A stretch of 64,000 nt of DNA from Verrucomicrobiia bacterium (GTDB lineage Bacteria > Verrucomicrobiota > Verrucomicrobiia > Verrucomicrobiales > DEV007): contig JAUIAH010000004.1 of NCBI GenBank assembly GCA_030425385.1, positions 1 through 64,000 of the forward strand, in the 5' to 3' direction. Each line of letters opens with the position of its first letter. Position 1 is the stretch's first letter. The notes beneath the pieces were generated by a model. The model was not told the DNA's origin and searched no databases. It saw only the letters and a program-made list of their open reading frames with translations. Positions 1 to 64,000 of the stretch are shown piece by piece. Made by a program: the position numbers and the translations under genes.

Positions 1-53
1 AAAGCACACATCAATAGATAGCCCGAAGAGAAGCCAAAGTTAAGATTGCACGA

Positions 54-1382
54 ATGCCGAACGAGGGCATTTTTGACTCGTCATCAGCGAGTTACGCTCC
101 CTCATGCTCCGCTATGGGATGCCTGTGGCTCGATTTGGTAGCGTCTATCAACGAGGAATTTTTAAATCGATTTCAAGGGATAAACCCATCCCATTCCGCA
201 CGCGCTTTACTCAGCAGCAGTTATCCGATTGGCTCTCCTGCCCCCCAGTTGCTGACCACCGAGGATGTTAGGTGGCACGAAGAAGGTGACCTATATGATG
301 TTGACTTCACGTTCCTTTCTATTTGGGCTCACAGGGAGCACGATGACGTGCATGGGAGAGTTAGAGGTCATAACCTCATTACGCCCAAGCACGTCTTATT
401 TGCATCCCATGAGTTGGGCATTCAACTCGGCTCACGATTGCAGTTCCTAGACCGGAACAACCGTATTTACACTCGTGTGGTTGATCGAATCGTCCGCTGG
501 CCTAAGCCCCAAGATCTTGCTGTAGGAAGACTCTCGAAAGATCTTGAATCTACTAATCCTTGGGACCATCAAGATGAGCTACCTAGCGATGTAAAGCCAG
601 TGAGTGTGCTCCCAGAAGATTGGCGCGATTATTTTCCAATCCCACAGTCTTCCAACGACTTAGTTTTTAGTCTGGCGATCCACCAGAAAAAGAATGCATC
701 TTTCCGCCAGCTTGGTTTCGTATCAAGTTCTCAACAATATGAGCCTACGTTCGTGGAATTCAATCCACAGGATGCTCCTGATCCTTTCCCCAAAATACCG
801 TTAACAAACGGCGATTCTGGTCACCCGCATTTGCTGATCGTCCATGGCCAACCTGTCTTGCTAGCCGTCTGGGAAGGCGGTGAAACCGGATCAGGCACAC
901 CCATCTCAGACCGAATTGGTATGATAAATGGCGTCTTAGACGACGATGGAGAATATAGCCTTCAAGAGTTCGAGTTCCAATCCGCTCCGTTACGCACAAG
1001 AAGTTCAGTCTATGATCGATTTATTGCAGCTAATCCGAATCTTGATACTAGTATTTCGTACTTAGACCACGCACCATTGCGCATCCCTAGCAATGGTGAT
1101 GAGCTACTCTTCAAGATAGATAATAGCGATTCTCATTGGGCAATCTGGAGGTTCAATAGTAGCGTAAAATCCCCGTTGGAACTCTACTCAACTCTCACTG
1201 ATCCAGTTGCCACGCCAGCTTCTAATTCAGAGTTCGATACAGCTTCAGATGGCTTAGTGGATTATCGGAAGAGATGGATAGGTGGCGAACTCTTTATCGA
1301 GATTGATGATCACGATTTTGCTGATGATTCCCAGTCGCCATATTGGTATCGTCTGCAGCAAGTTTTTGGCAGCTCCCCCTAG
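54..1382 (+). CDS. Trypsin-like (PA clan) serine protease, putative
   Basis: A 442-aa protein. I see a plausible chymotrypsin-fold catalytic triad in the correct order: His119 in ITPKHVLFASHE (the position of TAAHC in trypsins), Asp154 in QDLAVGRL (the position of DIALL), and Ser255 in NGDSGHP. The spacing of the three residues fits the family. After the GDSG motif the chain continues with LLIVHGQPVLLAVWEGG, like the strand that follows the active Ser in S1 proteases. I see no Sec signal peptide, so it may be cytoplasmic or start differently. An in-frame stop (TAG at 15-17) bounds the ORF upstream. The C-terminal 150 residues are unrecognised. Base composition is lower in GC than the sulfatase locus, consistent with an accessory region. 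Its substrate and partners are not evident; a defence or stress role would be a guess. Sure of the CDS, moderately sure of the fold. Confidence 0.7.
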   Translation: MPNEGIFDSSSASYAPSCSAMGCLWLDLVASINEEFLNRFQGINPSHSARALLSSSYPIGSPAPQLLTTEDVRWHEEGDLYDVDFTFLSIWAHREHDDVHGRVRGHNLITPKHVLFASHELGIQLGSRLQFLDRNNRIYTRVVDRIVRWPKPQDLAVGRLSKDLESTNPWDHQDELPSDVKPVSVLPEDWRDYFPIPQSSNDLVFSLAIHQKKNASFRQLGFVSSSQQYEPTFVEFNPQDAPDPFPKIPLTNGDSGHPHLLIVHGQPVLLAVWEGGETGSGTPISDRIGMINGVLDDDGEYSLQEFEFQSAPLRTRSSVYDRFIAANPNLDTSISYLDHAPLRIPSNGDELLFKIDNSDSHWAIWRFNSSVKSPLELYSTLTDPVATPASNSEFDTASDGLVDYRKRWIGGELFIEIDDHDFADDSQSPYWYRLQQVFGSSP

Positions 1383-1551
1383 GGTAGGGAGTCTCCTGGC
1401 GATGGTGTGTGGAAGGTAGGTTTCCCACCCGTTCTATACGTGCATTTAACAGAAATTCTAGTGTGTTCAGTGAACTCTATCGAGCCTCATCAGACAGGCG
1501 AAGACGCTTCGGGGTTCTAAGTTCTCTCAGGATACGATCTCGCTCATCACT

Positions 1552-1746
1552 TCAGAGCGGCCCACGGTTCTTTGCCACGAAGAAAGCAAGCCGTGCCACG
1601 GGCTCGGGGATCGCATGCCCAGAGTGGTGCTCAGGGCCAGCCTCGTAGGCATTCACGCTTGAGAGTCCGACGCCAAGGGCTTTCGCCCACTCCCGCTGGG
1701 TGAAGCCAAGCCGTGTTCGAATTTCGCGGAATGTGTTTTGGTCCAT
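1552..1746 (-). CDS. Small XRE-family helix-turn-helix protein
   Basis: A 64-aa protein that is almost entirely one XRE/Cro-type HTH: FREIRTRLGFTQREWAKALGV followed by the recognition-helix-like GLSSVNAYEAG, with the usual spacing. It reads away from the DUF932 gene. The family normally binds an operator and represses a nearby promoter. With nothing but the HTH it could be a phage-type repressor or the antitoxin half of a lost pair. No toxin-like partner is evident beside it. The plus-strand reading frame over the same bases has no recognisable features. Start is ATG at 1746. Confidence 0.7.
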   Translation of the reverse strand: MDQNTFREIRTRLGFTQREWAKALGVGLSSVNAYEAGPEHHSGHAIPEPVARLAFFVAKNRGPL

Positions 1747-1850
1747 CTGCTAGTCTCGGTTCCAGGATCTGGGTCAAACAATGGTTGCGAATCCAAATGC
1801 TCGGATTCTGGACACAGTTCCGATGATCCGAATTGGCAAGAGATTTACTG

Positions 1851-1973
1851 ATGAGTGAGCGAATGGAGCGGCTTCGACTGAAGCAAGAGAGCGGCAAGCG
1901 ATTGACGGCCCGTGAAAGCGCGGACTACGAAGCGTATCTGGAGAGCCAGAAGATCACGAAGCAGGTCTCATGA
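1851..1973 (+). CDS. Possible 40-aa small protein
   Basis: An ATG-initiated frame encoding a charged peptide (MSERMERLRLKQESGKRL and onward, ending in ITKQVS). Its TGA overlaps the ATG of the next small frame (ATGA), an arrangement typical of real phage-like gene strings. It resembles no family I know and is short enough to be chance. It lies in the 500-bp stretch 1747-2245, which otherwise holds only the next small frame and an operator-like inverted repeat. Confidence 0.3.
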   Translation: MSERMERLRLKQESGKRLTARESADYEAYLESQKITKQVS

Positions 1974-2110
1974 TCCGTCTCCACGATCAGCCTGGCATGC
2001 TGATGGGCAATCCCAAGCATTCAACGTGGAGCAATTCCTCGATCGATTCTGATTCGCCAACTGCTGGGCGCCTAAACATCCTTCGCCAAGGCTTTCGTGT
2101 GCGCGGTTAA
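1970..2110 (+). CDS. Possible 46-aa small protein
   Basis: A frame starting in an ATGA overlap with the preceding small frame and ending about 40 bases before the inverted repeat in front of the DUF932 gene. The product (MIRLHDQPGMLMGNPKHS and onward) has no motif I recognise. The only support is its junction with the upstream frame and its position, so it is recorded as tentative. Confidence 0.25.
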   Translation: MIRLHDQPGMLMGNPKHSTWSNSSIDSDSPTAGRLNILRQGFRVRG

Positions 2111-2151
2111 GAATGTTCGAAATTCTTACAGAAAGAATTTGCAACATATCT

Positions 2152-2178
2152 GGTTATGTTCGATAATCCAACATAACC
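2152..2178. promoter_or_regulatory. Perfect 9-bp inverted repeat, operator-like
   Basis: GGTTATGTT, a 9-base spacer, then AACATAACC. The arms are perfectly complementary and centre about 80 bases upstream of the DUF932 start. The size and spacing suit a dimeric HTH repressor, and two XRE genes lie within about 1.1 kb. No T-run follows, so it is not a terminator. Binding is an inference. Confidence 0.5.
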
Positions 2179-2245
2179 AAGCAGGCCGCCTAAGTGCTGC
2201 AACACGAAGACGGCCCTATCATCAACCTAGAACAGACCTAGACTA

Positions 2246-3112
2246 ATGAATATCAGATATTACTCCACGATCGGAACCCGGATGGCCAGCGATTTTCGCG
2301 CTGAGATGAACAACGAAGCCCTTCGCCAGGCAGCTCCAAGCGTCTTTGCTACGGCACAGCATCAATCTCGCTCCGATCGTTACAGCATGATTCCAACCGT
2401 CGCAGTGGTGGATGCACTCCGAGACGCAGGATGGAATCCAGTAGCTGCTCGTGAGCAGAAAGTTCGGAATGAGAATCGCTTAGGATTTCAGAAGCACGAG
2501 CTTCGGTTCTCCAATCGTTCCTCAGACCTAAGCGTCGGCGATTCAATGGTGGAGATGGTGCTCACAAATGCACATGACGGCAGTTCTAGCTACCAAATCC
2601 AAGCAGGGATCTTCCGCCCTGTCTGTGCAAACGGCATGGTGGTTTGTGAGTCACTCTTTGCCAAGCATGCCATCAAGCATATCAATCTGGATCCCCAGGA
2701 TGTGATCGACGTTACCGCTGAAGTGATTGAGAGCGTGCCTGAGATTGCTGAAAGCGTGGACGGATTTCGGTCATTGGCGCTTCCTGAGCCTGTTCGCGAG
2801 GCTTTCGCCAAAGAGGCGCTCATGCTGCGCTACGGCATCGATGAAGAGTCGCAACTCAACGAGAAAGCACCAGTCACCGCAGACAAGCTCCTCACAGCAC
2901 GCAGAAGCGCGGATGCTGGAGACGATCTCTGGGCCACACTGAACGTCATCCAAGAGAATGTGATTCGGGGAGGACTATCAGATCGGCGTCGACGCAGAGC
3001 CAACGGCAAACGCTTCGGGAAGATGCGCCAGGTCAAGGGGATTGACCAAGACCAGAAGCTCAATAAGAGCCTCTTTCGGATCGCCCAGGTGATTCACGAG
3101 CAAATGGCCTAA
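2246..3112 (+). CDS. DUF932 family protein (phage/plasmid-associated)
   Basis: A 288-aa protein matching the DUF932 family, widespread on phages, plasmids and integrated elements. Its biochemical role is not established. Recognisable parts are the N-terminal SVFATAQHQSRSDRYSMIPT segment, which precedes the VVDALRDAGWNPVAAREQKVR helix, and the middle section with IQAGIFRPVCANGMVVCE, both typical of the family. The basic stretch SDRRRRRANGKRFGK near the C-terminus may touch nucleic acid. The ATG at 2246 has no obvious Shine-Dalgarno, but an operator-like inverted repeat lies upstream and a hairpin follows the stop. It supports reading 1-3.6 kb as mobile-element sequence. Confidence 0.85.
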   Translation: MNIRYYSTIGTRMASDFRAEMNNEALRQAAPSVFATAQHQSRSDRYSMIPTVAVVDALRDAGWNPVAAREQKVRNENRLGFQKHELRFSNRSSDLSVGDSMVEMVLTNAHDGSSSYQIQAGIFRPVCANGMVVCESLFAKHAIKHINLDPQDVIDVTAEVIESVPEIAESVDGFRSLALPEPVREAFAKEALMLRYGIDEESQLNEKAPVTADKLLTARRSADAGDDLWATLNVIQENVIRGGLSDRRRRRANGKRFGKMRQVKGIDQDQKLNKSLFRIAQVIHEQMA

Positions 3113-3125
3113 CAATTACTTATGG

Positions 3126-3153
3126 GATCGCCCTCCAAATGTGGGGGGCGATC
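3126..3153 (+). terminator. Hairpin after the DUF932 gene, possible terminator
   Basis: GATCGCCCTCC, a 6-base loop, then GGGGGGCGATC: an 11-bp stem with a single G-T wobble, starting 14 bases after the DUF932 stop. The T-run of a classical intrinsic terminator is missing, so termination may need a factor or the hairpin may protect the mRNA 3' end. Confidence 0.5.
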
Positions 3154-3216
3154 TCATGAAGAGTTAAAGAAATGAGATTATGCTTGAGCAAGCGAAGCGG
3201 TGTTTCAGAGTCCCGC

Positions 3217-3423
3217 ATGGCGAGAAGACGAAGCGCAACAAGAGGAGCGGATCTGAAAGCTCGGAGAATTGAGCTAGGATGGGCTCAACAGGATCTTGCA
3301 GACTACCTGGATTACACCAGGCCACATCTAAGCACACTGGAGAATAGCGAAGACCCAGTTCCCCGCGTGCTAGAACTCGCCATGAAGTCGGTACCACCAC
3401 GTTCTGAGATGGATCAACGGTGA
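3217..3423 (+). CDS. XRE-family helix-turn-helix regulator
   Basis: A 68-aa protein with a clear XRE domain: GADLKARRIELGWAQQDLADYL, then the recognition helix region DYTRPHLSTLENSE. The ATG at 3217 is chosen over 3172 because the domain begins directly after it and the extra 15 residues add nothing family-like. It lies just left of the tRNA-Pro fragment, the usual place for control genes at the edge of an integrated element. It could regulate excision genes now outside the window, or be a leftover antitoxin. The exact target is unknown. Confidence 0.65.
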   Translation: MARRRSATRGADLKARRIELGWAQQDLADYLDYTRPHLSTLENSEDPVPRVLELAMKSVPPRSEMDQR

Positions 3424-3519
3424 AAAGCTACCTCTCTGAAACGAAAAGTGGGCCCACAAAGTGGTCCACGGACATTTTCACCCCTATAAAACAAGTCATT
3501 TTCAACCACATCCGTTTGA

Positions 3520-3564
3520 CTGGGGGTGCAAAGGTCGTGGGTTCGAATCCCGCCACCCCGACCA
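3520..3564 (+). other. tRNA-Pro(GGG) 3' fragment, probable attachment site
   Basis: These 45 bases read as the 3' part of a tRNA-Pro(GGG): anticodon loop CTGGGGG, stem strand TGCAA, T arm GTGGGTTCGAATCCCGC, acceptor strand CACCCCG, discriminator A and an encoded CCA. The 5' half is absent. The bases before the loop are TTTGA, whereas TTGCA would be needed to close the stem, and no CGGGGTG acceptor strand lies upstream. Homology beginning at the anticodon loop and running to CCA is the classic core of a tyrosine-integrase tRNA attachment site. The intact tRNA-Pro and the integrase should lie outside the window. The sequence supports the fragment directly; the att interpretation is inference. 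Confidence 0.75.
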
Positions 3565-3629
3565 CCCTTTCTTTCTCGGAGAAGAAATTTATCGGCAGGT
3601 CGCCCCAGGCTTGGGAATAAGGGGGGGAC

Positions 3630-4193
3630 ATGGAAGCTTCTGAATCCCCAGATCAACCATCGGCGAGAGTCGATGAGGGGCTTTTCATGCGCCTGTTGAT
3701 GAGGCATGAACCTGCGCTGCGGGCCTACGCGCGTGCGCTCCTCCCGGATTGGAATAGCGTGGATGAGGTGATCCAAGAAGCGAGCATCACGATGTGGAAC
3801 AAGTTTGCTCAGCTTGAAGAGGAGAGCGGATTTCTTCCCTGGGGAAAGGTCATCGTCCGCTTCAAATGCCTTTCCATGGTCAGCGCTCTCCGGCGAGATC
3901 GACACGTCTTCAGTGATGCGGTGCTGGAGCAACTGGCTGAAGAAGCCGCGTCCATGGAAGCAGAAGAACACGAGGCGGCGCGACGAGCGTTGCGATCGTG
4001 TTTGCAAACGTTCTCGAAGCCGCATCAAGAACTGCTCCTGGCTCCCTATGCGGGTGATGGGAGGGTCAAGGCCCTGGCAGCGTCGGAGGGGAGATCGGCC
4101 AATGCACTTTACAAATTGTTAGGCCGCTTGCGAGAGAAGCTGGCGGTGTGTGTCCAACGCTCCCTTCACAACACTCAGCATCATGCGTCCTGA
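3630..4193 (+). CDS. Sigma-70 family (ECF-like) RNA polymerase sigma factor
   Basis: A 187-aa protein with region 2 near residues 20-90 (FMRLLMRHEPALRAYARALL, then DEVIQEASITMWNKF) and region 4 near 125-180 (SKPHQELLLAPYAGDGRVKALA, then NALYKLLGRLREKLAVCV). It fits the short sigma factors common in Rhodopirellula and Verrucomicrobium relatives. A purine-rich AAGGGGGG precedes the ATG. It overlaps the FecR-like gene by 11 bases, so the two are probably co-expressed. In such pairs the downstream membrane protein senses an envelope or substrate cue and controls the sigma factor. Its likely targets are the secreted-protein and sulfatase genes downstream; that link is inference from position. Confidence 0.9.
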   Translation: MEASESPDQPSARVDEGLFMRLLMRHEPALRAYARALLPDWNSVDEVIQEASITMWNKFAQLEEESGFLPWGKVIVRFKCLSMVSALRRDRHVFSDAVLEQLAEEAASMEAEEHEAARRALRSCLQTFSKPHQELLLAPYAGDGRVKALAASEGRSANALYKLLGRLREKLAVCVQRSLHNTQHHAS

Positions 4194-5790
4194 AGAACGT
4201 CTTCATCGTTACCTGATCGGGGCGGCCACTTCTAAAGAGGTGGCAGAGTTGGATACATTGCTGGCGACTGATGCTTCCCTGCGGAAGCACTTGATCACCG
4301 AGGCTAGCATTGATGCGGAATTGCGTGCCGTGGCGTTGGAGCGCGTTTCAGAAGAGGGCGAACACATGAGGATGGAGAAAGGGTCCCTACGGACGTTTCC
4401 CTTGATGCCGATGGCTATGGCCGCGGGGTTGGCCTTCCTTCTCGGGTTGGCCTTGATGCATGTGAGTGATCGGTCAGATACTGGCAATGTGATTGAGAGG
4501 GATGTCAGGACGGCGGAGCCGTCTGCGGAGGGCTTCGCCGTGCTGAGCCACCTAGATCAAGCGCGGTGGCCCGCAAGTGCAGAGAAGCGCACGGGCGACC
4601 TCCTCGGCTCCGAGACCTTACGAATGGAGGCCGGAGTGGCGGAATTGCAGTTCTTCTCCGGAGCGACCATGGTGGTGCAGGGGCCTGCGGAAATCAGCCT
4701 GCAGTCTGCGTGGGAAGCGCATTGTCACGAAGGCACCGTCCGGATGCAGGTGCCACCAGCGGCTCGGGGGTTCACCCTGCACGGGCCCTCCACTGAGATC
4801 GTGGATCACGGCACGGAGTTTGGATTGGAAGTGCGTGAGGGGCAGGCCCTGGTTGAAGTGATCGATGGCGAGATCGCTTTCCGTCATCGCGATGCTCCCG
4901 AGCGCATGGTGAGAGGTGGTTCGGCGTGGGGCCTACCGGAGGATGGCGAAGCGACTAGAATCGAGACGGACGCCACGCGTTTCCCTAGCATGCGTGCGAA
5001 TGAAGGCTGGCACCAGCGACAGGACTTCGAACGCTGGCGGGCGCATCGTGATCGGCTGGCGAAAGATCCTCGAGTCATCGCCTACTACACCTTCGAGCGT
5101 GACTCTGGAAAGCCGTTCATCCCGAGCGAGGTCGAGCCGCGCGATGAAGAAAGGGACGGTGCGGTGGTGTTGGCAGAGAGTGCCGCGGGGCGTTGGCCTG
5201 GTTTGAAAGGGGCACTTGAGTTTCGCCGTCCAGGTTCCCGTGTCCGCGTGCATCTTCCAGGGGATTTCCAGGCCTTCACCTTCGCGGCCTGGGTGCGCGT
5301 GGATAGCTTGGACCGGCGCTACAACGCGCTCTTCATGGGAGATGGCTATGAGACAGGGGAACCCCACTGGCAGATTCGCGATGATGGCAAACTCATGCTG
5401 TCGGTAATGGTGGACGATGCGAACCCGCACCCGACCTTTCCTGAGGTGCGCTACCATCACGTCTATTTCTCGCCACCGATTTGGGAGCTTTCGATGAGTG
5501 GGCAGTGGCTGCACCTCGCCTCCGTCTTTGACCCCCAGGGAAGGGCCGTCTCTCACTATGTCGATGGCAAGCGTGTCTCCCGAGAGACCATCAAGCCGGA
5601 CTTTCTGATTGAATCCCTTCGGATTGGCAATGGCGAGATTGGTAACTGGGGACAACCCTTTCGCGAGACCTCCTGGTTCGCCATCCGAAATCTCAACGGA
5701 TGTCTGGATGAGCTCGTCATTCTCAATGCCGCCCTCACGGACTCCGAAATCCATTTGCTGCATCAGCGCAGTCGCGCGGATGCTCTCTAA
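4183..5790 (+). CDS. FecR-like membrane protein with C-terminal LamG domain
   Basis: A 535-aa protein. The N-terminal cytoplasmic part (MRPEERLHRYLIGAATSKEV) resembles the anti-sigma segment of FecR-type proteins. One membrane helix lies near residues 70-90 (LMPMAMAAGLAFLLGLALMH). A FecR domain covers about 120-270 (FSGATMVVQGPAEISL, then TEIVDHGTEFGLEV). A concanavalin-like LamG domain covers about 315-530 (FTFAAWVRVDSLDRRYNALF, then WLHLASVFDPQG). A GTG at 4150 also opens the frame, but the ATG at 4183 starts exactly at the conserved N-terminus. Overlap with the sigma gene indicates a sigma/anti-sigma pair. The LamG domain could bind a glycan ligand outside the membrane. This architecture is typical of Verrucomicrobia and Planctomycetes. 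Confidence 0.85.
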   Translation: MRPEERLHRYLIGAATSKEVAELDTLLATDASLRKHLITEASIDAELRAVALERVSEEGEHMRMEKGSLRTFPLMPMAMAAGLAFLLGLALMHVSDRSDTGNVIERDVRTAEPSAEGFAVLSHLDQARWPASAEKRTGDLLGSETLRMEAGVAELQFFSGATMVVQGPAEISLQSAWEAHCHEGTVRMQVPPAARGFTLHGPSTEIVDHGTEFGLEVREGQALVEVIDGEIAFRHRDAPERMVRGGSAWGLPEDGEATRIETDATRFPSMRANEGWHQRQDFERWRAHRDRLAKDPRVIAYYTFERDSGKPFIPSEVEPRDEERDGAVVLAESAAGRWPGLKGALEFRRPGSRVRVHLPGDFQAFTFAAWVRVDSLDRRYNALFMGDGYETGEPHWQIRDDGKLMLSVMVDDANPHPTFPEVRYHHVYFSPPIWELSMSGQWLHLASVFDPQGRAVSHYVDGKRVSRETIKPDFLIESLRIGNGEIGNWGQPFRETSWFAIRNLNGCLDELVILNAALTDSEIHLLHQRSRADAL

Positions 5791-5813
5791 CACCACTCCC
5801 TACCATTCGAACC

Positions 5814-8075
5814 ATGAAACCCTCCATCACCTTCCTTCTCGCCAGTCTCGCCAGCATGGGGCTGGTTCACGGCAAACTCGTCGCCTGGTTCCCGCTCGAC
5901 GAATCTTCTGAGGCCAATGCCATCGTGACAGACCTCGCTGGCAACACCGATGCTTTCACCATCGGCTTCGATTCGGATCCTGAATTCTCCTTTCTCACCC
6001 GTGAGCATCCCTCCGCGCGCCCCAATCTCGGCACATCGTATCTCTTTACCAAAGGGAGCGGATTGGAGATCGAAGGCACCGAGGCGGTTCAGCCGACTGA
6101 CAAATTCACCATTGCGTTCTGGACCCAACCTGGGACGCTTGATGCCTTTGATCGCTTTCTGGAAACGCAGGTCACGAATACGAATGCGCAAGACGGTATC
6201 CGGATCGACATGGGCACCGGGAATCGAGTCCGTGTGCTCATTCGCGATAACAATGGGGCGAGCAATACTCAATTCAATCATCCTATCACCCTTCGCAATG
6301 ACGGCACCTGGTATTTCGTCGCCTTCCGTTATGATTCCGAAGGGATCGACAACGCGCCTTTCCAACTCACGGTGGTCGAGGCGAGCGATGGGCCCATGGA
6401 CGAAGCTACCATCACCGCGAACACAGCAGGCCCTGACACGTTGAATACTGGAGCGATCCATTTCCCGCATGCGTCGACGGAAACACTCATTGGGGTGGAG
6501 AACCCTGGAGCTACTGGCGGTAACAATCTCCATGCCGCGTTAGATGAACTCGCCTTCTACGACAATTCCGATGGCAATGGAGTCCTATCCGATGCACAAC
6601 TAGCAGATATCTACAACTTTGGCCCTTCGGGAGTGGAACTGATCCGCACCTTCACTGCAGACACCAATAGCGTCTCGCCTGGTAATCCAGCGACCCTTTC
6701 GTGGGAGATCGTTGAGCCCGTTGAGAGCCTGGTGCTCGATGATGGCTTGGGCAATGTGACCGATCTGATTGCCATGACTCAGGATGGCGCCGGAAGCCTA
6801 GCGGTTTCCCCAGAGGCGACAACGAGCTATCAAATCAGAGCGACGCGCGGTGTCTCGGTGAATGTCTACACGCTCAAGATCCTTGCGGGCGCCGCTCCTG
6901 AGATCACTTCGTTCAGTTCTTCAAATGAATTGGTGCAAACCGGGGAGTCCGTGGTGCTCTCGTGGCAGGTCACCGGCGCGGATAGTCTCACGCTCAATCC
7001 TGGGGATACCGATGTATCCGAGGAAGCGTCTATGGAAGTCTCCCCTAGCGAAACGACCACCTACACGCTCGCAGCAACGAATGCCTTTGGCACGACCATG
7101 GCCAGTGTGAATGTCGCGGTCATCTCAGGACCTCGACCGGCGCACCGCTACGTGGCGGATCATCCAGACAACGACGACACGACGTGGGTGGACGGTGTTT
7201 CCAACAAGAACCTCAGCATCAGCGGGGCCTTTCCCGAAGATCTCCTGATTCCCAGCGCCAACACCAGCCTCACCAAATCCTATTACACCGGTGGTGGATT
7301 GGCAGGCGGCAATGCTGGGAGCTACCAGTTTCCTGAGTTCACGGCAGAGATCTGGTTGCGCCCTGACACACTCACCTCGGATCATGAAGTGATCTTTGAA
7401 ACAGGTGGTGGTCAGAATGGGATCGCGGCTCTCATCAGCAACAATGGCTTTCGTTTCATTGGTTCCGCCCAGGATGAACGGACGCTTGATGTGACCATTC
7501 CTCTAGATGGGCTCTTCTTGGATGACTTTGTCCAGCTAGTCTTCTCGAATAGTGCTAGCAATGGAACGGTGGACATCGCTATCAGAGACACGGTGGGCGT
7601 GGTGCGGACGCGATCAGAAGTCGCCAACGTGATCATGGGGGGCAATGGAGCCGTGCTCTTCGCATGGGGATCTGGAGGCTTTGGCGGCGACAATAATCTC
7701 GGCGGCCGGACGGAAGCGGCCGATGTCACGCCTGAGGGCCTGACGGGTTTCGCCGGGGAGATCGCTGTCGTGAATATCTATGACCGCTTGCTTGAAGCAG
7801 CCGAGATCCAAGCGGCCTTTGACGCCGTGGCCACCTTGGGCGCGCCACCGGCAGCGTTTCGCGTGCGGGAGATCACGCGGAATCCTGCTGATAGCACCCT
7901 GACACTTTCCTGGGATGCTATTCCTGGGGAGACCTATGGGGCTCAGTTCTCAAACGATCTGACCGAATGGTTTGACCTCGCCGGTCCCTTCTCCGCCTCT
8001 AGCGAAACCGTCACTGAAACGCTCAATGTACCGCCCAACCAGCCTCAGTTCTTCATCCGCATTGGTCAGCGTTAG
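5814..8075 (+). CDS. Secreted LamG/Ig-like domain protein
   Basis: A 753-aa protein with a Sec signal peptide (MKPSITFLLASLASMGLVHG, cleavage probably near GLVHG/K). A first LamG-like fold covers about 25-270 (KFTIAFWTQPG, later GNNLHAALDELAFYDN). Two Ig-like repeats follow at about 280-450, with SPGNPATLSWEIVEPVESL and TGESVVLSWQVTGADSLTLN. A second LamG-like region covers 460-660 (FTAEIWLRPDTLTSDHEVIF). The C-terminus (SFDLAG-like strands, ending FFIRIGQR) resembles short beta modules seen at the ends of exported verrucomicrobial proteins. No catalytic motif is seen, so it is probably a binding or structural surface protein. It sits 23 bases behind the FecR-LamG gene. Confidence 0.8.
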   Translation: MKPSITFLLASLASMGLVHGKLVAWFPLDESSEANAIVTDLAGNTDAFTIGFDSDPEFSFLTREHPSARPNLGTSYLFTKGSGLEIEGTEAVQPTDKFTIAFWTQPGTLDAFDRFLETQVTNTNAQDGIRIDMGTGNRVRVLIRDNNGASNTQFNHPITLRNDGTWYFVAFRYDSEGIDNAPFQLTVVEASDGPMDEATITANTAGPDTLNTGAIHFPHASTETLIGVENPGATGGNNLHAALDELAFYDNSDGNGVLSDAQLADIYNFGPSGVELIRTFTADTNSVSPGNPATLSWEIVEPVESLVLDDGLGNVTDLIAMTQDGAGSLAVSPEATTSYQIRATRGVSVNVYTLKILAGAAPEITSFSSSNELVQTGESVVLSWQVTGADSLTLNPGDTDVSEEASMEVSPSETTTYTLAATNAFGTTMASVNVAVISGPRPAHRYVADHPDNDDTTWVDGVSNKNLSISGAFPEDLLIPSANTSLTKSYYTGGGLAGGNAGSYQFPEFTAEIWLRPDTLTSDHEVIFETGGGQNGIAALISNNGFRFIGSAQDERTLDVTIPLDGLFLDDFVQLVFSNSASNGTVDIAIRDTVGVVRTRSEVANVIMGGNGAVLFAWGSGGFGGDNNLGGRTEAADVTPEGLTGFAGEIAVVNIYDRLLEAAEIQAAFDAVATLGAPPAAFRVREITRNPADSTLTLSWDAIPGETYGAQFSNDLTEWFDLAGPFSASSETVTETLNVPPNQPQFFIRIGQR

Positions 8076-8076
8076 T

Positions 8077-11000
8077 GTGCGTGGGCGTGTCATCGCTCTA
8101 GCATCCACGCTTCTCTGCGTGGCGCTCGGCGTCGCCTTGGCGCAACCTCGAGTCACGGAATTCGTGACGATCAATGCGGCGTCCCTCACGGATGGCGATG
8201 GAAACACTCCGGATTGGATCGAGATTCACAATCCAGAGAGTGAGCCCATCGACCTGGGCGGCTATCTCCTCACGGATGATGCCGAGACGCCTGACAAATA
8301 TACCTTTCCTGAGGGAACGGTTCTCGCAGGCGGTGGCTATCTGGTCGTCTTTGCCTCCGGGCAGGACCTTCCCGATTACCGCGATGCGGCGGGACATCTG
8401 CATACGAATTTCTCGCTCGACGGTGATGGGGAGTATCTCGCGTTCGCCGCGCCGGATGGCACGGTGATCGATGCCTTCGATCCCATGTTCGCTCGCCAGT
8501 TCGAGGATGTTTCCTACGGCGTTGGCACCACGTCGGCAAGCACACCGTTAGTCGAGGTGGGCGCCCATGCGGAATGGCTCGTTCCGAATGAAGCGATGGG
8601 AACGGCATGGCAGCGCGCGGATTTCGATGCGAGCACGTGGAATGTCGGTGCCACGGGCATTGGCTATGGGCACGACGGGAGCGTTGGTGAAGGGGGGGAC
8701 ACGCGTGCGCTCATGTGGTTTGGAAATCCCTCCATCTACATTCGCCTCTCCTTTGAGGTCGAGGATCCTAGCAGCATCACGACGCTGAATCTAGGAATGC
8801 GATATGATGATGGCTTCGTCGCCTACCTCAATGGGACTCGTGTTGCCAGCGCGCATGCACCCGAGGAGCCATTGTCTCACGACGCTACCGCCACGAACGA
8901 ACGGGCCGATGAGGACGTCCTGAGCGCGGAATCGTTTGCGATTCCGGCCAGTCATCTCGTTCAGGGAACGAATGTGTTAGCCCTCCATGGCCTCAACTTT
9001 TCCAGTGCGGGGGCAAATTCGGCTGACTTTCTCATTGTTCCAGAACTCACTGCAGTCTTCACCGATGCCGGGAGCCAATTCGGTTACTTCACCGAGCCTA
9101 CGCCTGGTGCCGCCAACGGCGATACGCCATTGTTAGGCTTTGTCGCCGATACGAAGTTCTCACACGATCGCGGCTATTTCAGTGAGCCCTTCGCACTCAC
9201 GATCGCCAGTGCCACGGAGGGAGCTACCATCTACTACACCACGGATGGCACCCCGCCGAGCAGCGAGAACGGACACGTTTATACGGAACCCATTGCGGTC
9301 ACCGGCACGATGACCATTCGGGCGATGGCCAGCAAAGCAGGGTATCAAGCGACGAATGTCGATACGCAGACCTACCTCTTCGTTCGGGACATTCTTCAAC
9401 AACGTCGACCGACGGGCTATCCTTCCTCATGGGGAACGGGGAGGGCGGACTACGATATGGATCCTGACATTGTTTCGGATCCAGCCTATGCGGATACTTT
9501 TGAGGCGGCCTTTGAAGCCATGCCGACCCTATCACTAGTCTTCGATCCGGACGCCCTCTTTGAGCGGACACGGGGCATCTATCAGCGTCCTGATGGCGAG
9601 GGGCGTGCTTGGGAACGGCCCGTTTCGGCGGAGTTCTTCGTTTCTGATGATTCAGAACCGGGTTTCCAGATCAATGCAGGCATCCGCATCCAAGGAGGAT
9701 CCTCTCGAAATACAGACACGCCTAAGCACTCGTTATCGCTGCGTTTCCGAGCGGAGTATGGCGACGAGAAATTGCGTTACCCTTTGTTTGAGAATACGCC
9801 CATCGGGCACACGGCAGTGGAGCGCTTTGACGTCTTGCAACTGCGACCCGAATACAACTTCGGCTGGATGCATCGGCATTGGTATCAAGCCCTTCACGCG
9901 CTTTATGGACGCGATCAGTGGGCCAGCGATCTCTTCAATGCGATGGGGCAGAATGGCTCGCATGGACGGTGGGTGCATCTCTTTCTCAATGGTCTTTACT
10001 GGGGACTTTATGATCTGCACGAACGTCCAGACGCCGATCACATGGCGAATTATTTCGGAGGAGAAGATGATGACTACGATACCGTCAATTCCTCCATCGC
10101 GACGAATGGTGATCTCACGGCTTTCAATCGCATGATGGACATTGCCTATGGTGATATTGAGAGTGCGGCTACCTTCGCAGAGATCCAAGAGTTCCTTAAC
10201 ATTGATGCCTTCATCGACTACATGATCCTCAATGCCTACGTCGGCAATCGTGATTGGGATGGACACAACTGGCGGGCGGCCCGCCGACGCGACGAGGGGG
10301 CGGGCTATCGCTTCTTTCCATGGGATACCGAGTTTGTCGCCTCCCATGTGTCGGGGGGTGTCTTCGATCCGCCTCCACCATTCTTCACGACTGCGCTGGC
10401 GACGGATGTGACGGAGAATAATGGCAATCGTCGACCCACGGGCTTGCAGCAGCGCCTCGCACGCCAGTTGGAGTATCGCGTGCGCTATGGAGATCGTGTC
10501 CATGCGCACTTCTTCAATGAAGGGCCGCTCACGCCAGCGAGGGCGGCGGCTCTGTGGACGACCCGTTCTGAAGCCATGAAACGTGCCATTGTTGCGGAAT
10601 CAGCGCGCTGGGGCGATTTCCGTCGCGACGTGAATCCTGGGCGTTGGCGACGTGAGCAGTTCGATCTCTACACACGCGATGATCACTATCTCCCGATGCT
10701 GGCTTGGCTGCTCGAAACCTATATCCCGCAGCGCTCTGACATTGTCCTTGATCAACTGCGTCGACGGAATCTCTATCCTCGCGTGGCAGCGCCAACATTC
10801 GCGCGTCACGGCGGGCGCGTGTCGCGCAACTTCGTCTTGGCTGTCGACGCACCCGGGACGGTTTATTATACCAAGGATGGCTCGGATCCTCGATTGGCAG
10901 GGGGAGGTGTGCGTCCCTCAAGCGCGACGATCCTCCCAGGAGAAACGTTGACCGTGATCGAGTCGACGCGGCTCAGAGCACGGTCGCGGTCTATCTTTGG

Positions 11001-11778
11001 CGAATGGTCTGCCCTCACAGAAGCCTTCTTCAGTGTCGGTGTGGAAGACCTCCAAATCACCGAGATCATGTACCGCCCACGGAACGTGCCGCGAGCCGAG
11101 TTCGTCGAGCTCTTCAACGGTGGGGACACGGCGATTGCGCTCGCCGGGTTGCATTTCACTCAAGGAATCACTTTCGACTTTGATCGTCACGCGACGCATG
11201 AGAGCATCGCCGCAGGCCAACGCATGCTTCTCGTCCGCGACCTAGAGGCCTTTCAAAGCGTCCATGGTGATGCCCACGATGCCATCATCATTGGCACGTT
11301 TCAGAATGGGACGTCGCTGGCCAACGAGGGAGAAACCCTAACACTTGCGGATCACGACGGCCTTCCGCTCGTTCGCGTGCGCTACGAGAATGAGGCGCCT
11401 TGGCCGGAGTCTGCCAATGGAGAAACGGGTTCTCTTGTCCTCAGGAGTGGAGGCGATCCGTCGCAAGCGTCGAGTTGGGCGGTCTCAAGTGAGCCTGACG
11501 GGAGTCCCGGAGATGAAGGAGAGTTCCGTGAGGCGGGAACCAGGCAACTCTTGGAAGCGCCTCTTCAAATCAGGAGAGAGGCCGAACGTATCGTCCTCAA
11601 CTACGCCACCCGATTCGAAAGCAATCTCCAGGTGCAGCAATCGAGCGATTTGAAAGCGTGGGATTTCACGAGTTCTGAGATCCTCAGTGAGGAATCTTCG
11701 GCGGGCGTGCGGACAGTGACCCTCGCGCTTCCACTCGACGTGAAAGGCTATGTTAGACTCAGTGGGGGCACCGAGTGA
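8077..11778 (+). CDS. CotH-family secreted protein with two lamin-tail domains
   Basis: A 1233-aa protein. I place the start at GTG 8077, one base after the upstream stop, because it gives a clean signal peptide (RGRVIALASTLLCVALGVALA then QP). A start at 7972 would bury the signal. Domains in order: lamin-tail domain (about 22-130, PDWIEIHNPESEPIDLGGYL), a beta-sandwich region (150-340), a chitobiase/HEX C-terminal-like module (about 365-440, GATIYYTTDGTPPSSENG), a CotH kinase-like domain (about 480-860, INAGIRIQGGSSRNTDTPKH, then RWVHLFLNGLYWGLYDL), a second HEX-like module, and a second lamin-tail domain (about 1020-1150, ITEIMYRPRNVPRAEFVELF). CotH proteins are atypical secreted kinases. 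This one probably acts at the cell surface with the sulfatase set. The weak ribosome site suggests translational coupling. Confidence 0.85.
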   Translation: MRGRVIALASTLLCVALGVALAQPRVTEFVTINAASLTDGDGNTPDWIEIHNPESEPIDLGGYLLTDDAETPDKYTFPEGTVLAGGGYLVVFASGQDLPDYRDAAGHLHTNFSLDGDGEYLAFAAPDGTVIDAFDPMFARQFEDVSYGVGTTSASTPLVEVGAHAEWLVPNEAMGTAWQRADFDASTWNVGATGIGYGHDGSVGEGGDTRALMWFGNPSIYIRLSFEVEDPSSITTLNLGMRYDDGFVAYLNGTRVASAHAPEEPLSHDATATNERADEDVLSAESFAIPASHLVQGTNVLALHGLNFSSAGANSADFLIVPELTAVFTDAGSQFGYFTEPTPGAANGDTPLLGFVADTKFSHDRGYFSEPFALTIASATEGATIYYTTDGTPPSSENGHVYTEPIAVTGTMTIRAMASKAGYQATNVDTQTYLFVRDILQQRRPTGYPSSWGTGRADYDMDPDIVSDPAYADTFEAAFEAMPTLSLVFDPDALFERTRGIYQRPDGEGRAWERPVSAEFFVSDDSEPGFQINAGIRIQGGSSRNTDTPKHSLSLRFRAEYGDEKLRYPLFENTPIGHTAVERFDVLQLRPEYNFGWMHRHWYQALHALYGRDQWASDLFNAMGQNGSHGRWVHLFLNGLYWGLYDLHERPDADHMANYFGGEDDDYDTVNSSIATNGDLTAFNRMMDIAYGDIESAATFAEIQEFLNIDAFIDYMILNAYVGNRDWDGHNWRAARRRDEGAGYRFFPWDTEFVASHVSGGVFDPPPPFFTTALATDVTENNGNRRPTGLQQRLARQLEYRVRYGDRVHAHFFNEGPLTPARAAALWTTRSEAMKRAIVAESARWGDFRRDVNPGRWRREQFDLYTRDDHYLPMLAWLLETYIPQRSDIVLDQLRRRNLYPRVAAPTFARHGGRVSRNFVLAVDAPGTVYYTKDGSDPRLAGGGVRPSSATILPGETLTVIESTRLRARSRSIFGEWSALTEAFFSVGVEDLQITEIMYRPRNVPRAEFVELFNGGDTAIALAGLHFTQGITFDFDRHATHESIAAGQRMLLVRDLEAFQSVHGDAHDAIIIGTFQNGTSLANEGETLTLADHDGLPLVRVRYENEAPWPESANGETGSLVLRSGGDPSQASSWAVSSEPDGSPGDEGEFREAGTRQLLEAPLQIRREAERIVLNYATRFESNLQVQQSSDLKAWDFTSSEILSEESSAGVRTVTLALPLDVKGYVRLSGGTE

Positions 11779-11780
11779 TC

Positions 11781-13220
11781 ATGATTCGATTTCTACGAAC
11801 CTTCCTCTTTATTGGAATCGCAAGTTTCGCAACCGCTGCTGATCGTCCTAACATCGTGCTCATTCTCTGTGATGATCTCGGGTATGGCGATGTGGGCTTC
11901 CATGGTGCCCAAGACATCCAGACGCCGCAGCTGGACGCGCTCGCGGAGGGAGGCATCATTTGCACGTCTGGCTATGTCGCCCATCCGTTCTGTGGTCCTA
12001 GCCGCATGGGCTTGATGACAGGGCGCTATCCGCACGCTTTCGGTGCCCCTTTCAATTTGCCGGGCGCCCATCATGGCATGACCGCCGTGGATCACGAAGG
12101 CATTCCGGAAGGAGAAACCACTCTGAGCGAGAGTCTTCAACAGGCGGGTTATCACACGGGAGCCATAGGGAAATGGCACCTGGGGGCCTCGCCGGCACAC
12201 CACCCTAACCAACGCGGTTTCGACCATTTCTACGGATTCCTGGGCGGGGGACACCAGTATTTCCCGGAGGAGTATCGTCCGCTCTATGAGAAGCGCGTGA
12301 AAGCTGGTGTGAAACGCATCCACGATTATGTCACGCCTTTGGAATGTAATGGGAAAGCCGTTAGAGAAAGCGAGTATCTTACCGATGCCTTCTCGCGTGA
12401 AGCGGAGCGTTTCATCCGTGATGCTGCTCCCAAGGAACAGCCGTTCTTTCTCTATCTCGCCTACAATGCGCCGCATTCGCCGCTCGAAGCCAAGGAGGAT
12501 GACCTTTCGATCTTTGCCAGTCTCGCGGACGACGATCGGCGTACGTATGCTGCCATGGTCTATGCCGTGGACCGCGGCGTCGGACGTGTTGTCGATGCGT
12601 TGAAAGATACGAAGACGTATGAGGACACGCTCATCATCTTTCTGAGTGATAACGGAGGCAATGAAAGCCTCGGCGCGGACAATGGAGCCCTGCGCGAAGG
12701 CAAAGGCAGTGTCTTCGAGGGGGGGCATCGCGTTCCCATGGTCTTTCATTGGCCAGACCACATTCCGTCCGGGAGAAAGATTGATTACCCGGTGTCTACG
12801 TTAGACTTCTATCCCACCTTGTTAGGTCTCGCAAAGACATCCATCCCCCGAGGCAAAGTCCTCGATGGGATAGACCTGTGGGAGGCTTTCCTAACCGATC
12901 GTCTCCCCAGCCGGACGTCGCCCATCTTCACCTTGCGGCACCGTCTGGGCTATAGCGATGCCGCTGCGCGACGCGATCAATGGAAGATTTGCCGGGCGTA
13001 TGACACGAAATGGAAACTCTACAATCTTGACCATGATCTTTCCGAATCGCGAGACCTGAGCCACCAACATCCTGAACGCGTTCGCGAGATGGTTGCGCTC
13101 ATGGAACGCTGGAGTCGGGGTCTGCCTGAGCCGCGTTGGTTCGATAGTCCAGAGGTTCAGTCCAATTGGGAAGAAACGGCAATGCCCCACTACGATGAGA
13201 CATTTGAAATCAACCGGTAA
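11781..13220 (+). CDS. Secreted arylsulfatase-type sulfatase (FGly, Cys type)
   Basis: A 479-aa protein of the S1 sulfatase family, which hydrolyses sulfate esters using a formylglycine made from a conserved Cys. The signature CGPSR is seen at Cys71, followed by MGLMTGRYPH. Metal-site residues are visible in IVLILCDDLGYGDVG near residue 30 and in FLSDNGGN near 290, and the GKWHLG motif is also present. The signal peptide is MIRFLRTFLFIGIASFATA, cleaved before ADRP. ATG 11781 is chosen over the in-frame GTG at 11775, which overlaps the upstream stop. It lies in an operon-like run with the PSCyt1/DUF1553 gene and a second sulfatase, suggesting use of a sulfated polysaccharide. The exact substrate cannot be told. 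Confidence 0.92.
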   Translation: MIRFLRTFLFIGIASFATAADRPNIVLILCDDLGYGDVGFHGAQDIQTPQLDALAEGGIICTSGYVAHPFCGPSRMGLMTGRYPHAFGAPFNLPGAHHGMTAVDHEGIPEGETTLSESLQQAGYHTGAIGKWHLGASPAHHPNQRGFDHFYGFLGGGHQYFPEEYRPLYEKRVKAGVKRIHDYVTPLECNGKAVRESEYLTDAFSREAERFIRDAAPKEQPFFLYLAYNAPHSPLEAKEDDLSIFASLADDDRRTYAAMVYAVDRGVGRVVDALKDTKTYEDTLIIFLSDNGGNESLGADNGALREGKGSVFEGGHRVPMVFHWPDHIPSGRKIDYPVSTLDFYPTLLGLAKTSIPRGKVLDGIDLWEAFLTDRLPSRTSPIFTLRHRLGYSDAAARRDQWKICRAYDTKWKLYNLDHDLSESRDLSHQHPERVREMVALMERWSRGLPEPRWFDSPEVQSNWEETAMPHYDETFEINR

Positions 13221-13224
13221 TCTC

Positions 13225-15972
13225 ATGAATGTGATAATGTCAGTAAGAAGATGCCTCATCTGGATCCTGCCTTCGGCGCTTAGCCTTACTCTGAGCCTTG
13301 CCGTAGACTACGAATCTCAGATCAAACCGATCTTGGCGACGCATTGTGTGGACTGTCACGGACCCGATAAGCAGAAGTCTCGTGTGCGCGTCGATCAGCG
13401 CGCCACACTATTGCGAGGAGGCGACAGCGGGCTCCCGGCCATCGTCCCGGGCGACGTCGGCGCGAGCCATCTCGTGGCCTTGGTGAAAGGGAGTGATGAG
13501 AATGAAGTCATGCCCCCTAAGGGCGATCGCCTGAGTGATGAGGAAGTGGCACTGCTAGAGTCGTGGATTGCGGAAGGCGCGGAGTGGCCGGGACAAATGA
13601 ACGCCACGGCTGAAGTCACCACGGATCACTGGTCCTTCCAGCCAGTGGTGCGACCAGCGGTTCCCGAGACTGCAGCCACGCATCCGGTGGATGCCTTCTT
13701 GGTGAAGGCGCTAGAACAAGTCGGAGTTCCCCTGAATCCCGCAGCGGATGCGCGTTCCCTCATTCGGAGAGCCTCGATCGTGCTCACTGGATTGCCCCCG
13801 GCCCCGGAGCGCGTCGACGCCTTTGTTGCTGCCTACGCGGCGCGTCCCGACGAAGCTTACACGGCTCTTGTTGAAGAATTGTTAGCATCCAAACACTTTG
13901 GCGAACGCTGGGCGCAGCATTGGCTCGACGTGATTCGCTGGGGCGAGACGAACGGCTCTGAATCGAATCTCTACAGGAAGAATGCGTGGATCTATCGAGA
14001 CTACGTGATTCGCGCCTTCAATGAGGATCTGCCCTACGATCGCTTCCTTAGGGAACAGTTGGCGGGAGATCAGTTCGGAGTAGGGGAGGCCACGGGCTTC
14101 CTCGTCGCGGGGCCCCATGTGCCCGCAGCGACGGTGGGCGAGGAACCGAGTGCGATGCGCCAAGCGCGCGCGGATCGCATGGACGAGATCATGCAGACAA
14201 TTGGTGCGTCGATGTTAGGCGTGACGGTCAATTGTGCACGCTGTCACAATCACAAGTTCGATCCCGTCTCGATCAAAGATTACTACGCACTCACAGCGGT
14301 CTTTCAAGGTGTGGAGTTTGGCGGGCGCATCCCGGAGTATCATAAGGCGCATCCCCGCCAGCAGCGGGCAGTTGAACTTGAAGAGAAGATTGCCCACGAA
14401 CGGACGCAATTGAAGAAAGACCTCGGTGCCTGGGAAGAGAATTGGGGCGGCTTCGCAGAGGTGCATTTCCCGCTCACGACCACGCAAGGCTTGCGTGTTG
14501 AGTTTGGGAATCGGGCCATCTTTATTGATGAGTTGGAAGTGTTTGGCCCTGACAAAGAAGCGGAGAATGTGGCCTTAGCTTCCAAGGATGCGACGCTCAC
14601 GACGGATCCGAGCATGACCCAACTGCGCGGTGAACTCCACAAAGCGAACGATGGGGCCTATGGAACGATGGTATGGAAGTCGCGGGCCCCCGAAGGGAGC
14701 TCAGCGAAGCCTTGGGTCGAGATTCGATTTTCCGATCGAGAAGCGGTGAGCCGTTTCCGATTCAGTCACAACCGGGAGTACTACTTTGAGACCGACTATT
14801 TGGAGAAGATGCCAGGGACGCAGTTCTCAACGGTCAAGATCAGTGCGCTGCAAGATGATGGGACCTGGAAAGTGATCGCCAACACCCAGCAAAGTCGGCG
14901 AGTGATGAACCAGCAGAAGAAGATCAGAGAAACCGTGGCAAGGCTGCAACAGTGGATTGGGAAACTGCAGACGGAAGGGCCGCAGCATAGTTTCATCGCG
15001 CAGTTCAAGCCGCCCGGGATCACGCATGTGTTGCACCGAGGCAGTCCAGAGAATCCACGCGAGGAGGTTGGCCCGGCGGGCTTTGAGATCCTCGATGGGG
15101 ATCTTGATTTGGAAGCTTCAGCATCAGATGCTGAGCGGCGGAAACGTTTCGCCGCTTGGTTAGGAAATCCGTCTCACCCACTCACGGCACGCGTCCTCGT
15201 CAATCGCTTGTGGCACCATCTCTTTGGCACGGGCATGGTGCCCACGACCAGCGATTTCGGAGTGGCGGGCGCGCCTCCTTCGCACCCAGAGTTGCTCGAT
15301 TGGCTAGCGGCAGAGTTCGTGGATCCCCAAGAGTTTCCCATGGAGGCCTGGTCCATGAAAGGCATGATTCGAGCGCTCGTCCTGACAGATGCGTTTCGTC
15401 GCTCCAGCCAGCCTGCCGCCGAAGGCCTTGCGACCGATGCGAATTCGGCGCTTCTATGGCGTTACCCTCCTCGACGGGTAGAAGCCGAGGTCATTCGCGA
15501 TGGCATCCTCCAAGCTTCTGGCAAGCTGGATCGAGCGGTGGGCGGTCCGAGCTATCGCATTCACAATGTCAAGAAGACGTACTCGCAGTGGGAGGTGGTC
15601 GATAACCACGGCCCGGCCACCTGGCGTCGCATGCTCTATCAAGAACGCATGCGGCGGGTAGACGATCGCATGTTCACGGCGTTCGACTTTCCAGATTGTG
15701 GTCAAGTCCGCGCCAAACGTCCCGTTTCCACCACGCCTCTTCAGGCGCTGAATCTCATGAACAGCCCGTTTGTCATCGAGCAGGCTAACTTCATTGCCGA
15801 GCGCGCCAATCGCGATGCTGGTAAGGGTGGTAAGGCGCCGATTCGGAGAGTCTTCGAACTGCTCCTTGGGCGCCAGCCCGACCCTCACGAATTGGCTGCC
15901 TGTGAGGGAATAGAGCTCTCGCTAGTGGCACGCTCTCTCATCAACACCAACGAGTTTGCCTTTCTACCATGA
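13225..15972 (+). CDS. PSCyt1-DUF1549-DUF1553 secreted cytochrome-like protein
   Basis: A 915-aa protein with a signal peptide ([19 protein letters not shown]). A PSCyt1 haem-binding domain follows, with Cys41-Val-Asp-Cys-His45. The DUF1549/PSCyt2 domain contains a second CxxCH ([11 protein letters not shown], Cys at about 337), and the C-terminal PSD1/DUF1553 domain contains [20 protein letters not shown] and [16 protein letters not shown]. The family is almost restricted to Planctomycetes and Verrucomicrobia and is nearly always encoded next to a DUF1501 protein and sulfatases, as here. Its biochemical function is unsettled; an extracytoplasmic redox step in glycan catabolism has been proposed. 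ATG 13225 is chosen because it precedes the signal peptide and lies 4 bases after the sulfatase stop. Its TGA overlaps the next gene. Confidence 0.92.
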
Positions 15973-17566
15973 AACAACCCGTGATGCGCCTTTGTACGGG
16001 CTTCTTCCTCCTTGGCATCAGCCTTCAAGCCGCGGATAGGCCGAACGTCCTCTTCATCGCGATCGATGATCTCCGGCCCGAGCTGGGGTGCTATGGCTCG
16101 CCTGCCGTGAAATCCCCTCATTTGGATGCGCTTGCCGCGCGTGGCTTGCGTTTCGATCGCGCCTACTGCCAGCAGGCGATCTGTTCACCCTCTCGAGCCA
16201 GTCTCTTGACCGGCACGCGGCCAGATACCAATGGCCTCACGCACAACGATATCAATTTCAGTGAGGTGGATCCTTCGTTGACCACCCTTCCTAACCATTT
16301 CGCGAACCATGGCTATGAGACCGTCTTCAGTGGCAAGATCTTCCATCGTCCAGAACATTCACCAGAGTCGTGGACCCGGCAGCCAGCTCGCAAACATGTC
16401 CAAGTAGCAAGGCCCAAGTCGCCCTACGCTCTAGCAGAGAATCAGAAACTGCGAGATGAGCACTTTAAAGCGATGCTTGCGAAGTATGGCCAGGCTGCGA
16501 AGCGCGGACTCGGCAGCGGCCCTGCCTATGAAATGGCAGACGTGCCCGATCACCGCTACATCGATGGCTACAACACGGAGTTGGCGATGGCGACCCTCAA
16601 ACAGATGACGGGTGATGAGGGGAAGAAGCCGTTCTTCATGGCGATGGGATACCGCCTGCCGCATCTAAACTGGATCGCTCCCAAGAAGTATTGGGATCTC
16701 TATGACCGCGATCAGTTGTCGCTCCCGACCCAAACGGAGGGCCCTCAAGGAGGTGCCGCCATGGGCCTCCACGCATCCTTTGAACTCCGCACGCGTGCGG
16801 GCATACCCAAAGACGGGCCCATCGGAGAGGATCTGTCGCGGACCCTTCTACATGCCTATTATGCCAGTGTCAGTTATGTGGATGCGCAGATTGGGAAATT
16901 GGTGAGGACCTTGGAAGAGACAGGGATCGATGACGAAACGATCATCGTGGTCTGGGGAGACCATGGCTGGCATCTGGGAGAAATGGGTATCTGGGGCAAG
17001 GCCACCAACTATGAGATCTCGGCGCGCGTGCCTCTCCTCGTGGCCACACCTGAAATGAAGGCGAAGGGTGAGAGCACCCGGGCGTTGGTCGAATTGATCG
17101 ATCTCTATCCCACCCTGTGTGAATTGGCGGGTCTTGAGAAACCGGCTCATCTCGAAGGGCGTAGCTTTGCGCCATTGCTAGATGATCCCGCGCGTTCATG
17201 GAAAGAAGCGGCATTCACGCAGTTTCCTAATCCGGCGCTGCGTGAGTGGGCGGCCAATCCGCTTTCGCCCGAGATGCGCGAGACTTTCTTTGGTCCTCTC
17301 ATCGAACGCGTGGAAGCTCGGATCATCGCGCAACAGGGAGAGGCTTGGGATCGCGAGCTCTTTGAGAATCACCTTACCGGTTATGCCATGCGGACGGATC
17401 GCCATCGCTTCGTGGTCTGGCGGGACCACCGTGATCCCCAGGCGGAGCCGATCGATGTGGAACTCTACGATCACGAGAATGACCCTCACGAAACGGTCAA
17501 TGTGGCCAAGGCGCATCCCGATCTCATCCAGACACTCACAAAGCAACTGAATCAAGTCTTGCAACC

Positions 17567-17570
<4 letters not shown>
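15969..17570 (+). CDS. Secreted sulfatase, iduronate-2-sulfatase-like
   Basis: A 533-aa S1 family sulfatase with the formylglycine signature CSPSR at Cys72, followed by ASLLTGTRPD. VLFIAIDDLRPELGCYG at the N-terminus and VVWGDHGWHLGEMGIWGKATNYE near residue 320 are typical of the iduronate/choline-sulfatase-like branch. The signal peptide is MRLCTGFFLLGISLQA, cleaved before ADRP. Start ATG 15969 overlaps the stop of the DUF1553 gene (ATGA), and its own stop overlaps the DUF1501 start in the same way, so the three are translationally coupled. It probably removes a different sulfate from the same polymer as the first sulfatase; that is inference. Confidence 0.92.
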
Positions 17571-19057
<1,487 letters not shown>

Positions 19058-19072
19058 GGCCACGACCAAGGA

Positions 19073-22000
19073 TCAACGATCATCGCGTAACAGTGCTAGA
19101 AGCTGGTCAGGCGAGAGTTTGCCAACGGTTTCCGCTCCCGAAAGGAGGCTGTCTGCGAGATCACGCTTCTCATGATGGAGATCGACAATCTTCTCCTCGA
19201 TCGTCTGGGCCATCACCAAGCGGTAGACCGTGACCGGTCGCTGCTGACCAATGCGATGCGCCCGATCAGAGGCCTGGTCTTCGACGGCCGGATTCCACCA
19301 CGGGTCCATGTGGATGACATAATCCGCAGCCGTCAGGTTGAGTCCCGTGCCGCCGGCCCGGAGCGAGATGAGGAAGACATCGCCCTCGCCCGCTTGAAAG
19401 GCCCGTACGCGTTCGTGACGTTTCTTGGCCGGTGTCTGGCCATCGAGGTATTGATAGGAAATGCCCGCTTCGTCCAGGTGCTCTCGTAAGAGTGATAGGT
19501 GATCGACAAATTGGCTGAATACGAGTGCCTTGTGTCCATTGGCTAACAATTCGTCCAAAGTCTCGGCGAAGAGCCGCCGCTTGGAACTCTCGAGCGTTAG
19601 CTTGGGATCGACGAGTTTCGGATCACAGCAGGCACGCCGCAGTTTCATGATTTCGGCGAGGATTCGCAGCGACTGTTCGCCAGCACTTTCGTCATCGCTG
19701 CCTTCCTCCAAGCGTTTCACGACCTGGCGCCTGAGCGCTTCGTAAAAGGCTTGCTCCTTCTCTGTCGGTTCCACGCGGAGAATGATGTCCGTGCGCGAGG
19801 GGAGATCGTCTAGCACTTCATGCTTGAGGCGTCGCAGGATGAAGGGCCGGATCAAGCGCTTGAGACGAGTACGTGCACCCTCATCGCGCTCCTTGGCGAT
19901 GGGATCGGTGAACTTGACATGAAAACGTTGGCGCGAGCCTAACAAGCCGGGATTGATGAACTGAAAGAGGGCGTGCAGTTCTCCTAGATGATTCTCGATT
20001 GGCGTGCCGGTGGTGATGACTTTGAAATCCGCTTGCAGCTTGGTCGCTGCTTTCCACCGCTGAGTGTCTGCATTCTTGATCGCCTGCGCTTCATCAAGGA
20101 CGATGGTCGACCAGGACACTTTCTCCAAGCGATCGATCTCCAAGGGTAGCAATCCATAGGTGCATAGCACGAGGTCAAAGGGCTCCAGGCCTTGCAAACT
20201 CGCTTCGCGATCTCCTGGGCCAAAGAGCGTGACGTTGAGGGTAGGGGCGAAACGATGGGCTTCCTCCAGCCAGTTCCGCGTCACCGAAGTGGGAGCCACC
20301 ACGAGGGCCGGTCCTGATGGAGCGCGATCTAACAATAGGGCTAACGCTTGAATGGTTTTTCCCAAGCCCATGTCGTCTGCCAGGCAGGCGCCTACCCCCC
20401 AGTGCGCCTGACGCGTGAGCCATTCAAAGCCCTCACGTTGATACGGACGCAGTTCGGCCTTCAAGGTGGATGGCACCTTCGCCTTGTGCGTTTCGGCACC
20501 GCGGAGGCGCTCCAAATGGTCCACCCACTTCTTAGACAAGGTTGCCTCACTCTCTTCTACCAATTCGGTCACGGCGTGCGCCGCTAGCGGATTCAGCCGT
20601 CGCGCTCCTCCTTTCCCTTCCGTGGTGAATGCCTCGAGGTCTCGCAAGCGCGTGCGGAATTCACGGGTGAGCGCGATGAACTGGCCGTCGGCGAGTTTGA
20701 CGAACCGTCCCAAGCTTTCCTCGTTGGCTAACATTTCCAAGAGCGCTTGCAATTGGATCACCTGGTCCTCATCAATGCGCAATTCTCCAGTGAGCTCAAA
20801 CCAGTCTTTGCGAGAGGTGACCTTGAACTTGAGCCGTTGAGCGGTCACTTCCGCAGCGAGCTTGAAGCGTTCGCCTTGCGGCCAGCAGATCTCGACGCGG
20901 TCGCGGAGCGGTTGTATCTCTGACAAAAGCTCTAAACAGGTTTCCGGGTCGGGTAGACGCCATTCGTAAAGCTGTTCCTGCTCTTGATTGCTAAGGGTGG
21001 GGCATTCGCGAAGGAACTCGCTCGCCCGCGCGACTTCTTCCGAAAGGGCGCGCTCGGTCTTGCGCGCCTCTCCTTCCACCTCGCCAAAGACAGTGTGAGA
21101 ACCAATGCCAGGTGCGAAGAAGAAATCGCAGTCTTGCAGCGGTTGCACCAAGAGCGCGACTTTGAGACCGTCGACGAGTGGCGAGAGGTGCACCTGGGGC
21201 GTGAGTTGCGGTTCGAGCGCGATCACCTTGGATTCGCCGTCGCCCACAGCGTCGACATCGGTAAAGACTTGCAGTTTTCCCTTAAGAGACTCTAACGCAG
21301 CGACTAAGCGCTCCTTGCCTTCTGCCGGGATCGTCTGCTCTCCATTACTGAGGCCTAACAGGCGCACCACTTGGATTTCCTCATCGGAAACCTTCATCAC
21401 CGCTAGGCGATTCGGCGTCTCCCACCAGGATTCATAGCCAGAGGAGTGGTGAATACGGAAGTCTCTGGCTGGCTGTAACTCGGCTGCCACCGCACCATCC
21501 GCCCCTTCCCGCAGGATGAACTTCAAGGCGTGCTGCATGACTTCGATCGGTTGCGTCACATTCCCGGACCGAAAGACGAGAGGGTGTCCGCAGAGCTGGT
21601 AAAGCGCTCGATTGGGATCGAGGAAATAGTGTTCGTGAGGCCACCCACCTTGTTCGATGCAGGCGATCACGGGGGTGTCGGCTTCCGTGATCCAGGGCGG
21701 TGATTCCCGCACAAGACGTTTCAGGGCGACACGGCGACCGGCAGTCCACGCGCGGCCTTTCGATTTCTGTAAGTGAGGGACGACCTCGACGATCTGTTCG
21801 CCATACGTACTCACTTCCAATGTCCAAATAAGGCGCTCCTTAGTAGGCTTGCTCGAGGTGACAGAGGGCGGCCGGTGTCCGGCTTTGCTGGCGAACTGTT
21901 CGAGGGCAATCAAGTTGCGCTCCCACGGAGCCAGAGGCTTGCGCTCCGAGGTCCATGGGACGACGTCGGGAAACTTGCCAGAATCAATATCCGTATCCGC

Positions 22001-23209
22001 GGAACTCAGAAAGGCGGTTCCGACCGCGACGGGCAGCCACAGGTGATGCCCGCGAGCGTTCTCGGTGACCTGGATGACCATTTCCTCCCATTCATCCGCC
22101 ATGGGAAGGCCACGCCAACTCCACGTGTGCGCAATGATGAGTCGCGCCAAGGAGGACTGCTGCTCGGCCCGGGCGAGGTCGTAGGAACCCACCTCAGTGA
22201 CACCTTTGAGCGTGCGATGAATTTCGTCTAACAAAAGTGCGGAATGCCCCTTGCGTTTGCCCGGCTCCAGAGACATGAGGTGCTCGTTCAGCGTGGGATC
22301 GTCGAGCATGGCGAGACTGACTGTCAGAAGCGCGTCCAGGGCCGTGTGGACCTTGCGACTCCCGCGCAGAGCCAAACCTTGAGTGAGAGCCTCGATGCTT
22401 TCCTCGCGCTTTCCTTGAAAGCAAGCGATGACTCCCGCGAGGCACCAGCCCTCACATCGGCGCGTCTTAGGCTTACACGCTTTCAATTCGGACGCCACGA
22501 CGCTGGCCCGAGCGAGATCTCCTTGCAGCAGGAGCGCCTCGCCCAAGGCCACGCGATGCTTAATCTCAACGTTCTCGAGATAGCGCACCCACTCGGGCAT
22601 GTAGGCAAGGTGCCAACTCAGAACCTCTCGGACTTTGGGGAGCAGTTTCGTTTGAATGGACTCGGGTAGGATCCGAAAGCGCTCACAGCTGAAAGGATAG
22701 GCGACGAAGGAGAGGTCATCAGAACTGATCCGGACAGAGTGAAATATTCCCGATTCAGGCGTGAGCGCCTCAGTGAGAGTCTTCTGATTCTTGTCCCAAT
22801 AAGCAGCGTGGGCTTTCCGCACCATTCTGCGAGCATTAATGTCATAGCTAGTGAAACCGATCTCTTCGATCGCACTCAGCCAGCTGAGATTGCTACCTTC
22901 CTCACTGGCGATTTCACTGATGCCTCCATAGAAATCGCTGGACACTTCCAAAGGATGGCCACTAGCAAAAGTGCCGAAACCGGCTCTGGCGATCTTGTGA
23001 AATAGGGTCTTCACATCTTCGCCAATGAACTTCCCGTGTCCAGATTGGTTCAACCGGTCCTTGAAGGCACTCATGCTGATAGGCTTGAGGATGGCCGCGA
23101 GCATGCAGGCCATCTTCCGCTCCGTGAGTGTGAGATCCTGATAGAACGTGCGAATAGCCCGCGCGATCGCAGGGGGTAGGACACTTGTTGTTGGAGAGTC
23201 AGGATTCAT
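19073..23209 (-). CDS. SNF2-family DEAD/DEAH-like helicase (SWI2/SNF2 ATPase)
   Basis: A 1378-aa protein. The C-terminal 460 residues are a complete SNF2 motor: motif I DDMGLGKTIQALALLL (about 945), motif II in TIVLDEAQAIKNADT (about 1040), VITTGTPIENHLGELHALF, and the HelC half with LVFSQFVDHLSLLREHLDEA and SDRAHRIGQQRPVTVYRL. Residues 1-900 are low in known domains and contain repeat-like helices (about 210-330). Bacterial SNF2 proteins remodel protein-DNA complexes; this long form is common in Verrucomicrobia. It converges with the DUF1501 gene and overlaps queA by 4 bases (ATGA), so it is co-transcribed after queA. Target unknown. Confidence 0.9.
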   Translation of the reverse strand: MNPDSPTTSVLPPAIARAIRTFYQDLTLTERKMACMLAAILKPISMSAFKDRLNQSGHGKFIGEDVKTLFHKIARAGFGTFASGHPLEVSSDFYGGISEIASEEGSNLSWLSAIEEIGFTSYDINARRMVRKAHAAYWDKNQKTLTEALTPESGIFHSVRISSDDLSFVAYPFSCERFRILPESIQTKLLPKVREVLSWHLAYMPEWVRYLENVEIKHRVALGEALLLQGDLARASVVASELKACKPKTRRCEGWCLAGVIACFQGKREESIEALTQGLALRGSRKVHTALDALLTVSLAMLDDPTLNEHLMSLEPGKRKGHSALLLDEIHRTLKGVTEVGSYDLARAEQQSSLARLIIAHTWSWRGLPMADEWEEMVIQVTENARGHHLWLPVAVGTAFLSSADTDIDSGKFPDVVPWTSERKPLAPWERNLIALEQFASKAGHRPPSVTSSKPTKERLIWTLEVSTYGEQIVEVVPHLQKSKGRAWTAGRRVALKRLVRESPPWITEADTPVIACIEQGGWPHEHYFLDPNRALYQLCGHPLVFRSGNVTQPIEVMQHALKFILREGADGAVAAELQPARDFRIHHSSGYESWWETPNRLAVMKVSDEEIQVVRLLGLSNGEQTIPAEGKERLVAALESLKGKLQVFTDVDAVGDGESKVIALEPQLTPQVHLSPLVDGLKVALLVQPLQDCDFFFAPGIGSHTVFGEVEGEARKTERALSEEVARASEFLRECPTLSNQEQEQLYEWRLPDPETCLELLSEIQPLRDRVEICWPQGERFKLAAEVTAQRLKFKVTSRKDWFELTGELRIDEDQVIQLQALLEMLANEESLGRFVKLADGQFIALTREFRTRLRDLEAFTTEGKGGARRLNPLAAHAVTELVEESEATLSKKWVDHLERLRGAETHKAKVPSTLKAELRPYQREGFEWLTRQAHWGVGACLADDMGLGKTIQALALLLDRAPSGPALVVAPTSVTRNWLEEAHRFAPTLNVTLFGPGDREASLQGLEPFDLVLCTYGLLPLEIDRLEKVSWSTIVLDEAQAIKNADTQRWKAATKLQADFKVITTGTPIENHLGELHALFQFINPGLLGSRQRFHVKFTDPIAKERDEGARTRLKRLIRPFILRRLKHEVLDDLPSRTDIILRVEPTEKEQAFYEALRRQVVKRLEEGSDDESAGEQSLRILAEIMKLRRACCDPKLVDPKLTLESSKRRLFAETLDELLANGHKALVFSQFVDHLSLLREHLDEAGISYQYLDGQTPAKKRHERVRAFQAGEGDVFLISLRAGGTGLNLTAADYVIHMDPWWNPAVEDQASDRAHRIGQQRPVTVYRLVMAQTIEEKIVDLHHEKRDLADSLLSGAETVGKLSPDQLLALLRDDR

Positions 23210-24186
23210 AGGATCAACATGGCATCGCCGTAGCTGTAGAATCGGTAGCGGTTCTCCACCGCCTTAGTATAGGCTTCCAGGATCAGTTCACGGGAGGCGA
23301 AAGCACTTACTAACATGAGCAACGTGGATTGGGGTAAGTGGAAATTGGTGAGCAGGCGATCCACAACGCGAAAGGTGTAGGGTGGGTAGATGAAGATACC
23401 CGTTTCGCCCTCGCAGGCTTGCAGCGGACCCTCGGCGGCACAGTGCTCGAGCACCCGAGTCACCGTGGTTCCCACCGCGACAACACGCTTGGCTCGCGCG
23501 ATGGCTTCAACCGTAGGAACGGCGAGGGCAAAGCGTTCCACGTGCATCTCGTGATCGACCACGCGCTCAGCGTTCACAGGCTTAAAGGTGCCCACGCCCA
23601 CATGCAAGGTCACGAATGCTCGCGGCAACGATTGCATGAGGTCTTCGCTAAAGTGTAAGCCCGCCGTGGGCGCCGCCACCGCGCCGCCTTGGTTGGCATA
23701 AACTGTCTGATACCGCGATTCATCCGCATCGTCACTGTCGCGCTCCATGTAGTGTGGCAAGGCAAGAGAGCCATGGGCGTCGACATCGACCTCCCGGTCA
23801 AACACAATGAGGCGATCGCCATTGGGCAAGATCTCCTTCACTGTGCCAGTAGCGTCGCCCAGAGCGATCTGATGCCCGACTCGGAGCTTCTTTCCCGGTC
23901 GCACCAGGCACCGCCAGCGCAGGGGATCAGTGAAGTCGAGCCGTAGGAGTTCTTTCTTCCTGTCATTGGAATAAAACCGAGCTCGCATCACCCGCGTGTC
24001 GTTGAAGACACACAAGTCATCCGCCTCCACAAAGGATGAAAAGTCTGCAAAGACCGCATGATCAATGGCACCGGTCGCGCGGTCCACCACCAGCAGACGG
24101 GAATCGCCGCGATGCTTGGGAGGATGCGTCGCAATGAGTTCCTTCGGCAAGTGATAGTCGAAATCAGCTGTTCGAAGAGCGCTCAT
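23206..24186 (-). CDS. queA: S-adenosylmethionine:tRNA ribosyltransferase-isomerase
   Basis: A 326-aa QueA, close to the family length. It transfers and isomerises the ribosyl group of SAM onto 7-aminomethyl-7-deazaguanine in tRNA, giving epoxyqueuosine. Family motifs are visible: FDYHLPKELIATHPPKHRGDSRLLVV at the N-terminus (with the expected HYELP-like core), VFNDTRVMRARFY, GAVAAPTAGLHFSEDL, TLHVGVGTFKPV, and NFHLPQSTLLMLVSAFA near the end. It lies between the glycosidase/GT gene and the SNF2 gene with 4-base overlaps on both sides, an operon of functionally unrelated genes. No preQ1 riboswitch is evident, as expected for a downstream operon position. Confidence 0.96.
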   Translation of the reverse strand: MSALRTADFDYHLPKELIATHPPKHRGDSRLLVVDRATGAIDHAVFADFSSFVEADDLCVFNDTRVMRARFYSNDRKKELLRLDFTDPLRWRCLVRPGKKLRVGHQIALGDATGTVKEILPNGDRLIVFDREVDVDAHGSLALPHYMERDSDDADESRYQTVYANQGGAVAAPTAGLHFSEDLMQSLPRAFVTLHVGVGTFKPVNAERVVDHEMHVERFALAVPTVEAIARAKRVVAVGTTVTRVLEHCAAEGPLQACEGETGIFIYPPYTFRVVDRLLTNFHLPQSTLLMLVSAFASRELILEAYTKAVENRYRFYSYGDAMLIL

Positions 24187-26621
24187 TTCTCCATGACCTT
24201 CAACCCTGCTTTCTCAGCCAGATGACCCAAGGAATCCAGCCACCGCCGTAGGCAGCGCCGCGTGTGAATGGTCACGGCTCCCAGGAGGAGGGCCACCGCG
24301 ACACCACCGTAGCCGGCCCACCACCAATGGCCTCCCATAGCTTGACCCAAGACAAAGACGGTGAGGAGAGTCAGCGACGCCCAGACACCGCGTTTCAAAT
24401 AGGCTTTCACCCCGAGTCGTGTGAGTCCTTCGCGTTGATCATGATGTTCCGTCACGGTGAGGAGCGTCACATTCGCGACCGCCGTAGAGGGCAAGAGCAG
24501 ATCAAATGGGGACCACTGATTGGGTTTGGTCGGGCCTAACTGATGCCCACCTAACAAGAGATCCTTGCGCACCTCTGCTAGGATCGCTTCGCGACCAATG
24601 CCAGCGGTATTCCAAAAGGCCCGTTCCGCATGGAGAAAGGGCATCGACCATCGCCGTGGCGCTGCCAATAACCAACGAGCACTCTGACGTCCCATCGTCG
24701 GTGCCCAGTGGAGCCAGGCCAACCAAAGACGGCCCTTCCACGCAGTAGCACCGCGCGGTAAGGCAACGGTCCAGGCCAGCTGCGTTGCCAGCCCTAGTGA
24801 TATCGTTAGCATCAGCGCAGCCAGCCACCACGCCATCGTCACACCGCAGCCAAACACGAACAGCAAAGCAATTGCCGCTAGCCAGGGAAAGGATAGCGGC
24901 ACGCTCGTCCAGAACGGATCGGTCCGTCGTGGATGATAGATGGTTTGAAACGGGGCCATGCCATCAGCTCCGAAATAGATCACCGGCCGAGAGAGTGCGC
25001 GCGCGGCCAAAGGTGCGTAAACGGTGCCTTTCCAATCCGCTGTGCCCGCTGGCGTGAACTTCTGCGGATGATCCCATTGCAGCAACGCCTCTGCCTTTCC
25101 ATAGCCCACCTGTTGACGGGCGAAGGCCCGCCAGGTCTTGCGTCGATGGTGCCACACCACCGCATTCGGGGCGAATCCCAGGACGCGGTCATCGGCTTGC
25201 AGCCGCCAGCAGAAATCCACATCATCCCCAGCCACGCGATAGTGTTCTTGAAAGCCCCCGACCGCGTGGAAGGCGTCGCGGGTCACCGCCAAATTGCACC
25301 CTGGCAAGTGTTCCGCCCGATAGTCATCCAGCATCACGTGGGTCGGGTTTCCGGGCGCTGCAGCCACACATTGTTCCACAATCTCATCAGTTTCTGGAGC
25401 GATGTTAGGGCCGCCACAGGCATCCAGACCTTGTGTCGTCATTTCCTGCACGAGAAACCCTAACCAATCGGGATCGGGTTCACAGTCATCATCAGTGAAG
25501 ACCAAGATCGCACCCGTGGCCTCACGGGCACCCCGATTGCGTGCCGCACTCAGACCCAAAGGTTCTTGCCGCACATAGCGCATGCCCTCGTGTTCACTCA
25601 CCATCACCTCGATGCCGGGGCGCGACCCATCATCGATCACGATCACCTCTTGATCGGGGTAGTGGCTCGTGGCCAAGGCTCGCAGACAGGCCGGCAGATA
25701 CGCATGGCCATTACGAGTGCAGACGATGACCGAGACACGAGGGGGCGCCGTCAGCGTTGGACGCCAGGGCAACGCTTGCAAGAGCGCTGACACATCAGCT
25801 GCGCTCGGTTTCGGCGAACGATCGCGCGCCACGATGCCAAAGCCCCAATCGTCCATCTGGCGCCCGCCATTGAACCAGTCGTCCGTATAGCTAAAGAGAA
25901 AGGAACCTGCCGCCCCGCTCGCATAGATCTCCTCCGTCAGCCACGCCAAGACCTCCGCCTGCCGCGCCTCACCATTGCGGAGACTGTCCAATCCATACTC
26001 CGACACCACCAGAGGCCGATCATCCGCCAGATGATGGAGACGGCGCAGGTAGCGCTGAAGCGCGGGCCGTTCTTCCAAGTAGATATTGAAAGCCGTGAAA
26101 TCGGCATTCCGCGGGTGCAAATACTCCGTGGATGGGTAATTCGCATAGGCTAGCAGCCGGTTCGGATCCTCCGCTCGCAAGGTCACAAATGCCTTCTCCA
26201 GAAAGCGACGCACGCTCTCGCCCCCCATCCACCGCACCAGCGTCGCCGGAATCTCATTCCCAATGAAATACCCCGCCACCGCCGGAGCCCCTTGCAACGC
26301 GCGCACATCGGCCACCAATCCCGCCAACACCGCCTCGCGCGACTCCCGGAAGTCCGTATTGCTCGCCCATTTCAGCGAGACAAACACCGCCAGATCGCGC
26401 GCCGCACACGCCTGTAAGAACGCCGGAGAAGGGCGCTCGTAGATGCGCAAAGCGTCGAATCCCAGGGAAGCGATGTGGTCCAAATCCCGCTGGCACGCCG
26501 CCTGTTCGCCCAGTGGCTTCTCGAAGGGGCCATAAGCAATGCCGCGAAGAGGGGCACGGACAGTCCCGCGACGCAGGAACCGACCGTCCCGCGCCCACTG
26601 CGTCGCTTCGGAAACATTCAC
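24183..26621 (-). CDS. Glycosidase-like / family 2 glycosyltransferase fusion, membrane protein
   Basis: An 812-aa protein with two enzymatic halves. Residues 20-285 look like a TIM-barrel glycoside hydrolase of the GH2/GH5 type, with Glu123 in GYFIGNEIP and Glu208 in LVVSEYGLDSL in the positions of acid/base and nucleophile. Residues 294-540 are a GT-A family 2 glycosyltransferase: PRVSVIVCTRNGHAYLPACL, the metal-binding FTDDDCEPDPDW, and GGFQEHYRVAGDDVDFCWR. The rest carries four or so membrane segments (FPWLAAIALLFVFGCGVTM and WWWAGYGGVAVALLLGAVT among them). It probably builds and trims a surface glycan at the inner membrane. ATG 26621 opens the frame, and its stop overlaps the queA start. 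Confidence 0.85.
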   Translation of the reverse strand: MNVSEATQWARDGRFLRRGTVRAPLRGIAYGPFEKPLGEQAACQRDLDHIASLGFDALRIYERPSPAFLQACAARDLAVFVSLKWASNTDFRESREAVLAGLVADVRALQGAPAVAGYFIGNEIPATLVRWMGGESVRRFLEKAFVTLRAEDPNRLLAYANYPSTEYLHPRNADFTAFNIYLEERPALQRYLRRLHHLADDRPLVVSEYGLDSLRNGEARQAEVLAWLTEEIYASGAAGSFLFSYTDDWFNGGRQMDDWGFGIVARDRSPKPSAADVSALLQALPWRPTLTAPPRVSVIVCTRNGHAYLPACLRALATSHYPDQEVIVIDDGSRPGIEVMVSEHEGMRYVRQEPLGLSAARNRGAREATGAILVFTDDDCEPDPDWLGFLVQEMTTQGLDACGGPNIAPETDEIVEQCVAAAPGNPTHVMLDDYRAEHLPGCNLAVTRDAFHAVGGFQEHYRVAGDDVDFCWRLQADDRVLGFAPNAVVWHHRRKTWRAFARQQVGYGKAEALLQWDHPQKFTPAGTADWKGTVYAPLAARALSRPVIYFGADGMAPFQTIYHPRRTDPFWTSVPLSFPWLAAIALLFVFGCGVTMAWWLAALMLTISLGLATQLAWTVALPRGATAWKGRLWLAWLHWAPTMGRQSARWLLAAPRRWSMPFLHAERAFWNTAGIGREAILAEVRKDLLLGGHQLGPTKPNQWSPFDLLLPSTAVANVTLLTVTEHHDQREGLTRLGVKAYLKRGVWASLTLLTVFVLGQAMGGHWWWAGYGGVAVALLLGAVTIHTRRCLRRWLDSLGHLAEKAGLKVMEK

Positions 26622-26699
26622 GCCGCCAGACTATCGGCGCCCCCACCCAAGTCAATGGAGCCGATTCTCCAGGCAGTCAGAAGAAATGAAGAACCTCTC

Positions 26700-26727
26700 T
26701 TGACACCCGGGGCGCTCGAACTAATCT
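26700..26727 (+). promoter_or_regulatory. Sigma-70-type promoter of tRNA-Arg
   Basis: A perfect -35 box TTGACA (26700-26705), a 16-base spacer, then TAATCT (26722-26727), with the tRNA starting 14 bases after the -10 box. The GC-rich discriminator GCCGCCC just upstream of the tRNA is typical of stringently controlled stable RNA promoters. Confidence 0.75.
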
Positions 26728-26740
26728 GCCGCCCACCCAA

Positions 26741-26814
<74 letters not shown>

Positions 26815-27144
26815 CTTTGATTATCAGGGAGTTATGAAAGTTTGTCCATTTCGGGTGAACGTACTTTATGCATTTTTTATGCATTTTTTCGGTTCTAAAT
26901 TGTTCCCATCTCCGCCTTTCTGAGCCCATTCCTTTCGCGCGTGCCGGTCGATTCTGTGTTTTTTCGAGGCGGCGCGAGGTCATCTGCAGGTAGCCGCTGA
27001 TCCCGCAGTTGCTTTATCCGTTCCGCAGATGGATCTCTTCACGCCTCGGCAAACATCGATCGATGGTGTACCCGAGATCCGAGGCGCTCGAATGCAGGAA
27101 CGTTGGGAACCCTGATCTGACTTCTTGGCGACCTGCCAGACTCT
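26815..27144. other. Gene-poor stretch after tRNA-Arg
   Basis: I see no convincing gene in these 330 bases. An 11-bp tandem direct repeat, ATGCATTTTTT, occurs at 26868-26878 and 26879-26889. The T-runs could terminate the tRNA transcript or form bent DNA. The small minus-strand frame that ends in a GFEPLTF-like peptide is only the reverse reading of the tRNA T arm. Confidence 0.5.
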
Positions 27145-28233
27145 TCAACCGCCAGTCTTGGCCAGCTGATACTCCCGCGAGAGGTCGATCCCCACATCCG
27201 TTCCCGGCATGATGAGTTGGAATGCGGCGTACATGCTGCTGACGATACGCATCGCGGTGGATTCTCCTGGTAGGCAGCGCAGTTGATAGGTGGTCTCGGA
27301 ATCTTTCAGGTTCAGGCCGCGTTGCCCGGCCATGGCGAGTTCGTGGGCGGCCAGGCGGAGTTCCTCTGGAGACATCTTCCCGAAGGCATCGAGGGCTTCG
27401 CGCATGTACATCACGGCGTCCATGCGCAGCATCTCCTTGCCTTGCGAATCCTTGGGCCGCAGGTCGCGGCCGGTGTGGCGATTGATCCCGGCTTCGGCTT
27501 GCTCGGCGACACCATCAAGTGGCTGGAGCGTGAGACACTTTTTGTAAGCGTCGATCGATGAGTCCACATCGCCCAGCGATTCCCGGACTTGTCCCAGACC
27601 CAGCCAGTTGATCGGATCGTCTGGGAGCAACGACGCAGCTTTCGCCAAAGCGGTCTCCGCGTCCTTCAGACGTCCTTCCATCAGGCGCAACGTTCCGCCA
27701 AGCGCCCGCCAACCGAAGGGATTGTCCGGAGCGCGCTTCGTAGTCTCTTCAAGAATGTCAATGGCGTCATCGTACCGCTTCTCACGGGCGTAGCTTAACC
27801 CCAGCGTTGTCCGCGCATTGATGTGATCGGGATCGAGTGCGATGGCCTTGCTGAGGTGATCGCGTGCTTCATTAAAGAGCTGAAGATCGGAGAGCGCCGC
27901 GCCGAGATTGAAGTGCAGATCCGCGTCCTCGGCGTGCGAGGGCTCCAGGATCTTGAGCATCCGCACGCCGCGTTGGTAGTCGCCTTCCCGCAGGAGTTTC
28001 ACCGCCCGCTGGAGGTTCCTCGGCCCCGCTTTGCCGTTGTCCGTCCACGTCACCGTGATCTGGCGCTCCGTCACTGTCACCGAACCGTCGAGTCCAAACG
28101 CAGCCAGATCTGTCGAGATGAGATCCGAGACAGCGGCTGCAAACGCATCCGTGCCCGGTTCGCGGGCATTGGGTGGCAGCAAAGACACGTCCAAGGCTTC
28201 GGGTGACAGGTGGATGGTGTAGGAAGGTTCCAT
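27145..28233 (-). CDS. Tetratricopeptide-repeat protein
   Basis: A 362-aa protein with four to five TPR units between about residues 95 and 240 (ADLHFNLGAALSDLQLFNEA, INARTTLGLSYAREKRYDDA, PFGWRALGGTLRLMEGRLKD, INWLGLGQVRESLGDVDSSI). The C-terminal part contains MSPEELRLAAHELAMAGQRG and AFQLIMPGTDVGIDLSREY. I choose the start at 28233 (MEPSYTIHLSPEAL), because the extra 37 residues of the longer frame are Arg- and Pro-rich and look non-coding. GC content is high, like the chromosomal part. TPRs scaffold protein contacts, and no enzymatic domain is seen. It could be the last chromosomal gene before the defence island, though the boundary is not certain. Confidence 0.8.
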   Translation of the reverse strand: MEPSYTIHLSPEALDVSLLPPNAREPGTDAFAAAVSDLISTDLAAFGLDGSVTVTERQITVTWTDNGKAGPRNLQRAVKLLREGDYQRGVRMLKILEPSHAEDADLHFNLGAALSDLQLFNEARDHLSKAIALDPDHINARTTLGLSYAREKRYDDAIDILEETTKRAPDNPFGWRALGGTLRLMEGRLKDAETALAKAASLLPDDPINWLGLGQVRESLGDVDSSIDAYKKCLTLQPLDGVAEQAEAGINRHTGRDLRPKDSQGKEMLRMDAVMYMREALDAFGKMSPEELRLAAHELAMAGQRGLNLKDSETTYQLRCLPGESTAMRIVSSMYAAFQLIMPGTDVGIDLSREYQLAKTGG

Positions 28234-28404
28234 GCGTGAGGGTGATCTCTCTTGTGAGCCAGCCTCAGTGGGCCGGCATCCGATTTCAAGCCCAGACCCG
28301 CGATCAAATCTCGCCAACGTCGGCTTCTCTGCGATCCGAGACACTGACCTGATCTAACCAAACAACACCATTGCCGATTGACGCTCACGCTGCCGCGAGG
28401 GACG

Positions 28405-28746
28405 ATGTCGAACATGCCTGACAAGCCAATGCTGTTCGACCCGGGCCGAGTCACCGGCACGCCGGGTGCCATCGCCGCTCTCCAATCGGCGGGCATCGAT
28501 CCAGTGTCGTTGATCGACCGGCATGTGTCAGGGGATTTCGGAGACGTGGGCCAGATGAGCCCTGACAGCGTGGCTCCCCAGAGCAACCCTCAGCACGACG
28601 ACGGCCTCGAACTCAACACGATGGCCGTGCTCAATGGCGTCGACCGCATCCTCAGCATCTACACCATCAGCGAAGGCACCACCGTCTGGGTCGAAACCGT
28701 CTCCGACCGCTCCTATACCACCATCATGTTGCCCGAGGATTACTGA
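28405..28746 (+). CDS. Small conserved protein (often annotated plasmid-related / RM subunit M)
   Basis: A 113-aa protein of a widespread family of about 100 residues, recognised by GTPGAIAALQSAGIDPVSLI, DRHVSGDFGDV and the C-terminal strands GVDRILSIYTISEGTTVWVE and DRSYTTIMLPEDY. Databases often label it type I restriction endonuclease subunit M or plasmid-related protein, but it has no methyltransferase motifs and its function is unknown. Start ATG 28405 (MSNMPDKP) is likely; 28378 and 28414 are alternatives. It is the only plus-strand gene in the 27-58 kb stretch and converges on the Argonaute-associated nuclease gene, leaving a 31-base gap. Confidence 0.75.
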   Translation: MSNMPDKPMLFDPGRVTGTPGAIAALQSAGIDPVSLIDRHVSGDFGDVGQMSPDSVAPQSNPQHDDGLELNTMAVLNGVDRILSIYTISEGTTVWVETVSDRSYTTIMLPEDY

Positions 28747-28777
28747 GGGTCATTGATCCTACGGTCTGTCAGAACCG

Positions 28778-29986
28778 CTATCGGTTCATGGAAGAAGGTC
28801 TCGCGATGATGACGACGCCCAACACTCCTGCCAGACCTTCAAGCCCTCTCTGGAGCTCTCCATGCTGCTCCGTTCGAGCTCCGTCATCCCAGATCACGGG
28901 GACAATGGTATTGTATGGAGATTCGTCTCTAAGGTAGAGAGAATGATCGGCGGCAATCTCTTCGATGAGTTTTGAAGTCCTTGCTCCGGGGTACCAGAAT
29001 TTCACCTCGATAACTGTTCGCAGACCAGGAAGACAGAGGTCGGCTCTCGGCTGGAGCTGACCAGTACGAGGCAGGTAAGTCTCCTCTTCGAGGTCGGGGA
29101 ACACTGGCTTCAGCACAGCCCAAAGAAAGCTTTGGAAGTGATACTCGTTCTGTAAGTCCCAGATTTGAGGTGAAGCCCATTCATGTTTGTTCCGAGTCTT
29201 GGATTCCCACGGCCATCTGAGAAACGAATCAGTCGCCCGGTTCAAACATGTAAGCAGCTGTTCCTTGGTCGGTGCTATGAGATCGACAGTAGCTAGCCGC
29301 TGACGCAAATATGATAATGCCGCGAGCCTAACCAAGCTCCTATTCAAATCATTCGCGCAGTCCTCGGTCAAAAGCACCAACGCCCAGACGCCCGAGATGT
29401 TAATCAGATCAGCGCCGACCAGCCCGCGCGAAAAAACTGCCGCTTCAACATCCGCAGCTCCGTCACAACACCGCCACGGTTCATCGTGGAGAAGCGATGC
29501 GATTAATCCGGCGACACTAGCATAAGTGTCGCCAGATTGTCCAATCTCGGCCACAGCAACGACTACACCTTTTAGCCATTCTACGAACGGTTCTCTCTCG
29601 TTCGATTCAAGCGAGACGAAACCAACGGCGATCCCCAGAAGACTAGCCCAGTCTACGAGCAGTCCTGATGGGATCCCCTCTACCACGTAGTTCGATCTGC
29701 CTCGGAGCCAATCAAGCCCTGCTATGAAGTCAGAGCGTTCATTCGCTTCCCCCTCGCCGTATCCCAGCCAAAACCCCATAGCTGCGATGTCTTGGTGCCT
29801 CCGGGACGCTCCGCTTGCAGCAAAGGACGCTTTCCGTCCTGTTCTGACACAGGTCTCTGGGAAAACAGCCAATCCAAGCCACTTGGAAAAAGCGATCGTC
29901 AGGACGCAAGGCTTTGTCTCGCGCCCCAACTGTCGAAGATGCCAGCGACGGGCGTCTTCAGCGAACATCTGGCTGTCACCATTCAT
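28778..29986 (-). CDS. PD-(D/E)XK nuclease coupled to Argonaute (bAgaN-like effector)
   Basis: A 402-aa protein. I start it at the ATG 29986, whose ATGA overlaps the Argonaute stop, because this gives translational coupling; the frame is open further upstream, inside the Argonaute gene. A PD-(D/E)XK nuclease core is visible near the C-terminus: PRADLCLPGL with Asp316, then TVIEVKFW with Glu327 and Lys329, followed by a helix that would support the active site. The N-terminal 300 residues are unrecognised. Catalytically dead long-B Argonautes are known to be paired with effectors, including nucleases of this fold (bAgaN), that degrade DNA after guide-directed detection and cause abortive infection. 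This pair fits that scheme. Assignment to that exact family is inference. Confidence 0.8.
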   Translation of the reverse strand: MNGDSQMFAEDARRWHLRQLGRETKPCVLTIAFSKWLGLAVFPETCVRTGRKASFAASGASRRHQDIAAMGFWLGYGEGEANERSDFIAGLDWLRGRSNYVVEGIPSGLLVDWASLLGIAVGFVSLESNEREPFVEWLKGVVVAVAEIGQSGDTYASVAGLIASLLHDEPWRCCDGAADVEAAVFSRGLVGADLINISGVWALVLLTEDCANDLNRSLVRLAALSYLRQRLATVDLIAPTKEQLLTCLNRATDSFLRWPWESKTRNKHEWASPQIWDLQNEYHFQSFLWAVLKPVFPDLEEETYLPRTGQLQPRADLCLPGLRTVIEVKFWYPGARTSKLIEEIAADHSLYLRDESPYNTIVPVIWDDGARTEQHGELQRGLEGLAGVLGVVIIARPSSMNR

Positions 29987-32298
29987 AGAAACCAACGGAG
30001 ACGATTCATCTTTCCAACGAGAGCGTCGGGGTTCCACTTTGGCAATGTCTCTAACCTTCCTAACAATCGAGCAATCAGTTGGGAGTAAAGAATTGTCACC
30101 GGCATCGATGCCCCAGAAAAGCCCCGCCAAGAGTGACAGCTGAAAGCATAAACCTGACGGGTAAGATAGTGGAGGTCTCGGAACGCCGATCCTCGGTGCA
30201 GTCTCAGAATCAGGGGAGACGGTAGGCCGTCTGTCGCTCGCTTCACTTCCTTGGGCCCCGTCAGCACCAGGAGCGACTCTGACGCGTTCAAGGTGAGATA
30301 CTGACCCCGACTTGGAGCGTAGACACCCTTTTTAGCCTTTGCCTCCCAGTCGAATGCCCCATCCTGACCTTGGTCGAATACTGTGAGTGGTTGGTCGTGT
30401 GCCACGTGGATGAAGGCAATCTCAACTTGAAAGTCTGTCAGGTGTTGAGCAACGGCAAGAGCCGCGTCCGCTGTCTCCCGGTCTCTTAAAGGTTTGAATG
30501 AATGAAAGACTAAACGAACCTCTTCATTCTTCTGCCAGTTTAGCCTAGTGCGGGCTTCGTCAACGCTCGCGATGAGCATGTCCATCAAGGCTTGACCGTA
30601 GTCCTCGAAAGCAACTGCCCTCGACAAGTTTCCAAGCAAGTACTGCCCTTCATTGGTGAACATGGTCGTTATGCCAACGACGCGTTGCGCCTCGCCCAGT
30701 CGAGAATCTCGGATCGTCGCGCTTCCGATCCCAATCACAAGCTCGTGGGCGTAAGGCTTTGTCACCTGTAGAACCCATGGAACACCTCCAATTTTGGCGT
30801 AGCTGGCGAGAGCCATGTCGCTCAGCGCAAACTGCCGGTTGGTTTCGTTATACCGCATGGTTCCTGTTTCAAACACCTGCACCGGAGTTTGCTGGGACAA
30901 GAACGCCGCTTTGCAGACCAGATAGGGATTCTCCTCCCCTCTGAAGTCATGGCTCGACTCGTCCAATTGAACGATGGCCAGATCCCATTGCCCTGCCTCA
31001 AGCGCTTTCATCGCTGCACGATGGTATGCCTTTGCCGACCGGTTCTCCGTCGGGAAACATCTCCATTCCGGGGACTTAAGGCGATAGAGTTCAGTGAAAC
31101 CTTTTGGGAAGTAGTTCTTATCCGAAGTCGAATCGGCACCGTTGAAGAACTGTTGAAGGAATTGCTCAACCTCGCCGCGACGTTGACTTTCACAAAGCAC
31201 GCAGATCCGCGGCTTCATCGGTGTTTGAGTTGCTTGGTTGAACGGCCCGTGGTTTCGCAGCCCCGAATTTGCATACTTTTCGGCGCGCTTGTTGCCTGCG
31301 GGGTCAAAGACATACAGTGTCGGTGGGCAGTTCTCGACAGCAGGGAAAATCGAGGAAGTCGATTCGCCTAACATCTCACCGACCTCAAAGGAGACGCCAG
31401 GTAGAACCTCTAATGGCTTTGAGCGGATCGCCTCGAACGTCTGTTCTACCCGAGCGAACTTGTCCTTCCCTCCAGCAAGTGTGCTTTGCCTCAGCTCTAC
31501 TCGCTGGCGTACTGACTCGCCCACCGACCCGAAAACCGTCTCCAAGACACAGCGCCATGCATCGAATTTCGCTTCTAGCTCGACCTCCCGAGCAGGCATG
31601 CGTTCACAGCCATCCCGGCAATCGGTCAGGATCAGGTCATCCCCATCGACATCTACGACACGCCCACACAGCCGGAGCTTTGGCTCAAACCTTGGATCAT
31701 CACCACGAAATTCCTTGGAGACATAGAATCCCCGTAAATCGAAGCCCTCGTCTAACCACTCAGCACAGTTCTTGGCGATTCTCCGACGGATGCGAGGGTT
31801 TGCAACAATGCCCACAAACGGATCAACGCGGTCGAAATTGAACACCCGGATGTCGATCTCAAGCAAAACCCGCGCCGATAGCCAATCAGGCACTTCTTGG
31901 TCGGTTGCATCACGGACGAGATCTGAAGCTTCGACGATTAGAACTTGCAACGGTTTGAAGCCGAGGAGTTGCCGGGACTTGGCCTTCCCAAACTTTGCCG
32001 TGAAGTCCTCCCGCACCAGTGCTGCGGCCATAGAGAGGTAGCTCTTTAGGTTTACAGATCCAGCCTCTCCTCCCAAGGATGGGGAGTCATCGACCAATCG
32101 CACGGCATGTATGATATCTTTCGAAGCTCTGTCAGCCTGCTCCTCTCTTCCACGCTTGAATAAATACTGCCCGCAGTAGTCACGGCGAAGAGATCGGAGA
32201 GATTCGTGGTCGAACGCTAAGACCTCGGTTTTGATGTCCACATCCGGCACTTTCACCGGCGCTACATTCATCCACAGCTGGCTCTGACTCCCGTTCAT
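29983..32298 (-). CDS. Long-B prokaryotic Argonaute, catalytically inactive
   Basis: A 771-aa Argonaute. Residues 1-360 would hold the N, L1, (short) PAZ and L2 regions. The MID domain is about 362-500, with the guide 5'-phosphate pocket suggested by Tyr459, Lys463, Gln470 and Gln474 (NPYLVCKAAFLSQQTPVQVF). The PIWI domain is 510-771, ending with DLHYLTRQVYAFSCHSWRGF and PVTILYSQLIARLLGRL. The DEDX tetrad is broken: the first Asp is replaced in VIGIGSATI (523-527) and the third lies in FHSFKPLRDRE (599-608) with no Asp after His-Ser. Such dead enzymes of the long-B group bind guide RNA and target DNA and signal to a partner. The partner nuclease begins inside this gene's stop codon. An acyl-carrier-like gene ends 32 bases upstream. 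Confidence 0.92.
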   Translation of the reverse strand: MNGSQSQLWMNVAPVKVPDVDIKTEVLAFDHESLRSLRRDYCGQYLFKRGREEQADRASKDIIHAVRLVDDSPSLGGEAGSVNLKSYLSMAAALVREDFTAKFGKAKSRQLLGFKPLQVLIVEASDLVRDATDQEVPDWLSARVLLEIDIRVFNFDRVDPFVGIVANPRIRRRIAKNCAEWLDEGFDLRGFYVSKEFRGDDPRFEPKLRLCGRVVDVDGDDLILTDCRDGCERMPAREVELEAKFDAWRCVLETVFGSVGESVRQRVELRQSTLAGGKDKFARVEQTFEAIRSKPLEVLPGVSFEVGEMLGESTSSIFPAVENCPPTLYVFDPAGNKRAEKYANSGLRNHGPFNQATQTPMKPRICVLCESQRRGEVEQFLQQFFNGADSTSDKNYFPKGFTELYRLKSPEWRCFPTENRSAKAYHRAAMKALEAGQWDLAIVQLDESSHDFRGEENPYLVCKAAFLSQQTPVQVFETGTMRYNETNRQFALSDMALASYAKIGGVPWVLQVTKPYAHELVIGIGSATIRDSRLGEAQRVVGITTMFTNEGQYLLGNLSRAVAFEDYGQALMDMLIASVDEARTRLNWQKNEEVRLVFHSFKPLRDRETADAALAVAQHLTDFQVEIAFIHVAHDQPLTVFDQGQDGAFDWEAKAKKGVYAPSRGQYLTLNASESLLVLTGPKEVKRATDGLPSPLILRLHRGSAFRDLHYLTRQVYAFSCHSWRGFSGASMPVTILYSQLIARLLGRLETLPKWNPDALVGKMNRLRWFL

Positions 32299-32330
32299 TC
32301 TACTAACCCATCATGGTTAAGTTTACTCTC

Positions 32331-32636
32331 TTACGCAGCCACCATCAAAAAAGTCTGCTTGGCCAACCTGTCAGCATCTTTCCTAGCAGATTCCAAAAAC
32401 GTCACAACCGACGAAATACAGTCGCAGTGTTGCATCCAGGCATCCGGGCAGATCTCCACACCGAATTCAAACTCGACGGCGTAGCGCAGGTCGAGAATCT
32501 GCTCGAAGCTCAAACCGAGGTCTGCGTCAAGTAGTGACTCTTGTCGAATGAGAGCTGCGGGAATCCCGGAAGCGTCTGAGAGAACCTCGGCGAGTTGAGA
32601 CGAGCAATCTGGAAGCGAAAAGGTGTTATCTTGCAT
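32331..32636 (-). CDS. Acyl-carrier-protein-like small protein lacking the DSL serine
   Basis: A 101-aa protein with the four-helix layout of an acyl carrier protein: LAEVLSDASGIPAALIRQESL, then LLDADLGLSFEQILDLRYAV and EFEFGVEICPDAWMQHC, then SVVTFLESARK. It aligns with the ACP pattern DLGLDSLDLVEL...EEFGIEI, but the Asp-Ser-Leu carrying the phosphopantetheine Ser reads Leu-Ser-Phe, so the attachment Ser is lost or displaced by one position. It lies 32 bases upstream of the Argonaute gene and downstream of brxL, separated from brxL by two hairpins. No fatty-acid or polyketide gene is nearby, so a metabolic role is unlikely; it may be a structural adaptor. The resemblance is visible; the function is unknown. 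Confidence 0.65.
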   Translation of the reverse strand: MQDNTFSLPDCSSQLAEVLSDASGIPAALIRQESLLDADLGLSFEQILDLRYAVEFEFGVEICPDAWMQHCDCISSVVTFLESARKDADRLAKQTFLMVAA

Positions 32637-32660
32637 GCCATATTGATAAGCCCTTTCTTC

Positions 32661-32676
32661 ATGCCTGTGTAGGCAT
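32661..32676. repeat. Hairpin 1 between brxL and the Argonaute module
   Basis: ATGCCT, a 4-base loop, then AGGCAT: a perfect 6-bp stem placed between the start of the acyl-carrier-like gene and the end of brxL. It forms a pair with the longer hairpin at 32692. It could be an operator for the downstream module or part of a termination region. Confidence 0.4.
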
Positions 32677-32691
32677 CTAAAGCGTCAATCC

Positions 32692-32711
32692 ACTTGACTG
32701 TCTAGTCAAGT
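32692..32711. terminator. Hairpin 2 abutting the brxL stop codon
   Basis: ACTTGACT, loop GTCT, AGTCAAGT: a perfect 8-bp stem with a 4-base loop that begins at the base right after the brxL stop (minus strand). No T-run follows in the direction of transcription, so it may be a weak terminator, an mRNA 3' end stabiliser or an operator. Its position suggests that the BREX operon ends here and the Argonaute module is separately expressed. Confidence 0.45.
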
Positions 32712-34778
32712 TTAGTCGGCTTCTGAATCTAATCGCAGGTAGGTGATCTCACAGGAGCGGGTCATCCGCTCCTCCTGGCTCATCGCGCCAAAAGAAAGGG
32801 CCTTCATGTCGTAAGGTTGAAAGAAGTCGAGACCGCGATCGAGCGTGACCTTCCAGCCGGTATCGGTTGTGATGCTTCGCGCATGGAAGCTAGGATCTGA
32901 ATCATATTCGAATGTAAAATTCACTTTTGAGCCCTGCATGGTATCGACCACTTGATTTAGGTTCTTGTCTTGTTTCTCCGGTTGTTTGGGGTCGGACTGC
33001 GTGATGAGATGCACCTCGACCTCCTCGCCATCTGGAATTCCAGAATGGATGACGTGAAGCAGCTCGAGAACATTACGCACTTGCCAGAATTGTCGAACGT
33101 AGGGATCGCGAATCGTGATCTTGGCTGCACCCTTTAGATGAGCAGCAAATAGGCGTTGATAAGAGTATCCTTTCGAATTCTCAGGGACGACCACATGTTC
33201 GCCAGCCTGGAGTTCGTCGTTTGTTTCCGTATCATCTGGGGGCGGCGCAGCGACTAGATCGACTTCGGGTTCTTCACGGTTTGAATCTTCTGCCTCTGGA
33301 CGTTTAGGAAAAGCGGCCAAACTTGGGTATTGGGCTTCCTCGGGAGTCAGTACGGTTTGGCGCTTTCCATTCTCTCTTTCACGGTAAACGAATGACTTGG
33401 GCTCGAACGTTTCATCGATACGCAAAATGTGGTCTTTAACACGCTTACGGCATTCCATGGCGAAACTCACAAGCTCGGCCATTTCCTCCTTGGTGCACTC
33501 TCCCGAAGGATGAATCAACTTCATGAGGCCTGCGAATGTCTTCATGACCCCATCGCGATCTCGTGTTGTGATGTCTGAATCGATTTGGAATTGGGTTTCG
33601 AACATGTGCCCAAAATCCTTTGCTCGAAGACTGCGAAGGATCTCGGCGAGGTAGTCGACAATCAAACCGTAGCCGTTGGTGAACAGGTCATTGCGGATAG
33701 GGCTGACTTCCCAACCAGGCGCAAAGGCGTGAATTCGGTCGAGAAAAGCAGAATCAATGTACTTGTCAGGGAGCTGCTCGAAGAAGTGGGAGTGCTTCAG
33801 CATGTAAGGCACGGACTTCTTTGTGTTTCCCATGAAGACCATTGACGCTTCTGCTCCCATCGCCTCAATCCCGCGGGAAAACGATTTATTTGCCATGTAG
33901 TTCTTCATGATGTCGACAAGGTTCTTGTCGACGCGCTTGTCTTTCCCTGCGAATTCATCGAAGCAAATACAATCCCAGTAGCCAACCAGACCGATCTTAC
34001 CCGAGGCATTGTTGACAAACAGCTTGGCCATCGTGATCTCGCCACCTGAAATCAATATACCGTGAGGCGAAAACTCGGAATATATGTGCGATTTACCCGT
34101 GCCCTTGGGCCCAAGCTCCATGAGATTGTAATTCCGTTCACAGAAGGCAACGAGGCGAATCAGTTGAAGGAGCATTCCTCGTCTGGAAAGCATTTCGGGA
34201 TTGAAGCCGATCGTCTGCATCAGAAGCCCCATCCATTCCTCGGTGGAGAATGCCGCCCGGGCTTTGAGGAACTCATCGAAATCAAAGCGCGAGACTTGTA
34301 TCGGTTTGAGAGTGTCGATGTGCCAAGGAGAATCGTCTGGATTCTCCGAAGCTTGATACACCATGTCCACGATGCACCATACCCCTCCCACAAGAAGCTT
34401 CGGGTGTTTCTTGATGTAATCAGATGAAACAGGAACTTTCTTGAGACCCAAATTCGTAAAGGTAGCCTCGTAAACACCAGCTTTGTCGTTAAGGTCGACT
34501 GCGAGCTTATCGATGACCTTGTGTCGGCCTCGCTCCTTGATATTCGAACGTATGAGCCCCGCTTGGCTGCGCTGGACAAAGTGCTTCGCGAGGATGTCGC
34601 GCACCCGATTGACGCCTTCCTCGACCAGATCCGGATCATCTGTTGCACAGTGTTGGCCTAGCAGAAACTCTAGGACATAGCTTGGAACGATCGCGTTCCC
34701 TTTTAAAGACTTTGTGAGATCCTTGCGGACAGCGAGACCGGCAAAGTGTTGATTGATCTTGGTGTCGAGGTCACTCAT
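32712..34778 (-). CDS. brxL: BREX BrxL AAA+ protein with MIT_C-like C-terminus in place of Lon
   Basis: A 688-aa protein. The N-terminal 520 residues match BrxL: DLDTKINQHFAGLAVRKDLT, the GNAIVPSYVLEFLLG segment, and an AAA+ core with Walker A GPKGTGKS (223-230), CICFDEFAGKD and GNTKKSVPYMLKHSHFFEQL. In the usual BrxL a Lon-like (S16) domain follows. Here, after an acidic Pro-rich linker, residues from about 545 read GYSYQRLFAAHLKGAAKITI, RDPYVRQFWQVRNVLELLHV and ITTDTGWKVTLDRGLDFFQP. This closely follows the MIT_C (phospholipase D-like) domain of eukaryotic MITD1, and no Ser-Lys Lon motif is seen. It begins 12 bases after pglZ. BrxL contributes to blocking phage DNA in type 1 BREX. Confidence 0.9.
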   Translation of the reverse strand: MSDLDTKINQHFAGLAVRKDLTKSLKGNAIVPSYVLEFLLGQHCATDDPDLVEEGVNRVRDILAKHFVQRSQAGLIRSNIKERGRHKVIDKLAVDLNDKAGVYEATFTNLGLKKVPVSSDYIKKHPKLLVGGVWCIVDMVYQASENPDDSPWHIDTLKPIQVSRFDFDEFLKARAAFSTEEWMGLLMQTIGFNPEMLSRRGMLLQLIRLVAFCERNYNLMELGPKGTGKSHIYSEFSPHGILISGGEITMAKLFVNNASGKIGLVGYWDCICFDEFAGKDKRVDKNLVDIMKNYMANKSFSRGIEAMGAEASMVFMGNTKKSVPYMLKHSHFFEQLPDKYIDSAFLDRIHAFAPGWEVSPIRNDLFTNGYGLIVDYLAEILRSLRAKDFGHMFETQFQIDSDITTRDRDGVMKTFAGLMKLIHPSGECTKEEMAELVSFAMECRKRVKDHILRIDETFEPKSFVYRERENGKRQTVLTPEEAQYPSLAAFPKRPEAEDSNREEPEVDLVAAPPPDDTETNDELQAGEHVVVPENSKGYSYQRLFAAHLKGAAKITIRDPYVRQFWQVRNVLELLHVIHSGIPDGEEVEVHLITQSDPKQPEKQDKNLNQVVDTMQGSKVNFTFEYDSDPSFHARSITTDTGWKVTLDRGLDFFQPYDMKALSFGAMSQEERMTRSCEITYLRLDSEAD

Positions 34779-34790
34779 ATCGTGAGGGCA

Positions 34791-37322
34791 TTAGAATTCA
34801 TCAAAATCGCTACCAAAATGGCGCACTAAGCGTGCGGACGACTCCGTGTGGGTGCGCAAGTGGCTTGTTCCAGGTATGGTCTCTTCAAGACGAAGCACCA
34901 CATCCTTGTTATTGTAGCCCTCTGCTTCGTGACCCAGTGTTAGGGTGACTTGCGTTTCCCGCTGACGAGGATCCTGATCCTTGGATAGGAAGTTGATCGT
35001 CTGTTGATCGGACAGAAGCTTGCCATCCTGACCGTAGAGCCCGAGGCGAAGTTCAATTGGCTGGATGCGTTCCACGTCGGACACCGGTTCTGTCTGATAA
35101 AGACGCACTGGTACCCGGGTCGTGGTGATTCGATGAGGAATGTGGAGAAACTCAACAGCGACTCTCCGCAGAGTTCTGTTCTTCCGATCCTTTAGCACAT
35201 TCACTTTCAAGACGGGAACGACCACTTCTTGTGGCATCGCACCTCCGTGAACAAAGCGTTTGCCTGCTCCCTGAATCGGGAGGCGTTGGATGCCCTTGAC
35301 GATTCCGATCTGCGAGTTGCCAGCAAGGCCGAGAGCACTTGCTTCATAAACCCGAATGGTCGAGTTAGATTGCAGGCCAGTCCCCATCACCCAACGCCGA
35401 CTCTTTGCTGTTATCTTTCCTTGGTTAGGGAGGGGAGGGCAGTCGGCATCATCGACATCGCTTTGCTGGAAAAGGAAGCCGTGATCTGCCGCGATCACCA
35501 TGTTAGTGCCATTGATGTTTGCGATCTTGCGGGCGATCTCCATGACCTCATCCAACGCCCTGGCGCAGGCTTCCGGCAGGTCGCCTTCCGTCATCTTGTC
35601 GTCACCGACTTTATCAATGACATTGTGCAGGATGTAGAAAAGCTCATGGTCGCGTGTGAGTGGCTGCCCTTCGGTCTTGTTCTTCAATTCCAGGAATTTG
35701 GAAGCCTGCATCACCTTCACGTTGACGTCTGTTCGAGCTGCAAGCAGCTTTTCTCGCACCCCAGTTCCTGAAGTTGCTTCACCGTCGGAAATAACGGTGT
35801 CGCCGTTGTCCGCGATCTCTAGAGTTTGGTGAGGGAAGAGGGCGGCCATTCCCAGCTTGGTGAAACCCGGTAAAATCCCCAGAGTCGCCTCAAGCTCCGC
35901 ACTGTAACGATCCTCTTTGAGGAAACGATGAAGCAATTCATGGGCGCATTCATAGCGCAAGGCATCTGAGACAATCACGAAAAGCTTTTGCCCTTTGTCA
36001 ATGAACGGAGTCACCGCGTCACTAAAGAAATCTCGCTGAGACGGAAGCCCTTGTGGAGGCCAGTTGGATTGCTGCCCGACGACGTCTTCCCAGCGGGTGG
36101 CAAGGTGGATCTGATAGTCGTTGAGGTAGCGCGCTTCGACGCGCTTAGCTGTCTCTTTGAGAAACTCTCCTTGACCAGACTTACGGCAATGCTGCTGAAA
36201 CTTCCGATAATGGTAGTCAATCCGCCACCAACGCTTGGCGTAGGCATCGAGCCCGGCGGAAATCGAGGCCATCTGCAAGTCGAGCGATTCCATTCGATCC
36301 ATGAATTCGCCCGCATGATAGAGCGCCTGATACATATCAGAGTAGTCCTCGTACCAAGTCGATCGGGAACGCCTTTCGATAATAGCTCGCCTTTCTTCAG
36401 GTTTGAGCGTCTGTTCGAGGATGCCCTTGCGAAGGTGCGACAGGATCGCCTTCTCCACATCCTCGTAAGCATCGACATCGGTCTCAATCAGTGACCGGAA
36501 ATCACTTTGCGCCACGAGAGCTTCCCGAATTCGTAGATCACTGGCGATCCGTGTCGAAAGCTCGCGGAATTTGCTCTTGAAAGCCTTACTGTCCTTCCAT
36601 CTGCTCAAGAAGACGATCGCTTGCCCGCTAAGCGATGACGAAGGTTCTGTTCCGATGGGGGCATTTCGGCGGAACACCTCGATCATGAAATCGAGCAACG
36701 TAGGCGATGCTTTGCTGTAGGAGAACTGGATCCCAATCTCCCTCCAGAAGGCACTTTCCAACCCGCAATCGTTGAACAAGAGAGCGACAGGGTCAAGGTA
36801 GTCGTCTTCCTTCAGTTCCTTCGCCAAATGTAAGATCACTGAATCGAGTGAGTCATCCTGCGAGCGAAGCAACACCGCCATCATCCGGCGGCGGATCGTG
36901 GCCTGCGAGTCATCTGCCTGCAGGCGCTTCTTGAGCGCCTCACGATTCTTCTTCGTCTGGAAAAACCGGGCATGTTCCCTCGTGAGATCCTTGAACTCCG
37001 GCGGGAGGCCGACATCGTCCAGATGCAGGGAAGCCCGGTCTGCATGAAACTCCGCATTAGACAGGAGAATATCGAGAAGCCAGTTCTCGTCGTCGTTGGG
37101 ACGGGCGGACGGAAAATAGAGTAGGAAATTCTGGTTTGGTTCGTCGCGGAGGACTCGGAATTTCACCGCTAGTTCGTCATTCTTAACTGTGACGGCTTCC
37201 ACGTCAGGAAGTGAAAGAGTCTGCAATTCATCGCCCCATTCTCCATTGGCATCGTACCAAAAGACCACCCGGTGGCGAGCGAAGTGATTGGTTAGGCTTT
37301 TCTGGATGACGGCGTGAGACAT
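34791..37322 (-). CDS. pglZ: BREX PglZ, alkaline-phosphatase superfamily protein
   Basis: An 843-aa type A PglZ, the hallmark protein of BREX. The N-terminus SLTNHFARHRVVFWYDANGE is typical. The phosphatase-fold core appears at LFVIVSDALRYECAHELLHR (first metal-site Asp) and at MVIAADHGFLFQQSDVDDAD (Asp-His). TLGILPGFTKLGMAALFPHQ lies between. I start at ATG 37322 (MSHAVIQK), 2 bases past the upstream gene stop, in preference to 37370, which lies inside that gene. The family's substrate in BREX is not settled. Its operon position just before brxL is canonical, but it is separated from pglX by four genes not normally found there. Confidence 0.95.
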   Translation of the reverse strand: MSHAVIQKSLTNHFARHRVVFWYDANGEWGDELQTLSLPDVEAVTVKNDELAVKFRVLRDEPNQNFLLYFPSARPNDDENWLLDILLSNAEFHADRASLHLDDVGLPPEFKDLTREHARFFQTKKNREALKKRLQADDSQATIRRRMMAVLLRSQDDSLDSVILHLAKELKEDDYLDPVALLFNDCGLESAFWREIGIQFSYSKASPTLLDFMIEVFRRNAPIGTEPSSSLSGQAIVFLSRWKDSKAFKSKFRELSTRIASDLRIREALVAQSDFRSLIETDVDAYEDVEKAILSHLRKGILEQTLKPEERRAIIERRSRSTWYEDYSDMYQALYHAGEFMDRMESLDLQMASISAGLDAYAKRWWRIDYHYRKFQQHCRKSGQGEFLKETAKRVEARYLNDYQIHLATRWEDVVGQQSNWPPQGLPSQRDFFSDAVTPFIDKGQKLFVIVSDALRYECAHELLHRFLKEDRYSAELEATLGILPGFTKLGMAALFPHQTLEIADNGDTVISDGEATSGTGVREKLLAARTDVNVKVMQASKFLELKNKTEGQPLTRDHELFYILHNVIDKVGDDKMTEGDLPEACARALDEVMEIARKIANINGTNMVIAADHGFLFQQSDVDDADCPPLPNQGKITAKSRRWVMGTGLQSNSTIRVYEASALGLAGNSQIGIVKGIQRLPIQGAGKRFVHGGAMPQEVVVPVLKVNVLKDRKNRTLRRVAVEFLHIPHRITTTRVPVRLYQTEPVSDVERIQPIELRLGLYGQDGKLLSDQQTINFLSKDQDPRQRETQVTLTLGHEAEGYNNKDVVLRLEETIPGTSHLRTHTESSARLVRHFGSDFDEF

Positions 37323-37324
37323 GG

Positions 37325-38107
37325 CTAGTTCGCGAGTTCCTCCCGATAGGTAAGGTAATCGTAATCCCACCGCTGCATGAGTTTGAAGTCTGCCAGGGTT
37401 AGCTCTGTTTCTGAGACAGCCTCACATTGCACCACTTCAATTCCACTAGCTTCCATGATGGATCGAATCCTCTTCGCTACTGTATCCGCTTGATTCAATG
37501 CCTCTTCGTCATTATAGGCACTTTCATCCATCATCAGATTCAGTACGACCTGATAGTGCTCTCCTTGGTTTAGCTCACGGAAAGGCTGCACGCTCAGAAG
37601 AACGTCAGAAAAGAGATGTTGTTTCTTCTTCAGGGCCCCTTTGATCTTTGCAGATGCCTTGCGCAACTGATCATTGAAGCCATCAGGAAAAGCGGTGCGT
37701 GTGTATCGTTTGCCTAGCCAATTCAAAACGACACGCAACTGCGGCTCGGCAACAATAGGCGCATCGTTGATGTCGTGCTCTGCTAGGAAGGTTCGATCAA
37801 CAGAGATCTGTTCCCAGGCACTCGCAGAGATAGCGATCTCGCCGGTTGCGGCGAAATCTATCTGACGAGGGTGGAGTCCATTGGCATGCGCCGGACGGAT
37901 GGCGTCGACTCTGCGTGTCACCAAGAAAACCGCGAGCGGCTCGTTCTCCAGCGAGTGGTGAACGAGGTCGCAACTCTGGGACACGACGAGGAGATGACAG
38001 GTATCGTCCCGCGCCAAATCCGGGAATTGATCAGAGAATCGAGCAGCCGGGAACAAACATCCCTGCTTCCAACCGTTCTCCCTGATCTTGATTCCAATAT
38101 CTTCCAC
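37325..38107 (-). CDS. Unknown 260-aa protein with a VSQSCDLVH motif
   Basis: I do not recognise a named family. The N-terminus has GWKQGCLFPAARFSD, and then CHLLVVSQSCDLVHHSLENE. A similar sequence (Q-x-CD-I/L followed by hydrophobics) recurs in hypothetical proteins of phage-defence loci, where Cys, Asp and His might bind metal. The middle has the acidic and aromatic strand PIVAEPQLRVVLNWLGKRYT, and the C-terminus is helical (ALNQADTVAKRIRSIMEASG). It lies 2 bases from pglZ and 9 bases from the HTH gene, so it is certainly co-transcribed with both. It may be the effector or sensor partner of the HTH protein; this is inference. Confidence 0.75.
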   Translation of the reverse strand: MEDIGIKIRENGWKQGCLFPAARFSDQFPDLARDDTCHLLVVSQSCDLVHHSLENEPLAVFLVTRRVDAIRPAHANGLHPRQIDFAATGEIAISASAWEQISVDRTFLAEHDINDAPIVAEPQLRVVLNWLGKRYTRTAFPDGFNDQLRKASAKIKGALKKKQHLFSDVLLSVQPFRELNQGEHYQVVLNLMMDESAYNDEEALNQADTVAKRIRSIMEASGIEVVQCEAVSETELTLADFKLMQRWDYDYLTYREELAN

Positions 38108-38116
38108 GAGCCTTTG

Positions 38117-38860
38117 TTAGTCCTCCTCATCAGCCACGCGAACACTTGGAATCGCGCCATCAAGATTCCCGCGCACCACATGTTCAGGCAGCGGCTCCCA
38201 CTGGCGTTCCTTTGCGATTTCTGTGAGACTCTTCCGTGACCGTTGCCGTGGCGCGAGTTCCTCCATGAGGGATCTGGCTTTGGCTTCAGCGGCTTCAAAG
38301 GCCTCCTGTCCCTTCATGCACAGTGCCTCTAGCAGTTCTGCATGTGCCTCGCGATTCAGCCCACGCGTGCGACGCATTGGCTTGCCGGTCGCTTCCTCCC
38401 ACGCTTTCGCTAGGGCCCCCAGCGCTTGGAGTCGCTTGAAGTTCTCTTCCCGCATTCTGGTTTCCCCATCCAGCCATTTGTAGAGCGCGGCACGGGAGAC
38501 CTGCATGATTTCCGCCAGTTGTTGAGCATTCAAAGAGAACACTCGCTTGATGTGCATGAGCGCCTCGCGCTGTTCCTTGTCTTCAGCGGGTGCTTCTTTC
38601 TGGACGAGTCGTTGTTGATATCGAGTGGCAAGATCTGCGTAGCCTTCATCTGCTTCCCACGACTGAATTTCTTCGACGAGCCAATTGGCACTGGCACCCG
38701 AGGAACTATTGTTCCATTCAAGGTATTCAAGAAATTCAGCGGCAGGCAGTTCGTTGATCGGAGCAGCGACCATGAAGCTGGCCGCGCCAAGAGCAAAAAG
38801 TGGTGAGGGTGCGAACCTGCTGTCGTCAATTATGCAGGATTCTCTAATGGCTGTTTCCAT
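38117..38860 (-). CDS. HTH DNA-binding protein in the BREX insert
   Basis: A 247-aa protein with an HTH at about residues 108-130 (SLNAQQLAEIMQVSRAALYKWL then DGETRMREENF), resembling XRE/antitoxin-type domains. An N-terminal region (ELPAAEFLEYLEWNNSSSGA) and a charged helical tail (AHAELLEALCMKGQEAFEAA) flank it. The start at 38860 overlaps the TIGR04255 gene by 31 bases; ATG 38773 (MVAAPINEL) is a possible alternative but would drop this coupling. HTH proteins paired with TIGR04255 genes occur sporadically in bacteria and have no assigned role. It may autoregulate the inserted genes, or be the antitoxin side of a pair. Confidence 0.75.
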   Translation of the reverse strand: METAIRESCIIDDSRFAPSPLFALGAASFMVAAPINELPAAEFLEYLEWNNSSSGASANWLVEEIQSWEADEGYADLATRYQQRLVQKEAPAEDKEQREALMHIKRVFSLNAQQLAEIMQVSRAALYKWLDGETRMREENFKRLQALGALAKAWEEATGKPMRRTRGLNREAHAELLEALCMKGQEAFEAAEAKARSLMEELAPRQRSRKSLTEIAKERQWEPLPEHVVRGNLDGAIPSVRVADEED

Positions 38861-39645
38861 TGTTCGAGGGCGTTAGGGTTTACAGCGTCGCGGAATGTCT
38901 GATCAAGTGCATCATGAAGCTCAGCAAGACAATCTAGGGTTACTTGGAGATCAAAATCGAATGCAGTTGTCTGGTAGTGATCAAGATCGAGAATAGCAAA
39001 CGGCTGCTGCCGTTTCGGATTGCGCCTAAATGCTAGATCGCATGGCATCAAGTCGGGGGGGAGGACAATGCCTTGAGGTTGCGTCAAGCAGCGCAACCTC
39101 ATGTGAGAGGACTCACCTGTGACCAGTTCCGTCTGAGAAAAGCTTGATGCCCGCGCCATGCCGTTCTGAGGCTGGAAGCCTAGCAACGAATCAATCAGCA
39201 CCTCCTTCCAATCACCACTGGCCGGCTGGGCCATCGCATCGATGTAGCGCAATCCACAACGCGTGACCTGAGTGAATCCCATGGCGCTCCCAGTAGCTTC
39301 AAGCGCAAGGCGGATGAGTCCATCGAACTCCTCGTAGCGGCTATAGTGAGTCGTCTGGATCGCGATCGCATCCTGATCGACCATGATCGAGGTGTGATTC
39401 TCGACATCGTGGAATTCCCACTGGTGCTTGGTCTCAGCTCGCAGCGTTTGACCATTGCCCGAAGTGATTCGAGAAGTCGACTGGCGCGTGCGCATCTTGG
39501 GAAACCCCTGTTTGCGGAGGGTTTCCTGGATGTCAGGAACATAGTTCTCGACTGCCAGAACGGGGTCGATCCTCACTTGGGCGAGAACGAACTCCAGTGG
39601 CGATTGGGGCAGAAAAAGGGGCTCTCGGGTGCGCTTCACAGGCAT
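38830..39645 (-). CDS. TIGR04255 family protein
   Basis: A 271-aa protein matching the sporadically distributed TIGR04255 family. Features are EPLFLPQSPLEFVLAQVRID at the N-terminus, the central IMVDQDAIAIQTTHYSRYEEF strand pair, and VTRCGLRYIDAM near residue 150, all at family positions. Its length fits. The function is unknown; it is often found with a small HTH gene as here, and its patchy distribution suggests a defence or selfish module. The start is ATG 39645, and 70 bases separate it from the helicase gene stop. Confidence 0.8.
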   Translation of the reverse strand: MPVKRTREPLFLPQSPLEFVLAQVRIDPVLAVENYVPDIQETLRKQGFPKMRTRQSTSRITSGNGQTLRAETKHQWEFHDVENHTSIMVDQDAIAIQTTHYSRYEEFDGLIRLALEATGSAMGFTQVTRCGLRYIDAMAQPASGDWKEVLIDSLLGFQPQNGMARASSFSQTELVTGESSHMRLRCLTQPQGIVLPPDLMPCDLAFRRNPKRQQPFAILDLDHYQTTAFDFDLQVTLDCLAELHDALDQTFRDAVNPNALEQWKQPLENPA

Positions 39646-39715
39646 AAGTTGACAGAAAAGTAGACACTATTCAATGCCTTTCGCATAGGGCCCCTGGGGT
39701 GCGTTGTTCCTTCGG

Positions 39716-42700
39716 TCACTCGCGTAACCGGCTGAGTTCGTTCAAGATCGGCTTGAGAGCCCGTTCTGGATTGTCGAACCAGTCAGTTGACCAGATTCGG
39801 TGGATCTCCCAGCCCATGCTCTCCAGGATCTCCTGACGCAGGCGGTCGCGGTCACGCACCGACTTGCCTGAGTGGTAGGATGCCCCATCGCACTCGATTC
39901 CGATCGCATAGAGATCGTTCTTCGCCGGATGCTTAACGGCGAGATCGATGAAGAACCCGGCGACGCCTACCTGGCAGTCGGTTTCGAAACCATGCCTGCG
40001 AAGCGCCTCCGCGACCGCGATCTCGAAATCACTGTCTGGCGGACGACCAGAGGGCCCTTCGAGCGCGAGCTTGTTCGTCGCCGCGTAGTGGAGCATTCCC
40101 TTCAGCGCCTTCACCCCGTCAGAACTTGAAGACCCTACCACTATGTCATCAGTCGACATGGACGAGAAGATTTCCATTCGGCTCCGGGAACGGGTAAACA
40201 AAACGTTCAATCGTCGCCAGCCATCACTACGATTGATCGGCCCAAACCGCTGATGAACCTTCGTCGTTCCTGACGCTTTGCCATAAGTGCAGGAAATGAT
40301 CATGATGTCGCGCTCATCTCCTTGCACGTTCTCCAGGTTCTTGATGAACATCGGTTCGGGACTACTCAAGTTAGCCTCCAAAGCGCGGCCAAAAGCAGTC
40401 GACTCCTTGCCAAGGTTCTCTATCAGCCCATCGATCAGATCACGTTGCTTGGCGTTCATGGTCGCCACACCGATCGAGACCGTCGGATCTTTCGAGAGCA
40501 GTTCGCAGACGCGGTCGGCCACGGCCCTTGCCTCGATCATATTGACCTGGTTCTCGAAGACACCCTCGTCCAGGTAGTTGAAACGGATGCCCAGGGCCTC
40601 ACTACCGAAGTGCGGCGATGGAAACAGCATGAGACGGTTGTCGTAGAACTGTAGGTTAGAGAAGGCGATCAGGCTTTCATGGCGAGAACGATAGTGCCAG
40701 CGAAGTTGGCGCGTTTGAAAGACCGGTGCCACAGCGTCGAGAATGCTTTCGGCGGCAGCGACCTCGATCTGCTCTTCATCGTCTTCATCGCCTGACGTGA
40801 GACGATCAAAGAACGAGGATGGCGCCAGCTGCTTGGAGTCACCGACCACGATCATCTGTGAGCAGCGAGCGACTGCACCCAGAGCATCGGATGGGCGCAT
40901 CTGTGAGGCCTCATCGATCACTAGCAGATCAAAGCGAATCGCGCCCGGCGCCAGATATTGCGCGACTGATCTAGGGCCCATCATGAAGCAGGGCTTCAGC
41001 GCTTGCGTCGCTGCGCCTGCCCTGATGAGCAACTGTCTCAGCGGAACATGCCGCTTCTGCTTGGCCATCTCACGCTTGAGCAATTCCAGACCAGTGTATT
41101 CAGAAACCCGCGCTCCACGATACCCTGGATCGATAGGGCGATCCGCAATGGCAGACGCGGCTCGCTTGCGCATTCCCTTGAGCAAGCGCTTGTCAGACTT
41201 GCGGAAATCACGCTGCGTTTCCGACTGAATCATGCCGCTGAATCGCCTCAGCTCTGTGACCTCGCTGAGCATTTCATCAGCCAGCGATGCATGAACCGCG
41301 TGCTCCAGAATTGGAGTGGGATCTTCGATGTCGAGCCCTGCTTCTTCAAGCCTCTGACAAAGGGCCCTTGCGCCTTGAGCATCCAGCCTGCCCCGAAGCC
41401 TCAGGAACGACAGATAATCTGCCAGCAGCTTCTCGCCTGCCTCTGCTTCCGCGATGCGGCTCTCGAGCTGTTGAGGGGATCGGTCTCGTGACCACTCTTC
41501 ACCCTGACAGGATACCAAGGTGTCAAACGCTTCAAAACGGCTCCTTTCGCCTTCAAAGAGAGGCGTCGATTGTTTCGCCCAAGTTCCAAGCTCATTAATG
41601 AAGCTTGCGTTCTTTGCAGCGAGTATCTCGTCGACCAACTCCCTCGGGGTACCTTCCGCCTCCATCCAGCGACACCAGTCGCGAGTACGACGCACCTTTG
41701 TTTCCACGTCTTCAGCTGGCAGCGGTTGATCAGGAAGGTTGCCGGAAAATAGACGCTGGTTTAGACCACTGTAAGCAACCTGGATCTCCGACCAGCGATT
41801 ACGAATGTCCTGGTAAGCGTCGAGCGCCGACGCAGCGTCGTCCAAGGACGTGTTTTCAGTGAGTTGAGTGGCCGCTAGAGGCTGCTCTAACTGCTTGAGA
41901 TCTTCCTGAAGCTTCTTAAGGAACTTCGGCCATTGCTCATCGTCGTCGCCATCCAATATTGCCTTCTCGGGGAGCGCCTGGTTCTTGCAATGGGTTGCCA
42001 CGATTTGCAGAGCGTTCTCTAGCTTGGGGATGTCGTCCGCGAGACCGACATCCCAAAATCGTCTCAGGCCTTCTAACAGTTTCCGGTCGGCGGCAATCAA
42101 CCACCTTCCCATGTCTGAAAGTTGAGGCTCATCAAACAGCCCGCCGCCCGAATCCGTGTAGGCTTCTTCCACGGTCGCGTGCCATTGGACGACTGCCGTC
42201 ACGCGTTCGAGATCGGTGTCCACTCCCTGGTAGAGACCTTTCAAGAGCCCCTTCCAGTCTTCCTCTGCTAGGAACGCCTCTTCGGCAGCTTGATAATTAG
42301 CCAAGGCGTCGAGCTGCGCTAGCACTTCTGCGTCTTCAAGAGAGGCCTCGGGGTGCAGAATCGTGCGAAGAGATTTCTTAGCGCGTCTGTAGGAACCTTT
42401 CAGCAAGCGCTTGATGGTCGAGGACTCGTCGAGATTCTGTCTCAGGGTGATGAGAGCATCGCCGCGTGGCACCTTATCCCAGACAAACACTTGTCTCAAT
42501 GCTGCCCGATCCGATTGCAATTGCTGCAGCATCTCCTCAAACCAGGCATAGGCATCGCCCAGGTTTCTTGGGAGAAGGGTCTCGTTACGAAGATCCAAGT
42601 CGCCCGCTTGCAGGAGCGGATCCGAAATACTGATGATCGAGAGCATCTCGTTGAGAGTGGCCAAAGACAAACTACCGGAACGGAAGTGCGATGGCACACG

Positions 42701-44878
42701 TTCACTCGCATAGGCTTCGAACTCCGTTAGGTAGCCGCTCCATTTCTGGGACACGGTTAGGATTGTGTCCGCGCGCTGGGCTAATTCGGGAAAGACCTTG
42801 AGCGGAGTGGCCGGAGAGAGGCGAGATCGCAAGAGGCAGTGAATCCCATCGTGCGCTTCCGAAAGACTCTCGCAGTGTTCAAGTTCTTGCAGTGAGAGGC
42901 TTCCTAGTTTCTCCATGCTTTGGTGCGCTGCCTTTGCCTGGTCTAGCAGAGCATCGACTTCCTTCAGCCCTCCGTTATGCAGTTCATTGATGACTTCCCA
43001 ATCAACACCCTCTGCAGGCGGTGCTGCCATCACTGCTTCGAGGTCATGCTTCATCTCCCGCATGGATTGCTCAGCTTGGAACAACGAAGCGGGAGAGGCT
43101 TTCACTTGTGCGATCACCGCTTCCAGTGCCTGCTTCCATGCAGCCAGAGCTTCCAAGATGCGGGATTGATCATTGCGATCCAGATCCGGACTCTGGATGC
43201 CGCGCCACGGATGCGCGACTGCAATGGGTTGCTGCCCAATCTCCTTGGACATCTCCAGCATGTGCTTGCTCAGCGCTCGCAAATCCCGCTCGACCATCGC
43301 GTGGTGGCTTGGTGTCCAGGTTTCGCCCGACAGACCCTCAATCCGCAAGTCATGCCAGCCACTTGGGATCTCGTTTCGAAACCTCACACAGCGCACAAGG
43401 ATCTCGTGAATGGTCTTCCCGGTTTGTCTCCACAGCTTACTAACAAGTTCCGAGTGCTCCTTCAGTTGTTGAAGCAAGTTTGCGTGATGCTCGACCTCGG
43501 AGTCCAGCGACGGCGGATCGTAGAACGCTGATTCATAGCGTTTCTTGAGACTCTCGATGACGCTTACCTTCTTGGTGTTGTGGCTGTGGAGTTCGAGGCA
43601 GAAATCGCCCAGCCCCAGCTTCTCCATCCGATGCTGCACCACTTCCAGCGCTGCGAGCTTCTCTGAAACGAAGAGCACCGTGTTGCCGCGCTGGAGAGCG
43701 GCGGCGATGAGGTTGGTGATCGTTTGGGATTTGCCCGTTCCCGGAGGGCCTTGAATCACCACGTTGCGGCCATCGAGCGCATCAATGAGAGCGGAATGTT
43801 GTGAGCTGTCTGCCACGTCCACGAGTGGGTAATCCTCGTGGATGTTCGTCATCTCATCGATGGCGTGTTCTTCGAGAAAGCTCGCGGCTGCGGCTGCGCC
43901 AGAGTCACCTCCGGTGCCGGATTCCTGTCGATCCTGCTCCTCCTGCGCCGCGCTGATCACGGTATTCACCAAAGGGTGCTCGATCAGCGGCTCTTCTTCT
44001 GGCCAACTGTTAGGATCGAGGTCGCGATACATCAGCAACCTGGAAAAGTTGAGGAGTGCAATCGTGCCCCAACGTTTCACTTTCCAGCGGCTGTAGCGAT
44101 CGACCAATTTCGATTCGATCTTGGCGAGATACTCATCCGGCCAATCTTCCTCTCCTTCCGAGCCCAAAAAGTCTGGCAGGACAAAGCCAAAGTCTTCTTC
44201 CAGTCGTGCAGCGATTGAAGCGTTGAATTGCACCTCCTCCTCACGCAAGGATAGGGTGTATTGATAGGTATTGGTACGCGGATCCAGACTGCCTTTGCTC
44301 AGGGCCACGGGAATCGTGTAGAGCGGGGCGTAGTGGGCCTTGTCGCTGTCCGGACTTTCATACCATTCCAGGAATCCGACCACCATGTGGAGGAAGTTCA
44401 TGCCCGTTTCCTCGACCGAGGCTCTGGCGAGCTTGTAGAGGTTGGCGAGTCGTGTCTCCAGAACGGATGGGTAGTAGGGAGTCGAGAGACTCTCGGCGGG
44501 TTCGGTCACCGTGTCGGTATCTGCGGGCAGATCCGGGGAGATTGTCAGTCTCAGGTGCCGGGCCCAGGCGTCCACCGGTGGGAGCTTGGGCTTTACCTCA
44601 CCACCATTTGCTTTCCATTGCTCCAGTTCGTCCTCGGTCGGTTCTGGGATGGGGGTGAATGACAGGCTCCCGGAGTTGTAGAGCGTTTCCGTGATGGCGT
44701 TCGGATACTCATTCACGATCCTCACATAACGCGACGATCGCCCATGCTTGAACGATACCAGCGGGTTGTGGGCGGAAAGATCGAGCAAACGCTTGCGCAT
44801 CTGCGCGAGTGCTTCCGTGACGGTTTCCTGTTGGCCGTTCGTGGTCAATTCTCCAATGCTTTCTTCTCCTTCCATCAT
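39716..44878 (-). CDS. DUF4011-type superfamily 1 helicase with C-terminal Vsr-like nuclease
   Basis: A 1720-aa protein. The DUF4011-type start (ALAQMRKRLLDLSAHNPLVSF, about 24-44) precedes the superfamily 1 (COG1112-like) helicase. Walker A is GPPGTGKS (377-384), then NTVLFVSEKLAALEVVQHRM. Walker B lies in LLVIDEASQMRPSDALGAV with GDSKQLAPSSFF, and the C-terminal helicase half is at about 1340-1590. The last 105 residues form a Vsr/MTES_1575-like endonuclease (DLYAIGIECDGASYHSGKSV, preceded by FFIDLAV). Such helicase-nuclease proteins are common in defence islands, sometimes as stand-alone systems. It lies 17 bases after pglX, inside the BREX gene order, which is unusual. Whether it acts within BREX or alone cannot be told. 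Confidence 0.9.
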   Translation of the reverse strand: MMEGEESIGELTTNGQQETVTEALAQMRKRLLDLSAHNPLVSFKHGRSSRYVRIVNEYPNAITETLYNSGSLSFTPIPEPTEDELEQWKANGGEVKPKLPPVDAWARHLRLTISPDLPADTDTVTEPAESLSTPYYPSVLETRLANLYKLARASVEETGMNFLHMVVGFLEWYESPDSDKAHYAPLYTIPVALSKGSLDPRTNTYQYTLSLREEEVQFNASIAARLEEDFGFVLPDFLGSEGEEDWPDEYLAKIESKLVDRYSRWKVKRWGTIALLNFSRLLMYRDLDPNSWPEEEPLIEHPLVNTVISAAQEEQDRQESGTGGDSGAAAAASFLEEHAIDEMTNIHEDYPLVDVADSSQHSALIDALDGRNVVIQGPPGTGKSQTITNLIAAALQRGNTVLFVSEKLAALEVVQHRMEKLGLGDFCLELHSHNTKKVSVIESLKKRYESAFYDPPSLDSEVEHHANLLQQLKEHSELVSKLWRQTGKTIHEILVRCVRFRNEIPSGWHDLRIEGLSGETWTPSHHAMVERDLRALSKHMLEMSKEIGQQPIAVAHPWRGIQSPDLDRNDQSRILEALAAWKQALEAVIAQVKASPASLFQAEQSMREMKHDLEAVMAAPPAEGVDWEVINELHNGGLKEVDALLDQAKAAHQSMEKLGSLSLQELEHCESLSEAHDGIHCLLRSRLSPATPLKVFPELAQRADTILTVSQKWSGYLTEFEAYASERVPSHFRSGSLSLATLNEMLSIISISDPLLQAGDLDLRNETLLPRNLGDAYAWFEEMLQQLQSDRAALRQVFVWDKVPRGDALITLRQNLDESSTIKRLLKGSYRRAKKSLRTILHPEASLEDAEVLAQLDALANYQAAEEAFLAEEDWKGLLKGLYQGVDTDLERVTAVVQWHATVEEAYTDSGGGLFDEPQLSDMGRWLIAADRKLLEGLRRFWDVGLADDIPKLENALQIVATHCKNQALPEKAILDGDDDEQWPKFLKKLQEDLKQLEQPLAATQLTENTSLDDAASALDAYQDIRNRWSEIQVAYSGLNQRLFSGNLPDQPLPAEDVETKVRRTRDWCRWMEAEGTPRELVDEILAAKNASFINELGTWAKQSTPLFEGERSRFEAFDTLVSCQGEEWSRDRSPQQLESRIAEAEAGEKLLADYLSFLRLRGRLDAQGARALCQRLEEAGLDIEDPTPILEHAVHASLADEMLSEVTELRRFSGMIQSETQRDFRKSDKRLLKGMRKRAASAIADRPIDPGYRGARVSEYTGLELLKREMAKQKRHVPLRQLLIRAGAATQALKPCFMMGPRSVAQYLAPGAIRFDLLVIDEASQMRPSDALGAVARCSQMIVVGDSKQLAPSSFFDRLTSGDEDDEEQIEVAAAESILDAVAPVFQTRQLRWHYRSRHESLIAFSNLQFYDNRLMLFPSPHFGSEALGIRFNYLDEGVFENQVNMIEARAVADRVCELLSKDPTVSIGVATMNAKQRDLIDGLIENLGKESTAFGRALEANLSSPEPMFIKNLENVQGDERDIMIISCTYGKASGTTKVHQRFGPINRSDGWRRLNVLFTRSRSRMEIFSSMSTDDIVVGSSSSDGVKALKGMLHYAATNKLALEGPSGRPPDSDFEIAVAEALRRHGFETDCQVGVAGFFIDLAVKHPAKNDLYAIGIECDGASYHSGKSVRDRDRLRQEILESMGWEIHRIWSTDWFDNPERALKPILNELSRLRE

Positions 44879-44895
44879 TCCTTTCCTTTAGTGGC

Positions 44896-47800
44896 TCACG
44901 AGAGGCCACTGACCTTGGCCAGGGCTTTGCCGAATTTGGGGTAGTTGGCTTTCACGCCGTCATCGAGGTCGATTTCGAGGCGCTGTTGGGCGAGGGGGAG
45001 GAGGATGTCGCGTTCGTAGTTCTGGACGTCTTTGAGCGCGTCGTTGGCCTTCTTGAGGGCTTTGGTCGCGGCGGTCTTCTCTTTGGCGGTGGCGTCTTCG
45101 CTGTTCTCGATGTCCTGGAGTTCATCGATCTTGTTCTTCAGCTTGTGTTGGAATTCGCGGACGTAGCCGGTGAGGAGAGAATTGACGGTATCTCTGGTGT
45201 AACGGTGTAGGTAGATCAGTGCGCGGAAGTGCTTCTTCGGGCTTTGGAACATCCAGTAGATTGGGCGCTTTTTATACGTTTGGAGGTGATCCGCGTAGAA
45301 GCCACCCGTGTTGGCGGTGAAGTATTTGCGCAGGTCTTTGCCGAGGGCCTCCTCGATGAAGGCGACGTTCTCATCAACTGTGTCTTTGCCGTAGGTGACT
45401 TTGAGAAATTCCCGCACCCGGGAGGCGGCATCGTCCTCGAACCAGTCGTCCTCGGTGATGGGGATGATGGCGTCGTCGTCGGGGAGGAAGGTCACCTCAT
45501 CGGCGGACTTGCCGACTTTCTCGAAATACTGCTCGAGGGTGTCTCCAGCGTTGGCGAGGATGAGGCCGGGGTGGTCGAGGCTGTAGCGGCCCATCATGCA
45601 GCCGACGGCGTAGGAGAGGAAGGCGGCGACGTCCTTGCGCGGGTCGGCGCGGGCGAGGGTGATCTCGTCCTCGGGGACTTCGGGGGTCAGCTCGTCCTGC
45701 AGGCCGTAGGCGTCGATCCAGAGACGGTTGTTCTCGGTCTCCAGCGCCTGCATGCGCCGGATGGCGGCGGTGCAGTAGGCGGCGTAGTTGGCCCACGACT
45801 CGGCGAGGGTGCGGCCTTTCCACGGGCCGCCGTGCTGGCCGGTCTCGACTTCCCAATCGCCGGAGCGCAGCAGCGGCAGGTCGCGGAAGTCCCAGCTGGT
45901 TTCGAAGTTGTCCCAGTCGGCGCGGGCGAAGTCTACTGCCGTTGATGCACAATGTTCCGCCGTATCTACTTTGTCAGTTCCCAATGCTGAATTCCATGGA
46001 ATGTCTGCGATATTTCCTGCCTGAAAATTCAGTGTTGGATTGAGCGTCTTCAAGAAGTGCCATGCGACTCGTGAACACAAGAGGCCCAACACCGCCTTCG
46101 TCTTGTCACCAGGGAAGAGTGATGAGCCCCCCACATCGAAAAGAAAACCATCATCAGTGTAACGAATTCCAAACGCACTCGTGCTCACAAACGTCCATGT
46201 TAGGCCAGACTTGCAGTAGAACTCTGTATTGATAATTCGGCGTGACCAGTGTGTCGTGTTGGGGTCTTTTGGGTTGTTTAGGAGCCAGTGTTTAATCTCT
46301 TCGCCATCGTTTTCCCAATTTACGACAAGCTCGGCGTTTCCAAACCATTTCCGGAACTCGCCACCCTTGTTGTATGGGAACCATTTCTTCCGACTTGCTA
46401 CGGTTTCTGGCAGGCTTTTGCAGTGAAATCCGATCGCAGAGGTTGGCACCTCAAACCACCTTCTCACAAAGCGCGTGTTGTCATTGGTGGACATGCCTTG
46501 CCTCGGCTTTGCTATTGAGCCAACAGAATCTAGGTTCTCAAACGCTTCAAAACTTGAAACTCGGAGCCAGTAAGCGATTGGGCATCCAGGGACTCTCTGA
46601 AAGTCTGCGACGGGAGCATTGAAAGTCGCGCAATCGGAAGAGCGGAAGCGTTGTGACAGCTCCTGATTTGAGGCGACATCGCCCTGGCGTGAGAAAAGGC
46701 GTTTGTAAGAACCCAGCTCCTCCTTTGCCATTCCTTTTCTGATCACAAAGGAACAGCTGCCGAAGTCCGATCCCCATACCCCACGGCCGTTATGGATGAG
46801 GCTCGAAATCCCCGCATTCTGGAAGAGAAATTCTCGGAGCTTCTCGAATGAGCTTAGAAACATCCAATTCGGGATGGTAATCATCGCCACAAATCCCTGG
46901 TTCTTTACCAAGCTGAGGTTTCGCACCATGAAGGCTCCGTAAGCATCCGCTTTCCCGGGTGCGAGGCTCTCTATAATTAGCTGCTTGAGCGCCTCATTGA
47001 AAAACTTCGTGCCCATATATGGCGGATTCGCGACGACGACCTGATACCGCTGGCTGAGCATCTCGGCCTGATCGAGGACGAGCCGGAGCTTGCGGTGGGT
47101 GTTCTGTACGAGGAGGTCACCGGCGGCGTGTTCGCCGATCTTGGCAACGAGTGCGGCGAGTTTTTCCCCATTGAGTATGGGCTGGATGAGGGCTCCGAAG
47201 GTCTCGGTGTGTTCCCGGAACTGGTGGATCTGGGCGAGTTCGTCCTGGCTGAACGTGATGTCCGTGGCGTCGCTGAAGCCCTTCACCTCGTCCGGGGTGA
47301 GGACGACATCGCGCAGGCACATGACCTGCGGTTGGACGGGGCTCCGGAAGGCGCGGCGGGATTGCTCGCGGGCCTTGCAGACGAGAGCGAAGCTGGCGAG
47401 CTGGGCGGCGCGGGGGCAGATTTCGAGGCCGAAGAGGTTGTGGGTGAGGATTTTTTCCGGGATCTCGCTGGGGACGTGTCCTTCCTCCTCGTAGATCTTC
47501 ACCAGCAGGTCAAAGGCGTAGGTGAGCATGTGGCCGGAGCCGCACGCGGGGTCGAGGAGCTTGATTTCCTCGGGGGTAGCGACGGTGAGGCTGTCGGCCG
47601 GGGCCTGCCCCTCGGGATCCTCGATGTAGTAGGGCATGTGCTTCTTGAGCCGGGAGTTCGGCCGGGAGCGCAGCCAGAGGCGGCCAAGGGAGTTCTCGAC
47701 GAGGTAGCGGACGATCCAGTGCGGGGTGAAGAGCTGGGTGACGGCTGGGATGTCCTCGGTGGGAACGGCCTTTTTACGCGCCATCACCGCATCCTTCTTG

Positions 47801-48435
47801 TCAGCAATGTAGAACTGATAGAGCCAGCCTAACACCTCTACTTCTTCGCAGTCCTCGTTGGAGATTTCTGCCCTAAACCCATGAGCAATCGAGTGTTCTG
47901 TCAGGAGGTCATCCGGCAATAGCAACTCCGTCTCATCGTCGACATTCTCAAACACTTGAGGAAGGACACGATTGTAGTATCGGCACACACCCAGAACCAG
48001 CAGGCGCTGCACTTCGGCCTGTGGGCTGTCACTGGGAATGCGACCGTCAAGCAGATCGTTGACCCGCTGCGCCGAAACGAGCTCTTCCGTGTTCAGATCT
48101 TCGGGAATCACCCCTTGGCGCACCTGTTGCAACAGCTCCGGCTGCGTGTCCTCTTCGTTGGCAGGCGTGAGCACGCGCAAGCGAAAGGGATGCCACCCTC
48201 GTGCATCCAAGTAACGCAGGGCAGCGAGCCGGTTGAACCACGTGTAGGCCACTTCCTCCACGACAAAGTCCCGTCCCTTGCTCTCCACACGCTTGCGCAG
48301 CTTCTCAACCAGCTTTTCCGCCGCCACCAAATCAGCTGTCCGAGCGGTAAGCACGTAGTCGAGTTTCACACCAATCGCCTCGATCAGTTTCTTGCGCGCC
48401 GCTGGGGCAAATTTCTTAAGTCTGCTAGTATCCAT
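44896..48435 (-). CDS. pglX: BREX PglX adenine-specific DNA methyltransferase
   Basis: A 1179-aa type 1 BREX methyltransferase. The N-terminal signature (MDTSRLKKFAPAARKKLIEA) is very characteristic. The SAM site is LLDPACGSGHMLTYAF (about 290) and the catalytic motif is VVANPPYMGTKFF (about 468). C-terminal helical repeats (DELQDIENSEDATAKEKTAA) end the chain. It methylates an asymmetric adenine site to mark self DNA. Bases from about 45,950 to 47,020, just after the catalytic motif, are clearly lower in GC than the flanks (see findings), suggesting that the target-recognition part was exchanged. A four-helix-bundle gene sits between it and brxC. Confidence 0.97.
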   Translation of the reverse strand: MDTSRLKKFAPAARKKLIEAIGVKLDYVLTARTADLVAAEKLVEKLRKRVESKGRDFVVEEVAYTWFNRLAALRYLDARGWHPFRLRVLTPANEEDTQPELLQQVRQGVIPEDLNTEELVSAQRVNDLLDGRIPSDSPQAEVQRLLVLGVCRYYNRVLPQVFENVDDETELLLPDDLLTEHSIAHGFRAEISNEDCEEVEVLGWLYQFYIADKKDAVMARKKAVPTEDIPAVTQLFTPHWIVRYLVENSLGRLWLRSRPNSRLKKHMPYYIEDPEGQAPADSLTVATPEEIKLLDPACGSGHMLTYAFDLLVKIYEEEGHVPSEIPEKILTHNLFGLEICPRAAQLASFALVCKAREQSRRAFRSPVQPQVMCLRDVVLTPDEVKGFSDATDITFSQDELAQIHQFREHTETFGALIQPILNGEKLAALVAKIGEHAAGDLLVQNTHRKLRLVLDQAEMLSQRYQVVVANPPYMGTKFFNEALKQLIIESLAPGKADAYGAFMVRNLSLVKNQGFVAMITIPNWMFLSSFEKLREFLFQNAGISSLIHNGRGVWGSDFGSCSFVIRKGMAKEELGSYKRLFSRQGDVASNQELSQRFRSSDCATFNAPVADFQRVPGCPIAYWLRVSSFEAFENLDSVGSIAKPRQGMSTNDNTRFVRRWFEVPTSAIGFHCKSLPETVASRKKWFPYNKGGEFRKWFGNAELVVNWENDGEEIKHWLLNNPKDPNTTHWSRRIINTEFYCKSGLTWTFVSTSAFGIRYTDDGFLFDVGGSSLFPGDKTKAVLGLLCSRVAWHFLKTLNPTLNFQAGNIADIPWNSALGTDKVDTAEHCASTAVDFARADWDNFETSWDFRDLPLLRSGDWEVETGQHGGPWKGRTLAESWANYAAYCTAAIRRMQALETENNRLWIDAYGLQDELTPEVPEDEITLARADPRKDVAAFLSYAVGCMMGRYSLDHPGLILANAGDTLEQYFEKVGKSADEVTFLPDDDAIIPITEDDWFEDDAASRVREFLKVTYGKDTVDENVAFIEEALGKDLRKYFTANTGGFYADHLQTYKKRPIYWMFQSPKKHFRALIYLHRYTRDTVNSLLTGYVREFQHKLKNKIDELQDIENSEDATAKEKTAATKALKKANDALKDVQNYERDILLPLAQQRLEIDLDDGVKANYPKFGKALAKVSGLS

Positions 48436-48451
48436 GGGGTTCGTTCCGAAC

Positions 48452-48478
48452 AGTGGAGAGTGAGAGGTGGGGAGTGGG
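48452..48478 (-). repeat. GAGTG-type purine-rich repeat, downstream side
   Basis: A run of G and A with only scattered T (AGTGGAGAGTGAGAGG, then TGGGGAGTGGG) lies in the gap between the four-helix-bundle gene stop and the pglX start. The same motif words recur on the other side of that gene. Such GGAGTG-type tracts often border this gene family. Confidence 0.5.
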
Positions 48479-48484
48479 CCGTTG

Positions 48485-48844
48485 TTAGTTCTTGAGGCTG
48501 TTTTGGAGGCCGTGGAGGAGGCGTTTTACTTCGAGGAGGAGTGCTAGGATCGGCTTCATCGGTTCGTCAGTGATGTAGCCGAGTCGTTGGGCGAGGAGCA
48601 TTTGGGTTTCGACTTCGGCACGGGAGCCTTGCGAGATGGACAAGAACTTCTGGAACTCTGCCGTCGAGAAACGGGCCTGACCTTCTGCAATGTTCGAGGG
48701 TACGGAAACGGCGGCTCGTCGCACCTGACTTGTGAGGCCGTAAAGCTCCTCCTTGGGAAAGCCTCGGGTCGCCGCATAGACAGCCTCCGCCATGTCCATG
48801 GACTTCTGCCAGGCAATGAGGTCTTTGAAGTTCTGAGGTTTCAT
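48485..48844 (-). CDS. Four-helix-bundle protein (S23/23S rRNA intervening-sequence type)
   Basis: A 119-aa protein of the S23/IVP family: FKDLIAWQKSMDMAEAVYAA, then YGLTSQVRRAAVSVPSNIAE and GQARFSTAEFQKFLSISQGS, and a final helix LLLEVKRLLHGLQNSLK. The family occurs as inserts in 23S rRNA genes and as free-standing copies, and it also resembles the Avd subunit of diversity-generating retroelements. Here the gene is not in an rRNA and no reverse transcriptase is nearby. It is bounded on both sides by purine-rich GAGTG repeats and splits brxC from pglX, two genes normally adjacent. It looks like an insertion of a small mobile cassette, without polar disruption of the operon. Confidence 0.9.
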   Translation of the reverse strand: MKPQNFKDLIAWQKSMDMAEAVYAATRGFPKEELYGLTSQVRRAAVSVPSNIAEGQARFSTAEFQKFLSISQGSRAEVETQMLLAQRLGYITDEPMKPILALLLEVKRLLHGLQNSLKN

Positions 48845-48850
48845 AGGCGT

Positions 48851-48892
48851 GGAGTTTGTGAGTGGGAGGTGGAAAGTGAGGAGTGGGAAGAT
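48851..48892 (-). repeat. GAGTG-type purine-rich repeat, upstream side
   Basis: A second purine-rich tract (GTGGAGTTTGTGAGTGGGAGG, then TGGAAAGTGAGGAGTGGGAAG) lies just before the start of the four-helix-bundle gene. It shares words GTGGAG, GAGGTGG and GGAGTGGG with the tract on the other side. A pyrimidine-rich counterpart (CTTTTCACTTCACACGC) follows near 48,914-48,930. Confidence 0.5.
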
Positions 48893-48958
48893 TGGGTTTG
48901 GGCGCGGGCTGCTTTTCTTTTCACTTCACACGCTTCACTTCCCGCTCAGGCGAAGCCT

Positions 48959-51900
48959 CTACAACGTCACTCCTTTCCCTTCGCTAACAATGGCGCGAAG
49001 CTTGGCTTCAAGGTCTCGGACAAACGCTTCCACGTCTTCCTGAGTTTGGAGGGAGGCCGTGCCGGTGGCTGTTTCGGCTAAGACTTCTGATAGGGACTTA
49101 AAGGTGGGCGATGGCGTGGAAGGTTCTCCGGCACTCGGGGGTGATGCCGCCAGTGAGGAGAGTTGGCTGGGGAACTCACGTTCCGTGTAGCCCCTAACCG
49201 AATCGCGGATGACGGGAATGAGCTTGGCGTCTGTAACCGCTGCCTTGGCGGCACGGCTGGGGGCAAGGGCTGCCTCGGCTTGGTCATCGGAAAGTGTGGA
49301 GAAACGTGGATCACTGGTGACGCTCTGCTCGCGGGTTTCGATTTCTGCCAGGGCGGCCGCGCGCTCGGCTTCGAGACGGTCACTGACTTCGCGTTGGATT
49401 TCCGTGAAGGCGGAAGTGGCGCGTCGCACGAGATCACCTCGGAAGGGAGAACTGCTGGAGATGAGTTCACGCAAGGTGGCAACCCGGTCGTCTCCAGCGG
49501 AAGGAAGATTGCCGCTTTGGTCACGCAGGAATTCAGAGACGGCGACGAAGGTTTGCCCTTGTGCCCCATTCATAAAGGCAGTGACGGGATCGAGCAGGTC
49601 TTCCCGGGCATCGAGCAGGTCATCTTCGAACTCACCCAAGCTTCGCAGAATGTAGGCGTAGTCTTTCTCAGCGAGCTTGGTCAGCTTCTCGTGAAGCGGC
49701 TTCAGTTGTTCCACGAAGGGAAATCTCGATTCCTGAGCCAGGAGGGTTTCCAGTTCTCCGACCACACGTCGGAAGCCGTCTTTCACTCCATTCGCCACGT
49801 CTTTGGCATCATTGCCAGGATTCGATTGATGAAAGAAGTCGTGATGGAAACGCTTGAGCGACGCAATAGTCTGCGCGGTGAACTCTTCCTGCATTTGCAC
49901 CGAGGTGCTGCCCTGAACGCGCGAATTGGTGAGGGCGTTGAGGACTTCCTCGTTGTTGAGGATGTCTGCACCCTCACGGAATTCGACTTTGTGACGCCGG
50001 AAGAGCCGGGCCAGGAGGCAGAGGGTGGCCGCCGGGTACCAACCATAGGGATGCGCCTGAAAGTGCCCGAGGAGATCGGCGATGTGTTGGCGCTCAGACG
50101 CGAGCTTGGCCCGCTGAAGCTTTGTCATGATCTCTTGTTCGGCTTCGCTGGTGGCTTCACCCGCAGCGATAAGATCATCGTCCTCACTCAGGATTTCCGT
50201 GATCTGCGGTTCCGTGTATTGGGCGCGCAGCATGCGGAGATTCGGGTAGGCTACCCTGACCAGTTCTTGGAAGGCGTTGTGCAGGCGGATTTTCGGATCG
50301 TTGCCACTGACCTCCAGAACGGAGCCATTGAGCACGAAGGTGGCCTCTGCCAGCAAATCCTTACACCTGGTTTGCAGTTCACGGCGTCGAATGCGGTTTT
50401 GCTCGCCCCGATCACGGAGAATCGACCGGCGGTTGGGACTGAGATCGGGCGACTGGGTCTGTGCGATGTACTTCTCTGTCTGGAGAAGCGTCACCACTTC
50501 CACCAACAGACGACTGTCGGTGGGGAGTAGGACAAAGAGTTCTTCCCGCCGCCCGGTGCTCTGCGCCGCGAGGGTAGCCGTCTCCCCCGCATTGGGATGG
50601 GAAGGGGTGATGATGTGGACACTGAGATCGTGCTCGCGCCCGATCAGACCGTCATCGAGCTTACGCCCATAGCTGTAGTCGTGCTTGTTGTCATCGTAGC
50701 GGACTTTCTGATCGCCCAGCGTGTTCTTAAACAACATGTCCGCCAGAGTCCCTGGAATCTTGGACTCATCGTAGTCGGCATTCTTGATCTCGACCTCAAC
50801 ATCCTTTTCCTCATCTGTGAGGAACTCATAGAAATCGCCGTTGCGCTGGAGAAAGGATTGGGATTCGAGGTAGTTGAGAGATTCCTTAACCGCCTTCTCA
50901 TGCGCAGCGATATCGATGTCCGCATGATCGATAAGCAGGATTGCCACGTTACGCGCGGAGGGTTTGAACTCGGTGACCCACTTGAGCAAGAACAGGCACT
51001 TCAAAATGCGCACCGCCAGCGGATGCTCATCAGACAGGCCTGATTCCGCCGACAATACGGAACGCTGGAAATCTCCCCGGAGGACGGACTTCAGGCCTTC
51101 GAACATGAGATCGAAGGTGGCAAATCTGCCAGGCTCGAAATCGGCGATCTTTTTCACGACTTCGTGGAAGATGGCCAGCATGGAGCGCTCGCCTACGGAA
51201 GCGTGCTTGCCCGTGAAAGCATCGTGTTGCGATAGGCGTTCGATCGCAGTCTGACAGAGTTCGAACTGATAGGGCAGGAACGGGTAGAACTCGCAGAAGT
51301 GTTCCGTGTCCGAGTAGAACTTGTAGGTGCGCGAGCCGTCACCGAATGCTGTGAGTGTCTTCAAGTTCGGGCTCTCCTCTTGGTAGAGCGTCACCAACTC
51401 AGGAGGAAGCGCGGGCTCCTTGGCAAGCAAGCGACGCTGGATCACTTCCGCGACGTTGGCGCTGCTCAGCGTGACACGCATGGCGAAGCGACCTTCGATC
51501 TTCGAGAAGTCAGCGCTAGCGGTATCCTCAAGATCGCCTAACACCGTCTTCAAGTCACCTTGCGAAGTGACGAAGATCCAGGCCCGCCCTTCGCAGACGG
51601 TTGAAAGAGTCTCTGCAATGGTCTGCAGGTTAAGCATGAGACGGGAATTCCGGCCGATGAACTGTCCAACCTCATCGACGAAGAAATTTAGACGGAAACC
51701 TGGCTCCTGCTTGTCGAGGTAGGTCTTCACGCGCTTGGCAAAGTCCTCGACGGATAGCTTGTGCCTATCACGTGCGCGGTCGAAGTACTGCAAGCCCTCA
51801 TCCTCAGATTTGCCGAAGAACTCTGCATAAGCTTTGGCGAACGTGTCATTCTCCAGCGTATCGATATCGTCGAGATCTTCCTCCCAATCACGGCCGGACA

Positions 51901-52447
51901 CGTTGCGATACGTTTCTTTGAACGCAGCCAGTTTGCCCTTGGTATCGAGGTCGCATTCGAACTGAGCAACGTAATCCTGCTTGGCGTAGTAGCCTTGAAT
52001 CTCATTGAGGACTTTCACAAAGACTCCGAGCAGAGCAGCGTCTGGGTTGCCGCCAATGGCGTCAGCCTTTTGGTCGACATTGAACAGAACGCTCTTCGAT
52101 GGGATGCGCACCGCACGTTCCATGTTTCCCGCAAGGAACTCGTCGTCTGTTTTCTTTTTGAAGACTTCCGAAACCCCTTTGCCTCCCAATTCGCGATCCT
52201 CCAGCAGGAGCGATAGCATTTTTAAGAGGTGAGATTTACCAGAACCAAAGAAGCCGGAGATCCAAACGCCGTTGGTGGCATCGCTCTCGACATAAGCCTC
52301 TAACAGACTGTTGATTCGTGGAGCGACTTCCTGCGTGATGACGTATTCCTCGACCTCGCGTTCCAGATGGCGGATGTCATCGGCTTTGATGACGCCATCA
52401 ATCGTGCGGTCAATGGAGTTCGCGAAGAGTTGGCGAATGGTAGACAT
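48959..52447 (-). CDS. brxC: BREX BrxC ATPase
   Basis: A 1162-aa BrxC. I start at ATG 52447 (MSTIRQLFANSIDRTIDG), the family N-terminus; the longer frame lies within brxB in another register. Walker A is GFFGSGKS (65-72), after EEYVITQEVAPRINSLLEAY and before HLLKMLSLLLEDREL. The sequence continues with LFNVDQKADAIGGNPDAALL and NFFVDEVGQFIGRNSRLMLN, which is a Walker B-like segment. Later regions are helical. BrxC is the large P-loop protein thought to act with PglX and PglZ. It begins 7 bases after brxB. The 3' end is followed by a purine-rich repeat and the four-helix-bundle gene, unlike standard BREX loci. Confidence 0.96.
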   Translation of the reverse strand: MSTIRQLFANSIDRTIDGVIKADDIRHLEREVEEYVITQEVAPRINSLLEAYVESDATNGVWISGFFGSGKSHLLKMLSLLLEDRELGGKGVSEVFKKKTDDEFLAGNMERAVRIPSKSVLFNVDQKADAIGGNPDAALLGVFVKVLNEIQGYYAKQDYVAQFECDLDTKGKLAAFKETYRNVSGRDWEEDLDDIDTLENDTFAKAYAEFFGKSEDEGLQYFDRARDRHKLSVEDFAKRVKTYLDKQEPGFRLNFFVDEVGQFIGRNSRLMLNLQTIAETLSTVCEGRAWIFVTSQGDLKTVLGDLEDTASADFSKIEGRFAMRVTLSSANVAEVIQRRLLAKEPALPPELVTLYQEESPNLKTLTAFGDGSRTYKFYSDTEHFCEFYPFLPYQFELCQTAIERLSQHDAFTGKHASVGERSMLAIFHEVVKKIADFEPGRFATFDLMFEGLKSVLRGDFQRSVLSAESGLSDEHPLAVRILKCLFLLKWVTEFKPSARNVAILLIDHADIDIAAHEKAVKESLNYLESQSFLQRNGDFYEFLTDEEKDVEVEIKNADYDESKIPGTLADMLFKNTLGDQKVRYDDNKHDYSYGRKLDDGLIGREHDLSVHIITPSHPNAGETATLAAQSTGRREELFVLLPTDSRLLVEVVTLLQTEKYIAQTQSPDLSPNRRSILRDRGEQNRIRRRELQTRCKDLLAEATFVLNGSVLEVSGNDPKIRLHNAFQELVRVAYPNLRMLRAQYTEPQITEILSEDDDLIAAGEATSEAEQEIMTKLQRAKLASERQHIADLLGHFQAHPYGWYPAATLCLLARLFRRHKVEFREGADILNNEEVLNALTNSRVQGSTSVQMQEEFTAQTIASLKRFHHDFFHQSNPGNDAKDVANGVKDGFRRVVGELETLLAQESRFPFVEQLKPLHEKLTKLAEKDYAYILRSLGEFEDDLLDAREDLLDPVTAFMNGAQGQTFVAVSEFLRDQSGNLPSAGDDRVATLRELISSSSPFRGDLVRRATSAFTEIQREVSDRLEAERAAALAEIETREQSVTSDPRFSTLSDDQAEAALAPSRAAKAAVTDAKLIPVIRDSVRGYTEREFPSQLSSLAASPPSAGEPSTPSPTFKSLSEVLAETATGTASLQTQEDVEAFVRDLEAKLRAIVSEGKGVTL

Positions 52448-52454
52448 GCAAATG

Positions 52455-53063
52455 CTAGAGGTGGTAGTGATCGAGATTGAAGGCGCGGTAGTAACCTCGG
52501 TGCTCGAGGCGGCCAAAGAGATGCAAGGACGAGCCGGCACCATCGCGATGATGGTATTCGCCGGGAAAGAACATGACGACTGGATGCTGCACCATGGCGG
52601 GCTGGAGATTCTCCAGCATTGAGTGTGTGCGCAGAAACGGGAATACCGCACCGACGCCATGAATCACGGTAATGTCATGGTCGGACTCTGCGAATCGCTC
52701 GGCGATCGCAGGAACCAGCTTGGACTTCGGGTCGGTATTGCGCCGCATGAAATCGAGTAGCTTGACCTTTGTGTAGGTGGGCTCTTGTTCGAGCAGTCGC
52801 TTGAGGCGGTCTCGCGGTGTGAGCAATTCGGCAACGAAGTCGAGCAGGTTGATGTCGAGGACATTGAGCCCGCGATTCCGCAGACGGCTCACCAACGCAC
52901 GAATCTCTGACTGAACCTGGGTCTCTGTCTCGATCCGGTAGGGCTTCAAGAACATGGGCACCTCATTACCCGTGCCTTCCATCTTCAGGAAGCGTTCCGA
53001 CACAAGGATGTCGAACAAGCGGGAGAAGTCGGCCTGAACGGCGCTGGAAGTGGTGGCGCTCAT
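52455..53063 (-). CDS. brxB: BREX BrxB (DUF1788)
   Basis: A 202-aa protein of the DUF1788 family. The signature near the C-terminus is clear: HGVGAVFPFLRTHSMLENLQ, VVMFFPGEYHHRDGAGSSLH, LFGRLEHRGYYRAFNLD. The length matches the family (about 200). No enzymatic motif is known. BrxB is an essential BREX component of unknown activity, probably a scaffold. The start overlaps the brxA stop by 4 bases (ATGA). Confidence 0.96.
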   Translation of the reverse strand: MSATTSSAVQADFSRLFDILVSERFLKMEGTGNEVPMFLKPYRIETETQVQSEIRALVSRLRNRGLNVLDINLLDFVAELLTPRDRLKRLLEQEPTYTKVKLLDFMRRNTDPKSKLVPAIAERFAESDHDITVIHGVGAVFPFLRTHSMLENLQPAMVQHPVVMFFPGEYHHRDGAGSSLHLFGRLEHRGYYRAFNLDHYHL

Positions 53064-53701
53064 GCGTTGGCGAGGACAGCGATTTCAGATTCAGATACGA
53101 GGAAGCCTTGAAGGATGAAGGGGCGTTCTTCGACGATGGCGTTTGCGACTTCGTCGGGAACTATAGGAGGCGTGATGGTGGGAACTTTCCCCGCAGAGAT
53201 AAGCGAGCCCTGAGTGAGGATCTGAAGAAGCCGCTGGCGCAGGCGTTCCCGCGTCTTGTCCGTCACCGTGGCGATCTCAGGACGGTAGGGTTCCACGGCC
53301 TCGACAAAGTTCTCGAAGTCGGACGGACGAATCTCCGTGTCGAAGACGAGAAGTTTAGGCCGCAACGTGAGCACGCAGAAGTCGAAGATGAGGGTGTAGC
53401 GCTTGAACACGGCAAGTAGCGAAAGCAGGCGCGCAGTCAGCTCGTCTGGTGTTTCGGCGAGAAGCTGGATCTGCGCGTCGGTGAGCAACTCCAGGCGCTT
53501 GCGGTATTCTGACTCGGCTCGCTTCAGCGAGGTCGCTCGCTCCTGCTGCAAAGCGTTGGTTTCCAACACTATCTGACGAACCGTCTTCCAGTCTCGACAC
53601 TCATCATATATCCGGGCGAGCTTCTGGCAGGTGCTCACCTCCAGACCTGCGGCAGTAAAGCCGAAGCCGTACGGTTCTGGAGATGGTGATCCGGATAACA
53701 T
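53060..53701 (-). CDS. brxA: BREX BrxA (DUF1819)
   Basis: A 213-aa DUF1819 protein, first gene of the BREX cluster. Family features are GFGFTAAGLEVSTCQKLARI near residue 12, AESEYRKRLELLTDAQIQLL near 62, and RPKLLVFDTEIRPSDFENFV near 112. DUF1819 proteins are small and helical, and in other systems bind DNA. The start at 53701 lies 58 bases from the end of the upstream gene. That gap is AT-rich (TTAATTAA-like), so a promoter of its own is plausible, though I cannot define the boxes. Confidence 0.95.
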   Translation of the reverse strand: MLSGSPSPEPYGFGFTAAGLEVSTCQKLARIYDECRDWKTVRQIVLETNALQQERATSLKRAESEYRKRLELLTDAQIQLLAETPDELTARLLSLLAVFKRYTLIFDFCVLTLRPKLLVFDTEIRPSDFENFVEAVEPYRPEIATVTDKTRERLRQRLLQILTQGSLISAGKVPTITPPIVPDEVANAIVEERPFILQGFLVSESEIAVLANA

Positions 53702-53759
53702 CCTCGATTCTTCTAGGTAGCTGGGATAGTGTGTTTTTCTAGCAATTGTAAGTATTTAA

Positions 53760-56700
53760 TTAAGCAAGAGGAACACTCGGCGTAGTCTCGGAAATGGATT
53801 GGTGAATTGGCAGGTGGCTACCCGCATGGAACCGGCAGAACAGGTTCAACCGCGCCATGTCGGCCACGGATGAGTAGCCAGCCTGCGCGTGCCTCGGGTC
53901 GGCAACCACGATGGCCAGACAGCGGGCACGTGAGAGGGCGACGTTGAGGCGGTTTTTATCCAAGAGAAAGGCAAGGCCTCGGCTGCCCGTCTCGCCCGCA
54001 CTTGATCCCATCGAGAAGATGACCACGGCAGCCTCCTGGCCTTGGAACTTGTCGACGGTGCCGACGCGGGCCCCATTAGGGAGGTGGCGCTGGAGATTGC
54101 GCACTTGGCGGTTGTAAGGAGTGACCACGAGGATATCGCTGAGGGCCAGAGGGCAGGTGCGGGTGCCATCATGGTAGGGCTTGCCAAGGAGATCATGGAT
54201 GAGCGTCGCGACGCGTGTGGATTCCTCGTTGCTTTCCTGGCAGTTGCCCTCGTGCTCGACGGGCTCGAACTGGATGCCGGGTGTTACGCCATCGATGTGG
54301 AAGCGCTGGGTGTCTGGGTGAGCCTGCAAACGCTCGTCGTAGACGGCGTCAGAGATGAAGGCGCAGATCTCTGGGCGCATCCGTCGCGTTTCCGGCAGGA
54401 AGATCCCGAGGTGAGCGGGAATGGTGGCGTGCCCGTTCAGATAATAGCTGAGCGCGGATTGACCACTTTCGCCGGGGTGTGAACCCTTCACCGGCTGGGC
54501 AAGCTGCATTTGATCGCCGAGCATGATGAGGTTCTCAGTGGAGCCAGACATGGCGACGAGATTGGCGAGAGAGACCTGCCCGGCCTCGTCGATGATGAGA
54601 TAGTCGAGTTGGCGACGCATGTCGGGGCGAGCGAAGAGCCAGGCGGTGCCTGCAATCAAACCGCCGCCGTAGGCTTCAACCGCTTTGGTGGAACCGGCGA
54701 TGTGCCGGACGCCGGGACATTGCTTGAAGAACGCGTCACGGGCGCTCCCACCGCATTTGATACCGGTGAAGCTGTCACCGATCTGTTCATGGCAGGTAGC
54801 GAGGAGATTGAGGATGGCCTTGTGGCTATTCGAGACAACGCCGATGCGTTTTCCATCCGCTAGCAGTGCGGCGATGACTTGAGCGCCGGTGTAGGTTTTG
54901 CCTGTTCCGGGAGGGCCTTGGATGCAGAGAGCTGCTCCCTGCATGGACTGGGCAACCCGAACGGCGCCTTTCGTGGCGTCGGCTTCCGGTGCCATTAAGG
55001 GGCGATGCTCGCTACCGAGAGGGCCTTCACGACGCAGGAACTTGCGAAGGCACGAAGGAAGCTGCCGGGATTGCTGCCAGTGCATGGCGATCTGCTCAAT
55101 GGCGGCAGGCATGGGATCTGGCTTAACAAATTCGTCAGGCACGAGGGAGAGCACGGGCGGAATGACTTCGTCGAGTTTATCCATGGCCGATGGGCCGAAC
55201 TTCAGCAGCACTCGACCCGCTTCTCGATCAATCTCGGTGATCTCGACTTTGATCGACCGATCGGCCGAGAGGATGGCCGTATCGCCCTCACCAAGTTTCG
55301 AATCCTGACCGGCATCGAAAGCGAACCAGAACCCCGTCGAGCGCTTGATCGGAACTGCGGGCAAGTCGAGACGAGTGAGAGCGCCGAGGCAATCGCCATC
55401 TTCTAACAGTTCCTCATGCGTCATGGCACAGCGTGCGAACAACGCCCACCAGACCGGCTTGTCCTCGCGGCGGTGGTAGTCTAGCAGATGGGCCAAGAGC
55501 CAGAACGTCTCAGCTTCGGCGCCCTCGGAGCCATCTGCTTCTTCAAGGAGCGTCGCCGCAAGCACCTGGCGCTGACGCACGGCGTCGGGCAGGATGGTCG
55601 GAGCGATTGTTTCCCGATCAATGGTAGGGCGGAAAGCAATGCCATGCGTATGCTGCTGGGCGCGCAACCAGTTGGTGAGATCGAGCGTGGAATCGCAGTC
55701 TTCGCGATTGTAGTCGCGGATCTCGCGCAGGATGGCTGACTCGCGCCAATCGCCGGACTCCTCGGACTCCAGCCACCGGGCATAGAAGACAATGGACGCC
55801 GCTGCCGTCTGAACATCGCCATCCCTGGCATCCATGTAGAGACGCTCGACTTTCTTGAGCGAGTAGCTGTCCTCACCAAGCCGCAAGCCTTGGCGCACAA
55901 CCTTGTAGAGATCGACGAAGACTCCGTTGCGGAGCAGGTCATCAACTTCGCTTTCGCGTGTCCCGTATGCACCCATCAAGCGCGTGAGCGCGGTGATCTC
56001 GTAGGCGGCATAGTGATAGATGTGCAGGCTGGGATCGGCAATCCACCGCGCGTGGGCCCAATCGATGAAGGCTTCGAAGGCTCGCTTCTCTTCCGCTGGA
56101 GAATGCGCCCACCAGTCGATGAACTGGCGTTCGCCCTCAGGATCCAAGTAAGAAGCGCCGAACAAGTATTCCAGCCCCGTGCCACCTTCCGCCAGTGGGT
56201 ACCCTTCCAGATCGAAGAAGATGTCGTTCGGCGACGCTGGTGGAAGAAGCTCAAGTCCTTGAGGGACATCGGACGGAGCGTGAGGCAAGACTTCGAAGGC
56301 GGGGCGGGCCGCTTCCCCGTCTGTGATTCGTTGGGAGCGGGTTTTGACTTGCAAGCGCGCCTGATGCACAAGCTTTCGGAAGACTTTGTCCGTGATTCCG
56401 CTGACATGCCCGGAAGGTGTTTCTGATAGGGCTGCCATGGTGGTAATGCCAGCCTCCTCAAGCTTGGCGATTTGCCCACTGCTGATCCCCGCGACCTGAA
56501 CAAGGTGGTCGCGTGTGATGAGTTCACGTTCGGCGTGGGATGCCCAGTGTCCGTGATCGGCTCCGGGATCTGGCACGGGTGGCTGCGCAGGATCGAATAC
56601 GGCCATCTGTTCGACAAACGCACGCTTGGCCTCCTGGTAGGCGTAGTAGTAGTCCGCCGTGCGAAACGCCTGAATCTCGCCGTTGCCCAGGACGATGCGG

Positions 56701-57176
56701 AGGGTGTGAGGGCGGCGGAAGCCCATCGACTCTAGCAGTTCGGCATAGCAGCAGAGTTGAACGAGGTAGTAGGGCTTGGGAGAGCGGGCGAGCTTGGTGT
56801 CCCAGATTTCAAACACACCGTCCGAACCGCTAACTACGAAATCAGCGTAGCCCGCGAAGGAGGCGTCAGCCAAGTGTGCCTGGAAGATCACTTCGTCCGC
56901 GCGCTCCAAGGCTTCCTGGGTGAGGCCGATGCTCCCATGTCCTCGGTCGATCACAGTGACGGCTCGACCTTCCTCACGAAGTTGATCGAGGAAGCGCTCT
57001 TCATGCCGATTTCCTTCAGCCGCAATGATCTTGAGTTCCTCTGAATCCTCGTCAGGCAAGACGCGATCTGGAAACTCGAGATGTAGACGCTCCATCCACG
57101 AAGCAAATGGCGACTCAAGGAAACGGATGATGTCGGACGGAGAATAGACGATGGAGCCACTGGGCGATTTCTTCAT
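53760..57176 (-). CDS. TM0106-type RecB-like nuclease/helicase
   Basis: A 1138-aa protein. Residues 1-190 form a RecB-like PD-(D/E)XK nuclease: FAGYADFVVSGSDGVFEIWD, then TKLARSPKPYYLVQLCCYAE (Asp, Glu-x-x-Asp-x-Lys and the QxxxY motif). Residues 320-520 match the RNase H-like exonuclease part (DIFFDLEGYPLAEGGTGLEY). The C-terminal superfamily 1 helicase has Walker A GPPGTGKT (about 755) and motif LIIDEAGQVSLANLVAMSGS with MLGDQMQLAQPVKGSHPG. This is the TM0106-family architecture. The role is probably DNA end-processing. It is upstream of brxA on the same strand and may be part of a larger defence operon. Its own start lies 94 bases past the LysR gene, with a palindrome in the gap. Confidence 0.9.
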   Translation of the reverse strand: MKKSPSGSIVYSPSDIIRFLESPFASWMERLHLEFPDRVLPDEDSEELKIIAAEGNRHEERFLDQLREEGRAVTVIDRGHGSIGLTQEALERADEVIFQAHLADASFAGYADFVVSGSDGVFEIWDTKLARSPKPYYLVQLCCYAELLESMGFRRPHTLRIVLGNGEIQAFRTADYYYAYQEAKRAFVEQMAVFDPAQPPVPDPGADHGHWASHAERELITRDHLVQVAGISSGQIAKLEEAGITTMAALSETPSGHVSGITDKVFRKLVHQARLQVKTRSQRITDGEAARPAFEVLPHAPSDVPQGLELLPPASPNDIFFDLEGYPLAEGGTGLEYLFGASYLDPEGERQFIDWWAHSPAEEKRAFEAFIDWAHARWIADPSLHIYHYAAYEITALTRLMGAYGTRESEVDDLLRNGVFVDLYKVVRQGLRLGEDSYSLKKVERLYMDARDGDVQTAAASIVFYARWLESEESGDWRESAILREIRDYNREDCDSTLDLTNWLRAQQHTHGIAFRPTIDRETIAPTILPDAVRQRQVLAATLLEEADGSEGAEAETFWLLAHLLDYHRREDKPVWWALFARCAMTHEELLEDGDCLGALTRLDLPAVPIKRSTGFWFAFDAGQDSKLGEGDTAILSADRSIKVEITEIDREAGRVLLKFGPSAMDKLDEVIPPVLSLVPDEFVKPDPMPAAIEQIAMHWQQSRQLPSCLRKFLRREGPLGSEHRPLMAPEADATKGAVRVAQSMQGAALCIQGPPGTGKTYTGAQVIAALLADGKRIGVVSNSHKAILNLLATCHEQIGDSFTGIKCGGSARDAFFKQCPGVRHIAGSTKAVEAYGGGLIAGTAWLFARPDMRRQLDYLIIDEAGQVSLANLVAMSGSTENLIMLGDQMQLAQPVKGSHPGESGQSALSYYLNGHATIPAHLGIFLPETRRMRPEICAFISDAVYDERLQAHPDTQRFHIDGVTPGIQFEPVEHEGNCQESNEESTRVATLIHDLLGKPYHDGTRTCPLALSDILVVTPYNRQVRNLQRHLPNGARVGTVDKFQGQEAAVVIFSMGSSAGETGSRGLAFLLDKNRLNVALSRARCLAIVVADPRHAQAGYSSVADMARLNLFCRFHAGSHLPIHQSISETTPSVPLA

Positions 57177-57221
57177 GCCAACAGCCTAGCCTGCTAGACA
57201 TGATTAAATAGGCATGTGATA

Positions 57222-57238
57222 AGTAATATAATATTACT
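57222..57238. promoter_or_regulatory. 17-bp palindrome upstream of the TM0106-type gene
   Basis: AGTAATAT, centre A, ATATTACT: perfect 8-bp arms with one central base, in an AT-rich gap 46 bases upstream of the nuclease-helicase start. Close symmetry and AT-richness suit an operator overlapping a promoter. The adjacent LysR product is a candidate ligand, though LysR sites usually have longer spacing. Confidence 0.45.
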
Positions 57239-57270
57239 ATATAGTTGAGTCCTTCCAAGAAGGATGTGAT

Positions 57271-58179
57271 TTATCTGGCGGTGAGCAATTTCTTTAGCGC
57301 TTTAGCCGCCTGGCCAATCACAGGCCGGGAATCAGCACGCCGCGGATTCCATGCCACGGCCAGTTTCCGTTGTACGTCGAATCCTTTGACCTTGTGAACG
57401 GTCACTTTTTCTTTCCCAACGACCTTCGCGGCGAAGTCGGGGAGAATGCCAGCATATCCCAAGGAACTCACTGCGTAGGCTACCTGGGTGGACGAACTGC
57501 ACTCCAGTTCCACATTGAGATGGACACCCGCGTTTGAGGCCAACTGATCGACGGCAGTTCGGAATTCACCTCCGCCTTCAAGTAGGGCGAGGCGCACTCT
57601 AGCAAGATCCCGAATATCGACAACAGGGCCGAACTTGGTGCGCAATCGTTTTGGAACGAACACGCGGAATTCGTAGGCTCCCAGCGGCAACCCGTTCAGT
57701 TGCTTCGTGATGGCCGATTCGCGGATCACGCCGAGATCGATCTCACCGTTGAGCAGCCCTTCCACCACGTCATTCGTGGTGCGGTTGAGGAAACTGACAG
57801 AAGTGGTCGGCTGCAGTTTCCGGTAGTCCTCCAGAAGAGGCATCAGTAGCCACTGAATGAGGCTCTCCCCCGCGCCGATGGTGAGCCTAACGGGCATATC
57901 GCTGCATTGAAGTGTGTAGTCGTCGAGCTTTCCAAGAAGTTCCCGTGCGATATCTGTCAGTGCCCTGCCTTCAGCTGTTAAGCGATGTGGCTGCACGTCC
58001 CGATCAAGCAACTCAACACCGAAGAACTGCTCTAGCTCTTTAATCTGCCGACTGAACTGACTCTGTTTGGCGGTGCTTCCGCCCGCAGCCTTGGTGATTC
58101 CTCCAGCCTTTTCCACGAGACAGAGCGAGCGTAACCGTTCCAGAGAGATCCCGGATTTGGAGAAGAGGGCATCGAACAT
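57271..58179 (-). CDS. LysR-family transcriptional regulator
   Basis: A 302-aa LysR-type regulator. The N-terminal winged HTH is clear (SLERLRSLCLVEKAGGITKA then TAKQSQFSRQIKELEQFFGV, followed by LDRDVQPHRLTAEG). The effector-binding half has LTIGAGESLIQWLLMPLLED at its start. The length is standard. It reads towards the defence island and is divergent from the phosphatase gene, with a 53-base gap. LysR proteins normally respond to a small molecule; none can be named. It is the first minus-strand gene of the island and could activate the nuclease-helicase and BREX genes. Confidence 0.9.
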   Translation of the reverse strand: MFDALFSKSGISLERLRSLCLVEKAGGITKAAGGSTAKQSQFSRQIKELEQFFGVELLDRDVQPHRLTAEGRALTDIARELLGKLDDYTLQCSDMPVRLTIGAGESLIQWLLMPLLEDYRKLQPTTSVSFLNRTTNDVVEGLLNGEIDLGVIRESAITKQLNGLPLGAYEFRVFVPKRLRTKFGPVVDIRDLARVRLALLEGGGEFRTAVDQLASNAGVHLNVELECSSSTQVAYAVSSLGYAGILPDFAAKVVGKEKVTVHKVKGFDVQRKLAVAWNPRRADSRPVIGQAAKALKKLLTAR

Positions 58180-58232
58180 GACTGAACAGTAATGTCACTT
58201 GTAGATTCAGAGAAGGATAGAATTTGAACGTG

Positions 58233-59234
58233 ATGAAAGATTGCTTCGTCATGAATCCTCTGCCGCACGCACATCCTAATGCTAGCCGATTCGGCCTCGA
58301 CTTCATTGGGGACATCCATGGTCAGTGCGATAAGCTGGAACGGTTGCTGTCTGCGCTTGGCTATGCGCAGAATGCTGGAACTTTCAGGCATCCCGAAGGG
58401 CGGCGTGCCGTTTTCCTTGGGGATTACATCGACCGAGGGCCCAGGATTCGTGACACCCTTAAAACAGTGCGTTCGATGACAGAAGCTGGTGCGGCCTTTG
58501 CAGTCATGGGCAACCACGAGTTCAACGCGATCGCTTATGCCACGGAACGATCAGTCGGTGGCTACCTTCGTGAGCATTCCGAGAAGAACCGCCACCAGCA
58601 CGAGGCGACTCTAGCGCAGTTTCAGCATTTCGACGACGAGCGGCAAGATTGGCTGACCTGGTTTCGAGAGCTACCAATGTGGCTAGACTTCGGCGGTGCG
58701 AGGGCAATCCATGCCTGCTGGGACGCAAAGAGTATCGAAGTTCTTGCTGCGGGCGAGCTGTCCGATCCTTGCTTCTTGGAAGTTTGTGCCACTGAAGGAA
58801 CTCCTGAGTTTGAAGCGCTTGAAGTCGTTCTGAAAGGGCCGGAACTAGCACTACCGCCAGGCATTGCTTACTGGGACAAGCAAGGGGTCGAACGTCACCG
58901 AATAAGGAGCCGGTGGTGGGGTATCGATGAAGGAGTAGAGGCTCTAACGTATGCCGATTTGGCAATGCCGCCGGGGCAGATTGCATGTGACGCTGAAGTT
59001 CCCAGCGATCAGTTGGCCGGACTCCCCAATGATCCCGCAACCTCGCCAGTATTTGTGGGTCACTACTGGCTACCGCCAACAACACCGAGAACTCCAATGG
59101 CTCCGAGCGTCGCCTGCCTCGACTACAGTGCGGGGCTCGATGGGCCTTTGGTCGCCTACCGATGGGACGGAGAGAGCACATTGTTGCCAGAGAAGTTCAT
59201 CGCAAGTAGCACGCCTGAAACTGCGATCATTTGA
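58233..59234 (+). CDS. Calcineurin-like metallophosphatase
   Basis: A 333-aa protein with the metallophosphoesterase motifs in order: FIGDIHGQCDKLERLL, VFLGDYIDRGPRIRDTL, and VMGNHEFNAIAYA; a further His lies at AIHACW and GHYW near the end. These bind the two-metal centre. It resembles serine/threonine or symmetrical-tetraphosphate phosphatases such as ApaH. Start is ATG 58233; ATG 58251 and a TTG at 58224 are alternatives. An AAGGA lies 15 bases upstream. It is divergent from the LysR gene. The next small frame starts 31 bases later. It could control phosphorylation in the region; the kinase gene at 61.5 kb is a potential counterpart (inference). Confidence 0.85.
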   Translation: MKDCFVMNPLPHAHPNASRFGLDFIGDIHGQCDKLERLLSALGYAQNAGTFRHPEGRRAVFLGDYIDRGPRIRDTLKTVRSMTEAGAAFAVMGNHEFNAIAYATERSVGGYLREHSEKNRHQHEATLAQFQHFDDERQDWLTWFRELPMWLDFGGARAIHACWDAKSIEVLAAGELSDPCFLEVCATEGTPEFEALEVVLKGPELALPPGIAYWDKQGVERHRIRSRWWGIDEGVEALTYADLAMPPGQIACDAEVPSDQLAGLPNDPATSPVFVGHYWLPPTTPRTPMAPSVACLDYSAGLDGPLVAYRWDGESTLLPEKFIASSTPETAII

Positions 59235-59265
59235 CAATGAGTTGCCTCGGTCTAGCCTCCGTGAA

Positions 59266-59580
59266 ATGGTAGCGTTCAAGGAGCTTGCTAGGGCGGCGCG
59301 CGCGATTCGTGCGGAGCACCGAGAGATTTCTCAAGCCGTGGCATTTGCTTGGGCACGGCAAGCTTGGGAGGAGAAGGTCGCGCAGGACGAGCGATTGCTT
59401 CGTGAGAAACAGGAGGCATTTCGCCAGCGACGGTTGCGCGAACTCAGAGAGGAGCGCTTTTGCAGTCGACTGCAGCAAGCGCCCAAGTGCTTGGAAGGCG
59501 CGAGAGCTGTCGAGCGGGGTTTCCGGTTTCCGGTCGAATTCTATCCGTGTGGGAGAAGAGATTCGGACTCGGCGGCCTAA
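59266..59580 (+). CDS. Small charged coiled-coil protein
   Basis: A 104-aa frame starting at ATG 59266, 31 bases after the phosphatase stop. The sequence is rich in Ala, Glu and Arg: VAFKELARAARAIRAEHREI then AWEEKVAQDERLLREKQEAF, most likely a long helix or coiled coil. No family is recognised. The position downstream of the phosphatase and the consistent amino-acid bias argue that it is coding; the lack of a motif leaves doubt. Confidence 0.5.
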   Translation: MVAFKELARAARAIRAEHREISQAVAFAWARQAWEEKVAQDERLLREKQEAFRQRRLRELREERFCSRLQQAPKCLEGARAVERGFRFPVEFYPCGRRDSDSAA

Positions 59581-59598
59581 CGGATTTCCTAGTTCCGA

Positions 59599-61434
59599 TC
59601 ATCTGGTGAGCGTGAATGTTGTTTTCGGGACGAGCATTTGGCGAGTGCCTTTGTCGGTCAGCACCATGACTTCCCCGAGGTGACTGATGCTGAGCGCGCG
59701 GCTCTTCAGTGGGGCTCCTGGAATCTGGGAGAGGTCGATGCGGTTGCCGCTTTGCCAAAGGTAGGCGTCGATGTCGGTGCCGCCGACGATTTGATCTAGG
59801 TCGTTGATGCCTCGGGCGATGCCAAGCATTTCGAGATCGACGAATTGATAGGGCCCACCATCTACTCCCGGTTCCCAATAGCATGCTCGACCGATGCTGT
59901 CTTCATCGGTGAACCAACCCACGATGACTCCCCGACGGTTGATAGCGACGGCCACGGCGTGAATAACTGTCCCCGGGAGGGGCAGCATCTGGCATCGATA
60001 GGTGCTACCAGCATCGCGTTTCCAGAGGCAAGGGACCTGGTTCGGAACGCCTCCATGCAGAATCTCCGTGTAGCCGCAGATGAGACCAGCGTTGTTGATG
60101 TCGAAAGCTCGTCCACCTACCGCGAGTCGTTTCGTGGGGAGGTAAGTTGGCTTCCATCCGGTTTCCTTCGATTGCCAGAGTGTGGGGAGCTCGATGCCAT
60201 CGACTACTTCGTAGCCGACAACGTCTATGTCGAATCGGTTGTCTGAGCCAAGCGCTTCTCCTTCAAGGTGCGAAAGACGGATCGGTTGGGCTTCACGCTG
60301 TTTCCAGATCGCTGGATGGGAGGCTGTCTCCTGCCGAACAGCGCCGCTGAGGATCCGACGTTCGTTCATGTGCTTGGCAACGAAGATCCCCTTCTCCAGG
60401 TCGAGGATGGGGCCCAAGTCATGAATGTCTGACTTGTCCGCGAAGGCCAATGAGGATTCCCAAAGCGGGCGACTTGCGGGTCGTGTCCCTGCCGGATGAG
60501 ATGGAAGCCGGTTCCAGCTGCCTGCAAGGAGGTGCTTCATGGGCTGCACCTCGAACTGCTGGAAGTTGAGCACAACGGTTGGTTGCAGATTGGTGAATCC
60601 GTCAGCTTCCATCAGCAGATTGACGAACTCGAATGACGGAACCGTTGCGTTTTGGCCGAGGAAGAGATCAACCCGTGCGTGGTTGTCTTGCCTCAGGACG
60701 TGATGCTCGGACGACACGAGAGGATTGGAGCCATCCGACTGCACCTGGCACTGGTCGAACCGGGTATCCGTTGTCCAGAAGCTGAACTGTCGTATGCCGT
60801 CCAACACGACGATGGAAGGCAATGGGTTTGAGTTACAAGGAATCTCATGCGTTGATCGTGCGATCGGTGCGCCAGCGATTTGGAGTTCGACTCGGGTGCC
60901 CTTCTTCAACGTTACGCCGACGGGTTTCACTGTCAGTCGCACGCGATCCCATTCGCCACTACCAGGCTCGCCATTTGTGAGGTGTCTCTGTTCTTGATCC
61001 GTTAGTTTTGTTTCGTTCAGGAATACTTCTAGTTCGCAGACAGCACCGTCCAACGCACTTGTCGAGATGCGTCCATCAATGGTGGGCCCTTGCGATTCAA
61101 CCCATTGGATTGGGCCACCGCCAAGGCGATGGCTGAGCCGCAGTTCAATCTGAATCGGCTCGTTTGAAACGGACGCTGTCTCGTAGACCAGTGCATTGTT
61201 TTCCGTCGTCAGGACATCTCCCGCTCGCCAAGTGACGATCGCTTCGAGGTTCTCTTTCCAGTAGTGATAGCTTTGAGGGATGCCGTCCGCGGCCCAATCG
61301 GCTTGCACGGAAACAACCGCCTTCCCGGTGTCGTTGTAGAACCCAGCTTCCCAATGGATCCATGGCGTCTGTGCCTGGGCAACGGCGATCGAGCCTAGCC
61401 AGCATGCGAATGCAAGGATGTTGGGATGACGCAT
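59599..61434 (-). CDS. Secreted HAF-repeat (beta-propeller-like) protein
   Basis: A 611-aa protein with a Sec signal peptide (MRHPNILAFACWLGSIAVAQA then QTP), which fixes the start at 61434 in place of the 61467 start. Residues up to about 380 are unrecognised beta-rich sequence. The C-terminal half carries HAF-type repeats: AFDINNAGLICGYTEI, AVAINRRGVIVGWFTDED, GIARGINDLDQIVGGT and ALSISHLGEVMVL, typical of secreted propeller-like proteins. It is divergent from the kinase gene. It might be exported to the surface; a role is not clear. Confidence 0.75.
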   Translation of the reverse strand: MRHPNILAFACWLGSIAVAQAQTPWIHWEAGFYNDTGKAVVSVQADWAADGIPQSYHYWKENLEAIVTWRAGDVLTTENNALVYETASVSNEPIQIELRLSHRLGGGPIQWVESQGPTIDGRISTSALDGAVCELEVFLNETKLTDQEQRHLTNGEPGSGEWDRVRLTVKPVGVTLKKGTRVELQIAGAPIARSTHEIPCNSNPLPSIVVLDGIRQFSFWTTDTRFDQCQVQSDGSNPLVSSEHHVLRQDNHARVDLFLGQNATVPSFEFVNLLMEADGFTNLQPTVVLNFQQFEVQPMKHLLAGSWNRLPSHPAGTRPASRPLWESSLAFADKSDIHDLGPILDLEKGIFVAKHMNERRILSGAVRQETASHPAIWKQREAQPIRLSHLEGEALGSDNRFDIDVVGYEVVDGIELPTLWQSKETGWKPTYLPTKRLAVGGRAFDINNAGLICGYTEILHGGVPNQVPCLWKRDAGSTYRCQMLPLPGTVIHAVAVAINRRGVIVGWFTDEDSIGRACYWEPGVDGGPYQFVDLEMLGIARGINDLDQIVGGTDIDAYLWQSGNRIDLSQIPGAPLKSRALSISHLGEVMVLTDKGTRQMLVPKTTFTLTR

Positions 61435-61514
61435 CTCGTTGTCGTAGAAGGGCAAACACCATTGCATGATTGCGGTGCGAAGTCTATCATTGTGGCGATT
61501 TGGGATTCCGCTCG

Positions 61515-63161
61515 ATGGAGAATGACGATGCCATGGCCAACTTTCGTGATCTTCTCCGGAGCGCGGGCGAGTCCGCTCTGGAAGAAGGTGATGTGCGGAT
61601 CGCTGGTACGATGGGCAGGTATCAACTGGATCGGCTGATCACTTCCCATTCCGAAACCGGAGTGCGGGTGTATCTCGCACGCAACGACGACGGCCAACGA
61701 GTCGTGGTGAAGCTCTTGCCGCACTGGCTGAAGGAATCGCCGGAGCTACAAAAGCGGTTCTTTCGCGAATCCCGCACCATCGCGAGTTCGGTAAACCCTC
61801 ACATCGTCAGCTTTCTTGATTTCGGGAAAACGCCAGAGGACTTCCCATTCATGGTGATGGAGCACGTAGCGGGAGGATCGATTGCCGACCAGATCGCTGA
61901 AGGTGCCCGGTTCGAACCGAAACAAGCCCTGCGCATGATTGCTGATGTCTGTCTCGGGCTGCAGGCGCTGCATGAGAATGGGATTGTTCATCGTGACATC
62001 AAGCCGGGGAACATTCTGCTCACGAATGACGGTGTGCCAAAGCTTTGCGACTTCGGGTTGGCCAAAGTGTTGGGAGCGCAACGCATCTCCACCTCGCTGA
62101 CGAGCAGCAATGATAGGATTGGCACCTACGGCTTCATGGCTCCTGAGCAACTGATCTCCTCCAAGAAGGTGGATGCCCGTGCTGACATCTTCAGTCTCGG
62201 TGCCGTTCTCTATTACTTGCTGATCGGCACATGGCCTGGTGGAACGGTGCCATTGCTCAGCACGACACGCCCCGAGTTGAAGGCCTACGATCACGTCGTC
62301 GCCAAAGCGCTGGCAAGCGATCCGGCGCAGCGCTATCCCACGGCATTGGCATTTCGTGAGGCGTTGCTCGAATCGACCAAGAAGTTGTCACGACGCAAAG
62401 TGCTATGGTTAGGCTCGGGAGGGTTCGTCGTAGCGAGTGTGAGTGGATTCATGGTCTTGCGATCGCGAGCAGAGAATGCCTGGGCGGCAATCGATGAGGC
62501 ACGTCGGGCGCTTCCCGAATCCGGAAAGCATGAGGTTGAGCTGCCGATCAATGACCGACTCGTTCGTTTCTCGATCACGCCCCCTGAGCCGTTGGAGGTC
62601 GAAGCCATTGATGTGCCGACGCTCTATCAAGTCCCCATCGAGGCCTCCACTCAGGTAGCCCTGCGACGGCGCGGCGTTCCGGTTGCACTGATCGCCAAAC
62701 TGACCCAGCAGTCGTTGGCGATCGTACTGCCTGATGTTCCTGATCAGCCAATTGCGTTCGCTAATGTTTCCCCAGAGTTCGGCGCCGCCTGCAAGATCCT
62801 CTCACTCATCGAAACCAAAGGTCTCTTCGTCCGTGATCCCGAGCACCTCCAACTCGATCCTGCCAAAGTCGCTGATTTCCCTCAATTCTGCGTGAAACTA
62901 GGCGTTCCTGCCTTGTCGATTGCCGACTTGGACGAACAGGCTGCCTTGCGTCGCGTCGCGATCTACGAAGCGCTGCGACACCCTGACATGAATCGACATC
63001 CGTTCTTCAACGGGCTCGGCGCTGTGAAGATAGCGAATGCGACCACGCGCTCGCGCCTTGAAGTGCTCGCGGCCTTGATCGTCGACGATGATCTCTACGT
63101 TTCAGGACAGGACAACACTGAGGTCAAACGGGCGATGGCTCTGCTGCTGAAGTCATCCTAA
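61515..63161 (+). CDS. Hanks-type serine/threonine protein kinase with one membrane segment
   Basis: A 548-aa protein. The kinase domain lies at about 34-285: ATP Lys66 in VVVKLL, Glu85 in RFFRESRTIA, the catalytic loop HRDIKPGN (His159, Asp161), DFG at 179-181 and APEQL after GTYGFM. A membrane segment lies near 292-314 (KVLWLGSGGFVVASVSGFMV), and an extracytoplasmic region of about 230 residues follows. ATG 61515 is chosen; 61533 is close behind, and a TTG at 61470 is less likely. Such kinases sense signals outside the membrane. The 3' end overlaps the convergent coupling-protein gene by 9 bases. Confidence 0.9.
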   Translation: MENDDAMANFRDLLRSAGESALEEGDVRIAGTMGRYQLDRLITSHSETGVRVYLARNDDGQRVVVKLLPHWLKESPELQKRFFRESRTIASSVNPHIVSFLDFGKTPEDFPFMVMEHVAGGSIADQIAEGARFEPKQALRMIADVCLGLQALHENGIVHRDIKPGNILLTNDGVPKLCDFGLAKVLGAQRISTSLTSSNDRIGTYGFMAPEQLISSKKVDARADIFSLGAVLYYLLIGTWPGGTVPLLSTTRPELKAYDHVVAKALASDPAQRYPTALAFREALLESTKKLSRRKVLWLGSGGFVVASVSGFMVLRSRAENAWAAIDEARRALPESGKHEVELPINDRLVRFSITPPEPLEVEAIDVPTLYQVPIEASTQVALRRRGVPVALIAKLTQQSLAIVLPDVPDQPIAFANVSPEFGAACKILSLIETKGLFVRDPEHLQLDPAKVADFPQFCVKLGVPALSIADLDEQAALRRVAIYEALRHPDMNRHPFFNGLGAVKIANATTRSRLEVLAALIVDDDLYVSGQDNTEVKRAMALLLKSS

Positions 63162-64000
63162 CGCACGCCACCTCCGGAACCACTTCGCGACTCTGCCAGT
63201 GCCATCAACTGGAGTGACGAGCTTGCGGATGAAGCGCTTCGAGGGGTGCACGATGACGGCGGTATGATCGCGCAGGTTCATGAGCACGGAAGGTTTCACT
63301 TTGTAGTCTTCGTCCTCACGGCGGCTGTGGGTGGTGCCACCGCTGCCCCAGGGTTTCGAGGAGGTCGACTTCTTCCATACCTTCTTCTTGCCGATGAAAT
63401 CGGCGCTGGCCGTGGCTCCTTCCATATCGGCCGCGCGGAAGATGAGCCGGGTGCGGAAATTCAAGGCTAACACTTTGCGTTTGTCTCGGCCGATGGCTGG
63501 ATCGGCGGAAACCTCGCTCTGCATTCCGGCGATGATGGCGCACTTCGCCCCACGGATGCGATCGACGATGGTGTGGTCACTGACGCCATCCTCGCTGGCG
63601 GTGACCACGTCTTGGTATTCGTCGGCGACGAGGATCAGTTGGTTGCGTTTGCGCTGCTCAGCCTTGGGTAACTCGTAGCGTCGAAGCGCGTGGTAGAAGA
63701 AGAGCATCTTCAAGTAGGTGTTGATGTAGCGCCGTTCACTGACAAAGCGCTGTGGCATCGACGTGGCGATGACCGCACCAGCATCGACCTCCGAGATCTC
63801 GAAGGTGTTCGGCTCGTCACTGGAGAACACTTCCACCAACGCGGGATCGAGGAAGAAGCCGAGGTAGGTCTTGATCGTGCCTTCGATGCCCTCCCGTTGT
63901 TCGTGCGCCTTGGCATCGACGAACGTCGAGTGAAAGAAGTCTGACAAACGAATGAGATCTTCGGTTGGTTGCTGTTGTTCGAGTTCTTCCAGGGCTGCTT
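63153..64000 (-). CDS. TraD/VirD4-like type IV coupling protein, partial
   Basis: The C-terminal 280 residues or so of a longer protein; the frame stays open to the right edge, so the 5' end is outside the window. Features of the TraM-recognition part of conjugative coupling ATPases are present: YLKMLFFYHALRRYELPKAE, NQLILVADEYQDVVTASEDG (Walker B-like), and VDRIRGAKCAIIAGMQSEVS. They move DNA to the mating pore. The tail shows no extra domain. It suggests that a conjugative element continues beyond the right edge. The 3' end overlaps the kinase gene on the opposite strand, unusual between functionally different genes. Confidence 0.75.
   Translation of the reverse strand, partial: AALEELEQQQPTEDLIRLSDFFHSTFVDAKAHEQREGIEGTIKTYLGFFLDPALVEVFSSDEPNTFEISEVDAGAVIATSMPQRFVSERRYINTYLKMLFFYHALRRYELPKAEQRKRNQLILVADEYQDVVTASEDGVSDHTIVDRIRGAKCAIIAGMQSEVSADPAIGRDKRKVLALNFRTRLIFRAADMEGATASADFIGKKKVWKKSTSSKPWGSGGTTHSRREDEDYKVKPSVLMNLRDHTAVIVHPSKRFIRKLVTPVDGTGRVAKWFRRWRALG

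What the first reader, a model, noticed from the sequence alone, without database searches (positions are those of the whole stretch)
32712..34778. BrxL ends in an MIT_C-like domain in place of Lon
The C-terminal 140 residues follow the pattern of the phospholipase-D-like MIT_C domain of human MITD1 (GYSY..LF, DPYIR-like, GW.I..GRGLD.F), while Lon protease motifs are absent. This ties a BREX AAA+ protein to a domain otherwise known from ESCRT-linked membrane work and would change how BrxL is thought to act.
Basis: partly seen in the sequence, partly recalled or inferred. Interest (0 to 1): 0.7.

Follow-up and report, generated by a model that had tools for sequence, protein, structure and literature searches.

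The report
BREX BrxL carrying a MITD1-like domain
A bacterial anti-phage (BREX) motor protein ends in a phospholipase-D-fold domain of the kind found in human MITD1 rather than a Lon-like domain; this is a common, already published BREX variant, probably a DNA-cutting or DNA-gripping module, but its close kinship to the human cell-division protein does not appear in the papers I could search.

Summary
The minus-strand ORF 32712-34778 encodes a 688-aa BrxL (BrxL_N, AAA+ ATPase) whose residues 537-681 are Pfam MIT_C (E 1.7e-34). No Lon domain is detected, and the predicted fold (pLDDT 94) matches MITD1 (Z 22.5, rmsd 1.8 Å), then PLD-fold restriction enzymes (SauUSI, NgoAVII, Nuc, BfiI).

The architecture is not new. 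PADLOC has a full-length profile, and Rakesh & Krishnan 2026 report 1030 of 2913 Type-1 BREX taxa with LonP replaced by an 'HKD-endoDNase' bearing HRD. I infer that domain is MIT_C.

The membrane reading is not the best one. The domain keeps an invariant HxR(x4)[D/N] plus DPY.R...Q..N and RGLD; a profile alignment puts H/R/D on H/K/D of PLD enzymes. MIT_C BrxL fit one ancient clade that co-segregates with PglZ and PglX lineages. Most likely it is a PLD-type phosphodiesterase or DNA-gripping module carried by BrxL; catalysis is untested.

Apparently new: a BrxL subfamily (HDRE[IV]R) is 48-50% identical to human MITD1 (E 5e-39), and MITD1 retains the same residues except the variable D (N, also seen in BrxL). 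MIT_C also occurs fused to a bacterial dynamin and to IF2_N.

The parts
32712..34778 (-). brxL, 688 aa, MIT_C type
   Evidence: ORF; Pfam/NCBIfam/PADLOC BrxL
34356..34751 (-). BrxL_N domain, residues 10-141
   Evidence: PF20442 E 2.1e-45
33393..34325 (-). BrxL AAA+ ATPase, residues 152-462; Walker A GPKGTGKS 223-230 and Walker B DE 274-275 intact
   Evidence: PF13337 E 1.7e-123; invariant in 41 relatives
33183..33392 (-). poorly conserved linker, residues 463-532, with 491-521 predicted disordered
   Evidence: mean top-residue frequency 0.39 against 0.76 for the ATPase and 0.64 for MIT_C; pLDDT under 50 at 491-521
32736..33170 (-). MIT_C / PLD-fold domain, residues 537-681
   Evidence: PF16565; AF2 pLDDT 94.3; MITD1 Z 22.5
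33093..33107 (-). DPYVR motif, residues 558-562 (D, Y and R near-invariant)
32862..32885 (-). HARSITTD, HxR(x4)D motif, residues 632-639, counterpart of the PLD HxK(x4)D
   Evidence: H 128/129, R 129/129, D/N/S 111/16/2; aligned with HKD by hhalign
32826..32837 (-). RGLD motif, residues 648-651
   Evidence: partly seeded by the search pattern
34791..37370 (-). pglZ (BREX-1 type A), directly upstream of brxL
   Evidence: TIGR02687 686 bits
44896..48435 (-). pglX (BREX-1 adenine methyltransferase)
   Evidence: NF033452 1257 bits
48959..52660 (-). brxC
   Evidence: NF033441 1051 bits
52455..53063 (-). brxB
   Evidence: PF08747
53060..53701 (-). brxA
   Evidence: PF08849

Best explanation
This is the BrxL of a complete Type-1 BREX operon. 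SHOWN (sequence and predicted structure): an intact BrxL AAA+ DNA motor whose C-terminal Lon-like domain is replaced by a PLD-superfamily domain (Pfam MIT_C) with an invariant HxR(x4)[D/N] motif and a matching DPY.R...Q..N half. INFERRED: in the solved Acinetobacter BrxL the C-terminal domains pair across the equator of two rings that thread duplex DNA. A PLD domain there would keep the ring-pairing role, and because single-motif PLD enzymes build one active site from two subunits (established knowledge of Nuc and BfiI), it would place composite phosphodiesterase sites inside the DNA-holding chamber. The most likely job is therefore nicking or cutting, or at least gripping, the phosphodiester backbone of unmodified DNA after ATP-driven loading, as a second effector beside PglZ. 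The membrane role of the homologous MITD1 domain would then be a eukaryotic redeployment of the same fold.
For: MIT_C E 1.7e-34. AF2 model pLDDT 94.3. Structural matches: MITD1 Z 22.5, then SauUSI 10.5, NgoAVII R 9.3, Nuc 8.7, BfiI 7.9. H632 128/129, R634 129/129, Y560 and Q566 129/129, N569 128/129 across 129 domains from many phyla. An unconstrained hhalign of MIT_C against PLDc_2 proteins spans the domain and puts H632/R634/D639 on H/K/D. A second architecture joins MIT_C to IF2_N. PglZ lies upstream in 69 of 80 relatives; 10 of the other 11 lack upstream sequence. C-terminal type co-segregates with PglZ (4 changes, 20 expected) and PglX (3 changes, 14.7 expected), no shuffle of 500 as low. 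The BrxL CTD pairs rings tail to tail (PMC10164562). Independent published inference of an HKD-endoDNase with HRD at this place (PMC12839542).
Against: No activity has been shown for any BrxL-MIT_C. K to R at the phosphate-binding position may abolish catalysis. The hhalign score is marginal (21.8, P 0.0098; best of 30 shuffled profiles 21.7), so register support rests on the fold and on motif spacing. In the solved Lon-type BrxL the CTDs lie far from DNA. Type-1 BREX is reported not to cut phage DNA (PMC10164562). The only characterised MIT_C protein, MITD1, is reported as membrane-binding. I had no coordinates, so pocket geometry and the dimer were not tested.
Confidence: 0.6

Rival explanations
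1. The MIT_C domain has lost catalysis and is a structural or phosphate-binding module: it pairs BrxL rings and grips DNA or a BREX partner, as the dead Lon-like domain does in other BrxL.
For: The Lon-like CTD it replaces is itself inactive and mediates ring pairing. R instead of K in every member and D to N or S in 14%. Co-inheritance with PglZ and PglX lineages fits a partner-binding role.
Against: H and R are more conserved than a dead pocket would need: H 128/129, R 129/129.
Confidence: 0.27
2. One reading: the domain binds membrane and ties BrxL to the cell envelope, for example at the site of phage DNA entry.
For: Homology to MITD1, whose PLD fold binds membranes. A bacterial dynamin-like GTPase also carries MIT_C.
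Against: Almost all bacterial members found sit on a DNA motor in a BREX operon. The conserved residues correspond to a phosphodiesterase-type motif.
Confidence: 0.1
3. The domain is a degenerate Lon domain and the MIT_C resemblance is chance.
For: Public annotation names such proteins Lon protease-like BrxL.
Against: MIT_C E 1.7e-34, MITD1 Z 22.5, no Lon_C match while seven Lon-type BrxL match Lon_C.
Confidence: 0.01

Closest known systems
BrxL with C-terminal HKD-endoDNase (Rakesh & Krishnan 2026, PMC12839542; PADLOC PDLC02508)
   Same: Type-1 BREX, LonP replaced by a PLD-fold domain with HRD (K to R), PglZ in the operon; PADLOC profile matched over residues 1-683 of this protein
   Different: That paper does not name MIT_C or MITD1 (0 occurrences). 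I infer identity from fold, place and motif; its sequence lists were not readable here.
Human MITD1 MIT_C domain (PDB 4a5z, 2ymb)
   Same: Same fold (Z 22.5) and the same conserved residues DPYIR, Q, HxR, GW, RGLD; 48-50% identical to the HDRE BrxL subfamily
   Different: Carries an N-terminal MIT domain, binds ESCRT-III and membranes; N in place of the D of HxR(x4)D; 25% identity to the window's domain
Acinetobacter BrxL (PDB 8emc, 8emh)
   Same: BrxL N-terminal and AAA+ domains (phmmer 4e-143 over residues 3-470)
   Different: Its C-terminal domain is Lon/RadA-like and lacks protease residues
PLD-fold restriction nucleases SauUSI, NgoAVII R protein, BfiI, and Nuc
   Same: PLD fold; HxK(x4)D counterpart of HxR(x4)D
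   Different: 9-13% identity; Lys rather than Arg; no BrxL motor

Membership tests
BrxL (BREX) | BrxL_N and BrxL AAA+ ATPase domains with Walker motifs | tested here: met
   Walker residues invariant
BrxL (BREX) | encoded in a BREX operon next to PglZ, with BrxA/B/C and PglX | tested here: met
Lon-type BrxL (TIGR02653 full length) | C-terminal Lon-like (Lon_C) domain | tested here: not met
   TIGR02653 only over residues 3-482, 566 bits under the 628 cut-off; no Lon_C match
Pfam MIT_C | score above the family cut-off over the full profile | tested here: met
   119 bits against 25, profile 1-141 of 142
MITD1 (ESCRT-linked) | N-terminal MIT domain | tested here: not met
   no MIT domain in the Pfam scan
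PLD superfamily | PLD fold | tested here: met
PLD superfamily | HxK(x4)D catalytic motif | tested here: inconclusive
   HxR(x4)D present; H and mostly D kept, K is R in all 129
PLD-type nuclease | nuclease activity | not testable with these tools
   needs biochemistry

The most novel reading that the evidence does not exclude
The PLD domain of human MITD1 and that of a BREX BrxL subfamily share a comparatively recent common ancestor, so a eukaryotic ESCRT factor took over (or gave) an anti-phage module, and both still carry a working HxR phosphodiesterase site that acts on DNA or lipids.
Probability: 0.2. Interest if true: 0.8.

Novelty: new member of a known kind. Interest (0 to 1): 0.5.

Why it matters
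It shows that about half of the long-form BrxL sampled here are not Lon-like at all, although databases call them Lon protease-like. It identifies the published 'HKD' BrxL domain, by inference, with MIT_C, so the crystal structures of MITD1 become templates for it. It also makes a concrete question testable: whether BrxL-MIT_C and human MITD1 share a phosphodiesterase activity, which I found no report of for either.

Tried and rejected
Weak PF16565 hits near 20-25 bits in the phylum scan: the two I opened (L010, L014) are MalK-like ABC transporter ATPases, and the rest (L011-L013, L015, L016) look alike; I treat them as chance. A first hhalign with shallow Nuc-only profiles aligned only the N-terminal half. 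The full-length AF2 model has a poor AAA+ core, pLDDT around 40, so no ring geometry was inferred from it. Two origins of MIT_C on BrxL: parsimony gives 2 changes, but a single clade is not rejected, AU p 0.505, so I do not claim two swaps. MIT_C was not found in INPHARED phages. The Menshen paper and the MITD1 structure paper are not in the library. A paper search for MITD1 with BREX gave one unrelated cancer review. No Lon row appeared in the fold searches; that is told as absence only.

Full report
OBSERVATION. The ORF at 32712-34778 is on the minus strand, 688 aa. Pfam finds BrxL_N 10-141, BrxL_ATPase 152-462 and MIT_C 537-681 at E 1.7e-34. NCBIfam TIGR02653, whose profile includes the Lon-like part, matches only residues 3-482 and falls under its cut-off. 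phmmer against PDB hits BrxL structures over 3-470 and MITD1 over 528-656.

SETTING. The operon is a complete Type-1 BREX: BrxA, BrxB, BrxC, PglX, PglZ type A, BrxL, all on the minus strand. The genome belongs, by inference, to Verrucomicrobiota: locus L008 from a same-phylum genome lies on a contig of the same length (137745) as a contig titled Verrucomicrobia bacterium.

FOLD. AlphaFold2 of residues 525-688 on 56 sequences gives pLDDT 94.3, pTM 0.89. Foldseek: MITD1 E 1e-14, TM 0.83, then Zucchini, PLD1/2, SauUSI. VIA-align: MITD1 Z 22.5, rmsd 1.8 Å over 152; SauUSI restriction endonuclease 10.5; NgoAVII R protein 9.3; Nuc 8.7; BfiI 7.9. Z under about 8 is weak by the tool's own note. In a library of viral proteins the best matches are also PLD-fold proteins.

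CONSERVATION. Over 129 domains, including the IF2_N and dynamin fusions and human MITD1: Y560 and Q566 129/129, N569 128/129, H632 128/129 (one Q, L206), R634 129/129, D639 D 111, N 16, S 2; W642 128, R648 128, G649 L650 D651 129. The genome and viral sets were drawn with patterns on RGLD or DPYIR, so conservation of those letters is partly by selection; H632 and R634 were not in the patterns. An unconstrained hhalign against 28 PLDc_2 segments from related genomes aligns the domain in register and puts H632, R634 and D639 on H, K and D of the HKD motif, DPY on the PY of PLDc_2; score 21.8, P 0.0098, but the best of 30 column-shuffled controls reached 21.7.

DISTRIBUTION. Of 62 BrxL from samples of Pseudomonadota, Verrucomicrobiota and Bacteroidota, 27 are MIT_C, 26 have another long C-terminus and 9 are short (my count). 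Seven of the 26 were checked and all match TIGR02653 full length and Lon_C. On the BrxL core tree the label needs 2 changes against 20.1 in shuffles; a single MIT_C clade is not rejected, p 0.505. On the PglZ tree 4 changes against 20, on the PglX tree 3 against 14.7, no shuffle as low. So the C-terminal type travels with PglZ and PglX lineages. Clustering by near relatives contributes to this.

LITERATURE. Rakesh & Krishnan 2026 (PMC12839542) report 1030 of 2913 Type-1 taxa in which BrxL's LonP is replaced by an HKD-endoDNase with an HRD motif, citing an earlier report. The text does not mention MIT_C or MITD1. I infer it is this domain. The BrxL structure paper (PMC10164562) shows Lon-like CTDs pairing two rings tail to tail, away from DNA, with a hinge linker. 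MITD1's PLD fold binds membranes and this is needed for abscission (PMC6015221; PMC9776629 lists PI(4,5)P2).

MITD1 KINSHIP. A second BrxL-MIT_C subfamily with motif HDRE[IV]R (L194, L195, L217, a plasmid of Thioflavicoccus, 18 IMG/VR loci, and a more distant pair of Hymenobacter plasmids) is closer to human MITD1 than to the window: L194 against MITD1 E 4.7e-39 over 148 residues, 48% identity, 50% for L275; MITD1 groups with it at 99/89 support, as sister to the bacterial set. The window's domain is only 25% identical to MITD1 and 25-31% to this subfamily. Only one eukaryotic sequence was used and the direction of transfer is not resolved.

OTHER ARCHITECTURES. IF2_N + MIT_C in Paenarthrobacter and Dynamin_N + MIT_C in Candidatus Thiodictyon. 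The second keeps the membrane idea alive.

MECHANISM. The best-supported account is a PLD-type phosphodiesterase or DNA-gripping module on the BrxL motor (see Best explanation for what is shown and inferred). Catalysis is untested; R for K is the main doubt.

VERDICT. A real, correctly read feature; the architecture is known and common, the membrane interpretation is not the best one, and the added value is the identification of the domain with MIT_C and the close MITD1 relationship.

Noticed in passing
L250:5640-8483: Plasmid pTs485 of Candidatus Thiodictyon syntrophicum encodes a 947-aa dynamin-like GTPase ending in MIT_C with HDRYVVCD; a membrane-remodelling type GTPase joined to the MITD1-type domain in a bacterium.
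   Followed up: partly
L099:4413-5462: Paenarthrobacter plasmid protein joining IF2_N to MIT_C, without BrxL.
   Followed up: partly
L206 (BrxL, position 632 of the window numbering): Natural H to Q change in the otherwise invariant HxR motif, in a BrxL beside PglZ; could be a natural inactive form or a sequencing error.
   Followed up: no
L278:2294-4231: Frame that joins a PglZ-like part to a BrxL tail with MIT_C on a 4.6-kb viral contig; may be a fusion or an assembly error.
   Followed up: no
L287-L290: Four IMG/VR loci with 360-aa frames holding only the end of the BrxL ATPase plus MIT_C; split or frameshifted BrxL, or a separate short protein.
   Followed up: no
window 28778-32298 (-): Class II prokaryotic Argonaute with an overlapping DpnII/MboI-type helical REase partner directly downstream of brxL.
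   Followed up: no
window 39716-44878 (-): Hhe-like anti-phage protein (DUF4011, SF1 helicase, MTES_1575 nuclease, 1720 aa) lies inside the BREX operon between pglX and the pglZ cassette.
   Followed up: no
window 48485-48844 (-): Four-helix 23S rRNA-intervening-sequence type protein between brxC and pglX.
   Followed up: no
window 53760-57176 (-): MkoA/MkoC-like helicase (1138 aa) with RNase_H_2 and weak Cas4-like parts, next to brxA.
   Followed up: no
window 19073-23209 (-): SNF2 helicase similar to DpdE and ZorD at the other side of the island.
   Followed up: no
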